Positions 1 through 64,000 of a stretch of 64,000 bases of DNA are shown here, one piece after another. Origin of the DNA: Epichloe hybrida. Lineage: Eukaryota > Ascomycota > Sordariomycetes > Hypocreales > Clavicipitaceae. Made by a program: the position numbers and the translations under genes. The notes below the pieces were generated by a model. That model had not been told where the DNA came from and did not search any database. It saw only the letters and a program-made list of their open reading frames with translations. Numbering within the stretch: position 1 is the first letter of the stretch; the number at the start of each line of letters is the position of its first letter. The DNA lies in contig JAFEKR010000003.1 of assembly GCA_019022495.1 (NCBI GenBank), positions 186,001-250,000 on the forward strand, given 5' to 3'.

Positions 1-351
1 TGTACGTGTAACATGTCGACTCCACCCCCGTCCACCTGGAGTCACCCCAGTCATTCCTTTGTGGAGCCCTTTGGGCTTTGGGGGGAACAGCGCCTGCCAG
101 AGAGAGGCCTGAGGGGTGGGGGGCATTTCCGCGCCTTTTGGCAGATTTAGCTTACTTTCTGTTCCGTCATTTGCTTTCTTGTCTTTTCGCATACGCCTCA
201 GAAGGAGCCTACCCGTTATTGTACTCACGTTGAGGGATCTCCTGGGCATCGCAAAGCTTGTTTGCCCGCGCGGAACAACAAACGAGGTTGCCTTCGGAGC
301 AGCGCACGAGCACCGCATTCCTGTACGTCTGATAGAGACCAACTCGTAGTC
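1..351. other. Upstream region of pyridoxal kinase gene
   Basis: No gene is seen. This is the promoter and 5' leader side of the + strand pyridoxal kinase gene that starts at 352. The short open frames here show no protein-like character. Confidence 0.5.
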
Positions 352-1717
352 ATGGAGGCGGACAGGGCGACGAGGGTGCTCGCTGTGGCTAGCCATGTAT
401 GAAACATCCCGACTTTGTCAAGAAACCAAGCTCTGTCGAGTTTCACTAATGCATCGATAGGTTGTTTCTGGGTGCGCAAACTGAGTGATTTATCAAAAAC
501 ACCAAATTGTCATGCTGACGGTGGGGGGGGAGGGGGGGAGGAAAACAGCTACGTTGGCAATAAAATCGCAGTATTTGCACTACAATCCCTGGGGTATGAC
601 GTCGCTGCTCTGAACACCGTGCAGTTCAGTAAGTCTCCCCCCCTTTTTTTTTTTCCAACTCTCTTTTCGAAGAATACGAGGAAAGGTCTGCTGACAAGGC
701 CAAAAGGCAATCACACGGGGTACAGGCAATGGACGGGCACAAAGGTCTCGGCCCAGGAAATCACAGACCTGTACAACGGCCTGTGCCAGTCGTATCTCGA
801 CGACTTCGACATGATGCTCTCGGGGTACATTCCCAGCGCGGCGGCCGTCGTGGCGGTGGGCAACATTGCGAGGGAGCTCAAGGAAAAGAACAAGGGGGCG
901 CCGAGCGATTTCTTTTGGGTTCTGGATCCCGTCATGGGGGACAATGGCAAGATTTACGTGGCGGAGGATGTAGTGCCTGCGTACAAGGGGCTGATTGAGT
1001 ATGCTGATTTGATTCTGCCGAACCAATTTGAGGCCGAGTGAGAATGCCCCGACTCCCCCTCTTCCGTTTTGCCATACAGGACGACTTGTTTCTTGTTGTG
1101 CATGTACGAGATGTTACCGTGCTAATTCGGATTCCAGGCTCCTCTCAGAAGTCAAGATCGTCGACATGGAAAGCTTGAAAACAGCCATCCAGGCCCTCCA
1201 TGACAAATATCGCATCCCCCACGTCATCATAACATCCGTCAACTTCTCACAGCCCGGCCAATCGCCCTCGCACCTTTCCGTTGTTGGATCCAGCATGGCC
1301 TCCGCTGGCAAGGCGCGTCTCTTCCAAATCACCTTTCCGTCCATCGACTGTTACTTCTGCGGCACAGGAGACATGTTTGGCGCGTTGGTCACGGCCCGCA
1401 TGCGAGAGGCGGTGCGGGCGGTGGCCGGGCTGATTGACCGCCCCAGCTGGCTGAGTGATGATTCCGTGACTGCGGCCCATCTACCCTTGGCGCGGGCTAC
1501 GGAGAAAGTCCTTGCGAGCATGCACGAGGTGCTGGCCAAGACGAGAGACGGCATGCAGATGGTCGTGGAGCGGACAAAGGCGGGTTTGACGGAGGAGCAG
1601 CGGGCGAGCGGCACGGGCGAGCAACAGATTAAATCAAAGGCCTCGGAGCTGAGGCTCGTGCAGAACTTGGAGAGTCTGCGAAGTCCATCCGTCAAGTTTG
1701 AGGCACGGCCAATATGA
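352..1717 (+). CDS. Pyridoxal (pyridoxine) kinase, five exons
   Basis: ATP-dependent cytosolic kinase of the vitamin B6 salvage pathway, phosphorylating pyridoxal, pyridoxine or pyridoxamine; PfkB/ribokinase fold, BUD16/PdxK type. Model: join(352..396, 461..471, 549..628, 707..1037, 1138..1717), 348 aa. The frame closes at every join and all introns are GT-AG. The start gives an N-terminus reading into the family motif SHVVSGYVGNK, which is only rebuilt if an 11-nt exon (461-471) is included. Further motifs are the NTVQFSNHTGY segment, DPVMGDNGKIYV, and the anion-hole and catalytic motif CGTGDMFGALV near residue 235, whose Asp is the presumed base. Length is close to fungal homologues. The gene is convergent with the dUTPase gene. 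Family certain; start well supported by motif position. Confidence 0.93.
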
Positions 1718-2085
1718 AATGAAGCCCAGGTCGCGTATCATCAGAAGAGGGGGGGACTTTAGGGCTCGTTAGAAGGGTAGGCTCGTTGCATTTGCTGCGA
1801 AGGAAAAAAAAACTTGAGCATGACCGCATCGTCATTTCTTTCTTTCTTTTTTTTTTTGCAATCCATTGTCTTTCAACAAGATTCTCATTTCGCAATTGGG
1901 TAATCTATTTGTCGTTGTCATCTCGTGAATCTCGTCATTAAGTGTTTTTGGCCTCCCCCCCTCCACCTATTCTATTGTTGCCAACCCGGGCAGGTTTCAT
2001 CATGTCACGCTCAATCCAAGCCTGAAAGTCATGCCAGAATAGGACAATACTTTTTCCCCTCTGAATATCCCATGCAAGGGGCTTT
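1718..2085. other. Convergent intergenic spacer
   Basis: Holds the 3' ends of two converging transcripts (pyridoxal kinase and dUTPase). There are T-rich and A-rich runs near 1806-1858 but no gene. Confidence 0.5.
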
Positions 2086-2723
2086 TCAAGCACCATTTGT
2101 AGCAAAGCCACCCGTGCTGCCGAACCCACCTGCTCCTCGCACACTCTCCTCCAGCTCCTGTACCTCCACCACGTCGGGCGTGTAGATACGCTCAATGATC
2201 AACTGCGCCACTCTGTCGCCCTCCTTGATCTCAAAGTCGGTCTCGGCATGGTTGAAAAGCAGGACCTTGACCTGGCCGCGGTAATCGGCGTCAATGACTC
2301 CCGCGCCGGTATCGATGAAATGTTTGCTTGCGAGACCAGAGCGGGGAGCAATGCGGCCGTCTTGTAGGGGGTCAGTTTTCTCGTTTCCGTCTTGTGGTCA
2401 AGTAGTTTGGCGGATGCAACGGTACTCGGGAAATATTCTGGGGGGGGAGGGGGGGTCAACGTACATGTTCCGGCGGGCACGGCAATGCTAATGTCCGTGT
2501 CGACGAGGACTTTGCCTCTTGCCGGCACGACGGTTTGCTTGGCGGCGTAGAGGTCGTAGCCGGCGGCGAATGCGCTGCCGCGAGTGGGCAGACGAGCCTT
2601 GTCAGAGAGCTTCTTGACTTGTAGGGCGGGAGGGGCTTCCATGGTGGAAAGATGGGTTTTGACGCGCTTGGCTGGTGGGGAGGTTGCTTCGGTGGGGGGA
2701 GCTGTGGACGTGGCCTCGGACAT
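2086..2723 (-). CDS. Deoxyuridine 5'-triphosphate nucleotidohydrolase (dUTPase)
   Basis: Trimeric nuclear dUTPase: dUTP to dUMP plus pyrophosphate, keeping uracil out of DNA and feeding dTMP synthesis. Model on the minus strand: exon 1 2723-2465, intron 2464-2361, exon 2 2360-2086, giving 177 aa. All five dUTPase motifs are readable: AGYDLYAA (motif 1), PRSGLA (2, just after the splice), GVIDADYRG (3, with the Asp/Tyr that bind deoxyribose), GDRVAQL (4) and [10 protein letters not shown] (5, the P-loop-like C-terminus). The first 35 or so residues are a Thr/Ser/Pro-rich extension with a basic AKRVK stretch that may act as a nuclear localisation signal. Length fits eukaryotic dUTPases. It faces away from the Gag-like gene at 3289 across a 565-bp shared upstream region. 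Confidence 0.95.
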
Positions 2724-3288
2724 GGTCTTGCACGGAAGAGCGGAAGGTGGGCGACCGAGAAGGAAGAGGTCGCAACGGTGGTGACGATGTGGGAAAAATG
2801 GAAGTGGGTAGGAGCCGAAAGGTATTACATGTAAAGAAGGGAGAGAAGAATGAATGTCTTGGTGATATCAGTTCTCGATGTGGTTGTTTCAAGCTTGCAT
2901 ATGTGGGGTTGGCACACGCGGAATGGCGGGGCGACTGAATGTCCCGGCCTTGGAATTGGCCAATGGGCGGCGCCCTGGGAGCTTTAGGGCCTGTGATTGG
3001 ATGGGACCCCTGGACGGCAAGTATCTTGCCATCTTGCCAAGTTGTTCATTATTATACGGAGGAAAAAAAAAAAAAAAACTCAGACCTCCGAAGTACAGGC
3101 AAGCTTCTATATCGGGATTCCGCGGCAGCATCCTTGGACGATTCCGGGCGTGGCTGACGACCTACATGCACACAAAACGCGCATTGAAAGTTCCATCCAT
3201 TGGACGTTGAATTTTTTTTTTTTTTAATTTTTGTGTAACCAACCTATCCAGACTCGTACTGCCCAGCTGCAGCTGCCGTCGTCAAGTC
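2724..3288. promoter_or_regulatory. Divergent intergenic region, dUTPase / Gag-like gene
   Basis: Upstream sequence shared by the minus-strand dUTPase and the plus-strand Gag-like gene. It contains an A-run at 3063-3077 and a T-run at 3212-3225. No specific binding site is claimed. Confidence 0.4.
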
Positions 3289-4989
3289 ATGGGCCTTGCT
3301 ATCCCGACCCCCGAGGGGCCTTACGAGTCCATCGCCTTCCTCGGCGACCGCATGGACTGGCCAGCATGGTACGATGACGTGAGCGCCATCGCCCAGGCCC
3401 TCAATGTCTGGGAATACGTCGATCCAGATACCCAAAATGACGTCTCCCAGCCCGTCAAGCCCTCCATGCCCAGGCGGCCGGTCCTGAAGTCTGTCGTCAA
3501 ACGAGAGCAGTTCGAGGCCGACAAGACCTTCGACTTGCGCGTGGAACAGGAACGACATGCCCACGCTCTCTCTGTGCGCGAGTACGATATCCTCTGCGAG
3601 CAGTACCGCATCGACGCCGCCGAGTATCTCGCCCAGCTAGCAGAGTACACCTCGTCCAAAGATCAGCTCCAGAAGCTCTACCGAATCATTTACAGAAGTA
3701 TCCCTGACAGGTACCGAGCCTACCTCAAGCTCGACGAGGCCAAAACTCCCCGAGCTATGATCTTGTCGCTGCGCGACAGGATCAGCCCTCCTTCCGACAA
3801 AGACCTAGCGTCAGCAGCGTTGCGAACATATAACAGCAAGTTCAATGTGCAGCCAGAAGATGACAAGCAGGCGTTCATCGAGGCGATTGCTCTGGCGACC
3901 GTGGAGCTGCACCGTTTCAAAGGGGGCAATTTCGATGAAGGCGCTGCGGTCAAGGACTTGTTGAGGTCGCTACAAGTTCTTGATGAGGGCTTCGCCGAGA
4001 TCTGGTCGAGAAAGGGGGGCAAGCAGACCGTATTAGACATCGTAGAAGATTTCAAGTACAGGCTGAGGCGGCAAGGCGACGAGGGCTTCGCCTACGACGA
4101 GCAGAGAGACAATAGCGTCACTGGCGTGACTACACGTCGGGAGCAGCAGTCCGTCGAAGAGCCTGTGTTGAAGTCGAGTAGTGTAAACGGCAATCACAGC
4201 GGCCACGCAACCGTTTCTGAAAGTGGTTCCAACGCACCGTCAAAGGCCAGCGGCAAGAAGAGCAAGAAGGGGTCTGGTCACGATGGTGCTGGGTCAGTAG
4301 TGGAGCGATTGGGCAGAGCGAACAACACAGGAGACGACGACTTGCCGCCTTTCGAAAAATCCTACAAACCAAAGAAGAGGGACGTCATGGACGCACCCTC
4401 ATCAGCAAACGATGTCGCCTCGTCCTGGAAGGAAATCAGTCCACCCCGCACCGAAACCTTCGGCCACTCCAAAAAGGATGCTGATGCTCCTTGGGGTGAC
4501 AGGTTCAAGAAGGGCGGCACAACCGGCGCCCCGGCGTCGGCATGGCCGGGCGACAAGCATTCCTCCAAAGCCAAGAAAAGCTCTGAACACGTCAAGCTGG
4601 TCATGAAGAATTGCCCAGGCTGCGAATTGAGGCATCTCATTCGCGACGATGCCTGGTGGGAAAACTGTTACATATACTGGGAGCTCAGTGGACTGGGCAA
4701 CATTCCGGACTACTTTCACGCCCAGGAAAGGAGGTTGGACTTGGCCTTTTCTCGTCTGCAGGATTGCCCTGACGAGATGCGGCGATCGGAGGAGTGGGCG
4801 AGCAGCAAGAATGGTAGGATGAAAAGGAGGAACAGTGCCAGCGGCAGTGACAATAATCACAGTCCGGTCATTGGTACCAGTAAGAGCGAGATCAAGAGCA
4901 AAAGCAAAAGCAAAAGCAAAGGCGCTAGTTCCGTAACCGAGCTTCAGGCTCAGAGCCAGAGTCAGACCGAGGAGTTTAATTTGTGGTGA
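3289..4989 (+). CDS. Stand-alone copia-type Gag-like protein (domesticated?)
   Basis: A single uninterrupted 566-codon frame. The N-terminal 100 residues (MDWPAWYDDVSAIAQ, then NVWEYVDPD) resemble the start of Ty1/copia Gag proteins of fungi, where a Trp-x-x-Trp/Tyr segment precedes a long helical region; here helices run to about residue 270. Residues 280-430 are a low-complexity Ser/Lys/Gly-rich linker. Residues 440-475 hold a cysteine/histidine cluster (CPGCELRH, then WWENCYIYW) like the degenerate CCHC knuckle of fungal copia Gags. The C-terminus is basic, with a short Lys-Ser repeat from an AGCAAA tandem near 4895. No protease, integrase, RT or LTR adjoins it. Codon use and GC content match its neighbours, unlike the RIP-mutated copia copies in this window. 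Function unknown; Gag relationship inferred. Confidence 0.6.
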   Translation: MGLAIPTPEGPYESIAFLGDRMDWPAWYDDVSAIAQALNVWEYVDPDTQNDVSQPVKPSMPRRPVLKSVVKREQFEADKTFDLRVEQERHAHALSVREYDILCEQYRIDAAEYLAQLAEYTSSKDQLQKLYRIIYRSIPDRYRAYLKLDEAKTPRAMILSLRDRISPPSDKDLASAALRTYNSKFNVQPEDDKQAFIEAIALATVELHRFKGGNFDEGAAVKDLLRSLQVLDEGFAEIWSRKGGKQTVLDIVEDFKYRLRRQGDEGFAYDEQRDNSVTGVTTRREQQSVEEPVLKSSSVNGNHSGHATVSESGSNAPSKASGKKSKKGSGHDGAGSVVERLGRANNTGDDDLPPFEKSYKPKKRDVMDAPSSANDVASSWKEISPPRTETFGHSKKDADAPWGDRFKKGGTTGAPASAWPGDKHSSKAKKSSEHVKLVMKNCPGCELRHLIRDDAWWENCYIYWELSGLGNIPDYFHAQERRLDLAFSRLQDCPDEMRRSEEWASSKNGRMKRRNSASGSDNNHSPVIGTSKSEIKSKSKSKSKGASSVTELQAQSQSQTEEFNLW

Positions 4990-5254
4990 GGCATGGCGGA
5001 AGGACCGGCGGTGGTCTGCGACATTGTGAGAAGTATGTAAAGCAAAAAAAGGGGCTGGTAATATTCTTGGAGATGTTCGGGGACGCATTGGCATTGGCAT
5101 CGTACATGCCAGCACGCGTACACGTTGTATACTTATTGGTTTTAAATTGAATGATGGACCAGGGACTTGCCGATGCAGGCAATGGTTGCCAGGTAGAGAG
5201 AGGGTTTGATGGCTTTACGTCAATAACCGTATTTTTCTCGAGAAGGACATTTTG

Positions 5255-6290
5255 TCAATTTTCCAAGTCCCGCCCGAAATCAATCAGCCGCAACCTGTTT
5301 GCATCCTTGGGGTGGAACTGAGCAACTTTTGACCGAACCAAAAACCTTGCTGCCGCCGACTCCCTCTCCAACACGACATACGACGCCGAGTTGTCTCCCT
5401 TTGCCTGCATCAACCTGTTCAGCAACTCTTCCATGAGGTCGCGCATCTCCCTCCCCGCTGTAGCTATTTCCTCTCGTCCATCCGTCCCGTCCTGTTGGCG
5501 GGTGTTTCGCGTGCCCCAGATCTCGTCTATCCTTCTCTGACTCTTGTCTCCATCGGCGCCTCTCGACTTGATAGGCTTGCCCTGGTCGTTGAAGCCTGCG
5601 GCCAGTTCGTCCGGATCAACCTCTATTATGTCTCCCACCACAGGGCCGCCTAATTCCTCTGCCGCAAGCATGGGCGCGAGCTGGTTGTCAGTGAAGTCGA
5701 GCAATGCCTTCATGAGACTCTTCGTTTCCTCAACGTAACCCTTCCTTCTTGTCTTCAGCTCGTCCATTTTCTCGCGAGCACTGTCCTCTGGTCTCATTTC
5801 CGCTTTAGACCGCACTTCTTCCTTGAGGGCGGATATCCTGGAGTTGAGTGCCTCGGTGAGCAGGTAGTGGTCTTTCAGGTTAACACGGTCTGATTCAAGT
5901 TGCTTCCTCTCGTAGTCGGCCGAGTCAGCTTGAGACTCCAAATAAGCTTTGGATTCGGAGATGGTTTGGTGAGCACGCTGGAGGGCTAGTATGGCGGGCA
6001 GAACGGAGCCAGCAAAGGGCAGAAATGGCTCGGACGCGTTGACGTCAGCAAGGGCATCCTTGATGACGATTGCCTGGTCTTCGGCCGTGAGGAGCGGCAG
6101 GTCATGATGAGCAGAGCGTAGCTGGAAGAATGGTGAGTCATGTGGAATTGGAGCGCGACGCGACGGGGCAAAAACTTACTCTTTCCAGCTCAGCCTGGTG
6201 ATCGCGCACTTTGCTCTGCAGCTCCTTCAGAGTAAAGTCTAGGTTGGCTGAATAGACTTCTGCCTCGGAACTGCGCGACCGGTCATCCAT
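5255..6290 (-). CDS. Probable kinetochore protein, CENP-K-like
   Basis: Model: exon 1 6290-6180, intron 6179-6122 (58 bp), exon 2 6121-5255, 325 aa, starting at MDDRSRSSEAEVY. The protein is mostly predicted coiled coil: a helical N-terminal part, then residues 85-200 rich in Leu/Glu/Lys heptads. The C-terminal segment ends AARFLVRSKVAQFHPKDA followed by RLRLIDFGRDLEN, which I recall as a conserved ending of fungal proteins annotated Cenp-K (a Sim4/COMA-type subunit of the inner kinetochore network at centromeric chromatin). The assignment rests on memory of that C-terminal block and on the coiled-coil layout. Fta4/CENP-U or another coiled-coil kinetochore subunit is an alternative. It is transcribed away from the KH-domain gene. 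Confidence 0.6.
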
Positions 6291-6618
6291 GAATGAGAGC
6301 CTGAGGGCCGTCTGGGCATGAGATGTTATTATTGTTGGGAACAGCCTTTGGTTTCTCGAGTGGGTGCTACAAAGTGAGCGCGTTTTTTTTTTTTTTCAAG
6401 TCAAGTCGTTGAGGACGCAGTGTTGAGTGGATGGAAGGGGTTCTGAAGATGGTGACGGCCAAAATAGCATGTAAATTAATAATAAATAATAGACAACAAC
6501 AACTCAAACCAGGCCCCAGGCACCCAACTTGCAAATTTTCCACTCCACGAGGTCCTCCCAGCATTCAAAGGCCAAATTCAGCTAATTGCTTAGTAGAAGG
6601 TCTGCTTTCAGACAATAG

Positions 6619-6652
<34 letters not shown>

Positions 6653-7819
6653 ACATGTAATATTATCCGTCGACTTGCTTCTTTTGCTGCACGTGACTTA
6701 TACACAGTGAAGCTGCAGCTGCCATCCAAAAGTGGACTCTGTCGAAACCTCCCACCATCGCCTTTTCGCTTTTCGCTCTTCGCCCCGACCGCTCCTCATG
6801 CGACGCGACTCCTGACGAAGCGACCGTCAATTCCTGCCACGAAACAGAGGCTCATCATCGCAACGGCCTGGTTTCCATATCGGACGATCATTACAAAAGG
6901 TCCTCGAGGTTTTTTTCCCTGAGCCTCACACTGTTGCGCTCTACACAGTACTAGGCATCCGCTCCCCGCACTGCCACGTTTCGGACCCTCCCAGTTGACT
7001 CAACTCAAATTACGCCCTTGACGATTCCTGGATCTCTTTTTTTCTCGGTCCTCGATCACCTGCGTCCTACGGCTCCATTCGCACACTTTTCATCTGGCCT
7101 CGAACGCCGACGATTTGTCGACGTGCACTTTTCGGATTACTTTGTTTCTTCTTTTTTTTTTTCAAAAAATAAAAAATAAAAAGGCGAAAGAAAAGGGCGA
7201 AAAAAGTGGCATTACCAAAGGTTTGGTTTGAGCTTCGAGCTTGCCTCTTCCTTGTTCTCCTCCCGAGAATCTCCATCCCAGTATTCGATCGCTTCACCTC
7301 CTCTCCATTTGTCAGCCAAGCAATCTCATCATCGCACTTCCTTCCTCTTCTTCCATTGCTTGACACACCATCACGAAGAAGTTGTTCTACCGCGGACAGA
7401 CCTGGCTTTTCGGCACCCTCCTCTTCTCCAATCGTTCAATTGCCTGCAGGACGAAGGGACTCGAACCTTGTTTGAGACTTGGTTCTGTCAACTTCTTGAC
7501 CCTGCCTTTCCACGTTTGGTCTGCGCCCTCGCTCCTCGTCCTCGCGACACAAAATCAAATCATTCAGTCACATCACGAGCACTGCAAATATCCATCACTC
7601 GATCCCAGCGAACTCGTCACTACACCAGCACGTTTTCCTTTGAAAACCCCTGAGTGTAGATTAAAAGACGTTCAATATACAAAAGAGAGGTTCTGGTCAT
7701 CTCCAAAAATTTATAACTTTGTGCCAATTGAAAAAGCCAAAGCACCGCTCGAATCCTCAGTGCTTGTGATTACCATCTTACTTCAAGCATATTAAAAAGA
7801 AGCAACCAAGGAATCGAAA
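6291..7819. promoter_or_regulatory. Long divergent region and probable leader of KH-domain gene
   Basis: 1.5 kb between the CENP-K-like gene (-) and the KH-domain gene (+). There is a GGAGCA hexamer run at about 6619-6651. From about 6900 the sequence is pyrimidine-rich with many short upstream frames (for example 7206-7475 and 7228-7653), as expected of a long 5' leader. A B-box-like string at 7458 was considered as a tRNA and rejected. No protein-coding gene is supported. Confidence 0.45.
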
Positions 7820-9434
7820 ATGTCTGCCTCACCACCACAGTCGACCTCGACCAAGCGTCCTCTTGAGGAGGCTTCGTCGCCTTCACGTGCGACGGACCAG
7901 CCCGACGCGAAGCGACCAGCTCTCGACAAAATTCTCAAGCTCGAAGAGGAGGCGGAAGCTAGCGAGTCCACCCTCGATGTTGTCGACAAGAATGGAGACG
8001 AGGATGCGCCCGGCGCCAAGTCGGACGCTCCGGATGCCTCTGTAGCAGATGCCGCTGGCGAAGTCAAGACTACTGGTATGTCGGCAGCGCAGGCAGCAGC
8101 AAGTGAAGAGGCCGTACACTCTGCCGCTGCCCACGATGAGACGTCCTGGATTCACATCCGTGCTGTAATTTCCAGCCCTGAAGCCGCAACCATCATTGGC
8201 AAAGGTGGCGAGAACGTTTCTAACATTAGGAAAATGTCCAACGCTAAATGCACCGTCAGCGATTATCAAAAGGGTGCCGTCGAGCGCATCTTGACAGTCA
8301 GCGGTATAGTGGATGCTGTTGCCAAGGTCGGACTACTCTCCTACTACGCCAACTGGTCCCTGTCGTGTGTTCTTTTTGTAGCTAACATGATCTGATAGGC
8401 TTTTGGATTGATTATCCGCACCTTGAACAACGAACCTCTCGGCGAGGCCTCGACCGCTTCGTCCAAGACATACCCTCTTCGTCTCCTCATTCCTCACATC
8501 CTCATCGGCTCCATCATTGGTAAGGGTGGTGCCAGAATTAGGGAAATCCAGGAGGCTTCAGGCGCTCGTCTCAACGCGTCTGATTCTTGCCTTCCCATGT
8601 CTAGCGAGCGATCTCTTGTCGTCATGGGTGTTGCTGATGCTGTTCATATCGCCACGTATTACGTCGGAAGCACGCTTCTTGAGCAGCTAAATGAGCGATT
8701 TGGCGGCCCGGCTGCTTCAGCATACGCTACTCGCAGCGGCGCGCCAGCTGGTTCGATTCCTGGCGGCATGCAGGTCGTCCCCTACTCTCCCCAGCCAGCG
8801 TCCGGCAACTATGGCCGACCTGAAAATTATGGTCGCCACCAAGAACGTCGTGGTCACCACATGCCTCCCGCTGCGTATCCGCCTCACTACCCGCACGGAG
8901 CAGCTCCCCCCAATCCAGCCGTGCCTATGCAGTACGGCGGGCAGCAGCAGCCCGCGTATGGGGCAGCTCCCCACGCCCAGCAGCACATGCCTCCTCACGT
9001 TGGTCCTCAGTCCCACGGAGGACCCCAAGGACAGCCCATGCACACGGGAATGCCTGGCGGTCCTTTGACTCAGCAAATCTACATTCCCAATGACATGGTT
9101 GGCGCCATAATTGGCAAGGGCGGTCAAAAGATCAACGAAATCCGACAGATGAGCGGGAGCGTCATCAAGATCAATGAGCCCCAAGATAATAGTAACGAGC
9201 GATTGGTCACCATCACCGGCACCGAGGAGTGCAACCGGATGGCTTTATACATGCTCTACTCCAGACTTGGTAAGGACACTTGTTGCCGTCCTCTTTTTTC
9301 CCCCTCTGCTTTCTCCCCCGATCCGCTTATCATCAGTTACTTTGCCGAGATTGAAGGAGGAGGAAGAAGAAGAAGAAGAAGAAGAAGAAGCTAACAGGAT
9401 ACTCTTGACAGAATCGGAGAAGCACCGAGTTTAA
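7820..9434 (+). CDS. Three-KH-domain RNA-binding protein (Hek2/PCBP type)
   Basis: Model: join(7820..8326, 8399..9269, 9412..9434), 466 aa. Three KH domains lie at about residues 110-170, 193-260 and 393-458. Each carries the RNA-contacting IIGKGG loop: IIGKGGENVSNIRK, IIGKGGARIREIQ and IIGKGGQKINEIR. The first 90 residues are acidic and Ala-rich, and a Gln/Pro/Gly/His-rich linker joins KH2 to KH3. This is the layout of poly(C)-binding hnRNP K/PCBP proteins, yeast Hek2 and fission-yeast Rnc1, which bind mRNAs and affect their stability, localisation or translation. The last exon is only 23 nt and supplies ESEKHRV. The intron before it (9270-9411) contains a GAA microsatellite, and without splicing the frame runs into poly-Arg. 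Domain call certain; specific orthology inferred. Confidence 0.92.
9270..9411 (+). repeat. Intron with GAA trinucleotide run
   Basis: The last intron of the KH-domain gene. A GAA/AGA run at about 9355-9390 lies just before the acceptor at 9410-9411. Its length is likely to vary between strains. Confidence 0.6.
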
Positions 9435-10293
9435 ATCATGGATCGTAACACGCCATATGAAATACATGACAGGGGAATTGCCAGACTTTGCTACACGGAT
9501 GAGCAGGGCTGGTAGGTTGGAACGAGGAGGCTTCTCATGTTTCTGGCCGTGGCCAAAGTGAACCCTGCAACGGATAGATGGCTTATCCATGGTTTACTCT
9601 AGTTCTGTGGATCATACCGCGTGAGTATGGTAGGTAGGGCTACGACGGAAGAAAATTGTTCTTGAGGGACCAGGTAACGTCGTTGTCGTCGTTGTTGTTC
9701 TTGTTGTTGTTGATGATGGGGGATCGGGATTTGGGGTTTATTAAAAGAAAAGATTGGAGTTATGGGCAGTATCATGGGCTGCACAAAACGAGTTCGTTAT
9801 TAGTGAGCGTATTTCTAATCGGGTCCGCATCCATCATGACGTGCCATTGCATTTGTTGCGGCATATCTCTTCGGGCGAGGGAGGGCATGGCATGGTAAGG
9901 TGGAATGTTGTCGTAGTTGAAGTGGAAAGTGGAAAGTGGAAAGTGGAAAGCGAAGATGACGGGAGTGACCTACTATGGCCGTCCCGAAAAAAAAAGTATC
10001 TATTATAAGTGAAGTCTGTTTCTCTTTTTTTTTTCGCCCCCTTTGAAGCCGCGTGGTGACGGCGCAGCACAGCACATCCAATCCACGGGAGGAGCTGTCT
10101 ACCTACATGCATGCGTACATGGTTTATGCCCAACCCTCTTGGTGGTCCGTTCAATTTCAACGCTAAAATGCAGTGATGCTCCCGTCCAACAAGGCAACCA
10201 AGTCGGAGCAAAAGAGCGGTGCTCGTAATCATAAGGGACATGATGGGGCGGATGGGGTGGATGGGGTGGTCGTCGAATTCAATCAAAGTCTTT
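9435..10293. other. Convergent intergenic region
   Basis: 3' flanks of the KH-domain gene and of the minus-strand alpha/beta-barrel gene. It includes GTT repeats near 9680-9712 and four direct copies of GTGGAAA at about 9918-9950. No gene is seen. Confidence 0.45.
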
Positions 10294-11159
10294 TCAGGTT
10301 GACATGGTACTAGAGGAGTAGCGAACGGGTGTCAGTGCCACTGACTTTCCTCGTCCTTATTTTCTTTCTTCTTGTATGCAGCAGAGAGAATGGGGGCATG
10401 GGAAGGGGAAGGGGAAGGGCAAGGGGAAGGGCAAGGGGAAGGGCAAGGGGAAGGGGAAGTAAACGAACCATGTCTGTTGATTTCCGCTCCTCTCGAACAT
10501 GTCGCATGTTGTTGTCGATTTCTATGACATGTAGAATAGTTGTTGTGAGTCGCTTGCCATTTGTGGTGGTGGTGGTGGTGGTGGCTGCTGACTGACTCAC
10601 CTTTGCCCTCGCCTCTCTCGGCCAGATGGGCTTCTTTGCTGTCCCAGCCGAGAATCATGCTGACGGTGTTGCCCTCGGGGGGGTTGTGCGAATCATGCAT
10701 GAGGACGTCATACTGGCCGTAGAAGGAGCCGTGGTAGCCCGCGAGGTTGGCGGCGTCGACGTTTGTCGCAAAGGGCTTCATGCGCATCTCGAGCCAGTTG
10801 TCGGCGGTGCCGTAGGCCGAGAAGACCTCGGTGCAGGGGGCGTTGAGGGCAGCACTCAGACTGCCGCGGACGTGGGCCTTCCAGAAGATGTACGTCTCCA
10901 CAACGGCCCGGAAGGAGGCAATCCAGTTGGTGAAGCTGGGGGATGCGAGGAAGGCATCGTGGGCGGCGGCAGAGGCCCAACGGATGACCCAGGTCCATTT
11001 GCCGGGGCGCTCGAGTTGCTCGCCCAGGTAGCTCGAGGCCACACCGGGCATGGCCTGGAGCTGGCGGCAGACATCGCGGAATGAGAGCGGCAGCTCGCTT
11101 CCCTGCTGGAGCGACGGCTTGAATTTGAAAATGGCGATTTGGATGAGCTCCTGCGACAT
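10294..11159 (-). CDS. Dimeric alpha/beta-barrel (ABM-like) protein
   Basis: Small protein that reads as two tandem ferredoxin-like halves. Half 1 starts with a beta strand, ELIQIAIFKFKP, followed by VCRQLQAMPGVASSYLGEQ and a strand WTWVIRW. Half 2 contains GYHGSFYGQYDVL and a strand TVSMILGWDSKEAH. This is the fold of the antibiotic-biosynthesis-monooxygenase / stress-responsive A/B-barrel superfamily; members vary from oxygenases to non-enzymatic proteins, so no reaction is assigned. Start at 11159 (MSQELIQ); an in-frame upstream ATG at 11186 is possible. Exon 1 is 11159-10601, donor GTGAGT at 10600. The last exon is uncertain: acceptor at 10341 gives 10340-10294 and 201 aa; an acceptor a few bases upstream gives a stop at 10310. 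The intron is repeat-rich. Confidence 0.65.
10396..10461. repeat. Purine-rich GGGAAG/GGGCAAG tandem run in an intron
   Basis: A run of GGGAAG and GGGCAAG units lies inside the proposed intron of the alpha/beta-barrel gene. A GGT run follows at 10563-10583 in the same intron. Confidence 0.7.
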
Positions 11160-13041
11160 TGTTTTTTGTTTGAGAATATGATTCATCTTGTATTCAAACC
11201 TCGGTCGTTCGTCTCCTTTCCGAGAGGGCTCTTTTCCTTTTCCCCGTATAACAGCAAAATAGTACGGATGATTTCACCGAGGAGAGCCGGAGCCGGAGCC
11301 GGAGTCGGAGTCGGAGTCGGAGCCGGAGCCGGAGTCGGAGGAGGCAGGCAGGCAGGCAGGCAGGTTGACGGACGGACGGACAGGCGGACGGACAGATGCA
11401 AACAACCCAACGATAAAACGAGGTGAAATATGGAAGAAAGAAGACACAGCTGGTACAAGTAAAAGCGAGAAGAATTGGAAACAAAGAAAGAGGCAAGCCC
11501 GCGTAAAATAATACGCCGCACCAAGTAGCTTCAACTTTAACCACACGGAAACACGGGGTGGACGGGTACACGGGACACACCACCAACACTAACAAAAGGA
11601 ACAAGCGCGAAGCAAAATGGAACCGGTGCTGCACAAAAGCTGCACAGTGCACGGTGCACACCATCGACAGCACCACACCACCCCGGATATCGGAGGAGAG
11701 CAGACTGAGTGAGGAGAATGGCTGAGGAGACTGGTGAGAGCGGTTCCCCAAGACACAAGAAAGGCGCTTCCATGTTTGATTTTCATTCGCTCCGAGTACC
11801 CGAGGACCGAGGACCGCCCTTTACCGTTCCACAAACAGTCAACGATGGATGAGATGATGCATCTATGTATGGTCCAAGGCCGGAAACCAGGATCCCGGCC
11901 GCTGCCGTCCGTGGCTGCATGTTGAATGGCTTGGCCGCCGCGCTGGCGTGATTTCCGTCATTACATCCAGTATCAGCCTAGCATCAGTAATATCAGCCCA
12001 GTATCAGCGTTGCCGTTGACAGTGAGAGAGAAGACTCTTTGCATCTGCATCGACTCTGCATCGACTCTGCATCGACAAGCTCGACAAGCAAGGAGGAGCC
12101 GACGGCCGCTAACCAACAGACACACCAAAAGTAAGATCCATATCGCAATCTTGTCGATCTGGCCAGCCACAGACTGCACTGCACGCACGGAGCACGGGGA
12201 GTATTCCGTACTGTGCATCGTAACTTTATCATGTAACCTCCGAGCCCGGTGCCATAGCCAGGTGGTCGGTCCGGCAACGGAGCGGATGCATCGCTGCGGA
12301 ATCATCAAACAGCATCTTTTGGTGTATTATTTTATCAGTATCTTGATAACACGGAGAACAGACCCTGGCTGACCACACCGTGAAGCCGCGGCACGAGTCT
12401 CCATTCTCACGGCCATGTTCCCAGGCAATGGCAATCTGAAGACACACGGCCTGCAGACCTGCACAGTGCATACCGTGCATACCGTGTAGACCGTGTAGAC
12501 CGTGTAGACCCTGTCGACGGCTTCCGGGGGAGGCCAGAGGCGCACTTGTTTGACCAAGATGCGAGGACGATGATGCAATGCAATGCAGGGGCTCGGGCTC
12601 GGGCGCGGGCTCCCGCTCCCTGCCTTGCTCCGTTCCGATATCGCTGCGTGCTTTCATGGCATGAACTCAATCGAGAACTGACTGACTGACTTGTCATGCC
12701 AATGGCGATCAGGTGAACTGCCGTATCACGTATCAGATGGGATTTGCCAATGAGGAATGTCGTCACATAATATAGAGAGAGCATGGTGAAACAGGAAAAT
12801 AGAACTGTAGATGAAGCAAGCAGCCTTGCCATTGATGATCCCGTCGCGCCTGCCGTTTACATGCATGTACGGATCCGTACATAGTAGCTCGTTTCGCTTC
12901 ATCACGTGTCAAGTGTCAAATGGGCCGGCCGGCCAGCTCAATCAACCCTCCTCCCGGGAGAACAGGAGTTCTGAACACACGCACGCGTTTATTCCTCAGC
13001 AGGACAGATCGCCAACCGAGTGCCAACTCCAATGGCCAGCC
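11160..13041. other. Large intergenic region with several short tandem repeats
   Basis: 1.9 kb of upstream sequence between a minus-strand and a plus-strand gene. Simple repeats include GGAGCC/GGAGTC hexamers at 11279-11340, a GGCA run at 11343-11362, a TCGACTCTGCA repeat near 12049-12076 and a CCGTGTAGA/CCGTGCATA repeat near 12470-12512. The open frames in both directions translate these repeats into low-complexity peptides. I see no gene. Confidence 0.5.
11279..11362. repeat. GGAGYC hexamer array followed by GGCA array
   Basis: About ten GGAGCC or GGAGTC units in a row, then AGGC tetramers. Read directly from the sequence. Confidence 0.8.
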
Positions 13042-14549
13042 ATGCATCTCCGTCCCCCCCTCGCTGACACCAACGCGCCTCCCTCGGAGATCACCCTCCT
13101 GACCCTCAACTGCTGGGGTCTCCTGTACATCTCTGCCCTCCGCACCCCCCGTCTTCTCGAGATTGGCAAGCAAATCGCCCTCCTCGATCCGACCCCCCAT
13201 ATCGTATGTCTCCAAGAATGCTGGGTTCAGGATGACTACCTCGCCATCCGCCAAGCCACCGAGGGCATCTTGCCCTACGGGAAATTCTACCACACCGGCT
13301 CTTTCGGCGGCGGCTTGGCCATCTTGAGTCGCTGGCCCATAGAAGAGAGCTCCATGTTTCCGTACGCACTCAACGGACGGCCGACTGCCTTCTGGAGAGG
13401 CGATTGGTATGTCGGCAAAGGCGTCGCGACGGCGAGGTTGAGATTCGGCCCTGGACAGCGGGACGTCGTTGACGTCCTCAACACTCATGTAAGTAAGTCA
13501 TGCTCCGTCTGGGTTTGAAAGCAAGCAGAGCAAGCAAAGCGAGCAGCTCCAACCAACTCCCGCTGAAAAAAAAAAAAAAAAAGACACATGCGCCGTATGA
13601 GAGCGGCCCTGATGATTCATATCTCTGCCATCGCACAGCCCAAGCATGGGACATTGCCAAGCACATCCGCAGCGCCACGGCCAAAGGCCACCTCGTCGTT
13701 GCCTTGGGTGACTTCAACATGATTCCCCTATCACTCCCGCACCGCATCATAACATCTCTCTCACCCATACGCGACACATGGCGCATCTTGCATCCAGATA
13801 GCTCCATCGGCGCATCGGACCAAGCTGAAGAGCAAGCGCGAGGTCTTCCTGTGCCCACCGCCGAGTATAATCTTACCGCCAACGGAGCCGCCAGTGACAC
13901 CGTCTACAACACGTGGCGATGGTCAAAAGAGGAGCAGAACATGTTAAAGGCTCACCCTCGTCCTGTTGACCCCAAGACCAAGGATCCCAAGGGCAAGCGC
14001 ATTGACTATGTATTTGCTTCCACCGGCGACGTCTCCTCTGGGTCTGGCTGGGTCGTCAAGTCTGCATCCGTGGAAATGACGGGTCGTCATCCAGAGTTGA
14101 ATTGCTCTCTTTCCGATCATTTTGGTGTGAGAGCTACTCTCCAACGACACACTCTTTCCCCTGGTGCAGACGCGCAGCCCACGGCATTTGACAAGCAATT
14201 GCGCTATAACCAGGAGCACACCAACGCCCTCACTTTATCCGACTATGACGAAATGCTTGCCATGACGCACAAATACACCGCGAGAGAGAGGAGGCAGCGA
14301 TACTGGCGTGGCATTCACTTCTATGCTTCAGTCATCATCTGGCTCGGTTGTTTGCTCGCCGTGTGGTTCAGCCCTCGCAATTTTGTCGCTTTCCTTCTCA
14401 TGCTCTTGGCCAGCTTGGTGCTGACTGCCGGCGTCATAGATGGACTCCTTGCTTTGCTTTTCTTCTCGAGAGAAATACGCAGTCTCAAGGAGTTCGAGTG
14501 GGAAATTCAAAACGCTAGGGCGGCAGTGGTCTCGAAAGGGGATATCTAG
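13042..14549 (+). CDS. ISC1: Inositol phosphosphingolipid phospholipase C (neutral sphingomyelinase family)
   Basis: Membrane-bound Mg-dependent phosphodiesterase that cuts inositol phosphosphingolipids to ceramides. Model: join(13042..13488, 13584..14549), 470 aa. The intron ends in a long A-run before AAG; splicing restores NTHTHAPYESGP, with the conserved NTH motif at the junction. Endonuclease/exonuclease/phosphatase-fold motifs are present: LTLNCWG, the Mg-binding Glu in CLQECW, GDFNMIP, KRIDYVFAS and the catalytic His in LSDHFG. The C-terminal third has two hydrophobic membrane segments (FYASVIIWLGCLLAVWF and the region from FVAFLLMLL to ALLFF), as in yeast Isc1 and mammalian nSMase2-like enzymes. 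Start chosen because upstream in-frame sequence is not protein-like. Ends 256 bp from the convergent kinase gene. Confidence 0.93.
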
Positions 14550-14805
14550 CTTTCGCAGCTGCACAAGTCTTGGCCTTCTTGTCGGAGTTTCTTCCACCCA
14601 AAAAAAGAAAAAAAGAAAAAAAGAAAAAAAAAAGGGTCATGCACATTTTGTATAGTATGAATATTACTAATGCTGCTTTGCTTTACTGGCTAAAATACAG
14701 CCATTTGGATCGTCTTGCTCGTTCGTTTTGTTCCCATGGCCGGACTTGTACGCCCCATATTCGTCCCCATTTCAACTCTTCAGTCTGGTCATCAAGCCCA
14801 TACTT

Positions 14806-17623
14806 TCAAAGCTGCGTGACTTCATAGGGAGCTACCCTCGGCGTAAGATACCCCCCCGGACGCATTCGGCGCCAGGTATAGCCCGTAAACGCTGTCCTCT
14901 TTCGCACGTTCATGGCAGTCGTTTTCGTGCTCGGGTCTCGCAACAATATGTCCCTCGGGCGCTTTGGCTCCTTTCTTCCATGCATGCGAAGAAAGGCCTT
15001 CAAAGTCTTCCTTTCTTCCGGAGTTATGTGAAAGGTTCTGTCGATTCTTCGATCCGCGCTTCGCAGCCTGGCCGAGTCGTAAGGTGTGGCGAGTAGCTCA
15101 ATGGCCAAGTTCTGTACGACTGGTCTACAACCCCGAAGCACCCAGCGGACGTCTTCCGGTTTGGGATCCGCTTGTTCGGTTTCCGACGACGCCATGAGCT
15201 CCGTGAAGTGATCAGACTCGTCAAAGTAATGGGTATCGTCGAGGCTGGTGATACGTGGTATGAATGGTGGGCTTATGGCATGTATGCGATCCCATGGAAA
15301 GTTCTTGAACCAGCGATGGGCTTTGATATCTTCTGCGTCGTCGGGAAACACGTGTCTCTCGAAGATGTCAGTGTATCTTCTGTCGTAGGCCGGACGGCGA
15401 TCTTTCATGCGGTATCGTCTCGAACACAGCCGAATATCCTTGTCCTGAACTAATTTGAAGATCAGATCTTTGCACTTGTCGCTTACCATAGGTCGGTGCG
15501 GAAATGAGAAAATCTGTTTGTGGTCCTTTTTGTTATGGTCAATATCATGAGTTTTATTTTTTTTATTTTTTTTTTTTTGCCCTAGGGACCAGGTTTCATT
15601 AGAGTGGTGCACTCACCAAGATATTGCTCTTGGTCTGTTGTCGGCCATTGTCGGCAAAGAAGGGGGTATGGCCGTAGAGGCATTCATACAGGATGATGCC
15701 AATACTCTACCAGTCGCATCTTCCGTCGTATTCTGAACCTCTGCACGCCTTTATCACCTCTGGCGCCATGTACTGACTTGTTCCGACAACCGAATTTGCA
15801 GACACGCGGTTGCCACATCTGTTCCTCTAACCCAGCAGGCTAGGTAAATCATCCTCTTCGCCCACGCTTTTCCTTTCATGTCGACTCAAAACCTTCTTCA
15901 TGGCCTGCAACCAAGGGATCTGTGAGCTGATGTTGGCGCTTTCCTTCTGGTCTTGCTCGTCTCCATCCACGCGGACACCAAGCTTTCCAAGAAGCAAGTA
16001 TCGTTGACATTTGTAGTAAGATACATCATGACACCAGTGTCCGTCAAAAGCAAGGCCGAAATCTGATATTTTCAAGTGTCCGGAAGCTGAAACAAGAAAG
16101 TTATCAGGCTTGATATCCCTGTGGATGAACTTGAGGCGATGAACCTCTTCGACAGCCAAGATCATCTCAGCGACGTAAAAACGTGCGACTGATTCATGTA
16201 GAATATTTTCTCGGATCAAGAGACCGAGGAAGTCTCCACCTGGCATGTACTCCATGACCAGATATAAACTCGTCAAATCTTGGAAGCTGGCCACCAGGGG
16301 GACGACCCTGTGCACGAAACAGTTAGAAAAATGAAAAAATTAAATAGTAATCGACTGCTAATCTTGTCTCGTTACCAATTGGAACCTTCAGAGGGCACCA
16401 GAAAGTCTCTCTCGGCCCGTAAATGCCCTTCTTGACAGCTGCGAATCATTTCCGATTTTCGTATGACTTTCATTGCAAAAACTTGCTGCGGAAATGCGTG
16501 GGATTTGTCCGGCCTTTCGCGCACCAGCTTGACGACTCCAAAGCTTCCACGGCCAAGAATCTTTAGCGGTTCATAGCTATCTGCTTGTGAGCAGTTCTCC
16601 TGCATCAACGACATTAATGACTTTGTTTTGATCGCACGAGCCTCTCTCAGATGGCAAGTCTCTTGGTAGTAGAAGGATTGCCTAATGGCATTTTTTTCTT
16701 CTGCGTCCAAATGTGGACTGTAGTAGAGCTGCGACTCCAGATACTGCAAGCGAGCGATCCGCGGGTTGGGTTTGTTGAGAAGGTTATTGAAGCACGTTTC
16801 CATGAAGATCTTGGCTGCTGCTGCTTTCTCAACAGTGTCAATCGTCGGCTGTGGCTGATGGAAACCTTCCACGATGGTTTGCAAATTGCCTCCTCCATCA
16901 GGGCTGGACTTGGACCATGGGTGCCTCCGGCTGTGTCGTCGTTTGGGACTCACTTTTGCGAGGGTATATTCCGAGAATCGCGAATCCACTGATGTCTTTC
17001 CCGTCGACTTATTGCCCATGACCGACGATTTATCCGTGCCCAGAGAAGATATCGAACTGACAGCATCACTAAGCGGAAAGGATGAAGCGGAACTGGGTAG
17101 GGCTTGCAGCGATGTCCGCCTTCGCAGCAAAGAGCCACGAAGAACTACCGTGGCATTTGAAGACGTCCCAAGGTTGTCGAGTCCAAGCTTTCTCACGAGA
17201 GCTTTTGGTGACATGCCTTTGTGTCTGCGCAGCGGAACTGGGTCCGGCCCGGCAGGCAAGTCTTGACCGAGCTGCTGTCTCTCCAGATTTGCCGATGATG
17301 AGCGTCTGCGAGTCCCTTCAATGACCGTCGAACCATCGGAGCCTGGTATTTTTACTTCATCAGTCAACGTCAATCGATCATGTCCATGAGATATGGAGAT
17401 ATCGGCACAAACAGTTATATTGAGTACGTTTCATGGCGCGAATGGCACCTCGTATCTCGGAAAGGACCTTGACACTACCTGGCCTAGGCCTGCTCGTGCT
17501 GGGCGCAGCTTGTTCATCGTCTCGCCTCTCATCTGTCTTTGACTGAGAAACGGCGGGTTGTCTGGTCGTCATCGGACTCAAAACCGGGTAGCTGCTTCGC
17601 TTGTTGAGCAGCTTTGGTGCCAT
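14806..17623 (-). CDS. NDR-like AGC protein kinase with in-frame TAG codons (PUK1/stk-21-like)
   Basis: Model: exons 17623-17428, 17342-16376, 16307-15617, 15525-14806. All introns are GT-AG and all frames close, giving 858 codons including the stop. An NDR-type N-terminal helical region (about 190-320, TVEKAAAAKIFMETCFNNLL) precedes the kinase domain from about 320: GRGSFGVVKLV, MKVIRK, EYMPGGDFLG, HRDIKPDN, DFGLA, then an insert of about 85 aa typical of NDR kinases, then VVGTSQYMAPEVI. Two TAG codons interrupt it: 15829-15827 (codon 548) and 15709-15707 (codon 588). The second replaces the second Trp of DWWSIGIILYE. Everything after it, including the AGC C-terminal extension, is intact. 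This resembles Fusarium PUK1, where TAGs are edited to TGG in perithecia. A recent pseudogene is the alternative. Confidence 0.8.
15827..15892 (-). other. Possible in-frame 66-nt intron removing the first TAG
   Basis: A GT (15892-15891, weak donor GTTTTG) and an AG (15828-15827) enclose exactly 66 nt. Removing them joins QAMKK to RNRCGNR in frame and deletes the first TAG. The second TAG cannot be removed this way without losing conserved kinase sequence. Confidence 0.4.
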
Positions 17624-18428
17624 GTTTCCCCCAATACAACTATTCGCTAATCAGACCGCGTCGGGCTCAGCCCACCTTGTAGACACTGATGCCCTAAAAA
17701 TATCGCAAAGGCATCAACAAGGCATTAGCCGTCTTCAGCGGCCCTTATACCTGGCAAATAGAAATTCTGCTTGTCAGAGCCGAAACATGACACTGATGCT
17801 GATGCTGATGCTGATGGGGATGCCGGTGCTGGAGTGGCAGAACCACGTCGCGCAGTTGGAGATGGCGGCTGGTTTCGGCACCTGCCTTGGTTGAGAGAAG
17901 AGTCACAACACGCCAGGTTGCAATTCCCCTCCCCATGATTTTGGATGCAGGTTCGTTCGCTCTTTCTGCCACGGCGTTACATTTCCCAACATTTCCCGAA
18001 TATTCCGATCATACACAATGTCGCTCAAAAGCACAGCACCACCTCATGCAAACAACAAAGCTTTTATTTATAGACGCCCAGGTTTCTACAAACAAGGCCT
18101 GATTGACCTTCCATCAGCGGCGGTCTATCCTGAAGATTGCGCAATGGCTCTTATACACGCCATTGCAGGCAAATGCGGGATCTTCGTCTTGTCCTCCCCG
18201 ATATAACAACAATGCTTCAACACAAGAGGATATTGGGTCCAAGACTCCTCAGATACACTGGGATTCAGAAGGAAGCTCAAATCATGACAAACGCCGTTGC
18301 CCAGGTCTTGCCAGCCCTACATCAGATTGGCCGCCGGGATATTCTTTTTCACCAATGAAAAGGGCACACAACAAAACAAAAGAAAAACAGACACTACATC
18401 GAGGCATTAATGCCCAGAGGTGGCTAGC
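17624..18428. promoter_or_regulatory. Upstream region of the NDR-like kinase
   Basis: 800 bp between the kinase start and the 3' end of the FKBP gene, both on the minus strand. It holds a CTGATG hexamer run (17793-17816). No gene is supported. Confidence 0.4.
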
Positions 18429-20126
18429 TTACTTGATCTCAAGCAGCTTGACATCGAAGGTCAATTGGCTGTTGGCGGGGATGCCAGGCATGCCGCGGGA
18501 GCCATATCCGAGGTTGGCAGGAATGGTCAGGCGTCGCTCACCACCAATGGCCATGCCAATGATGCCGATATCCCAGCCCTTGATGACCTGTCCCTTACCG
18601 GCCTTGAAGGAGAAAGGCTTGCCCTTCTTGTTGGCTGTGAAGTGAATGAGCTGGTAGGTCCAAGTATATCGGAGTTACGTCATTAAAGATAATCAACCAC
18701 TCACCGTCAAACTGTTGGCCATTGGCCAGCTTGCCAATGTATCGAACACCAACGGTATCACCGCTCTTGACAGCTCGGCCCTTTCCAATGGTTCTGTCAT
18801 CAATGGTGACTCCTTGGACGACTTTGACGCCAGTAGTAGTAGCCTTGCCAGCAGCCTGCTTGCCAGAGCCGGTGGGGCCCTGCTCGAGGTTCTTGGCAAA
18901 TTGAACCTTTTTGTCCTTCTTGGCATCCTCAGCAGTAACAGCTTCGCCCTTGTTGTTCTTGAGCTTCTTCTGCTGCTTCTTAGAGTCAGAGGCCTTGGTG
19001 ATCAGATCGTCAAGACCCTCGGCCTCGGCTGCGGCGCGCTTGTTCTTGCCTTTTTTGGTATCGACCAGCTTGGGAGCTTCCTCCTCATCGGAGTCGACCT
19101 CAGTGACGCGGGGATCCGCAGTGTCGTCGAGTTCATCGCTCTCATCATCACTGGCACCTTCGCCAATGGCATAGTCGAGCTCCTCGGGGTCGAAATCGTA
19201 ATCATCCTCATCGTCCTCGCTGTCTATCTCATCATCGTCCATGATGTAGTTACCGGTCAGATAGACAGTATGCGTGCCACTGACAGTAAAGAAAACCTTC
19301 TCGCCGTGGTTTACCGTGATGTCGAGAGGCTGCTGATAGTTCTGTATCAAACCGTTAATCACTGGGGAAGGGAGGATGTGGCGTTCGTTGATATGTGCGG
19401 CCAACTGCTTACTCTCTCAGTGTCAAGGGTGCAAACGACAAAGTTCTCGAGATCGTCACCCTCGCTGCTCTCGTCGTCATCATCCTCATCATCTTCATCC
19501 TCATCAGATTCTTCATCCTCATCTTTATCAACCTGTTGGACGGCCTTGCCCTTACCCTTGCCTTTTCCCTTGACGCCGTTGGGCTTGGCATCGGCCATGT
19601 CCTCATCTTCATCCTGGGTGGTGGCCTCCATGAGGGCCTTTATAGCAGCGGCCTGTTTCTGTTTCTTGACCTTGGCGGGGTCGCTTGGCCCACCATTGGC
19701 CTCCTCGTCGGATTCTTCATTCTCGTCGTCGTCAGAGCCAGCAAGCAATGCCTTCATGTACTCGTCGTCAATCTCGTCATCCTCATCGTCATCAAGAGCT
19801 GGGAAGACACGCTTGACCAGACGCAGAGTAGAGCGAGGAATGGCGGGAATATCGCCGTTTTCGTCAGGCTCGGGATTGTCACTTGGGTCCAAGGCAGCCA
19901 TGGTGATGCGGAACTAGGATGTTGTATATGTTAGCGTACCAGCGAATCGCGAGGCAAACAAGAGCCAATTGCCGTTTGCATTTCACGCCAAATCAACATG
20001 GAATTCTAGTCGCGCAAAGGAGAAGTTATTGGTACTAACGGAGGCAGGAAAATCCATGGCGGCCGGGATCAAGACATCGCCAGGCGGGATCTCGAGGCCA
20101 TAAACGGGACCCGGAATAGCAGACAT
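18429..20126 (-). CDS. Nucleolar FKBP-type peptidyl-prolyl isomerase (Fpr3/Fpr4 type)
   Basis: Model: exons 20126-20040, 19913-19413, 19341-18705, 18634-18429, giving 476 aa. The N-terminal nucleoplasmin-like domain starts with [20 protein letters not shown] and, after the first splice, [10 protein letters not shown]. It is followed by long Asp/Glu tracts (about residues 60-190 and 215-300), a Lys-rich stretch, and a C-terminal FKBP domain of about 110 residues with the usual [44 protein letters not shown] and final [11 protein letters not shown] motifs. FKBP39/Fpr4 proteins act in the nucleus and nucleolus as histone chaperones and proline isomerases on histone tails and in rDNA silencing. 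The splices restore family sequence (QQFD to ANKKGKPF). Upstream lies 2.3 kb without a gene. Confidence 0.95.
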
Positions 20127-22439
20127 TTTGTTTGTACTGGTGATGTGGTCGGCGGGGAGGAGAAGGAATCTAAAATCTCGTTGAAGTTGCCTAACAGAAG
20201 TCTTCGCTTTGGGGATGTGCAGAAGAACAAGCAGCGGTGGGAAGAGGGAGCAATGAGAGAAAGTCGACAGGTCCAGAAAATGATGCCTGTCTCGCGCTGG
20301 AGATGAAAGTAGACTGGGCCGAAGACCTTTTCGAATTTTTTTTTTCTTTGCCGTCAAAGTTTATTCTGGGTCCAAAAGGCCGTCAGGACTCCGCTTCGGA
20401 CGGCTGACCAATGGACCAGCGCGATAAGCCAGGTATCGCGGCGTGGGACTTGTTGCTGAGGCAGCGCTGAGGCAGCACCGGCAATTGTTCGTTCGTAAGG
20501 ATTATGGGACCCCGCTGCCGGGTTGGACGTGGACGGCTGGTGGACGAAAACAAAGGGTCCAGCTAGCTACAGGGTATATTTCTACTTTACTTCCTTCCCA
20601 TCCAACAACAACTCCATGCGCACACATGTTGACTTTGACCATGTTTTTTGAACCTCAATTGCTCAGCTAGTTCATCATTGGAACTCACGACGTGCGACAC
20701 GACATGCCGAGAAGCTTCTATTTCCACATTTTCATGCGTGGCCAATGTATTAATAAAGCTCTTCTAGAAGTGACAATCTGTGAATCCAGATATTTATTCA
20801 ATGTTCCCGCAATGTCGGCTAGAGCACTTATTCTCGAGTCCCATTACAATATGCCTCGAATGCCCCCCTTCCCGCTACCAGTGGCGTTGCTCTGGCTTAC
20901 AGGACTGAGCACTGAGAACATCCGCAACACAAACAATTACGGGGGCACTGTGGACATTGCGGCCGGATATGATTGGCGCTGCATACATCGTCGTTGATGC
21001 CGTCTCTGCATGGGCATGGTGCATGCTGGTGACGTTGGTGAAGTAACCGGACGAAAGATGACTATCGGCTACACGACTTTGGGTAGCCGGCGAGACATCA
21101 GATGGACTTTTATTAGAGATAAGTAATCCTACCATCAATGCCCGTCACTACGATATTGTGACGCGCGCCCAAGGAGTGCTTCGCGGTGAGCTTTCTCGCC
21201 GCTCATGCCAAATTGCTGCCTTTGCCAACTTCTTCTTCAGGTATATCAGCTGGGCGCATGGCAAAGTCAATGGAATGGAAGTTCTTGACGACTTCTTGAA
21301 CAAGCCTGAGAGCCTTTTGATCCTGATTCAGCTCCACGTTGTTCCATGCCGAGGTAGATCTGTTGCGGAAGGGTTGGGTCCAGGTATGCTCTTCTGTCGC
21401 CATCATCCAAGGCATCTCCCTCCTGCGTTACTCTGCAGTGAAATGCTAACTGAACTCGTACGTGTAGCGAGCCTGCGAGTGAGGGGCTACAACCTCTAGA
21501 GTCTCCTTCAAAGTGTATATTTTCTCTTTGTAATTAGAAAACATAAACGTGGCATGAGATATGTCGAGTTTTCATCCTAAACCTCAGAACCCACGGGAGC
21601 ACTGCCACGAGGCCGGACCTAGACTTTCGTGGGTGACCCTACCAGGCTGCCCCCTTCTCCAGTTTATAAGCTGAGAGGCATGATAGCCGTTTCTTCTTTG
21701 CGCAAGCTTAAAATCCAACATGTCTTTGACGCAGGGGATTCCTTGAGCCAACCGTCGGAAATGGTCCAATGCTGATACCAGGGGGTTGCTCTAGAAAAAT
21801 TTTAAGACCCGTTTGCCGAGTCGCCATTCCGATGATCAGGCCGCCAACGTTTACCTTCTAGCAACTGTCAGTGGTCGCGTCGACCTGTCCTCACTTTCCC
21901 TTGGGCTGGAGTGGGCCATCTTGTGCTCGGATTGACGGTGGAAAATTCGGACCCTTAACAGCGATAGTTCGTGACCCCACGAGGCTTCCCTAAGGAAACA
22001 TTGCCCGACTGCCGCATGGTGTTCTCGCTGTGTATTTTGCAGTTCCAGGCTTGGTTCACCATGTGTGTACAGTGATTCGCCTGACATGTTGGATACTCAC
22101 TCATAATTAAGATTGCCCGCCGTTTTCACTGAGTATTGGTTCCAGCTCCAGCTCAAACAAGTCTGTAGACAACGCATTTGCTATGAGGTAGTGGCTGGTA
22201 CGTATTTGTACATGTACGTCTCCGTGAAAGGCGGCGTCATTTCACTGCGAAAGATATTATCCAGCTCGGGGCTCTGACTAGTATATTTGCGAGTGTCTGT
22301 GGAGAGTGATAATGAAGGCGGAGGCAGAGAATTCCCTAGTTGGTTCTGAGCCCAACTGCGATTTAATCCCGATGGGCCATTTCTTGGGGGTACGTGACGC
22401 CTCTATGATGAATGAAGTAGGCCCTGTGCTCGGGTGTAA
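20127..22439. other. Gene-poor interval with possible decayed minus-strand coding
   Basis: 2.3 kb between THOC5 (3' end) and the FKBP start. Short minus-strand frames at 21203-21415, 21584-21769 and 21851-22087 read like ordinary protein sequence, but they are broken by stops and frame changes and match no family I can name. They may be relics of a lost gene. There is no RNA gene or repeat that I can support. Confidence 0.35.
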
Positions 22440-23206
22440 TCAAGGAGCCTTTTCAAAAAGCTCCAAAATGGGCTTCGCAGCCTGTGCGTGTATTTGGTCA
22501 GTACAATCATGTCCTACCCACGATAGCAGGAGTGTTGAAAGGAAATCTCACATCGATGAATTTCTCGAGGTCTTGGTCAAGATTTGCCAAGTCGTCCTTC
22601 CGTCTTTTGTTTTCAGCAATAAGTTTCTGTTTCCGCTTCAAAAGCTCCTGACGCTGCTGCTCTAAACCCTCTCTCTCAGTGCGTTCGTGATCAATTCTTG
22701 CAATCATAAGCTCGTTGTCGTCATCCTCGGTATGATCGGGGTGCTGAGCGAGAAATTCATCCACGGGAATGAGTGGCAGCTGCTGGTATTTGTGACTAGT
22801 GTGATGATTAGATTCTATTTTGTGCAAAGTTCTCGCCGTTGGGGCTCGGTGGCACATACTCGTAGGATTCACAGGCAACAATTTCGCCTTGAAGATGACG
22901 CTGCTCGTAGTAGAGGTTTTGCAGCTGGAGATGCAGCCGGTCAACTTCTTGACGTGCCTCTGCGGTCTGAGTTTTGGTCTCGCGAGCTGAGATACAGGCG
23001 TTCCGATGCAAGCCACGGAGATGTGATATGCTTGTTAACAGATGCTTCTGCTGCTTAGCGATTTCCGCTAGCATCTCAGCAGACGGAGAAACATCGCTCG
23101 CCTCGTCAGTTAGGCGCAGGAGGGCGTGCGCCTGGTCGCGTGCTTGGTTGGAAATCTGCAGAACTGCTACGAGGCTGGGCTCCGAAACAATTTTGTCGAC
23201 GGTCAT
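22440..23206 (-). CDS. THO complex subunit THOC5 (FimP family)
   Basis: Model: exons 23206-22860, 22795-22552, 22481-22440, giving 210 aa. The first intron (22859-22796) has donor GTATGT and a CTAATC branch-like site near its CTAG acceptor; splicing yields CESYDHKYQQLPLIPVDEF, a hallmark of the fungal THOC5/Fms-interacting-protein family. The middle exon encodes the conserved helical LMIARIDHERTEREGLEQQ, RQELLKRKQKLIAENKRRK and DLANLDQDLEKFID segments. The 42-nt last exon supplies AAKPILELFEKAP. THO couples transcription elongation to mRNA export in the nucleus. The protein is mainly coiled coil. It is shorter than animal THOC5, as is usual for fungal members. It is divergently placed to the PAQR gene. 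Confidence 0.88.
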
Positions 23207-24282
23207 TGCGGCGGCCGCAGATCGAACCGTGGGGAAAATCGACGACCTTTGAGAGATATTACTGCAATTATTCCGAAGGGTGACGCAGGGGCAAGCTCGA
23301 TTTGCGGTGGCGGCTTCAGAATCGTTGAGATGAAAATTACGATCGAAGAGCTTGGTGCTTATGTTGTACGAGAACAACAAAGTCGCGGCGAGGTTAGAGG
23401 AAGTGGATCCCTCCTGCACTGCAACGTAACTGTGACCGTGGCAAGCGTACCCACTGTGCTCGAAGCAGAAGCTGTTTGGAATGCATGTGTAAAGTTTATA
23501 GCACAAGGATGGCGGTTTGCACCGACTTGATTCCGAAGTCGATATTAATTGCCTGCGAAGGTACTCCGCAGTGGCTGCAATCCTGCTGAACAGAAGATAC
23601 ACGTGCTGACATGTGTGTGTGGCATTGGCTCGCTGAACATTCTCAAGCACAGCAACCTTGAGGATTGCCTGGCGTAGACGGTGCAAGCCGCCTGCATCTC
23701 CGTTGTTGAAACTACTCCGTACATGTAGTGGCCACATCCAGGCCAACCAATAGTGCGACGGCCGAAGCGCCATCAGCGTCATACAGCTGCTCCTGTGCCC
23801 ACTGCGAGCTACCTCTCCAATCCCGAGCCCATCAGCCGACCCCCTGTCCCTGTTGTGTTGTGTACTCGGATCCGTAATGTGGTTAGTGGTTGGGGAACAA
23901 CGAAGGAGCCGCATCAGCCATTGTCCGTGTCGGGCATTAACCAATAACCAACAATTCCGGTGAAACCCACCAGGTCCTAGGTCCCTACATGTAGATCCAG
24001 TGCGTCTTGGGCTGCTCCGCCTTGGGCCAATCAGTCCCCAACAGACAGTGCCCACAGCGCCCATCGCCCCTCCAATCCGAAAAGTCCCGTTTCGTTTCCA
24101 GTCGGTTGGTTGCGCCTGCCCGCCTGCCCTTGGCTCACCCCCCTCACCCTCATCACCCTCACCCGCCGCATCCGCATCCGTGCCTCCTTTAAACGACATC
24201 CGACGTCCTCTCTTCTTCTCTCTCACATCGGGATACTAGTGGTTACCTAGGCTTCGCGATTTGGTCAGAATTGCTTTCCACC
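23207..24282. promoter_or_regulatory. Divergent upstream region, THOC5 / PAQR gene
   Basis: 1.1 kb shared upstream region. A minus-strand frame runs through it only because stops happen to be absent; its translation is not protein-like outside the THOC5 exon. A CTCACCC pyrimidine-rich stretch (24130-24190) precedes the PAQR start. Confidence 0.4.
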
Positions 24283-25830
24283 ATGAGCGACGTGACCACT
24301 GCACTCACCTCGGCCTGTGGCTACAAGATTCGCGACGATGATAATACAACAAATATAGCCGCAGCATCTGGCTCCGAGCCGAAGCACAACGAGCGTCCTA
24401 CCAACCGACGGCGGCGACGGCATTCCTTCTCACTGCCTCGGAGAAGATCAATTGTGGAAACAATCATGGAAGGCGAAGAGGGCCTGTTGCTGAAAGTCGA
24501 CCTATTCCTCTCTGAACTAGAGCGCCGCCTCGATTCCCTCGAAAGTTATTACGGCGACCTCGGCAAGGACTACAGCTTTTCTCGCGCTTTTAGCACGCTC
24601 CAGGCCGTCAGAACAAGATGCTCGCATGCCTCCGAGGAGGTCATTGGCGCCGGAAGACGTCGCCTGCAGATCATGGTCGAGACACTCGAGATGCGCTACC
24701 AGGAAACTCTTGCGGCTACTGAGTCGCTGCACGAGAAGGCTCGCGTGGGGGTTGATCTTCTCGAGGGCATGCTCTCCGAGTTTGAAGCACGCACATACAA
24801 GCTACGGGAGCAAGGTCTTGCCAATGCGGCCAACGCCGCAGAGGCCTTCATGGGTGAAGGTCGCCGCGTTGCCAACGAAAGTATTGAGAGGGCCAGGGGT
24901 GTCATGGACGAAGGTCTGGAAAGGGCAAGACGAGCAGCGCTCTCACTAGAGGAGCACATACAACAAGCAGTGGCAAAGGCCAGAGAGACACGCCTGATTC
25001 AATACCACGAACTGCCTACCCCCTGGCGAAACAATCCTCACATAAAGAGAGGCTACCGCTTCACCGAGACCAAGATTGAGTGCGTGCAATCGGCCTTCAA
25101 CATGTCCAACGAATTCATCAATATCTGGTCTCATGTCATTGGACTCTTTCTCGTCTTGGCAGTTGCCTTTTATTTCTATCCCGCCAGCACCAATTTCTCA
25201 CTCAGCTCCAAGAGTGATGTGTTCGTGGCTGCCGTTTTCTTCGTCATGGCTTGTCTCACACTGGTCTGCTCGACCATATGGCACACCATGAATGCCGTTG
25301 CCGACGTTGATGCAATTTCCATCTTCGCATGCGTCGACTACACGGGCATTTCCCTGCTAATTGCCGCCTCCATCATGACCACAGAATATACCGCATTCTA
25401 CTGCGATCCCGTGAGCCGCTGGATCTACATGTGTCTTACCGCCTCTCTGGGATTCGGTGGTGTCATCCTGCCTTGGCATCCCAGGTTTAATGGACCGGAT
25501 ATGGTCTGGGTGAGAGTGGCATTCTTTGTGGGTCTTGCCCTGACGGGATTCATGCCCATGCTGCAGTTGTCTCTGACCCATGGTCCCGACTTCGTCATCA
25601 CATTCTACTCCCCCATCCTGAAATCCATTCTGGTCTACTTTGGCGGCGCAATCGTGTACGCAAGCAAGATTCCTGAACGCTGGTGGCCTGGCATGTTTGA
25701 CTACATCGGTGGTAGCCACAACCTGTGGCATGCCGCTGTACTGGGAGGCATTCTATTCCACTACACGGCCATGCAGACATTCTTTTCCAACGCCTTCCAC
25801 CGCGCGGAGGGAGGCTGTCCTGCGTACTAG
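24283..25830 (+). CDS. PAQR/hemolysin-III family membrane protein (Izh3-type)
   Basis: Intron-less, 515 aa from MSDVTTALTS. Residues 1-60 are basic (NRRRRRHSFSLPRRR). Residues 70-240 form a long amphipathic helical region (VDLFLSELERRLDSLESYY through RRAALSLEEHIQQAV). After RGYRFTETKIECVQSAFNM, the PAQR signature, come seven predicted membrane segments from about residue 285 to 505. Conserved polar residues expected to bind zinc are visible: the Ser/His set in CSTIWHTM and the two His in GGSHNLWHAAVLGG. Adiponectin-receptor-like fungal Izh proteins affect zinc homeostasis and sterol/sphingolipid metabolism. The long N-terminal cytosolic domain is what distinguishes Izh3 from Izh1/2/4. The codon at 24271 (TTG) is upstream in frame, but ATG 24283 is the first ATG. 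Confidence 0.92.
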   Translation: MSDVTTALTSACGYKIRDDDNTTNIAAASGSEPKHNERPTNRRRRRHSFSLPRRRSIVETIMEGEEGLLLKVDLFLSELERRLDSLESYYGDLGKDYSFSRAFSTLQAVRTRCSHASEEVIGAGRRRLQIMVETLEMRYQETLAATESLHEKARVGVDLLEGMLSEFEARTYKLREQGLANAANAAEAFMGEGRRVANESIERARGVMDEGLERARRAALSLEEHIQQAVAKARETRLIQYHELPTPWRNNPHIKRGYRFTETKIECVQSAFNMSNEFINIWSHVIGLFLVLAVAFYFYPASTNFSLSSKSDVFVAAVFFVMACLTLVCSTIWHTMNAVADVDAISIFACVDYTGISLLIAASIMTTEYTAFYCDPVSRWIYMCLTASLGFGGVILPWHPRFNGPDMVWVRVAFFVGLALTGFMPMLQLSLTHGPDFVITFYSPILKSILVYFGGAIVYASKIPERWWPGMFDYIGGSHNLWHAAVLGGILFHYTAMQTFFSNAFHRAEGGCPAY

Positions 25831-26593
25831 TCGTCATGTCTTGCCACGGTGAGTCACGGCATGGTATCGCAATATCGTTACCATGATCTTGAAGTCGGAG
25901 GATGATGATGAGGATGAGAGAGAGAGAATGAGAGACGTGTAATGGAGAAACGAGCATGCTGTCAAGACGAGAAAACATGATTTGTGCTTCCAGCACAGCA
26001 TTCACTATCTGTCGGGTTGGAGCGAAAGTTGGCTATTATTCATTTTTTTTTACAGCCAGGGGCATCTACCGGCGTTTTCTTTTTCCCTCGCTTTTCGGCA
26101 AGGCAGCTGCAGACACGCTTAGTGTGCATTAATGAAATATGTAGAAGAGTCCTAGACTAGACTATATTCATATACGTGGCATTGGGCCATCATCAAACCA
26201 TGAGCGTATTTGCAGCGACAATGTAAAGTAAACCCGTGAGTGATTCAGACTGTCTCTCCCCACCACACTTCGTCCATTGTTCATGAATGCAGGAGTCTGA
26301 GGCGCCATCGTAGACCGTACAAAAGAGGAAGAAGGAAATACATGACACCGCGCAACACATTCTACATCCTCATACGAGAAGCACAAATAACGCCCTTTTG
26401 TATCCTTTCCTGATCATTTGCCCCGTTTCCCCGTACCCAAACCGTGGCTGTTTCTGTTCCCGCCGTTCATAAACTTCATTATCATAGCTAGTAGGATGTA
26501 TCGCCGGTATCGCCCGCGTCCAATTCTTCCGCGGATGCTCATCTCCAACTGACGCCCCGTCAGGACACTTAATATTGTAGTTCAACCACCTGA
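25831..26593. other. Convergent intergenic region
   Basis: 3' flanks of the PAQR gene and the Bub2-like gene. It holds a GATGAGAGAGAGA purine run near 25900-25935. No gene is seen. Confidence 0.45.
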
Positions 26594-28255
26594 TTACATG
26601 GCGTGCGTGACAATCTCAGCGTACACATCATCGGGAATTTTCTTGATGATCCCGATGGTGACGCTCTTGATCAAGTCGGCGTTCAAGGGGGGGAAAGATC
26701 GAAGGACCTTGTTTGGACTTTGGTAGAGAAGGGGTCAAGTTAGTTACAGGAGATGCGATGGGCTTTGTCGACATTGGGGGGGGGGAGTACCTCGGGGATT
26801 GCAGTATCTGCGACCTCATGATGGTGAGCTGGGCCACGATACACAGAATATTTAGGTGCGGGCCGTAGGCAAATAGAAAGTCCCAGAGGCGAAGAACCTC
26901 GGGTAGCGGGGGTGTGCACGCACAGAGGGTCAAGACGGAGGGGAAAGCGTAGATTTCGGCGGAAAGACCTTTTGCGGTGAGGTACAAGCTCAGTTTCGGG
27001 TCGACGATGGCGAGGACCTTGTCGACTAGGGCGAGGCCGCGATGGACGCCGTCCATGGCTCCGCGGATGTAGGCGGGGCATTCCTTGGTGAGGAGGGAAT
27101 GGAATGCGACGAAGGCTTCGGCCTCGCTACGAGCCGCGTATAAGAAGGGGGCGGCGAGGACGTTCATGCCTTGTACGTAGGTTCCTGGTTCTGGGCCGGT
27201 GCCGGACTCTATTTTCTTTGGTGTTAGCACTGGGGTTTTATAGAGATGGGGGGGGGGGGAAGTCCATGATCGGGGGTGTTGATGCGTGTTCTTCTGTTGG
27301 TGATTTTGATGAAGGCGGATTCATGTGGACAAACAAACGTACTGGCTTGGGAGTGCCCGGAAACGCTGCCTCCTAGACTCTGCCTCGGCGCATTGGAATG
27401 ACTACTGCTCGGCCGACTGGCATTTTGTCGCTGCTCCTCCTTGGCATCGTGCAACTTCCAAGCGGTGGCGTTGAGCAACCGAATAAGGCTGGCCTCACTG
27501 ACGCGCCGCCGAAAGAGAGGGTCGGTGGTGAGAGTTCTGAATGTGTCATTGCGGATCTTGGAGTAGGCCGGTGAGGCGCCGCGATGAATGAAGGAGAGGT
27601 ATTCGTCCGTGGACATGATGGGTGCGTCTAGCAGGACAAGCCAGACGTATATCCTCAAGGGTGACTAGCCGGGAAAACCCCTCCAATGTCAGTAAAAGAC
27701 GACTGCTTTTCTCGAACTGAACGCCGCCCCGCTCAATAATCCGTCAAGAGGCTAACAGAAGGTGAAGAGGTGCCATACCATTCCATCGTCAGCGCTCTTG
27801 ATACCCTCATCAATCACCTTCCACCTTGCGCTTTCCAACGCCCCCAAGTAGTCTCCGTCACTCGGTCCGTCACGAAAGATCTGCTGCAGCGACAAGTGAC
27901 CATGCGAAAAGACGGGCTTCTTCAAACCGGTGCGCTTTGTCCCCGCGACAGCGCTCATCTGCATCAAGGCCGACGCGGCATCACTATTGGCGCGACCTCG
28001 CTGCGGGGAGCGAGTGGGTGATGCATTGCGCTGAAAGTCTCGTCGCTGTTGGGAAAGCAGAGACGGTTGGTTCGCGGATCGAGCGGCGCCTAGCGTGTGA
28101 GCGGATTGAAGACGACGGAGAGCTCGATGTGTCCGCGGCGATGGAGGTACTTGGAGGTCGATATGGGCGATGGTGGGGTGTGACGAGGTGGTGGAAGAAG
28201 GAGGAGGAAGAGAGGGGGCAGAATTTGCTTCCTGAGTCTGAGGGGGACTAGCCAT
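26594..28255 (-). CDS. TBC-domain GTPase activator, Bub2/Cdc16 type
   Basis: Model: exons 28255-27779, 27664-27343, 27208-26791, 26717-26594, giving 446 aa. The N-terminal 110 residues are low complexity (Pro/Ser/Arg-rich). The TBC (Rab-GAP-like) region follows: YLGALESARWKVIDEGI, SPLRIYVWLVLLDAP (in place of the usual R-x-W segment), YVQGMNVLAAPFLY, PEVLRLWDFLFAYG, and the C-terminal PSPNKVLRSFPPLNAD and GIIKKIPDDVYAEIV. This C-terminus fits Bub2/Cdc16. In yeast the protein works with Bfa1/Byr4 at the spindle pole as GAP for the Tem1/Spg1 GTPase, controlling mitotic exit and septation. The GQG and QGMN motifs support the fold; the partner is inferred from the family. Divergent from the sulfate permease gene. 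Confidence 0.9.
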
Positions 28256-28967
28256 GGCTGCGAGGCTTCAAGACGGACTTGTGCATGGCATTTGGACAAG
28301 GAGCTTGGCTGGCGATGTCAAGATTTGGCTCTGTCAGTACGAAGAGGCACGCGATGCGATCGCGTGGTGGCTGGATGCGGGCTGGATGGATGCGGACCAG
28401 GCCATTGCGCCGTCTGCAACTGCCTCCTCTCAGCTGCGCTACGCTAGGAGCGGCAACCCGACTGGTTGGTGGGGCAAGCCTGATGCATCACCTCATCGCT
28501 CTTTCCGTCTGGTAACCGCTTCGAGACGATGCTGCTTGAAAGATTCATGGACTTTTTTTTGCCCGGATAGCGACAGGAAAGATGCCTTCTTTGGTCCTTC
28601 TTTGCTACTCTCATCGTCAAGTTGACAAGAGGTTTGCTTCATCATATCTTTACCTTGACCCGTCGCACATCGCATGCCTCTAGGATTGGCTGATCGCGCG
28701 GCATTACCAGTCGGTCGCCATTCGGGCACGAAGAAACAACAAGGCCTTTGCTACTGTTGGGTGTCGTCGACTTTCGTGTCTCGACCGGCATGTCGGTCCT
28801 GTTTCCTTAGTGTCGCATCTCAGTGAGATCTTTTTTATTCAGCGCTCCCGCGCCTCTCCTCCCTCTGATCCACAATGAACGGCGGCGTTTGTCTTTGCTA
28901 TTATTTGTTGGTTGTTCAGTTCTGCAGTGTAAGCGAGGCGGAATCTTGTCAACAAGTTGCCGCAAGC
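28256..28967. promoter_or_regulatory. Divergent upstream region, Bub2-like / sulfate permease
   Basis: 700 bp of shared upstream sequence. An in-frame ATG at 28875 could extend the permease by 31 residues; the sequence after it is not family-like and is treated as leader. Confidence 0.4.
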
Positions 28968-31521
28968 ATGCCATCCTTTGCTGCCAGGACGGGCCATGGC
29001 TTGGCCAAGGCTCTTGGCATCAAACTACAAGACTCAGATCAGGATACCGCGGTTGCGGTCACGCGAGGAGAGTCAATTTTCTCCATGCAGACAAACGGCA
29101 GTTTTGTCGAAGGGCCACCTACAACCTCGGAGTGGCTCCATGATCAAATTCCCACGCAACAAGAGGCCGGCGCATACGTCAAGTCTTTGTTTCCTTTTCT
29201 CTCGTGGATGGGACATTACAATCTCCAATGGCTCGCTGGTGATATAGTTGCAGGCGTCACCATCGGCGCCGTTGTTGTGCCTCAAGGCATGGCGTATGCT
29301 TCGTTGGCCAAGCTCGAGCCTCAGTTTGGTTTATACTCTTCATTCATGGGTGTCATCATATACTGGATATTTGGTACTTCGAAGGATATTTCGATCGGCC
29401 CTGTTGCTGTCCTTTCTACAGTTGTAGGTACGGTTGTCGAAGATGTGGCATCGTCTCCGGATACAAAAGACGTTCCAGCGCACGTCGTTGCCTCGGCCTT
29501 GTCCATCATTGCGGGATGCATCGTCCTAGCCATTGGGCTACTTCGTTGTGGATGGATGGTCGACTTGATCTCTATTACTTCTCTGTCAGCTTTTATGACT
29601 GGCTCGGCCATCACCATCGCAGCTAGCCAATTACCGTCTCTTATGGGCCTGACTGGCTTCTCCAATAGAGACCCAGCATACAGGGTCGTCATAAACACTC
29701 TGAAACACCTTCCGGAGACTAAGCTCGACGCGGCTATGGGACTGACGGCTCTTTTCTTCCTTTATTTGATCCGATATGTTCTCACTTTGGCCGCGGAACG
29801 ATGTCCTACCCACAAGCGCATTATATTCTTCATGAATACAATGCGAACGGTCTTTGTCATCTTACTCTATACCGTGGTCAGCTGGCTAGCCAATATGCAT
29901 AGAAGAGATGATCCAATGTTCCATGTTCTTGGAACTGTACCCAAGGGTGAGTGCTCATAAAATAATCATGTCGACGTCATTCTCTTACCCTGACGCAGGA
30001 CTTCGCAATGCGGCTGTTCCCGAGCTGTCGAGTAGCGTAGTGGCACATTTCGGTTCACATCTGCCAGCCACAGTTGTTGTGATGCTAGTTGAGCATATCG
30101 CTATTTCGAAATCATTTGGTCGAGTCAACAACTACACTATTGATCCATCTCAAGAGATGGTAGCCATTGGAATGACGAACATCTTGGGGTCGTTTCTCGG
30201 CGGATATCCTTCCACCGGATCTTTCAGCCGAACAGCCATTCAGTCCAAAGCGGGCGTCCGAACACCAGCAGCAGGAATAATTACAGGCCTCGTTGTGCTT
30301 CTGGAAACATATCTGTTGACTGCCGTGTTCTTCTACATCCCCAGCGCCACCCTAGCGGCGGTTATTATTCATGCGGTTGGGGATCTCATCACTCCTCCCG
30401 GCACTATTTACCAATTCTGGCTCGTATCGCCAATAGAATTATTTGTCTTCTTTGTCGGTGTATTCGTCAGTGTATTCGCGCATATTGAAGACGGTCTGTA
30501 CGCGACGGTTGCCATTTCGGCAGCCATCTTACTGTACCGTCTCTTGAAAGCCCGCGGCCAGTTTCTTGGTCAAGTGCGAGTCCACTCGGTGCTCGGAGAT
30601 CATGTCATTGGTGAAGACGCCAAGCAAGTGTTCGGCGAATACGGAACTTTTAAGGAGTCGGATGGAAATGCAGCCAGAAACATCTATCTTCCTCTGGACC
30701 ACGGAGACGGCACCAATCCCGAGGTTGATTTAGAGAGTCCGTACCCTGGTATCTTCATTTACCGCTTCTCCGAAGGGTTCCATTATCCAAACGCCAATTC
30801 TTCTCTGGACTATCTCACCAACTTCATTGTCTCGCAAACAAGACGCGCGAGCCCCGAGATATTTGAGCGAGCAGGCGACCGGCCATGGAGCAACCCCGGC
30901 CCGCGAAAATCGGCAAAGTCTAGAGAGAACCCAGAAGTGAATATACTCCCTGTACTCAGGGCTATAATCCTTGATTTCAGCTCGGTGAACAACGTGGACA
31001 TGACGTCTGTTCAGCGTCTCATCGACGTTCGAAATCAACTGGACCTGTACACTGCACCTGATGTCGTTGACTGGCACGTCGCATGCATCAACAATCGCTG
31101 GACAAGACAGGCACTTGTCGCTGGTGGATTTGGCCTACCGACAAAAACCTCTGATGGCTTGCACCGCAGATGGAAATCCATTTTCAGTGTTGCTGAAATA
31201 GGCGGGAAAGACTCAGCTGTTGCCGTAGCTGAAGTGAAGGCGAATGAAACGGGGCTGCAGGCCAGTCATTCTCGAATGAGCAAGCTCGACGAGGAAATGG
31301 GACAAGCCTCGAACTCAGATGACGTGTCCAATCAGCCAAACGATGGCGACGAGAAATCAGAGCAAGCAGGAATGGCAACACAGAGACGCAGAGGAGCCGT
31401 GGTTCAAGGGTTAAACAGGCCCCTGTTCCACGTCGACCTGACGAATGCGGTGCAGAGTGCCATTGCGAATGTGGTAGCAGAGGAGGAATTCAAGGCTGGT
31501 ACTTCTGGTTGGCCCTCGTGA
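28968..31521 (+). CDS. SulP-family sulfate permease
   Basis: Model: join(28968..29946, 29999..31521), 833 aa, with a 52-bp intron that restores VPKGLRNAAVPE. Plasma-membrane sulfate/proton symporter of the CYS-14/Sul1 type. Motifs: VPQGMAYASLAKLEPQFGLY (SulP signature) in the first membrane segments, GTSKDISIGPVAVLS, a core of 10-12 hydrophobic segments to about residue 480, and GGYPSTGSFSRTAIQSKAG, the conserved second signature. A C-terminal STAS domain follows (about 570-720, with VLRAIILDFSSVNNVDMTSV as the anti-sigma-antagonist-like core). The last 100 residues are a hydrophilic tail with Glu/Asp/Gln. Length is usual for fungal sulfate permeases. Start at 28968 is preferred over 28875. 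Sulfur-limitation control by a CYS3/MetR-type factor is known for the family; no site is claimed here. Confidence 0.93.
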
Positions 31522-32043
31522 TGACATGCATAGGATGCCAAAGAATTGGACTCGACATGGTTGATATTCTTAGCGATGATAGCATATAAAGATGAAATGG
31601 GGTGAAGACGTTTTGGATATTTCGAGAAGGTACTTTCAATACAGCTAGCCATTCATATTTTCCTGCGCTGTGCTTTTATGGTCGTAATGTCTTACTCGTC
31701 TTTTGTCGTGGCGATGGCAGTTGTAGTTCCCCCGCGAAAACTGAGAAACTTGTTGGAAACGGCCAGTCACCAATGTTTCTCTCAGTGGTGACCCTTAATG
31801 CAATTGAACGATGATGACAGCTTGTGTTGATTATATTTTCATCTCGTGGCTACAACGGCTACAACAAGTTGGAAGCTGTGGTTGCCAGTTTCAACAGCGT
31901 CAACAGAGATGGGAGTGGGTCACCTGATTCGCTTGCTTACCAGTTTGCCACAGATGCCCTTTTTTGACGCATTCTCCATTCTCACTTGAACGTGACGAAC
32001 TCGACAAAGCCACCGTGCAAACCGCTGTTGTTTTTGCCACACA
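31522..32043. other. Intergenic region
   Basis: 520 bp between two plus-strand genes; 3' flank of the permease and promoter of the WLM protease. Nothing else is seen. Confidence 0.4.
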
Positions 32044-33581
32044 ATGCCCGTCGGCATTCAGAGACTCAACGCAAAGAGATCACAACCGAATCCAAACATT
32101 GTCTTCATCAAGCCGCTCTCGGGGCCTCATGAAAATATTGCACAGAAGTTTCTGGAGAGGATTGCTGCACAATGTCGTAAGTTTCCGTTTTTTTTTTTTT
32201 CATTTATTATTCGGAATACAATTTTAAAAGATATGTTGCCATGCTCAGCGATTCACGCTTGGATAGCCAGTATTCTTCTGACTTTATTTTAGTCCCCGTC
32301 ATGCGCAAAAACCACATCTCAGTCATGACACTCGAAGAATATGAGCCCAACCGAGAATTTGTCGGCCGCAACTTCAACGCCGGCGAGGTGGTGCAGCTTG
32401 TGCTGCGGTCGCCGCGGACGGGACGCTGGCTTCCCTTCAAGTACGTCCAGATGGTCATGATGCACGAGCTGGCGCATTGCAAGCAGATGAACCATTCGAG
32501 GGCGTTTTGGGCGGTGCGCAACCAGTACGCCGCGCAGATGTACGAGCTGTGGGGGGAAGGGTACACGGGCGATGGGATCTGGGGTCGCGGCGCGAATCTG
32601 GCCACGGGTGAGTGGGAGGGCAACACGGTGCAGTCAGATGAGGTACTTCCGGAGCATCTGTGCGGGGGGACCTATCGCTCGCGGCGGAGAAAACGCAGTG
32701 CGAAACCTCGCTTGACGTACCAGGAGCGGAAGCAGCGCAGGATCTTGAAGAAGTTTGGAGAAAACGGCGTGGCGCTGGGGGCTGACGAAGAAGCGAAGGT
32801 GAAGCTGGAGAAGGGGAAGAAAGTCAAGGCGAAGCCTCGGGTTGCAGGGAGTGCGAGAGGGCGGGAGCTACGTGCGGCGGCGGCGCTGGCGAGATTCGAA
32901 CAGCAAAAGGTGGACGTGGAGGACGACGATGAAAGTATCAAGGACGTGGAGGACGAGACGGATTCGGGAAGCGCGTCTGGAGGCGAATATGAGGAGAGCC
33001 CCCTGGATGCCGTTGACGCAGACGGTACAAGATTGGTGGATGGCAAAGGGAGAGGAATGGTCAAGGTGTGCGAGGACGAAGACGCATACGCAGATGATCC
33101 GGATGCGAGAAACGAACTCACACAACTTCAGGACATGTTCAAAGGCCATGTGAAGCGAGAAGTGCCCCATGGCGGGCCGACTTTGCAACATGGCGTCCGC
33201 ATCAAAGACGAGCCGACAGAGGGTTATGATAAGCCCACGACGTCAATACGTGTCAAGCGTGAGCCGGACGAAGATTTGCCACAAGTCCACGCACCTCCTC
33301 AGCGGTGGAAGCCCGTGTCCGTCAAAGAGGAGGATAAGCCCACGTCAAACTCTGCCCTGATGGAGCGAACGGTGATGCCCCCTTGGACGTCAACGTGTTC
33401 CGTGTGCTCGTTTAAAAACGACACGGTCGCGGCTACATGCAGCATGTGCGCCAATGTTCTGAACCCGGCCATGACACCGGACATATGGCGCTGCGCACAC
33501 TCGTCTTGTAAGAATAGTGAATACGTGAATTCTGGCGACTGCGGCTTGTGCGGTGTCTGCGGGCAGAGGCGAGACGTGTAG
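32044..33581 (+). CDS. Wss1-type WLM-domain metalloprotease
   Basis: Model: join(32044..32176, 32293..33581), 473 aa. The WLM domain (about residues 1-170) holds the zinc-protease site HELAHCKQMNH near residues 102-112 (HExxH plus third His). Preceding conserved blocks are HISVMTLEEYEPNREFVGRN and FNAGEVVQLVLR. Wss1/SPRTN-family proteases remove DNA-protein crosslinks in the nucleus, and yeast Wss1 acts on SUMO-linked substrates. The middle is basic, then acidic. Residues about 330-390 carry four psi-K-x-E motifs (VKRE, IKDE, VKRE, VKEE). The C-terminus has a RanBP2-type zinc finger (WTSTCSVCSFKN, then CSMC) and a further Cys pattern (CAHSSCKN, CGLCGVCG). The 116-bp intron has a T-run. Upstream ATGs are out of frame. 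Confidence 0.92.
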
Positions 33582-34013
33582 TTGGCCGTAGTTGTGGTAG
33601 ACTGACTACCTCGTGCCAAGAGGCATTGGCCGGTGTGGATGGACGAAATGTACGCGGTTGGAAGCACGTAATATTAACATGTGGACTCGGGACAGCTTGC
33701 ACGGGGAATGAATGCGTCTTTGGAACTACATGTTGTAACTGGTCATCAAAAGTGCATGTAAGCTGCGTCTGCAAGAGGAATCATGACTAGCCAGTCGCTC
33801 TTGTCTTGGGCAGGGGGGCTACCCCGCAAAGTGGTGTAGTTGGGCAAGAAGTGCCGGAATGTCAGGGTAGCTAGTGGCTATTTAGCAGGCAGAGTACGGA
33901 CTATTAATGCACAAGGCACAGAGAGGGCAAGTTATGAAAGCCAATGCATTCTGTGACTGCGCCAAAGCCAGCCCATCTCATCTGCTGGCCGCACCCGCAC
34001 AAGGCACCATCAT

Positions 34014-34112
34014 GTGATACTGTAATACTGTAATACTGTAATACTGTAATACTGTAATACTGTAATGCTGTAATGCTGTAATGCTGTAATGCTGTAATGC
34101 TGTAATGCTGTA
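34014..34112. repeat. Octamer minisatellite ACTGTAAT / GCTGTAAT
   Basis: About a dozen 8-bp units in tandem. The first half is ACTGTAAT and the second half GCTGTAAT, so a single A-to-G variant was amplified in blocks. Confidence 0.85.
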
Positions 34113-35307
34113 ATGCTGTGCTGTATCACTATGAAAATGGTCAAGATTTGATCGCATCTTGATTAAAAAAGAACCTTGCCACCCGCTCATCATGTCGAGA
34201 TTCCAGCCGGCAGTTGATTGACTGACTGGCTGATAAAGGCAGTCACGACTCACCGCTGGCACCACTCTTTCTGGCTGCACTTGCACACACTTTTTGGTTC
34301 AGTGCAAGTCGAGACTTGCCAGGGCCCGGCTTGCCGGCTGCCCGCCAGCTGTCCAGTCCCCGCCCCACCAGAGCGATCGCGGCAAAACGGAATCTCACCC
34401 CACCCACTTCCACCCCACCCACTTTCACCCCACCCACACCCAACCACTTGCACTCCGCGTCACCGTTTCGCCGCCAGAAGGGACTTTGATTCAACCTTGC
34501 ATACCGGGGCGAAGCTTGTTGTTGCATTGAAACAAACCAGCGCAAACCAGCAGCCCAATCCCGCGTCTCAACAAGGGCCCAGGCCCCAGGCCCCAGGCCC
34601 CAGGCCAAGTCCAAGTCAGCCGATGGCTTCGTCACAGTGCCATGTTTCTTTCCCCCTCATGCCATTGCCATCCACATCTCATGCATGGGTGGCAGGCAGA
34701 CAGCCGTCTGAGACACACATGCCTGCCCCTCTCCCCCTCTCCCCCTCTCCGCTCTCGGTGCCCCCGGGGGTTGCAAGTCGTCGTCGCCAAGCCCAATCAG
34801 CCCATTCTCATCATCATCGTCTTGATATTATGTACATATGAGCATTGCGTTTCCCCGTCGGCCGCCTCCCCCTCTTTCGTCTTTACATTGACTTTCCCTC
34901 ACCGTTATCATTACATACCTCCTAGTCACTATAAATTCCAAGTTTCATTGCATGGGTTGAGGCGAGCCACCTTGTCCGCTCGTCCGCTCCGCGCCCCACA
35001 TAGCAACGTAATAATAATACTCCGTGCAACCGACACACACCACTTCAGTCTCGCGCATCCTCGCTCTCTCTTCCCACCATCTCTGTACCTCCTTCCCCTC
35101 TGCCTCTGCCTCTGCCTTTGCCTGCTCCTTCTCTCCTTTTCAATTCTTAGTCCTGAAGTGGCGCTGCATCTCGACGCATCGACCGACCACCGTCCCGTCT
35201 CTCCACCATCACCTCCAGAACTATATATCCCACCTGTGTCGTCCGTCACGTCTTTCTACTATTTACTGAACCTTCGCCTTGACATTCGCTCCCTCCTGTC
35301 ACGACCT

Positions 35308-35378
35308 CTCGACGACCTCTCGACGACCTCTCGACGACCTCTCGACGACCTCTCGACGACCTCTCGACAACTTCGCCC
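35308..35378. repeat. CGACGACCTCT undecamer array in the probable 5' leader
   Basis: Six near-identical 11-bp units of CGACGACCTCT lie about 220 bp before the start codon of the serine-rich protein. Confidence 0.8.
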
Positions 35379-35591
35379 GCCTTTGCAAAACAACATTTGA
35401 TCCCGATCATCTTGTCCCAACAAACTCTTTTCGCGACAAAATCACATCTTATCGCCAAACCTGGACGTCTGGTTATCAAGTTCAGTGACGTCGCCTTCTC
35501 ACTCTCTGGGACCCGGGGCCGACTGGATTGGCGATTGGTCGCAGCAGCAAATTAGCAGCCAGTACCTTCGCAGCTTTTGAACTCGCCTAAG

Positions 35592-36419
35592 ATGGCTTCT
35601 GAGGGGTCTCCCAACGGCACAAGCCAGCGCCGCAGCTCAGTCACACAAGCTGCTCTATCACAACTCTTCCAACGTGGCTCAAGCACCATGGCGAACGGCG
35701 GCAACGGGCAGGCGAATGGCGCTTTTGATCCCCAACGTAGGCGACTGTCGGTCACAACGATTGGCCTCTCCGGCACTTCACCTACCAACCCGCCCAGCTT
35801 CAATATTCGCCGCGGCAGCATGTCCACCAACTCGGATTCCATTGACGAGAGCGCCATCGAGGATGAGGAAATGTCTGGCATGTCCAAGACCATTCCCAAC
35901 ACACCGTTTGCCCGCCGTATGAGCTTCGGTGGCTCTACTATCAGAGGCTACCGTCCCGGCGGCAACAGTCCTGGCAATGGTAATAACCCAACTTCTCCCC
36001 CATCGTCTGTTGCACGCAAAGCCTCGCTGAGCCAAGGCTCTGCTCTTTCTGCTGCTCTTTCTACAGCCGGCCGTCGAGCTGGTACTGCGGTGGCTGCATC
36101 CGCAGGTTCACAGGCAAGCAACACCATGCCTTCAAGAGCCCTTTCTGACAATGCCAATTCTCGTGCAGACCAACAGGGCTTCAACTGGTCGGAGCAACTT
36201 CGGTCTCGAGCCGAGAGCTCCGTCACCGGCGCCCGCCCTTCATTATCACTTGCCTCTTCACCTCCAAGAGCTGAGCCCAACCACGACCGGGCCAGATCCA
36301 TCTCCGATATGATGCAACCGCCTGTTCAGACGCCCACAGTGCTACAACACAAGCAAGAGCCACGCAAGCCAGACGCTTTTCAGGAAAGGATCCTCAAAGG
36401 TGATTTTTACATGGACTGA
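35592..36419 (+). CDS. Conserved fungal serine-rich protein
   Basis: Intron-less, 275 aa, from ATG 35592 (MASEGSPNGTSQRR). Ser, Gly, Asn and Arg dominate and no folded domain is recognised. Many short basic-Ser sites of the type RRxS/RxxS (QRRSSV, RRRLSV, IRRGSM, ARRMSF, ARKASL, RARSISD) suggest phosphorylation by PKA-like or related basophilic kinases and possible 14-3-3 binding; this is inference from motif shape. The C-terminus, KPDAFQERILKGDFYMD, is the most conserved-looking part, and I recall a similar ending in Pezizomycotina proteins named only conserved serine-rich protein. Function unknown. The long leader and the compact uninterrupted frame support a real, well expressed gene. Confidence 0.75.
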   Translation: MASEGSPNGTSQRRSSVTQAALSQLFQRGSSTMANGGNGQANGAFDPQRRRLSVTTIGLSGTSPTNPPSFNIRRGSMSTNSDSIDESAIEDEEMSGMSKTIPNTPFARRMSFGGSTIRGYRPGGNSPGNGNNPTSPPSSVARKASLSQGSALSAALSTAGRRAGTAVAASAGSQASNTMPSRALSDNANSRADQQGFNWSEQLRSRAESSVTGARPSLSLASSPPRAEPNHDRARSISDMMQPPVQTPTVLQHKQEPRKPDAFQERILKGDFYMD

Positions 36420-37656
36420 TCGTCTTTGTCTAAACCTTTTGTCCTCCTAGATCTTGTCATTTTCTTGTCAGCTGGCACTCTGGATGAGTATCCAGGACCA
36501 TATTACTTGAGATCCTTGCCTGTCCACCCCATGATGTTGTCGTATTGACAGCGCGCAGGGAATTGGTCAATATCTGTTGGTGACAAACCTTTGAGCCTCG
36601 GTTTGTACTACTGGGCCCCTTTTCTCTCTCTTTCACTTTCTTTTTGTCTTTTTGGCTTGAACGGAAATTCGACACCCTTGGCGTCTTTCATATGGAAACA
36701 ATGTATCCGTTCGGGAAAGCATCTTGACAAAAAAAAATGATCAATGCAACAAGCATCTCGAATAGCATGAAATCTTGATTGATGGAAAAAAAAATTTGGG
36801 TCATGTTTGAGACCTCGGAGCGATGCTAGAGGGCACAGCTGGCTAAAGGACGGCTCCGTGGTTGTACAATCCGGCAGCAACGCTACGAACTACCTCTGGC
36901 GTGGAAAGCGGTAGATGAAATTGGTCCATTGGTGAAATTTGCTTTTCCCACTCCGAGATTGAAATGGAGGAGGTTCTCTTGATCCAAAAGGGGATAAACA
37001 CGGGGCGAACGGTGTGGCATACATGTACTATCTAGTGTGTGAGAGATGTGGGAATACCCACGCTGTTGAGCCAGATGGAAGCATGTCGATGGCTTTCTCA
37101 AAAGGAGGAAAGACTACCGAGGTGAAGAGGATGTTACAAGATGGAAAGCCACCACTTTTTCTTTTGCGTTTTCGCGGGCTGCTGCGCAAATGACACTGGC
37201 AGGGCACGCCCAGCTGAGTTGAGTCTTCAGAATGGCTGCATGTTTCGTTCGCACGCGGTTGTGTGTGCCGCACTTTCGTTCTCTTGTATCAGTTGCTCTC
37301 AACTACACAGGCCCGATGGCCATGGGATCGGAGCCTCGTGGTAGGTGCGGGCTCATGTACAGTTTTGAGTCAAGATTGAATCAGGTACATTTGCACAGGA
37401 ACAGAAGGCCCACTGTGTTGCGAAGCCCAAGATGAAGTGAAAACAGGGTGTCGCTTGCTCCCAACAGTTGTTTCAATCATGGCACAGCACGGCACAGTAT
37501 TGTGCTGCATATTCGATCCCCAAGTCGCACAAGATGCCTCTGCTCGTAAATATTCCGGCTCCGACATCGGGCCCCTATAGTATTCACACGCTTCTTCACA
37601 CACGGTCAACGAGCGCCCCTCCCCCCCCCCCCCCATCAACCTCTTCCAGGATTCGC
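36420..37656. other. Convergent intergenic region
   Basis: 1.2 kb of 3' flank between the serine-rich gene and the Zn2Cys6 gene. It includes a C-run at 37619-37634. No gene is seen. Confidence 0.45.
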
Positions 37657-40268
37657 TCAATGCGAGAAAAAGTCTGGGTCCGGCAGCCCGTGAAACATGC
37701 CGCTGAACAAGGGATCGTTGAGGACCATCTTTGCGCCCCCGCCGTACATTTCGCCGCTGCCGTCGAGCGGAACGCCCAGGGCGTCGAAGTCGAAGCCGGC
37801 GGGGAACCCGATCGTCATGTCCGGGGCGGGAAGCTGGCTCGGCATGGGAGGCTGGCTCATCCACTGCTGGGGAGGGTCGGCGGCCATGGAGGATTGGTCA
37901 TGGTAATAGGGTTGCGGGGGGGGTCCCGGAAGGGGGTTGTAGAAGGCACGGGGGGTGGGTTCCCGGCCCATGGCCACTTCGGAGAGGACCTGGAGGGGGG
38001 TGTTTGCCGAGGAGGAGGAAGACGGGGGACGCTCGACTCTGGACTCGGACTTGGCGTGTTTGAGGAACCACGTTCGCAGCATGACGAGAACGAGGAGGAA
38101 CTTGGAGGCGGGGCGGCACGTCTCATCGGCGGCGGTGGCGCTGAACTTGTCGAGCAGGGCCTCGAGGTAGTAGGCTACGCGCATGTGGTCCTTGTTGATG
38201 ACCTTGCCGAGCTCCGAGGAGGGGTTTGACGCGGAAAAGTGCATCTTCATGAGAATGACGACGGCGTAGGCTACGCGGACAAAGTTGAAGACGGGCAGGC
38301 ACCGGATTGCGGGGATGTCCATGGCCAGAAAGGTCTGCAATGTCTCGTCTATGGCGCCGAGACAGTGTGATAGGGCGTTGATGTGTGCTGCGCCGAGGGG
38401 CTCGCTGATTCTGTTGCCGTTGCCGTTGCCGTTGCCGTTTTCGTTGATCATGGCGTCTTGGATAACGTCGGTGGGAAACGAGTGGCGGGATGGGCACATG
38501 CTGCTTTTGGAATGGACAGCCACCTCGTGCATGTATAAGTTCAGGATGCAAAATGCTATCTTGAGCGTGGCTGAGGTTGAATAAGATATGTTAGAAATGA
38601 ACAGCAGAGGGGGTGAAAGGGGGGGGATATGGTATGTACGCTGCATCATCTCCTTGGGCACCGTCGCAATATACTGATCTAGGTCTCTCTCCAATCCTCT
38701 AAGCGTGTACTGCGTCCTCGCGTCCATGATGTTCACCGCCGCATCGGCATCATCCATCGACAGCTGAGTACCAATGTTTTCCGCCATGCGATGCGTCCAG
38801 ATCAAATGGCAAAAGTACTGGTCCGTGGGGAGCGCATCTGGTGAAGACCGCAGCATGTCGAGGCTCTCCGTCATAAACGGCGACCATCGAATCAGGTGCG
38901 GCCTGTGCAGGGACATGGCCGTGTTGGCAGCCAGGAAATGGCACGTCAGCCATGCTCGCCTGCTCTCCAGACTCGTCGGGTCCGGCTGGGGCTGGCGCCT
39001 GAAGGGTGATGATGCTGCTCTCGCCAGCCGAAGCCTGCCATGCCCCCTTTCGCTGCAGACTTCTTGCCGAGCCCGATATCCAGGGCCATGATGGCCGCCA
39101 TGTGGATGAGCTGGTAGAACTTGAGCTCCTCGAAATGCTCGGGAGGCCAGTACCAGATGACGGCGATTTGCAGTGCTTGGACAAGCTCGAGGTTCTTCTC
39201 GCCGACAATGACAATCTTCTCGGCGAAGAGCTCCATCAGCTCCTTTTGCAGGATGCGCTGGACTCCCGGGGTCTCCGAGGACGCGGCCGCCATGACGGCC
39301 AGGAACAAGTAGGGCTTCGACCTGCGCAGCTCCATCAGGGGCATGCTCGCTGGGAACACGACGGCCGGTAAATGTCGCAGCATATGCTCATTGTATCTCT
39401 GGAACAGCTCAATCGCTCGTTCCTCGCTGATGATGCCTCGATCAATGATATCGGACCGCTGTCCTTGACCTGCCGTGCCGTCGGGCGCCGCCTCAAACAC
39501 AACAGACGGACGATGGGGCCTTGGAGTTTGGCCCTGTTGCCTACTAGAACTTGCTGTCATTCTCGCCGAATCATTGTTGGTCCAGAGGCCAGGGAGCCCT
39601 TTCCACGAAGCCATCCTCTGTTGCCCATGCCCATGGCCGGCGGGAGTAGCAGCAGCAGACCCCGTTCCTGTCCCTGTTGCTGCTGCTGCTGCTGCTGGCC
39701 CCGTTCCTGTCCCTGTTGGTGTTGCTGTTGCTGTCCCCGTTCCTGTTAGTGTTGGTGTTGGTGTTGCTATTCCCATCGCTGTCCCCGCTGTGGGCATAGC
39801 CGCCCGCGCCTGCAAGCTCGCCGTCAACGCATCAATCTTCTTCTCCAACTCCGACACCCGACTGTCAGTCTTCTTCTGCCTCTTCCTCGTGGGCATCGTC
39901 ACCACGCAGCTCCTCCCGGCCTTCCCACATCGTCTGCACGGCGCCTTCTCATCGTTGGGGTCCGGCTCGCAGCGGACCTTTAAGCTCCGACAAGCCTCGC
40001 AGGCTCTCGACTTTTTGGCATCGGCAGCCAAGCCATCCTCGTCGGCGCCCCGTTGTTGTTGTTGCCGTTGCGTCCTCGGTGATCCGAGGCTTGTCGACGG
40101 ACTGTCGGAGCCATCGGCGCCGTGGTGGGGAGCAGCAGCTCGACGTCGAGTCGTTTCTAGCCGGTTTGTTGACGGCGATGAGGTTGATGAACCATCGACG
40201 TGCCGTGCACCCGCGGAAGATGGACCTTGACCAGCACGGCTTGCCCGCAAGCGTGGATCCAAGTCCAT
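37657..40268 (-). CDS. Zn(II)2Cys6 fungal transcription factor
   Basis: Model: exons 40268-39061, 38998-38640, 38570-37657, giving 826 aa. A binuclear zinc cluster lies near residue 90-120 (ACEACRSLKVRC, then CRRCGKAGRSC), followed by a basic linker RKRQKK and a short coiled coil (VSELEKKIDALTASL). The fungal-specific middle homology region runs from about 290 to 700 (ISEERAIELFQRYNEHML, WLTCHFLAANTAMSLHRP). The cluster plus coiled coil resemble War1/Leu3-like activators; the ligand is not known. A Thr/Gly/Ala-rich region (residues 165-220) comes from imperfect CTGTTCC-like repeats, and an Asn-Gly repeat from GTTGCC units (38412-38440). The first intron (39060-38999) has the weak donor GTCTGC but is the only simple join that restores frame. 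Start at MDLDPRLRAS; an upstream in-frame ATG at 40328 is less likely. Confidence 0.85.
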
Positions 40269-41258
40269 ATATGTATGTATTGGTGGTTGGGCGCTGGTAT
40301 ACGATTTATATATGGTTCTCCTCTTCATTCAACCCGGGTCGGTCGGGAAGGGGGTTGCAGATGCAAAGAGCGGAAATTGTTGTTGCCGAACCGCCGATGT
40401 GGACTTTTCACAGGCCCGCTCTTGCTTTGCCTCGTGCGCTTGTTGGACTGGCTCTCTCTCTGCCGAAAGTGGGGCTAGGAAGAGAGGGGGGCTGGCATCA
40501 TCGAGCAGAGAACGGATGACGTCACTGTGGTGGTTTTTATTTTATTTTTAGAAGTCGAGGAAGCTCAATTATGTATCCAGAAATTTAGTATATTCTCTTG
40601 ACGCTGCGTTATTGCGTTATTAAGATTAAGATGCTATCAATCTCATTCTCATTCAGTCGCCGTGTCCGTTACCCATTTCGCTCTCTCGCCGTCAAAACCA
40701 CAAACAGCAAACAACAACAAGCAGAAGCAGAAGCTTGTTCCAAAGTCGTCCCTGGAATATCGAAGAAACTTGGATTTACGCCAGATACAAGCTCAAACAG
40801 CTGCCGAATTATGCCCCCCTCCCCCTCCACCCCCTCCACTCCATTGAAAGAAATTTGAAAAAAGGACTGCAAAGCCAAAATAGAGAAGCAGTAACGCCCA
40901 GAAAAGCACCTTGTCATGTGACGTTTGCATCAATGAGGCATCTATTGCCATGCAAATCGACCCCGCCTTGACCTGTGATGATAGGATGATGGCTAAAGTG
41001 TATTGCGTCATCAAAGCAAGAGAGGCCGTCAATTAAAGCAATTGTGGTCGCTAGCTGAATTCGCTGAATCAAAGGGCCGCCGCCCCTCGTCCAATGTCGG
41101 CATCTCTTATTGAAGAATAAATAGTCGAGGTATCGTGGTGCTCTGCTCTTCTCTGCCAACGTATGTGTGTAAAATGCCGAAAAAAAAATAGAAAAAGAGA
41201 CAGCGGAAATACCATAAAAATGTGCTGTGTCTGATATCCTCATCCAGTCGAAGAAAAT
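40269..41258. promoter_or_regulatory. Upstream region of the Zn2Cys6 gene
   Basis: 990 bp between the Zn2Cys6 start and the 3' end of the RhoGAP gene, both on the minus strand. No other gene is seen. Confidence 0.4.
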
Positions 41259-41673
41259 CTAGGATCGAGGTGATTCGCGAAGGCGACTCTTCGGTCCTTG
41301 TTGCTGCAAGCTCATCGTTCCTCCCATGTATATTGAACTCTCGCGTCGTTTGGCTTGAACGCTCATCTGCGATTCCGCAGCTCCGTGGTCTTCATTGGAT
41401 GATTGATAGATGGGCCGATCATAAACAGGTGTAGTCCTCTGCGCCGGGTGGTAGCCAAGGCCATCGTGACTGGTGGGTATGCCATAGCAATTCTCGTATG
41501 CGGGACGGGCCCCCAGGGGAGGAGTCGGAGTACTTCGACTACCTTGGATGGTCGATAGCAAAGGCGGCGTTGGCGATGATCTCGAGTGTTGCCTCATATG
41601 TTCCACACGCGGCGGGCGATGCGGCGAATCACCACCTGACGATGTTGACGGCCGCGGCTGCGGCTCAGGTCGC

Positions 41674-41706
<33 letters not shown>

Positions 41707-44700
41707 GGAGGTGGTGGTGGCGGCGCATCAGCGTGCCCATGGTAGTTGGATTCACTGGTCGGAGAGGGCAGTTCGTACTCGTCAGGGTCAATTCCAAAGA
41801 TGCCCTCGTAGTTCTGCAAGAACATGGCAAACACCTGCGCAGGGATGTTGAGGGTCGGCGAGAACACAATGCCCACATTGCGAACATTCATCTTGTTAAC
41901 ATCTGAGTTATTGATGATCCGGATCAGAAAAGCGATCAAGTATCTCAACAAGGTTGCGTTGGCTTGAGGCAGCCTCTGAGCAAGTTCAGCTAATTTGGCC
42001 ACCTTTTCCGCACGGTCTTGAATTTCAGTCGTCGACAGGAACTCTAGCTGGAGGTCTCTCGTCAGTATAGTAGTGGGCAGTTCCCGAAGATACAACTTCA
42101 GAAGCGACGCAACTGCATGTATGTCGTAGTATTGCTCGTCAGTGACGAGATTTATATCACTTTCCACATTGAAACGCTCGCGAAGTTGCTTGATGACCAC
42201 GTTCGATCCACTAAGTCGGAAGATGCCCTCCTCGATGATGGCATTCTTGTGGTCAAGATACTGAATGCAACGAAAGACGACTGATGGCAAAGGCACATCC
42301 ACATCCACAGGTGCATTGTAGCGAACAGCCTCCGCCAAAGGGGCTCCGAACACCTGTCGAACAGGTCCCGAGTGGCCTTGGGGATGAGACGGTCCAGACG
42401 GACCGTTGGCTGAGCCATTTTCACTGCCACCAAACAATGAATCTTGTCCATCTGAAGATGAGCGCGTCTTGGGGCCGAAGCCGAAAAAGCTCCGCTTCCG
42501 TTGCTTCTTCTCATCAAGCGACGGAATGCTGAGGCCCGTCTTGTTCCCCCAGGCCGCCGAGTCCGAGATGATCTGAGGGTCCTTTGGTCCGGAAATGAGT
42601 TTGTTGGCCTGCGAGCTCATCGTCTCATTCGCAATGTTCTGTGAGCTGGGATGCTCCGATAAAGTCGTGGTGACCCCCTTGTGTGGTGCCTCGCCAGCGT
42701 GCGTGGAATCATACCGAACCCCAATCAACGCATCGGAATCCGCGTGCTGGCAGAGCATTCTACTTTGACTGCTCCTCTTCTTTGGTCTATTGCCGCTCGG
42801 CGTGTCTGCCCCGGAGGTCCGTCTTTCGTGAGCAGGCCTGGCACTCTGAGATGGTTCGACCTCATCTGCGTCTCGATAGTCTATCCACTGCAACAGAGCA
42901 TCCACCCACAGATCGCGCTCTTTGTCGCTCTCGGCACACAGAACGTGCTTCACATGAGCGTTGGAGTCTTTCTTTTTGGGCTCCAAAACGAGGAACGCGT
43001 GGCGGTATTGATTATCCAGATCATCCCCAGTGCTCTGCCGTGCGGGTGATTGGTTTTCGCTGCTCTGGTTTTGGGATTGCTTGCCTATTTGGGCGTGCTG
43101 CAGCTTGATGGTACCGAGATGGGCTCCGCCGGGGGTCTCGTAGTACTTGAGCTGCGGTCCGTCCAAGACGAAGAATCTGGCTTTCCAGCCGCCAAAGTTC
43201 TTCCCCTTCTTGGTCAGGTATCCGGTTCGAAGGTGACGGCCATCGGCGCCGACCTTGAGTCCACTATTTTCAGGTGTCGGCCTGAAATAGGAGCCCGTTT
43301 CATCGGCGTTTGGTGGGAGTGTATGTGTCGAGAGGTATCTGCAAAGCTCGACAGCCGTGGCTGTGTCCAGAGGCGTGTCCAGCAGCTCTTCCATGTACTG
43401 TTCCAAGGCTACCCGTCGTGCATCAAGCTTCGCTGGCGCATGGCCACTGAATAAAGACCGCTCTGGTGTCTTGGCAGTAAAGGCGGCGCAATTCTTCAGC
43501 CGAGCGTCCAATTTGCCCAGAGACGCGATATCCTTCTCTACCCGCCAGAGTTCTCTGTTATCTGCTCGCGAGAGAATCGCCAGCGTAAAAACTGGGTCCT
43601 CTTCCAGTTGTGTGAAAGACATGAGGCTTGCGCGTGAGGGTTTCATCCGGGAGGAGGCGACCTTGATTTCGATCGATGGAAGTGCGTTTGGAGGTAAGAG
43701 GAGGTCGGGATATTCGTCCGTCGTTAAGCCTTTGTAGATTTTCATGCGGTCCGTCGGTGACTGTTGGCCTTCTTCAACACCACGGTGTTTCGAGACTTTG
43801 ATTGGTGCCATGGCCAAAGAGTTGAGTGATTCTGTTGGCGTAGAGGATACCACGGGCCTGTCGGGGGGGAGTACGATCGGCTGGCGAGGTGGGCGTGGAG
43901 ACAAGGGAGCGGCAGAGCCAAGTCGAGAAGATAGAGGAGCGGAGGCCGAGTGTTGAATATTGCCGAGAGGACGGGGTGAGCTCGGTAACCCTGGGCTCAG
44001 CAGAGGTGGTGGTGGTACAACAACGGCATGATCTCGCTCCTCCTCGACCGGAAGCAAGGCATCCACGGATGCATTTTTGTCCTCTTCGGGTTCTGTTGGC
44101 AAGGATGAAGCAGGGGCGTGCTGATGAAGAGGTTGTCGAGTCGGGGTTTCTGATCGAACCTGGGCAGGGTTACGTCCGTGGACATCTCTGAAAGCAATGA
44201 CCTCACGTTCCCTATCGTCATCATCTCTGGTTTTGCGGCGACCTCGACGTTCGTTCGCAACGTCACCAACTTCGAGGATATCATCGTAGTCTGAGTCACT
44301 GTCATCTGCCTCGGCAGACACAGCCAAGTGCTGCCGACTTTGTTGCTTCAACCGCAGAGGCGCTGGAGGCGCTTTTCTGGGGGGGGACGGAAATTGACCA
44401 AGACCCTTGTCTACTTGTGGGGATGGCTCAGCAGCCAAAGACGGATCAGCAGTCGGAAGCTTTGGTGGTGGTCGTTTCGGCGGGTCACTCGGGAGGCTTC
44501 GCGAGGGCGGTAGTGATAGGTTGTAGGGAATTTCCCTCGGGTTTTGCTCACTGTCTTCTTCTCGCGCTCCATCATCCGCTCTGTCATGCGCCTCGTGATC
44601 AAAGTTGCCCATGACATGTTCTTGTGAGTTGGGCAGAGCATGCTCGGGGTCCGGCATCTCGTTGACAGCGTCTGGTGACACATGTTGCCTGTCCGCCGGA

Positions 44701-45272
44701 GGAGTGATCGGGTAAGGAGCCATTGAGATGTCGATGGGGGAGTTTCTCTGGCTATCCGAGTCGAGTGAGGGGGAATCTGGCCCATGAGGAGAAGCCAGAG
44801 CGCTCGACTCTGGTACTGGTACTTCGATTCGCGGTGACCTGGCGCCTCGTTTGGCGATCTCCTTTGTCAGTCCTCCTTGTTTTCCGGATGCTGCTCGCAT
44901 AATTGTAGGATTTGACATTATTTCTTTAAGCTTTCTCCTGTATTTCTCCTTGTCTTTGAGTGCTGCCTCGAGATCCTTGTTTAATCCCAAGATCATGGCT
45001 CTCTGCTTATCGACTAATCTCCATAATTGACTATTCTGCTGTGACTGAGAGTGCTTCTCTTTCAGTAGATGCTGTATTACGGCTTCTGGACTGCCAGCGG
45101 CTTTGATGATACTCGCCGTGTCAGTTGAAGCCTGGGCCTCTTGCGAAGCAGCTTTGTTTGGGCCATGTTTTGATGACGCCGTGGACAGAGATGTGTCATC
45201 TATGGAAGGGCTCAGAGGCAGCTTCTGAGGAATGCCGTTTGTGCTCGACGAGGACGCCGTTGTGGTTGCCAT
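41259..45272 (-). CDS. PX-PH-RhoGAP protein, Bem3-type
   Basis: A single 1337-residue frame. Residues 1-500 are low complexity with a helical patch near 65-125 (coiled coil). A PX domain lies at about 530-680 (IEIKVASSRMKPSR, DPVFTLAILSRADNRELWRV). A PH domain lies at about 683-800 (TGYLTKKGKNFGGWKARFF, then DLWVDALLQWI). The RhoGAP domain is at about 985-1165: VPLPSVVFRCIQYLD, the arginine finger in EEGIFRLSGS, VASLLKLYLRELP and MNVRNVGIVFSPTLN. A polyglutamine run follows (near 1195), then a Pro/Ser-rich tail. This order matches Bem3, which switches off Cdc42/Rho GTPases at sites of polarised growth; PX and PH bind phosphoinositides. Codon choice and continuity support ATG 45272. Transcribed from next to the repeat block. 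Confidence 0.94.
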
Positions 45273-46792
45273 GATTGTCGATTCGGTAATTTTTTTGACG
45301 TGGCTGCAGACAGCCTTCGATCCTAAGGGTCGGGGACGCTTCGGGCCTCATTCGGGTGACTGGGAAGATTGAATCTACGAATTATTGTATGTCAGAGCTG
45401 ATGTTGATACGCGAGAACGCAGGGGGGAGCAAGTGAGAGAAAACACACCTTGGGATCTTCTCCTCCTTGGAACTGGATGGACTGGTGAGTCGCTATAGAA
45501 GGTCGCCTGCCTAACATATGCCCTTATTGACAAGCTGTCGGTCGTTTTGTAGCCAACAGGCTGAGATGCCTGCTGTGTGGCAAAAGCAGCAGGCTGTAAA
45601 AGATTCGTGTTCGATGGAGACGTCGCCACGTTGCTCGCGGTAGATAGTGGACTGAGTACGGAGGGTCGAGGGAATCTGAAAAGTTGGGGAAAATGGCAAA
45701 TGGCATGTCAGTTTCGATTCAAAAAAAAAAAAAAAAAGACGTTTGGCTTCAAGTTGTGGCCACAGGGTCGTGATCTGAGACTGGGCAACGAAATGGGAGA
45801 AACGCGAGGCAGAGAAGAGAAGGTTGGGGAGAATTATAACGGGCCAACCAGCAACACATGGACCTCGTGCGCCCGGGGGGGAGGGGAGGGGTTCTCAAAA
45901 CTCGTTATTTAGGGACATGTCATCTCCCCGATGCCTATGAAGTCACAAACTTTGGTGTAACACGGCAGAGAAAGGGAAGCAGTGGGGGTGAAAGAGACGG
46001 CGTTGATTGAACAGCCAGCCATGAAATGAGGCTCGCAACAGACTCACCTTTGTCCTGGATGTGGCAAAGAGCCGACTGACGACAGCAAAGGCACGTTGAT
46101 CAAGTGTCCGGCAGTTGGGCTTGCAGGCTAACTACCGGCACCAGCAGAGGGTTGAGATTGAGGTTGGAGATTGTAGATTGAGGAGACGAGGACGGAAGAC
46201 GCATATGCAAATGCAAGTGACCGGGCCGAGTGCCAGCGAATGCCAGCGAATGCCGGATACAGCGTCAACGTCTGGGTTCGACTTGTAAAGAGTATTATGG
46301 AGTACGCCGGGGCGCATGCCGCCCGTTCCCAAGCCCGTTTATGCACAGCGCGCAGCGATGAGCAGCAACAACCCTCCCCGCAAATCTTGGGGTTTGGGGT
46401 GGACGACGGGTGGACGACGGGTCCAAGGGTCAACGGGTCAACGGGTCAAGGACAAGAGCCGGGGCGGGGGGGCACCAACAAGGGCAGAGACGCAGAGACA
46501 GGCGAGCCAGCGAGCGTCAGGCGTGTGTCGCGTTGTGTCATCAGTGACTCAGTGAGGGAAGGGAGGAGGGCGTGGGTGGGGGTGGTGGGGTCAGTGCTCT
46601 GCCAGCTGGGGACGTGCTGCCCTGCCCGGATGATTCGATGTTCACCTTCTCATGTGACAAAGACAGATACTACATGTATGTACATACAGTGGGTGTACAT
46701 GTATGTATGTACAGGAACATCAAAGCCCTGGCATCAAAGCCCTGGCGGCCTTGTCTCGCCCCCTCCCCCCCTGATTTGGCCCTGGAATCCGC
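45273..46792. other. Upstream region of the RhoGAP gene
   Basis: 1.5 kb, last single-copy-looking DNA before the repeat block. A minus-strand frame at 45375-45629 (84 aa) could be an upstream open frame in the RhoGAP leader or part of an unrecognised exon. It also has an A-run at 45721-45737 and GTACATGTATGTA-type palindromic strings at 46672-46712. Confidence 0.4.
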
Positions 46793-46920
46793 ATCTCCTT
46801 TGACCGTGTTCAAGCTTGTGGAGTCACGTCTGCCAGGGTCTACATGTATCCAATTAGATAAAAAGTAAGCTACGGATTAGTTAATGTGACTCCACAAGCT
46901 TTAACACGGTCAAAGGAGAT
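46793..46920. mobile_element. 128-bp hairpin / MITE-like inverted repeat
   Basis: Two arms of 35 bp (46793-46827 and 46886-46920) are reverse complements with one mismatch (C at 46811 against the partner of A at 46902). They enclose 58 bp. No coding sequence. It resembles a foldback element or a very short MITE; the target duplication is not clear. Confidence 0.7.
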
Positions 46921-47100
46921 AATTCTCCCCCGTCTCATCATCGTTTCTGGGCCCGTTCGGCCATTGGTCATCATGACAAGACAAGACAGGGAGATGGATC
47001 TCTGAGTCGTAAGCAACTCACGCTATTAAGAAGCGGTGCACGGGGCCAAGCCAAGTTTGTCCTGAGCGTCTCAGCCCCGTCCGATCAAAGGCATTCACAA

Positions 47101-47392
47101 TGTACAATACAACCCCTGAATTATTTTACAAATCTACATGACAGGGGTGATTGAGCCAATGAGATATCAGGCGGGCGACAGGGGCTAGGATGACAGATAC
47201 CTTAATTTCCTCACAACTCATATTGGAAATCATGTATCTTTAAGTAGCGCTTAATACCTTGCATATTTTCCTTGTAACTCTCTAAAATAATACAGGGGTG
47301 AAATTGCACGTATAGCTAATCACAGCTGTTAGCGAGGGACGAATAACTGGGGCATGTAGATTTGTAAAATAATTCAGGGGGTAGAGTGTACA
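47101..47392. mobile_element. MITE-like element with 28-bp perfect inverted repeats
   Basis: Arms 47113-47140 and 47353-47380 are perfect reverse complements (28 bp). Imperfect pairing continues outwards to TGTACA at 47101-47106 and 47387-47392. The interior of about 210 bp has no coding sequence. It is not strongly RIP-mutated, unlike the DNA that follows. Confidence 0.65.
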
Positions 47393-48802
47393 TGTATGCC
47401 ATGCCATATTTAGCATATGTGTCAGGAGCACGGAGGCTAAGGGGCCATGGACGGGACGGTCACATGTTAGAGCCCTCAGATAAGCCTTAGGTTCTATAAA
47501 TAACTAAGTAGCTATAAGATAGCTATGTATATATAGTAAGGTATTTAGATAAGGACTACCTATAAGAGATATAGGAGGTTAGAGTTTAAGACCTTTATAT
47601 ACTTACCTCTAAGTAGTAGCTCTCTAGCTATAACTAAAAACCTTAGCTTTTACTTTATTTATATCTTCTTATATATAGTTATAATAAGTTAAACTCTTAA
47701 ACCCTTTAGGGAAAATAAACTATTAGCTAGATTTAAATATAAAGAAGCTATAAAATATTTACCTAAAACACACCTATACTACCTAGTAAGAAAGCCCTAA
47801 CTTTATAGCACTTAAGTAGTAACTAAAATACCTTAACTATAAAATATAAGAGAGTATAGTAAACACTACCTAACTAATATAATAATACTAAATCTAGTAA
47901 TAATAATAATCTAGATAAGCTATAGAGGTAATATAAGGTTATATAAGCTAAGCTATAAAATACCTATATAAGAAAGGAGATCTTAGATATAGAAGCATAG
48001 CTTAAGGAAATAAAAGTAAACCTATAATTAGCTAGTTTAGGTAAAGGACCTATAATTACCCCTTAGATAAATATATAGAGAATTCCCTTATTCCTAGATT
48101 TCTTACCTAATACTAAGTTTATAGTAAATATATACCTATAAAGCTTTATTAAGATATAGTATAAAGTACTTATATATAAAGGTAATACTTATAAGAATTT
48201 ATAGGTATACTTAGTAGATTTAAATATACTATTTAAGCTAGACTTAAGAACCTTTTAGGATAATAAAATAAAGGTAGTATATACTAGTAGCTGCTTAGCT
48301 AATAATATAAAGTAATAGTAAATATATTATATAATAGTAAATAAGTTAGTTAACTACTTAGCTTACACCTAGGATAGATTTATATCCTAGCTAAATACTA
48401 GAGTAATAGATAAAGATATATAGTGCTTAGAAGCTACTAGGATATTACTAAATCTTAGGTAAAAAAAGTAATTAGTCTTTTTAATCTTTCCTAAGACTTT
48501 AGATAAAGGTAAAAGCGGAATTACTTAACTAAATCCTTATATACTTAAGAATAGTAATTTTTCTAAATAGCTTAAATAATACTATAAGAAAGCATATAGT
48601 TAGCTAAGAGTTCTTAATATCTTAGAGTTACCTATAGGGTTAAGGAAAAAAGGCTAAAGTTATAATAATATTTATATTAAGTAATTATAATAGAAACTAT
48701 AATAAGGAGGGTAAGAGTAATAAAAGATAATACTCTAGCTCCCTTATAAATAACTTATAGTAAAGCTTATAATAACCTAGTATAGGCTAGAGACTATTTA
48801 AG

Positions 48803-48898
48803 TACTATAAATATAGTAGCCCTAGATATAGTATAAATAAATATAATATAGTAAACTACTTAATTTATAAAAGTAATAAGTATACTACTAAGAAGTAT
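48803..48898 (+). pseudogene. Two mutated CCHC zinc knuckles of gypsy Gag
   Basis: In frame from 48803, tyrosine codons sit exactly at the eight positions of two C-x2-C-x4-H-x4-C knuckles (48803, 48812, 48827, 48842; and 48857, 48866, 48881, 48896). Every Cys and His has become Tyr, as transitions in the TGC/TGT and CAT/CAC codons would produce. Confidence 0.8.
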
Positions 48899-49042
48899 AA
48901 GAATAGTAGTAATAAAACCTTAGACTTAAATAAGATTTTAATTAGTTTAGCTTAGGCCTAGGATAATAGTCTTGCTATAAAAAAACCTATAGATAAGAGA
49001 ATAAGAATGCAGGTGTCCTTATGGTAAGATAACTACTAGTTA

Positions 49043-49090
49043 GTAGTGCTAGCGCTGTTTAATATAGGCGTGGAATATTTAATAATCTAC
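49043..49090 (+). pseudogene. Mutated aspartic protease motif of gypsy Pol
   Basis: Reads VLALFNIGVE where family members have an Asp-Thr-Gly catalytic triplet. Asp to Asn and Thr to Ile are single transitions. Confidence 0.65.
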
Positions 49091-49320
49091 CCTAAATTAT
49101 TATTAAAATAGGATTAGAAAAATATAGAAAAAACAGAGATAATACTAGAAAGTATAAGTAAGGATAAGATCTTATACTAAGGAATCCTACGTAGACTAGT
49201 TAAGGTAAAAGATAGTATAGGCTATATAAAGGTTTACTAAGTTAGCTACTATGTTACTAATATAGGAGAGGGAATGCTCCTAGGGATAGACTAGACCCTA
49301 GAGTATAAACCTATAGTAAT

Positions 49321-51342
49321 CAGAGCATTGCAATACAATACAATACAATACATTACACAATACAATACATCTAAAATTTTACAATATAATACAATACATG
49401 TATTATTTGTATTGTTTTGTATTTTTTTTTCTTTTTTTTTAGTTTTAAGTAAATTCCTTAATTATAAGGTATATATAGTTAATATAATAGCTTATAATAG
49501 CTTATAATAGCTTATATATATATATTACTTCTATTATTTATATAACTTAAAATATTATTAGTGTTAAAGTTTAATTAAAAATAAATAAGTAATAAATTAA
49601 TATAATATAAATATAAGTATTTATAAGTAAATTACTATAGAAAAAGCTAGACTTATTAATTATTTAGTATTTAAAGGTTTTTTAAAATATTAATAAAATA
49701 AAATTCCTTTCTTTTTTATGTTTTTAATATTATACTATTTATAATTTTATACTAATAGAAAGTAAGTCCTAATATAACTATAAGACTTACTTTAGTATAT
49801 TTCTCTCTTTTTAACTAAAATTACATAACTAAGTAAAGAGATTATTATGTTTATAGTATAACTAATAGGACCCACTTTTAGACCCACTTTTGTATATATA
49901 TTTCTTTTTAGCTAGAATTATATAACTAAGTAAAGAGATAATACTAGGTTTATAGTATAACTAATAGGACCCACTTTTAGACCCACTTTTATATATCCTT
50001 CTCTTCTTAGCTAAAGTTATATAACTATAGAAAGGGATTATACTTGGTTTTTAGTGTTTAACAAGACCTACTGTTAGACCTACTTTTATATATCCTTCTC
50101 TTCTTAGCTAAAGTTATATAACTATAAAAAGGGATTATACTTGGTTTTTAGTGTTTAACAAGACCCATTTTTAGACCCACTTTAAGAAACACTATATAGC
50201 TAAGTAAGTAAGCTAAAAGTAGTATAAATAGTTAAACTTACTTTTAAAGCTTATTTATTTATTTACTTAATATTAAAAAAATAGTATATATATTATGATT
50301 ATTCTTTATATAATATTTTAACTTTTCTTTATAAGCTTTTCCTAGGTTTTTTCCTTTTCTTTCTTTTAGTTTAAAAAAGGTTAAAAGCTAATATAATTTA
50401 TTATAATTATAATAAAATAGCTTAATAGTAAAAGAAGCATTTATTAAATAAATTTTAATTTTCTCTTTATAATAAATTCCTTATATATATAAGTATATTT
50501 TTATTAGAGTTTTAATCTTATTTATTTAGAATTATAAATTATTTCTTTAGGGTAAATATTATATTTAAAGCAAAAATACTATATTAAAATGCATAGTAAA
50601 TCCTAAACAAAAGCTAGAAAGATAGGATAACCTTTAAAATATAAAGAATAAATTTTACTATAAGTTAAGTTTAGATAATACTATTTATAGCTACCCTATA
50701 TATATATATAGCTTAATAGTCTAAATTAGCTAAAACTTTATAATTCTATAACTAAATACCTAAATAGTATAAAAATTTAAGGATATCTTATTTAGATTAT
50801 ATTCAAAATCTACTATATAATAAGTATATATACTACCTTACCTTTTTAATAATACATTGTATTGTATTATAATGTATTGTAATGTATTGTATTGTATTGT
50901 ATTATAATGTATTTTTATATAATAAATAATTATAATAAATCATAGAAAATAGATATAAGAATAAAAAGACCCTTAATATATTAAGAAAAAATCATTTTTT
51001 AAAATAGATATAAAAGAATATTACTAAGATATTATATATTTAAAATAAGCTTACTTTTCTAAATAAGCTAAAACTTAATAGATTTTTAAATAAATAACTA
51101 AATTATATATAAAAATAAGAATACTATAATTAGATTATTTAAAAAATCTACTATATAATGAATTTATATAATACCCCACTTATATTTTTCCCTAACAATA
51201 CATTGTATTGTATGTATTGTATTGTATTGTATTGTATTTTTAATACAATACAATACACAATACAATACATAGGGCAATACAATACAATACAATACATCGA
51301 AGGGCCAAAAAATACAATACAATACAATACAACAATGCTCTG
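49321..51342. mobile_element. hAT-like DNA element with 8-bp target duplication
   Basis: Begins CAGAGCATTG and ends with its exact reverse complement CAATGCTCTG. It is flanked by identical 8-bp direct repeats ATAGTAAT (49313-49320 and 51343-51350). The CAGAG terminus and 8-bp duplication are hAT hallmarks. The 2022-bp interior is extremely AT-rich with no readable transposase, so it is non-autonomous or fully decayed. ACAAT/ATTGT pentamer arrays lie at both ends and near 50860-50910, and four repeats of about 97 bp at about 49783-50185. It sits inside the gypsy Pol between protease and RT. Confidence 0.8.
49783..50185. repeat. Four tandem repeats of about 97 bp inside the hAT-like element
   Basis: The string AGACCCACTTT and its flanks recur near 49868, 49967, 50063 and 50161. 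Units also share the TATATAACTA and AAGGGATTAT/AAAGAGATTAT strings. Confidence 0.7.
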
Positions 51343-52113
51343 ATAGTAATAGACTAGAAGTAGGGTTTCTAGAGGTTTTTAATAACCTAAGATTATATTA
51401 CTTTTATAGTAGGTAAGTAATAACTATATAAGGTAGCAAAGTAGTCTTTTATTGCGCTATTACTAGTGTTACTAAAGATTAAGGTAGTTAACCTAGAGGT
51501 AATAAAAGAAGATACTAATAAAAATTTATTAATAAGTAATATAGTAAGTAATAACCTAAGTCGTAGTGTAGTTATAGTAATAGTAGTAAAATATACTTAT
51601 GTATTAAAGAAGAAAAAACTAAGAAGCGTAATAGTACTCTAGGTAGTGTTTTGTAAAGAATTAGTAGTGTTTACATAAGAGATAGATAGTAACATACCCC
51701 TGTAGTAAATTCTAGAAAAGTACACGGAATTTATAGATATGTTTTTAAAGGAGCTAGCTAGCAAGCTCCTGGAATTAGGTAGTTATACTTATATGATTAA
51801 ATTAGAAGAGGGAAAATAACTACCCTAGGGACTTATATATAACCTAGCTAAAAAAGAGCTAGAAGTGCTTAGGGAGTACCTAGTAAGTGCGTAGAAGAAA
51901 GGGTAAATTAGAAGATTAATAAGCCTAGTAGGAGCCCTAATTTTATTTATTCTGAAAAAATCAGGGAAATTAAGGCTTTATATGGATTATAGGGGCCTTA
52001 ATAGAATCACTGTTAAAAATAGGGCCCCTTTGCTACTAATCTCCGAAATCCTTAATTAATTAGTAAGTGTAAAGATTTTTATATTACTAGATCTTTAAGA
52101 GGTATACTACTAG

Positions 52114-52420
52114 TGTTGGATTCACAGGGTATTGAATTCAATGTAATACAGTCGTGAGCCCGAAGAATAGTATCGTTATCGATTATCTATTCTAGGCTGC
52201 GTTGTCTGTTATTATAATTGATTAAGTTGTAGGAAAAGAGAGGTAAAAAGCTAGAAGTTATAATACATAAAGGGAAAAGGGGTTGCGCGTTTGTGTCCCT
52301 ACATTTCCTAGCTAATTAACGTGCTAGGTTATAGGTTACGTGTGGGGTCCGCGCGCGGCCTAAGCTTCTGCTAGGTAATTACGGCTGTGACGCGCGATTA
52401 ATATCACCTTTGTTCTAATA
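52114..52420 (-). repeat. Copia LTR (3' LTR of the deleted element)
   Basis: Starts TGTTGGATTC on the plus strand and ends TAATA, where the sister LTR keeps CAACA; the difference is C-to-T change. It retains a GC-rich GGGGTCCGCGCGCGG core. Confidence 0.85.
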
Positions 52421-53461
52421 CTAAAACTTCTCTCTTTTAATATAATTATTAACATGTAATATTAATCGTAGAAATGAAAAAGGAAGATAGATTAAGAATG
52501 TGATTAATAGGGGATGTAAGGAAAAGAACTTATAGCCTATCTAGGCGTATAGTTACTAATAAAAGGGAAATAATAATCTCGCTTAGCCTGTGAGCCTATA
52601 TAAGGATAAGTAGGTCCTTCTAAATCCCTTCTTTTCCTTAAAATAATATATATACCGCACCTTAGTGTATATATAATATCTTCCTCCTCCTTAGCAACAC
52701 CTTTATTCTCCTACACACCGCTATTAATTTCTATGGTTTACTAGGAGGGCCTAGTAGGCTAGCGTGGTCGTGGCTGCTAGGGATATTAACTATAGGGGCG
52801 TAGATCCCCTGTGTATTACTATCTTGTCCCTATGGCTACCCTCCTAGAGGATTATCTTTTCCTCTTACTATGTGTATATTACGCGCGGGTAACCCATCCC
52901 TCTATCCGGATAGTCATCCGGTTGGTTGAGATAAAGCTCTTAAGGGCCTTGTTAGGTAATGCCTTTGTGAAGGCATCAGCTAGGTTGTCCTCTCTGTTAA
53001 TCTATTGGATCTTGCTAGGAACTCTGAATTAACCAGAGGTCCCAGACGGTTTAGCTGCATCTGACATTCTAATAGATTAAGGGAGGCAGATCTTATGATG
53101 TGAGAAGAAAAGGGGTATAACTATGATTATGTAACGTGTTTCGGATGTGAAGGATTGTGAGGCAAGGCGGTTAACTTCAAATACGTAATAGAACGCACAA
53201 CAAAGAAAGATAAGGGGATAGCTTAGCTACTAGCGTTAAACCTTTCTTTGTTATTTTAGAGTCCGTATAGATATAGATGTTAATACCAAAGTAAGAAGAG
53301 AGCTATATTATACCTTTCTGTTAGCATAACTTATTATCAAACGTGGCCCTCCTATTTCATAGGGCGAGTTATTATTAGATAAGCTGCCTTTTCTAATTAA
53401 CCTTGCTAATCTGCGGTGTTTGAAAACTACGTGGTTATCTGTGAAGGTAACTACTGATTAG

Positions 53462-53768
53462 TGTTGGATTCACAGGGTATTGAATTTAATGTAATACAGT
53501 CGTGAGCCCGAAGAATAGTATTATTATTGATTATCTATTCTAGGCTGCGTTGTCTGTTGTTATAATTAATTAAGTTATAGGAAAAGAGAGGTAAAAAGCT
53601 AGAAGTTATAATATATAAAGGGAAAAGGGGTTACGCGTTTGTGTCCCCACATTTCCTAGCCAATCAACGTGCCAGGTTGTGGGTCACGTGTGGGGTCCGC
53701 GCGCGGCCTAAGCTTCTGCTGGGTAATTGCGGCTGCGACGCGCGATTAATATCACCTTTGTTCCAACA
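53462..53768 (-). repeat. Copia LTR (5' LTR of the deleted element)
   Basis: TG...CA termini intact (TGTTGG...CCAACA). It differs from its partner mainly by transitions, and is the best preserved of the four LTRs. Confidence 0.87.
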
Positions 53769-53935
53769 ACTAGCTATATATCTATAAGGGTAATAAGTAA
53801 AAGATAGCATTTTATTACTACTATAAGCACTTTAAATATCTTATAATGTCGTTTAGGTTAGTAAATACGCTAGCTACTTTTTAGGAATATATTAATAATA
53901 CTCTTAAGGGGCTTATAGATAAATTCTATATTATC

Positions 53936-53960
53936 TACCTTAATAACACCCTAATATATA
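53936..53960 (+). pseudogene. Mutated RT catalytic box of gypsy Pol
   Basis: Reads YLNNTLIYS where gypsy RTs have the Asp-Asp pair; both Asp codons are now Asn by G-to-A change. Confidence 0.7.
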
Positions 53961-55669
53961 GTAGTAACCCTATAAGATATATAGAGTATGTTAAAAGGGT
54001 GCTAGAGTAACTTTAGGACACGGACCTTTATATTAACCTTAAAAAGTGCTAATTTTTAGTTATAAAGGTAAAGTTCCTAGGTTTTATTATATCTAAGAAG
54101 GGCATTAAGATAAAACTATTATAGGTTAAAGCTATTATAACCTAGCTAATACCTAGTAGTATATTTAATATTTAATTATTCCTTAGGTTTACGGGTTTTT
54201 ACTAATACTTTATAAAATAGTATAGTAAGGTAGTAGTCTTACTAATAAACTATCTAAAAGGGTTTTAACTAGCGGAGTTTAAGCTAAAGCCTAGTAAACT
54301 TATAGCATTTAGAGAACTCTAAAAGAAGTTCTAGGAGGCACTAATCTTAGTGCACTTTAACTTACTTTATTTACTAAGAGTAAAGATAGATGTATTTAGT
54401 TATATAATTAGAGCTATACTTATAATATTAGAGCTAGGTAGCTAGCACTTAGTAGCGTATTTTTTAAGGAAGTTAACTAATATTAAACTTTACTACTTAA
54501 CCCTAGACGCTAAGTTATTAGTAATCTAAGAGGCGTTTTAAGCCTAGAGATATTACCTTATGTATTTAACTTATTAGATTATAGTTATTATAAACTATCT
54601 AAATCATAAGTACCTAGCTATAAAGCTAAAGCTATCTAGTAGGTAGGTAATAGTATTAGATAAGCTTTATCTATTTAATTTTAGGATTAAATATTATATA
54701 AGTAAGCTAAACCTTACTAATACCCTATTAAGAAGAGTAAATTATATTAGTAAGGAGCGTAGGGTAAAGGCTATATCCTTATAGCTACCTAACTTCTTAG
54801 CTAAGTTTTTAAATACTAAGTAGTAAGAGCACTATATGTGTAATAGTGTAGTTATAGGCCCTAAGGTTATATTACTTAGTGTAGTTAATAGTTTATTATA
54901 AGAATACTATAAGGGCTATTTAAGCCTCTAGGGTTTTAAGAAGATATAACTTTATTATATTATTAAGGAACCTAATAGTCCTATAAAGCCTATAAGTAGT
55001 ATGCTAACTAGGTCTGCTTATTATAAGTAGTAAGATTATGCCTTATCTATATTTTCTAATGTTTCTATAAGTCTAGTAAGCCTATAGGTTAGGAGTCTAG
55101 CTAGGTTAGTAGTTAGTAAGTAGCGTAGGCGCCCCCTTAAAACACTACTTAGCTATAATTTATCTATAAGTCTAAAAGCACACTATAAGCTAGCTACTTA
55201 TAGTAGTATTATAGTAAGAATATAAGTAGTTTAGTAAACCTCTTCTAAGTTCGCACGTAATACATATCCTATGTATATAGAATTAGAGACTCTAATTTAA
55301 GTTATGTTATTTTAAGTATAGTAAGGTAATAACTTTACTATAGGTTATAGGAAGCTACTTAAGAGTAGTAACCTTAAAGTATTATAGATATAGTCTATTA
55401 GGCTCTCTAAGCTATTAATATTTTAAAATAGAGTTTTTATTCTAGTAAGTATAAGAAAGGAAATTTTACTACTTACTTATAATAACCTAGTAGCAGGCTA
55501 CTAGGGAGTTAGTAAGACCCTCTATTAGATTATAAGTTAGTATTACTAGCTAATAATAAAGAAAGACACTAAGTTATATATATAAACTTACATAAGCTAT
55601 TAGACTTTAAAGCTAAGGCACCATAAACCTTATGGTAAGCTAGCTACGCTACTAGTGCTTAATTAGCCT

Positions 55670-55910
55670 TTTTAAGAATTATTAATAGATTTTATTATAG
55701 GGCTACCACCTATAAAAGACGTAAATCAGACCTATAATATAATCTTAGTTATTATAAACCGTTTTACAAAATACAGTATTTACATCCCTATTTTAACGCG
55801 GATAACTAGCAATAGGTTAGCTACTATATTCCTAGAGTATATTTTTAGGGATTATAGCACCCTAGAAGGTATTATTATAGACCGTGGTTTAACTTTTACT
55901 AGCGGGTTTT
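55670..55910 (+). pseudogene. Integrase core relic of gypsy Pol
   Basis: The stretch reads DFIIGLPPIKD, then VIINRFTKYSIYIPI and IIIDRGLTFTSGF, the D-x-n-D spacing and wording of Tf1/sushi-type integrases. This region is better kept than the rest. Confidence 0.8.
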
Positions 55911-56589
55911 AGATAACTTTCTACTATCTTATTATAACTAAGTAGTAACTAAGTATTATGTTTTACTTGTAAATAGATAGTTAGATAAAACATTTAAACT
56001 AAGTTTTAGAGCATTATTTAAGAGCCTTTGCTTGCTTTAATTAGACTAATTAGGCTAATAATCTTTTAATAGTATAGTTTACGTATAATATAAGTATTTA
56101 TTTAACTTATAACTACACCCTAGCTAAGGCGCTGTAAGGCTATAACCCTAGGGGACTATAGTAAGTAGTTATAGACATCCCTGTAGTAAATAACTAGGCA
56201 AAGACTTATGCTACTACACTAAGAGATAGATATATAGTAATTAAGCAGCTTCTAAGTAACTTATAAGCCTAGTATATAAAATACTATAATAAGAAGTAAA
56301 CCCTAATAAAGTTTAGAGTAGGTAACTATATTTTATTATCTATAAAGAATATTAACTTATAGTAACCTAGTAGGAAGCTAAGTATAAAGTACCTAGGCCC
56401 TTATAAAATTAAAAAGGTAATTAGGACTTATAGTTTAGCGTACTAACTAAAGCTACTACCTAGTATATAACTATATAATGTTTTTAATATTACTAATCTT
56501 AAACCGTTTATAAGGGATCTAACTAATATAAAAGATATATCCTTACTACAAGAGAATATTATAAATAATAAGTAGGAGTTTAAAGTCAA

Positions 56590-56700
56590 AAGAATTATAT
56601 TATATTATTATAATAGGAGATATTAGAAATACCTAGTTAAATAGAAGGGCTATAATACTTTAGAGAACTCTTAGGTAAAGAAAAGAGATTTTATTATAAT
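56590..56700 (+). pseudogene. Chromodomain relic of gypsy integrase C-terminus
   Basis: Reads RRY-stop-KYLVK-stop-KGYNTLENS-stop-V, where each stop is a TAG at a position that is Trp in chromodomains. This identifies the outer element as a chromovirus. Confidence 0.8.
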
Positions 56701-56828
56701 AGATATTATTAAGGATTATAAGCGGTAACTAAGCAGCTAGTTTGCGGACATAGAGTTATATTTAGTAAAGTTTAAATAGTAGTAGTAACATATAAAAAAA
56801 AATCCAGATAAATTCTTAGAAACCTAAC

Positions 56829-57137
56829 TGTTGGATTCACAGGGTACTAAATTCAATGTGTAATACAGTCGTGAGCCCGAAGAATAGTATTGTCATCGAT
56901 TATCTATTCTAGGCTGCGTTGTCTGTTGTCATAATTGATTAAGTTGTTAGAAAAGAGAGGTAAAAAGCTAGAAGTTATAATATATAAAGGGAAAAGGGGT
57001 TACGCGTTTATGTCCCTATATTTCCTAGATAATTAACATGCTAGGTTATAGGTTATATGTAGGGTCCGCGCGTAGCCTAAGCTTTTGCTAGGTAATTGCG
57101 GCTATGACGCGTGATTAATATTACCTTTGTTCTAACA
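56829..57137 (-). repeat. Copia LTR (3' LTR of the 6.8-kb element)
   Basis: Same family as the LTRs at 52114 and 53462; it has two extra bases (GTGT) near 56860 and more transitions. Confidence 0.85.
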
Positions 57138-60100
57138 CTAGAACTTCTCTCTTTTAATATAATTATTAATACGTGATATTAATTATAGAAATAAAAAAGG
57201 AAAGATAGATTAAGAATATAATTAATAAGGGATATAAGGAAAAGAACTTATAGCTTATCTAGGTATATAGTTACTAATAAAAGGGAAATAATAATCTTGC
57301 TTAGCCTATAAGCCTATGTAAGAATAAGTAGGTCCTTCTAAATCCCTTCTTTCCTTAAAATAATATATATACTACACTATAGCGCGTATATAATATCTTC
57401 CTCCTCCTTAGTAATACCTTTATCCTCCTATATACTACTATTAATTTCTATAGTTTACTAGGAGGGCCTAGTAGGCTAGCGTGGTTATAGCCGCTAGGGA
57501 TATTAACTATAAGGGCGTAAATCCCTCGCGTATCGCTATCTTGTCTCTATGGCTATCCTCCTAGAGAATTACGTTTTCTCTTACTATACGTGTGTTACGC
57601 GTAGGTAACCTATCCCTCTATCCAGATAGTTATCTAGTTAGTTAAGATAAAGCTCTTAAGGGCCTTATTAGGTAATATCTTTATAAAGGTATTAGCTAGG
57701 TTATCCTCTTTATTAATCTATTAGATCTTATAGAGTTCTTAGCGTTTGTATAACTATTAAAGGGCTATAATATTAATTATTAGGTATTTCTCCTTTATTA
57801 TACTAAGCTTAATAAGGCACTTATATAAGGAGTATAAATCCGTATATATAATAACTAGGATCTTTAGGAGCTTTAGTTAGTTAGTAACTAAGTTTAGGGT
57901 GGTTATAATTACGTAAGCTATATTAATACTAGCTACTATGCTATAGACTTCTAAGGTAAGTATGCTTTGCGTAACTCTCTTGCTCTTTGTTAAGCTAAAG
58001 TGTATAATATTACCTTTAATTATAAACTTACTATTAGTATAGTCTTTATTCACTAGGATAAGTATATATCCTAGTTATAAGGATAGGTCCTAGTTATTAG
58101 CAAAGGATTTATTTATAAAGGCGAAGAGCTTTGCCTTCTTAAGGTTAATTAGGATGAATATTAGACCTCTCTCTAGGTAATCTATCTGCTACTTTAGGTA
58201 GTAATTAAGGGCTTTTATATTCTCTAAGGTTAGCTCCTAGTGTTATGTAGTAATAGATAGGTTAAAGTAAGCCTCTAGTTAGTAAATTAAGGTAATATAA
58301 GCGCCTCGGGCCCTTTGCTTAATGTATTTACGCTTTAAGTTAGTTATTAGAACTAACTCTAACTTATTACTCTGCCCTTTCTGCTAGATCTTAATAGTAT
58401 TATTCTCTAGTAAGATAATGCTACTATTAAATATAAGAGGGTAGTCCTAAGTTAGGAATTACTTTAGCTTTATATTAAAGCTTACTATAGTAAGCTAGGT
58501 CTCTTCCTTCTTAGAGAACTTCTTATTTAAGAGGCTAATTATATTATTAGTTTGTATTCTAATATAGGTAAAGTTAGGGCTTTCCTTTATAGTTATAAGT
58601 AGGTAGGGATTATATATAAAGGTTTCTATCTAGAGGGTCTCTCTATAATACTTATAATATATAACCTACTAGTGTGTTCTTACCTCTATAAGCTTGTAAA
58701 GGGGTTTTATAACCCTTAAGATTATACTAGGCAGGTAAAGATACCATATTTGAATTAGTAAGCGCGCTAGGATTAACCGCTCTAGCAATATATAGGCCTA
58801 TACATAAGCCTAATAGATATCTCTTAGCTAAATAAGGAATTTTCTTAATCTTACTAATAGGGCTATCATAAGGATAAGACGTTAGCTTACGTATTAAATC
58901 GTTAGGGCCTGTGTAAGAATAGCCTATTTCCCTTTATTCTTATACCCTTAGATTATAAGGCATAACTTTTTATAGGGTTTTGTTATCTTACCCTTAATCT
59001 TATTAATAATCTAGGAATTAAAGATTTAAATCCTACTATATTCTTCCTTATTAAACATAATAAATTTAAATATACCTTACTTAATTAGAGCGTTAATCTC
59101 CGCTTTTATTAATAGCTTAAATAGTTCGCCTAGGGTCTTAATAATTCCTTCCTTATATAGCTTAATTATAAGAGCTAGGTTACTATATTCTTTTACTAAT
59201 AGGAATATATTAGTATCTTAAGGCATTATAGGAGGGTTCTTCTATAGCCTTCTATATCCTTGCTTTAGTAGTATTAGTAGCACTATATTCTTATTACAAG
59301 CCTCTTACCCTTTTTCTCCTTTCTCTTTACTAGGCTTTACTATTTTCTTTACACTAGGATTATTATAGTAAGGCTTAATAGATATTAACCTAAAGGTCTT
59401 TAGGCCTCTAGGCATATTAAGTATATAGCTTTCTCTAGTAATTACTAGTAGCTTATATAGACTTACCTATCCCTTACCTTCTTACTAGACCTTAACTTTT
59501 AATCTAAGTGGTAGGCTAAGGGTCTTTAAGGTATCTAGGCTATTATGTTTAGCAAGGGCCTTATTAACCTTCTAGATAGCGTAGAGTCTCTTAATCTCTT
59601 TAGTAGCCTTCTATACTATAATTACATACTATATAATATTAGGTAATAGCAGGGACTTATTTATTATATATAAGTAAGCTCTAAAGATAAGGAAAGTTAG
59701 GATAAGGCTATTAGGGCCTATAGTATTATTTAGGGCCTTAATTACTATTTAAAGGGTAATAGGTTTTAGTGTTATAAGGTATTTACATTTAATTATATTA
59801 TAGGCTCTTTAGAGCGGCTTATAATACCTTTTAACCTTCCCTATGCTATAGTGTGCCTTAATAGGGACTTCCTTAATTAAAATTAATATTAAAGCTATAA
59901 ATTATCTGAATTTATTACTATAGAAGTTTGTTCTAGTGTCTATAATAATAAAGTCTAGGGGGCCTAGGTAAGTATTAATCTAGTATATTTAGAGGGCTTC
60001 CTAGGTTGTTTTTGTAGAGATATTATTAAGGAATTTTGCTACGTTAAACACTATAGCTATATTTATAGCGTAAAGTATAAGGTAGTTACTATCTAGGTAA

Positions 60101-63100
60101 AAGATATTTACTATTACTTTATAATTAAAGCTACACTTATCCTTAAGGGTGAATTTAAAATAATTAGGGCTATTTATATGTATTTAGTATTAGTAGTAGA
60201 TTCTTATTAGCTCCCTAATAGCTTTAATATTAATATTATGCCCTAATTTACAGAGAACCTTATATAGACGTTAGATTAATGGATGCCTAAAGTGGTAATG
60301 TAATTACTATAGCTTACCTTCTATAAGGTAGCTCTAAGCAACTACTTCTTCTTTCTATATAAGAAGCATCTAGGCATGCCCTTATTTACGTATAATAAGG
60401 ACTTTAATATTCCCTTACTATAGTGTGTTCTTAGAGATATTAAAGTTAATCTTTAGATAGTCTATATTATTAAGGGATAAGAGAAATAAAGTGTTTATAA
60501 GGATAATCCAAAAGAGAATGTTTCTAAAGGGAGTAGGCATATTAGCCACTCTAAGCGTAATAATTAGGTCTCCCGCGCCGAATCTAACTAATACCTTCTT
60601 CTCTGTTAATTTATTAAGCTACAATATAAGCATCTAATATTACAAAGTAAGAAATTAAGGGTGCCTTACTATAGAGAACTTTACAGCTCCTGTATTAGGC
60701 ATAATCCCTTAGAATATCGCATAGGAATAGTAATCTTCTAATATAAACATTACTAGGGCTTTATTTACGAGTTTCTGCTAAAAGAGGTCTTCTTTACTTA
60801 GACTATAATAAGCTACTTGCCTTGTTAGGAATTAAACTATTCTCTCGCTATTAATCTATGTTCTATGCGTGAAGAAGCTTATAGGTACTAGCCTATCTGT
60901 ATTATTAGGGCTGTCATTAAATCTAATACTCTTTATATACTAAGTAATCTTATTATTAATAAGGGTTTAAGACTTGTGTTCTCCCTTATACTAAGTGAGG
61001 AATAAATAATATAAGTTATTAGTTAAATCCATAAGGTAGTGATTCTTGAAGCGTTAAAACGCCTTCTTATAGTTCTCTTTAGGGTGCTTAGATAACTAGT
61101 ATCTTTCCTTACTATATATGTAGCACTTCTTTATATAAGGAGTACCTTCTTTTCCTTATGGTTTTAAGGGGTATTAGGTCTCTTTTCTATTCCTATTATA
61201 TCTTTAGTTAGTCTAGAATTACTCTAAGGTTATAGCTTTAGTTAGGAACTATTAATAGTTTTTCTTCTCTTCCTTAATAAGATAAAGGGTTATTCTAATC
61301 TGTTTATAGAACTCTTATAGTCTATCTAGCGGATTTATAATTACTCCTTTACACTCTAGAATACTATAATAGGCTCTAATAAGTTAATTCTAAAGTGCCC
61401 TTTTAGTTTAGCTTACTTTAGGCACTACTTATTATAAGATAGCTAGTCTTTCTATAAGTTTATTAAAGTATTTAATTATTAACTTACTTAGGTTATTATT
61501 TACTATTCCTTATAGGGAAGTGTTATTTTACTCTAGTAAATATCTTTACTATATATCCTTAGTTTTAAATTATTCTCTTATATAGCTAATAAGCGTAGGG
61601 AGATCTTATAGTTATCTAGGTTTAGAGAGGTAGTCTATATAGTATTATAGTGCTTTACCTTTAAGTATAACCTTAAAAGCATAACTAGCTTATTTAGGCT
61701 AGATATTAAGTAACTTATACTTTCTTCGGAATATTTAAAGCTTTAATTTAAGGATATTATAGTTATTAGTGCTATAAAGTTATTCTTTAGGGTATACCTT
61801 AGACAGGTTAATAATTTACTTTAGCAAAGGTCTCTAGGTCTATAAGGGTTCTCTAGGTGTTTCCCTTTATATTTGTGAAAGAGGTGGTAAGGTTCTTAGG
61901 AAGTAAGAGGGTAGCTTTATAGGTAGTACCCTTAGGGCTTATTATTCCCTCTAATCCTCCTTTTTCTTATATTAGGAAGAAGGAATTATAGCTCTTTAAG
62001 CTATGCTAATAGGGGCACTACTAGCCCTAGATAGCATAGGTTACCTCTATTAGTAACTCTTCTACTTAGGGGTATTATTAGTAGTATTACTAGGGTAATA
62101 CTACTGACTTGCCTCTAGTAAAAGTATAGGTAGGGGAGTTACCTATAGATGCTTATAAATAGTATCCTTAGGCGGTCTTAACTCTAGGTTAATTAACCTT
62201 CCTAGGGGAGATTAGCTAGGCCTTCCTAGAGGGGATTAACTTAGTTTTCCTAGGGGAGTCTAGCTTATTAATCCTTTTAATAGTAATTATACTAATAACT
62301 AGGGTGATAGGGTAAGTTGCCTAGTTCTAATATTACTATTATCTAGTAAATTATAAAAGAACTCTTTATTTTATAGGTTCTTTTAGAAGCCTATATACTT
62401 TTTCCTAGCCTCTTTAATTTCTTTAAGAGTCTAAAATCTAAATTCTTCTTAGCTTACTCCTTCTTTAAGGTTGTTTACTATCTTTATACCTTTTCTAATA
62501 GTTATATATACTTTATTATAAAGAAGATAGTCTTAGAGTCTATTCTATAAAAGGTCTCTCCCTTCTATAAACTTATCCCTTAACTATTTATAGAAGTTAT
62601 TACTAAATTCAGAGAATAGTGTTTTTCTAAATAACCCTTACTCCTTATATTATTTAGTCTTTATAAGGATATAAAGACTAATTTCCTTAGGTGTTATTAT
62701 CTCTTTATATTTAAAACTTCCTATTTATTAAAGTAGTTCTTTTATAATATGTTATTAAAGCCTTATAGAGATATAGGGGTATAGGTTAGTGTAAATAGGG
62801 GTTTTTCCTTTGTTAAGGTATTTATTATTATTTCCTATTTTAACGCCTTCCATAGTATTATTATAGCTATTAGTCTTACTAGGAACTCTAAATTAACTAG
62901 AGGTCCTAGATAGTCTAGGTGCATTTAATATTATAATTAATTAAGGGAGGTAGATCTTATAATGTGAGGAGAAAAAGGGTATAGCTGTGATTATATAATG
63001 TGTTTTGGATATAAAGGATTACAAGGTGAGGCGGTTAACTTTAAATATGTAATAAAACGCATAATAAAGAAAGATAAGGGGATAGCTAAGCTACTAGTGT

Positions 63101-63325
63101 TAAACCTTTCTTTATTATTTTAAAGTCTATATAAATATAGATATTAATACTAAAGTAAGAAAAGAGCTATATTATACCTTTTTATTAGCATAACTTATTA
63201 TTAAACATAGCCCTCCTATTTCATAGGGCAAGTTATTATTAGATAAGCTGCCTCTTCTAATTAACCTTGCTAATCTATAGTGTTCGAAGACTACGTAGTT
63301 ATCTGTGAAGGTAACCACTAATTAG

Positions 63326-63634
63326 TATTAGATTCATAGGGTATTGAATTTAATATGTAATATAGTTATAAGCCTAAAGAATAGTATTGTTATTAATTAT
63401 CTATTCTAGGCTACATTATCTGTTATTATAATTAATTAAGTTATTAGAAAAGAGAGGTAAAAAGCTAGAAGTTATAATACATAAAGGGAAAAGGGGTTAC
63501 GCGTTTATATCCCTATATTTCCTAGCTAATTAACATGCTAGGTTATAGGTCACGTGTGGGGTCCGCGCGTGGCCTAAGCTTTTGCTAGGTAATTGCGGCT
63601 GCGACGCGCGATTGATATCACCTTTGTTCTAACA
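63326..63634 (-). repeat. Copia LTR (5' LTR of the 6.8-kb element)
   Basis: The plus-strand start TGTTGG has become TATTAG and many CA are TA, while the inner 100 bp keeps CGCG-rich sequence. Confidence 0.83.
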
Positions 63635-63639
63635 CTAAC

Positions 63640-64000
63640 TTATAGCTACTTTACACTAATTATTCTATTAATATATTACCTACCTAGCCCCTAGTATTCT
63701 TACCTATGCTAATAGGGGTAAAGGATTTATTCTTATTATTAGAGAAATCCCCCTCCTTATACATATATATATAAAGCTTACTAGGAAGGTCTAGTAGCCT
63801 AATATAAGTAGGAAGCATAGATATATTAGTAGTAAGCTACTAGTAAGTTAGTAAAGCTATAAACTAAAGCATAGGAATACATATAAATAGAAGGTTTTAT
63901 GTAATAAAATATAAGCTATTAGAAATATTAATCTAGACTTCTAGATTAATAGTATTATTAAGTAATAATATAGTAACTTATTTATTAGCGTTAGCCTTAT
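63640..64000. other. Continuation of the outer gypsy 3' part
   Basis: AT-rich sequence beyond the copia insertion. No domain is recognisable. The 3' LTR of the outer element should lie beyond the window. Confidence 0.4.

Follow-up and report, generated by a model that had tools for sequence, protein, structure and literature searches.

Two in-frame TAG codons in a PUK1 orthologue of Epichloe hybrida, a candidate for editing-dependent expression of the full-length kinase

The window analysed here, a stretch of 64,000 nucleotides of Epichloe hybrida DNA, contains on its minus strand (14806..17623) a gene for an NDR/Cbk1-like protein kinase of 858 codons in four exons, interrupted by two in-frame TAG codons. 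Both TAGs stand at tryptophan positions and recur in another copy of the gene elsewhere in the assembly, the codons past them are under purifying selection, and the genome holds an Ame1-type gene. Judging from the sequence, the best explanation, in which we place considerable confidence, is that this PUK1 gene would depend on A-to-I editing of its mRNA for production of the full-length kinase. From these observations we infer the editing itself, its occurrence in the sexual stage and a role of the kinase in ascospore formation or release.

Translation of any transcript in vegetative hyphae would halt at the UAG of codon 553 (or 593), and the product would be a fragment devoid of the activation segment and of the C-lobe. 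Ame1 would, in sexual tissue, direct the tRNA-type deaminase Tad2-Tad3 to mRNA, where this enzyme would turn the A of both UAGs into inosine, to be read as UGG (Trp), and full kinase would come from doubly edited transcripts only.

Gene model and orthology

Exon 1 (17413..17623), exon 2 (16376..17342), exon 3 (15617..16307) and exon 4 (14806..15513), all on the minus strand, are separated by introns of 70, 68 and 103 nt. Both TAGs lie in exon 3, together with HRDIKPDN, DFG and APE, the catalytic motifs of an active kinase, all of which are present in the translation; exon 4 encodes the end of the C-lobe and the C-terminal tail. The end of exon 1 at 17413 was placed via residues conserved in orthologues, and is backed by the KVLSEIRGAIRA...YNC segment, conserved in Claviceps, Epichloe and Ustilaginoidea proteins. 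It supersedes an earlier model of 836 aa, in which exon 1 ended 66 nt further upstream; alignment columns 531, 570 and 571 in the 836-aa numbering correspond to codons 553, 592 and 593. The segment before the first TAG matches Pfam Pkinase, and the segment after the second TAG scores 21.7 bits against that family, below the cut-off of 31.7 bits.

An earlier note on this DNA had described a four-exon, 858-codon NDR-like kinase frame, intact except for TAGs, and the gene model agrees. The TAG that it numbered as codon 588, at 15709-15707, is codon 593 in the 858-codon model; as it had proposed, this is the second Trp of DWW, with a genomic TGG at the first Trp, an open frame downstream and, as seen in the sequence, a U before the A. 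The note also spoke of TAG codons in the plural. Two do exist, but the one at codon 553 had been neither located nor interpreted. The frame closes with a TGA after 858 codons, and codons 553 and 593 are its only internal stops. In all it uses 9 TGG, 2 TAG and 0 TAA codons, with TGA solely as the terminal stop; since in addition both TAGs fall on Trp columns, chance is a poor explanation for them.

Homologues were collected as the best 120 of 3356 and the best 120 of 1233, merged into a list of 178. Among these listed homologues, the nearest relatives of the kinase belong to E. festucae, Claviceps, Metarhizium and other Hypocreales, and are Cbk1-like. Identity reaches 87% with a Claviceps digitariae protein over residues 300-836 (836-aa model), and 55-61% with Fusarium proteins at a coverage of 97-99%, the latter being compared by similarity and not by the accession FGRRES_01058. 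Among solved structures, CBK1 (4lqp, E 5e-67) matches best. The adjacent gene, which served as a synteny marker, encodes an FKBP-type peptidylprolyl isomerase with FKBP_C and NPL domains (18429..19913, minus strand, an ORF span rather than a refined gene model). As the kinase is fused with FKBP_C and NPL in gene models of Stachybotrys chartarum and Fusarium longipes (P0021, P0113), the gene neighbourhood is conserved. Similarity and neighbourhood together support the reading of the gene as the PUK1/stk-21 orthologue. This bears out the earlier note, which had proposed a candidate PUK1 orthologue and suggested a look at synteny: similarity to hypocrealean PUK1-type Cbk1-like kinases extends over the full length, and the adjacent FKBP_C/NPL gene matches the fusion partners. 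In another part of the window, 48001-64000, the DNA is AT-rich, with a GC content of 22-37% per 2 kb and RIP-like dinucleotide indices. Neither an Rfam family nor a tRNA was found in the window.

The stops at codons 593 and 553

The TAG at codon 593 (15707..15709, minus strand, candidate edited A at 15708) lies where F. graminearum PUK1 has its edited A1834, and where F. verticillioides FVEG_01191 is edited (PMC4817773). According to the same paper, DWW is encoded by UAGUAG in F. graminearum PUK1, only the first codon is UAG in N. crassa, only the second in F. verticillioides, and neither in Magnaporthe oryzae and Claviceps paspali. Editing of the UAG takes place in perithecia of F. graminearum, N. 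crassa and F. verticillioides, and for the TGG-TAG of the last species editing is reported in perithecia and not in hyphae (PMC4817773). Since the published UAGs at DWW are edited, and TGG-TAG is the F. verticillioides state, the DWW stop of Epichloe is not new in kind: it is of an already known type. At the DWW column, WW is found in 55 of the 178 listed homologues, while 10 proteins stop short of the first W, 6 extend no further than that W (one of these ends in CGW, not CDW), and 107 skip or lack the site.

Codon 553 (15827..15829, minus strand, candidate edited A at 15828) lies 40 codons upstream of codon 593, at the Trp of LLGWRNRCGNR, before SVVGT...APE. In the same 178 homologues, this column holds Trp in 158, Arg in 1 and a gap in 14, and 5 proteins end exactly before it: those of E. 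festucae Fl1, Conoideocrella luteorostrata, Ustilaginoidea virens, and two of Ophiocordyceps australis. Two Metarhizium models among the 14 gaps jump both stop sites, and the W aligned at codon 553 is doubtful for two Claviceps G4 proteins (P0006, P0007), whose models look frame-shifted there. Stops of other species were deduced from the ends of annotated proteins, not from DNA. A tree was built from the part upstream of codon 553, with 57 rows (55 of the 178 homologues plus the two Epichloe copies), and changes were counted on 50 of them, leaving out 7 of the 55 homologues with a skipped, absent or doubtful site. On these 50 rows, the stop at codon 553 requires at least 3 changes. Most simply, it would have been gained near the base of the Clavicipitaceae, returned to Trp in Claviceps, and gained separately in O. 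australis; it would be common to Ustilaginoidea, Conoideocrella and Epichloe, and probably also to Metarhizium.

No mention of the codon 553 site was found in the accessible text of PMC4817773, PMC5381528, PMC11156358, PMC11087585, PMC11169179, PMC3945203 or PMC12194633. Codon 553 is an additional candidate editing site, and this is the new part of the finding. The earlier note had called the need for editing partly conserved, which stands for the DWW half but understates the case, as a second stop at codon 553 would have to be recoded too. It is fairly likely, in our estimate, that PUK1 of the Clavicipitaceae lies behind a double editing gate, formed by the inherited stop at codon 553 and by the DWW stop, with two A-to-I events per mRNA needed for the full kinase, and that the upstream stop arose again in O. 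australis. If so, a fungal family has radiated with a premature stop passed down in a gene that did not decay.

For many of the listed genomes, the public model of the kinase is cut short or leaves out the stop sites. Claviceps models skip a stop site, those of Stachybotrys and Fusarium longipes are fused to the FKBP neighbour, and those of Epichloe, Conoideocrella and Ustilaginoidea are truncated at a stop (affected models overall: P0001-P0005, P0021, P0113, P0121-P0123).

The RNA context of the two sites was also considered. U precedes the A at both TAGs and in both copies, and the surroundings of codon 553, with G at -3 and U at -2 and -1, fit the weak sequence preferences reported in PMC4817773. 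In structure predictions, the A of codon 593 falls in the 6-nt loop (GUAGAG) of a hairpin (15691..15724, minus strand), with a P(unpaired) of 0.97-1.00 for all five flank sizes and both copies; 62% of F. graminearum editing sites are reported to lie in hairpin loops (PMC4817773). This predicted placement is only moderately unusual. Loops are common in the CDS (33 of the 78 UA sites of the window copy and 41 of the 82 of the other copy are in loops), and 7-9% of synonymous randomisations are as open as codon 593, so that structure lends weak support to this site. The A of codon 553 is mostly paired in the predicted structure of both copies (P unpaired 0.00-0.49), and such predicted pairing counts against editing there.

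The second copy, selection and alternative explanations

The second copy of the kinase gene lies on contig C124 (L003) of the same assembly, with both TAGs at the matching codons, and a single-base sequencing error is unlikely because both are seen on two contigs. Compared with E. festucae Fl1 over the first 529 residues, the C124 copy has 2 mismatches (plus 1 gap, due to a shorter exon 1 model) and the window copy 19. The assembly measures 79.9 Mb, many kinase genes occur in it in two copies, and the genome appears to be that of an allodiploid Epichloe, one of whose parents was E. festucae-like. Gene conversion as the source of the common TAGs was rejected, given that 89 differences are spread along the CDS. 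The longest identical run between the copies measures 195 nt and is matched in 8% of random placements. A short conversion tract could be present around codon 553, but the E. festucae Fl1 protein also ends there. Elsewhere in the window, positions ~24500-29952 have a near-identical counterpart on C124 (L022), and the flanking stretches are ~7-10% different. Compared in bins, 24500-28499 shows 0-1 mismatch per 500 bp, the bin at 28500 contains 73 mismatches or gaps, and 1075 bp free of mismatches follow. This near-identity looks like the product of gene conversion or of homeologous exchange in a hybrid, or else like an artefact of assembly.

Two copies within one genome constitute a built-in test of selection. 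Omega between the copies is 0.240 before codon 553 (29 synonymous and 24 nonsynonymous differences) and 0.149 after it (23 and 13, Fisher 4e-8). For the 132 codons that directly follow codon 593 it is 0.015 (15 synonymous differences for a single nonsynonymous one, Fisher 1.7e-10). The last 133 codons give a value of 0.62 (6 and 12, Fisher 0.40), indistinguishable from neutral, and look relaxed. The earlier note had named TGG at this site in other strains, with signs of neutral decay elsewhere in the gene, as evidence against its reading; what is seen between the copies is purifying selection after both stops, with a relaxed-looking end. Since the codons beyond both stops were under selection in two lineages, we conclude that the protein beyond them was made. 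Purifying selection past the stops and the Ame1-type gene lend support, at the level of sequence, to functional recoding.

In an asexual hybrid Epichloe without perithecia, nothing should prevent the decay of a gene that depends on editing. The hybrid Lp1 is reported to be asexual, and to have retained both parental copies for most of the genes studied (PMC3945203). As an apparent allodiploid hybrid, of a type with this one reported asexual example, the strain may have ceased to edit the kinase gene; the selection measured here accrued largely in the parental lineages.

It could be imagined that the kinase gene has been inactivated, by RIP for example, and that its remainder has yet to decay. 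The change from TGG to TAG is indeed of the RIP type (CpA to TpA on the other strand), a RIP-like AT block is present in the window (TpA/ApT 1.66), and the end of the gene has the relaxed look described above. Such a pseudogene is nevertheless very unlikely, and is disfavoured because the codons after the first TAG are under purifying selection between the copies (omega 0.15), selection that extends past both stops. The RIP indices of the kinase gene are moreover normal (0.51 and 1.31, where window positions 1-46000 give 0.54 and 1.33), and together with selection they led us to discard a RIP pseudogene. The stops number only two, each of them a TAG and each at a Trp, and the one at codon 553 is deduced across Ustilaginoidea, Conoideocrella and Epichloe. 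Removal of the stops by splicing of short in-frame GT-AG introns seems to us highly improbable as well, even though two stretches of suitable form exist, both beginning with GT and ending with TAG: one of 51 nt, in frame, that ends in the codon 593 TAG (15707..15757, minus strand), and one of 66 nt that ends in the codon 553 TAG (15892-15827, minus strand). In Claviceps, Metarhizium and others, the gene models pass over stretches at the stop sites, and those of Claviceps omit the same residues as the 51-nt stretch, joining MAPE to SIGIILYE. Excision would however cost conserved kinase residues, including the DW of DWW, and DWW is kept as coding in the 55 homologues counted above. The two differences between copies in the 51-nt stretch are both synonymous; the 66-nt stretch, with 1 synonymous and 1 nonsynonymous difference, is little informative. 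The corresponding intron of F. graminearum proved from cDNA to be an annotation error (PMC4817773). On these grounds, real introns over the stops are disfavoured.

Selection on a full-length frame would fit any kind of recoding, including translational readthrough or a suppressor tRNA decoding UAG on an unedited mRNA. We regard this as barely credible. TAG terminates 4 of the 10 other ORFs of the window that were checked (ends taken without comparison to homologues), so that it does not look generally reassigned, and general reassignment was rejected for this reason. In addition, both stops stand at Trp, the direct product of A-to-I change on UAG, and editing is the mechanism reported at DWW in three related fungi (PMC4817773). 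A last alternative overlaps with editing-dependent PUK1 as far as codon 593 is concerned: only this codon would be usefully edited, and the stop at codon 553 would make the full-length protein rare or absent in the lineage. The predicted stem around the codon 553 A speaks for it, as does the fact that we found no published example at this codon in the accessible editing literature. We consider it unlikely, since the 553 stop is deduced in three genera of Clavicipitaceae and in O. australis and yet the later codons are constrained between the copies, and since the context of codon 553 (U at -1 and -2, G at -3) matches the preferences reported in PMC4817773. Editing-dependent expression of PUK1 is thus the explanation that we retain.

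The editing cofactor and comparison with known systems

Ame1 belongs to the DUF726 proteins; its MV500-501 is reported to be essential, and its triad is S531-D589-H629 (PMC11087585). In this genome, DUF726 genes on contigs C1 (L013) and C69 (L014), which are 92.6% identical over 3561 bases, encode a Met-Val whose two residues precede the triad Ser by exactly 31 and 30 positions, followed by Asp and His at +58 and +98 from this Ser, which is the spacing of the Ame1 residues. Two other DUF726 types that were checked have AS or SL at the Met-Val position. Additional DUF726 copies on C106 and C142 score equal to C69. The genome therefore appears to encode a Sordariomycete-type Ame1 cofactor gene, assigned by residue spacing and not by comparison with F. 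graminearum Ame1.

Other kinases of the genome were scanned for TAG codons. Three of those with one TAG were inspected; in each, the TAG stands at codon 1 or 2 of the match and is most simply read as the end of an intron. Stop correction has been reported for the FgRID gene (PMC11156358); none of the 6 Pfam matches to DNA methyltransferase genes in the genome has an internal stop, a negative result for correction of the FgRID type.

Premature stops that last in functional genes are among the clearest cases of a protein needing mRNA editing. PUK1, the founding case, would here acquire a further gate, in a family that comprises symbionts of grasses and pathogens of insects. No editing study of Clavicipitaceae was found by title or abstract among the matches listed.

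The closest known system is F. graminearum PUK1 (FGRRES_01058), where UAGUAG becomes UGGUGG. The Epichloe gene, a putative orthologue and likewise Cbk1-like, shares with it the UAG at the second Trp and the preceding U, but has a genomic TGG at the first Trp of DWW and the further UAG at codon 553. FVEG_01191 of F. verticillioides has TGG-TAG at DWW, as in Epichloe; it differs in that no upstream stop is mentioned for it in the accessible text of PMC4817773, and in that the Epichloe genome is a probable hybrid with two gene copies. In the N. crassa orthologue NCU03242 (stk-21), a single UAG at DWW is corrected by editing, but at the first Trp, whereas that of Epichloe is at the second. The E. 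festucae Fl1 protein C2857_002599 (P0121), almost identical to the C124 copy and ending exactly before codon 553, is annotated as a truncated kinase. Finally, CHE1 and other premature-stop-correction genes of F. graminearum (PMC11169179, PMC11156358) also combine a conserved in-frame UAG with ADAT-type editing, and their orthologues are likewise misannotated via truncation or false introns; their proteins are unrelated to the kinase, and editing of CHE1 occurs in hyphae.
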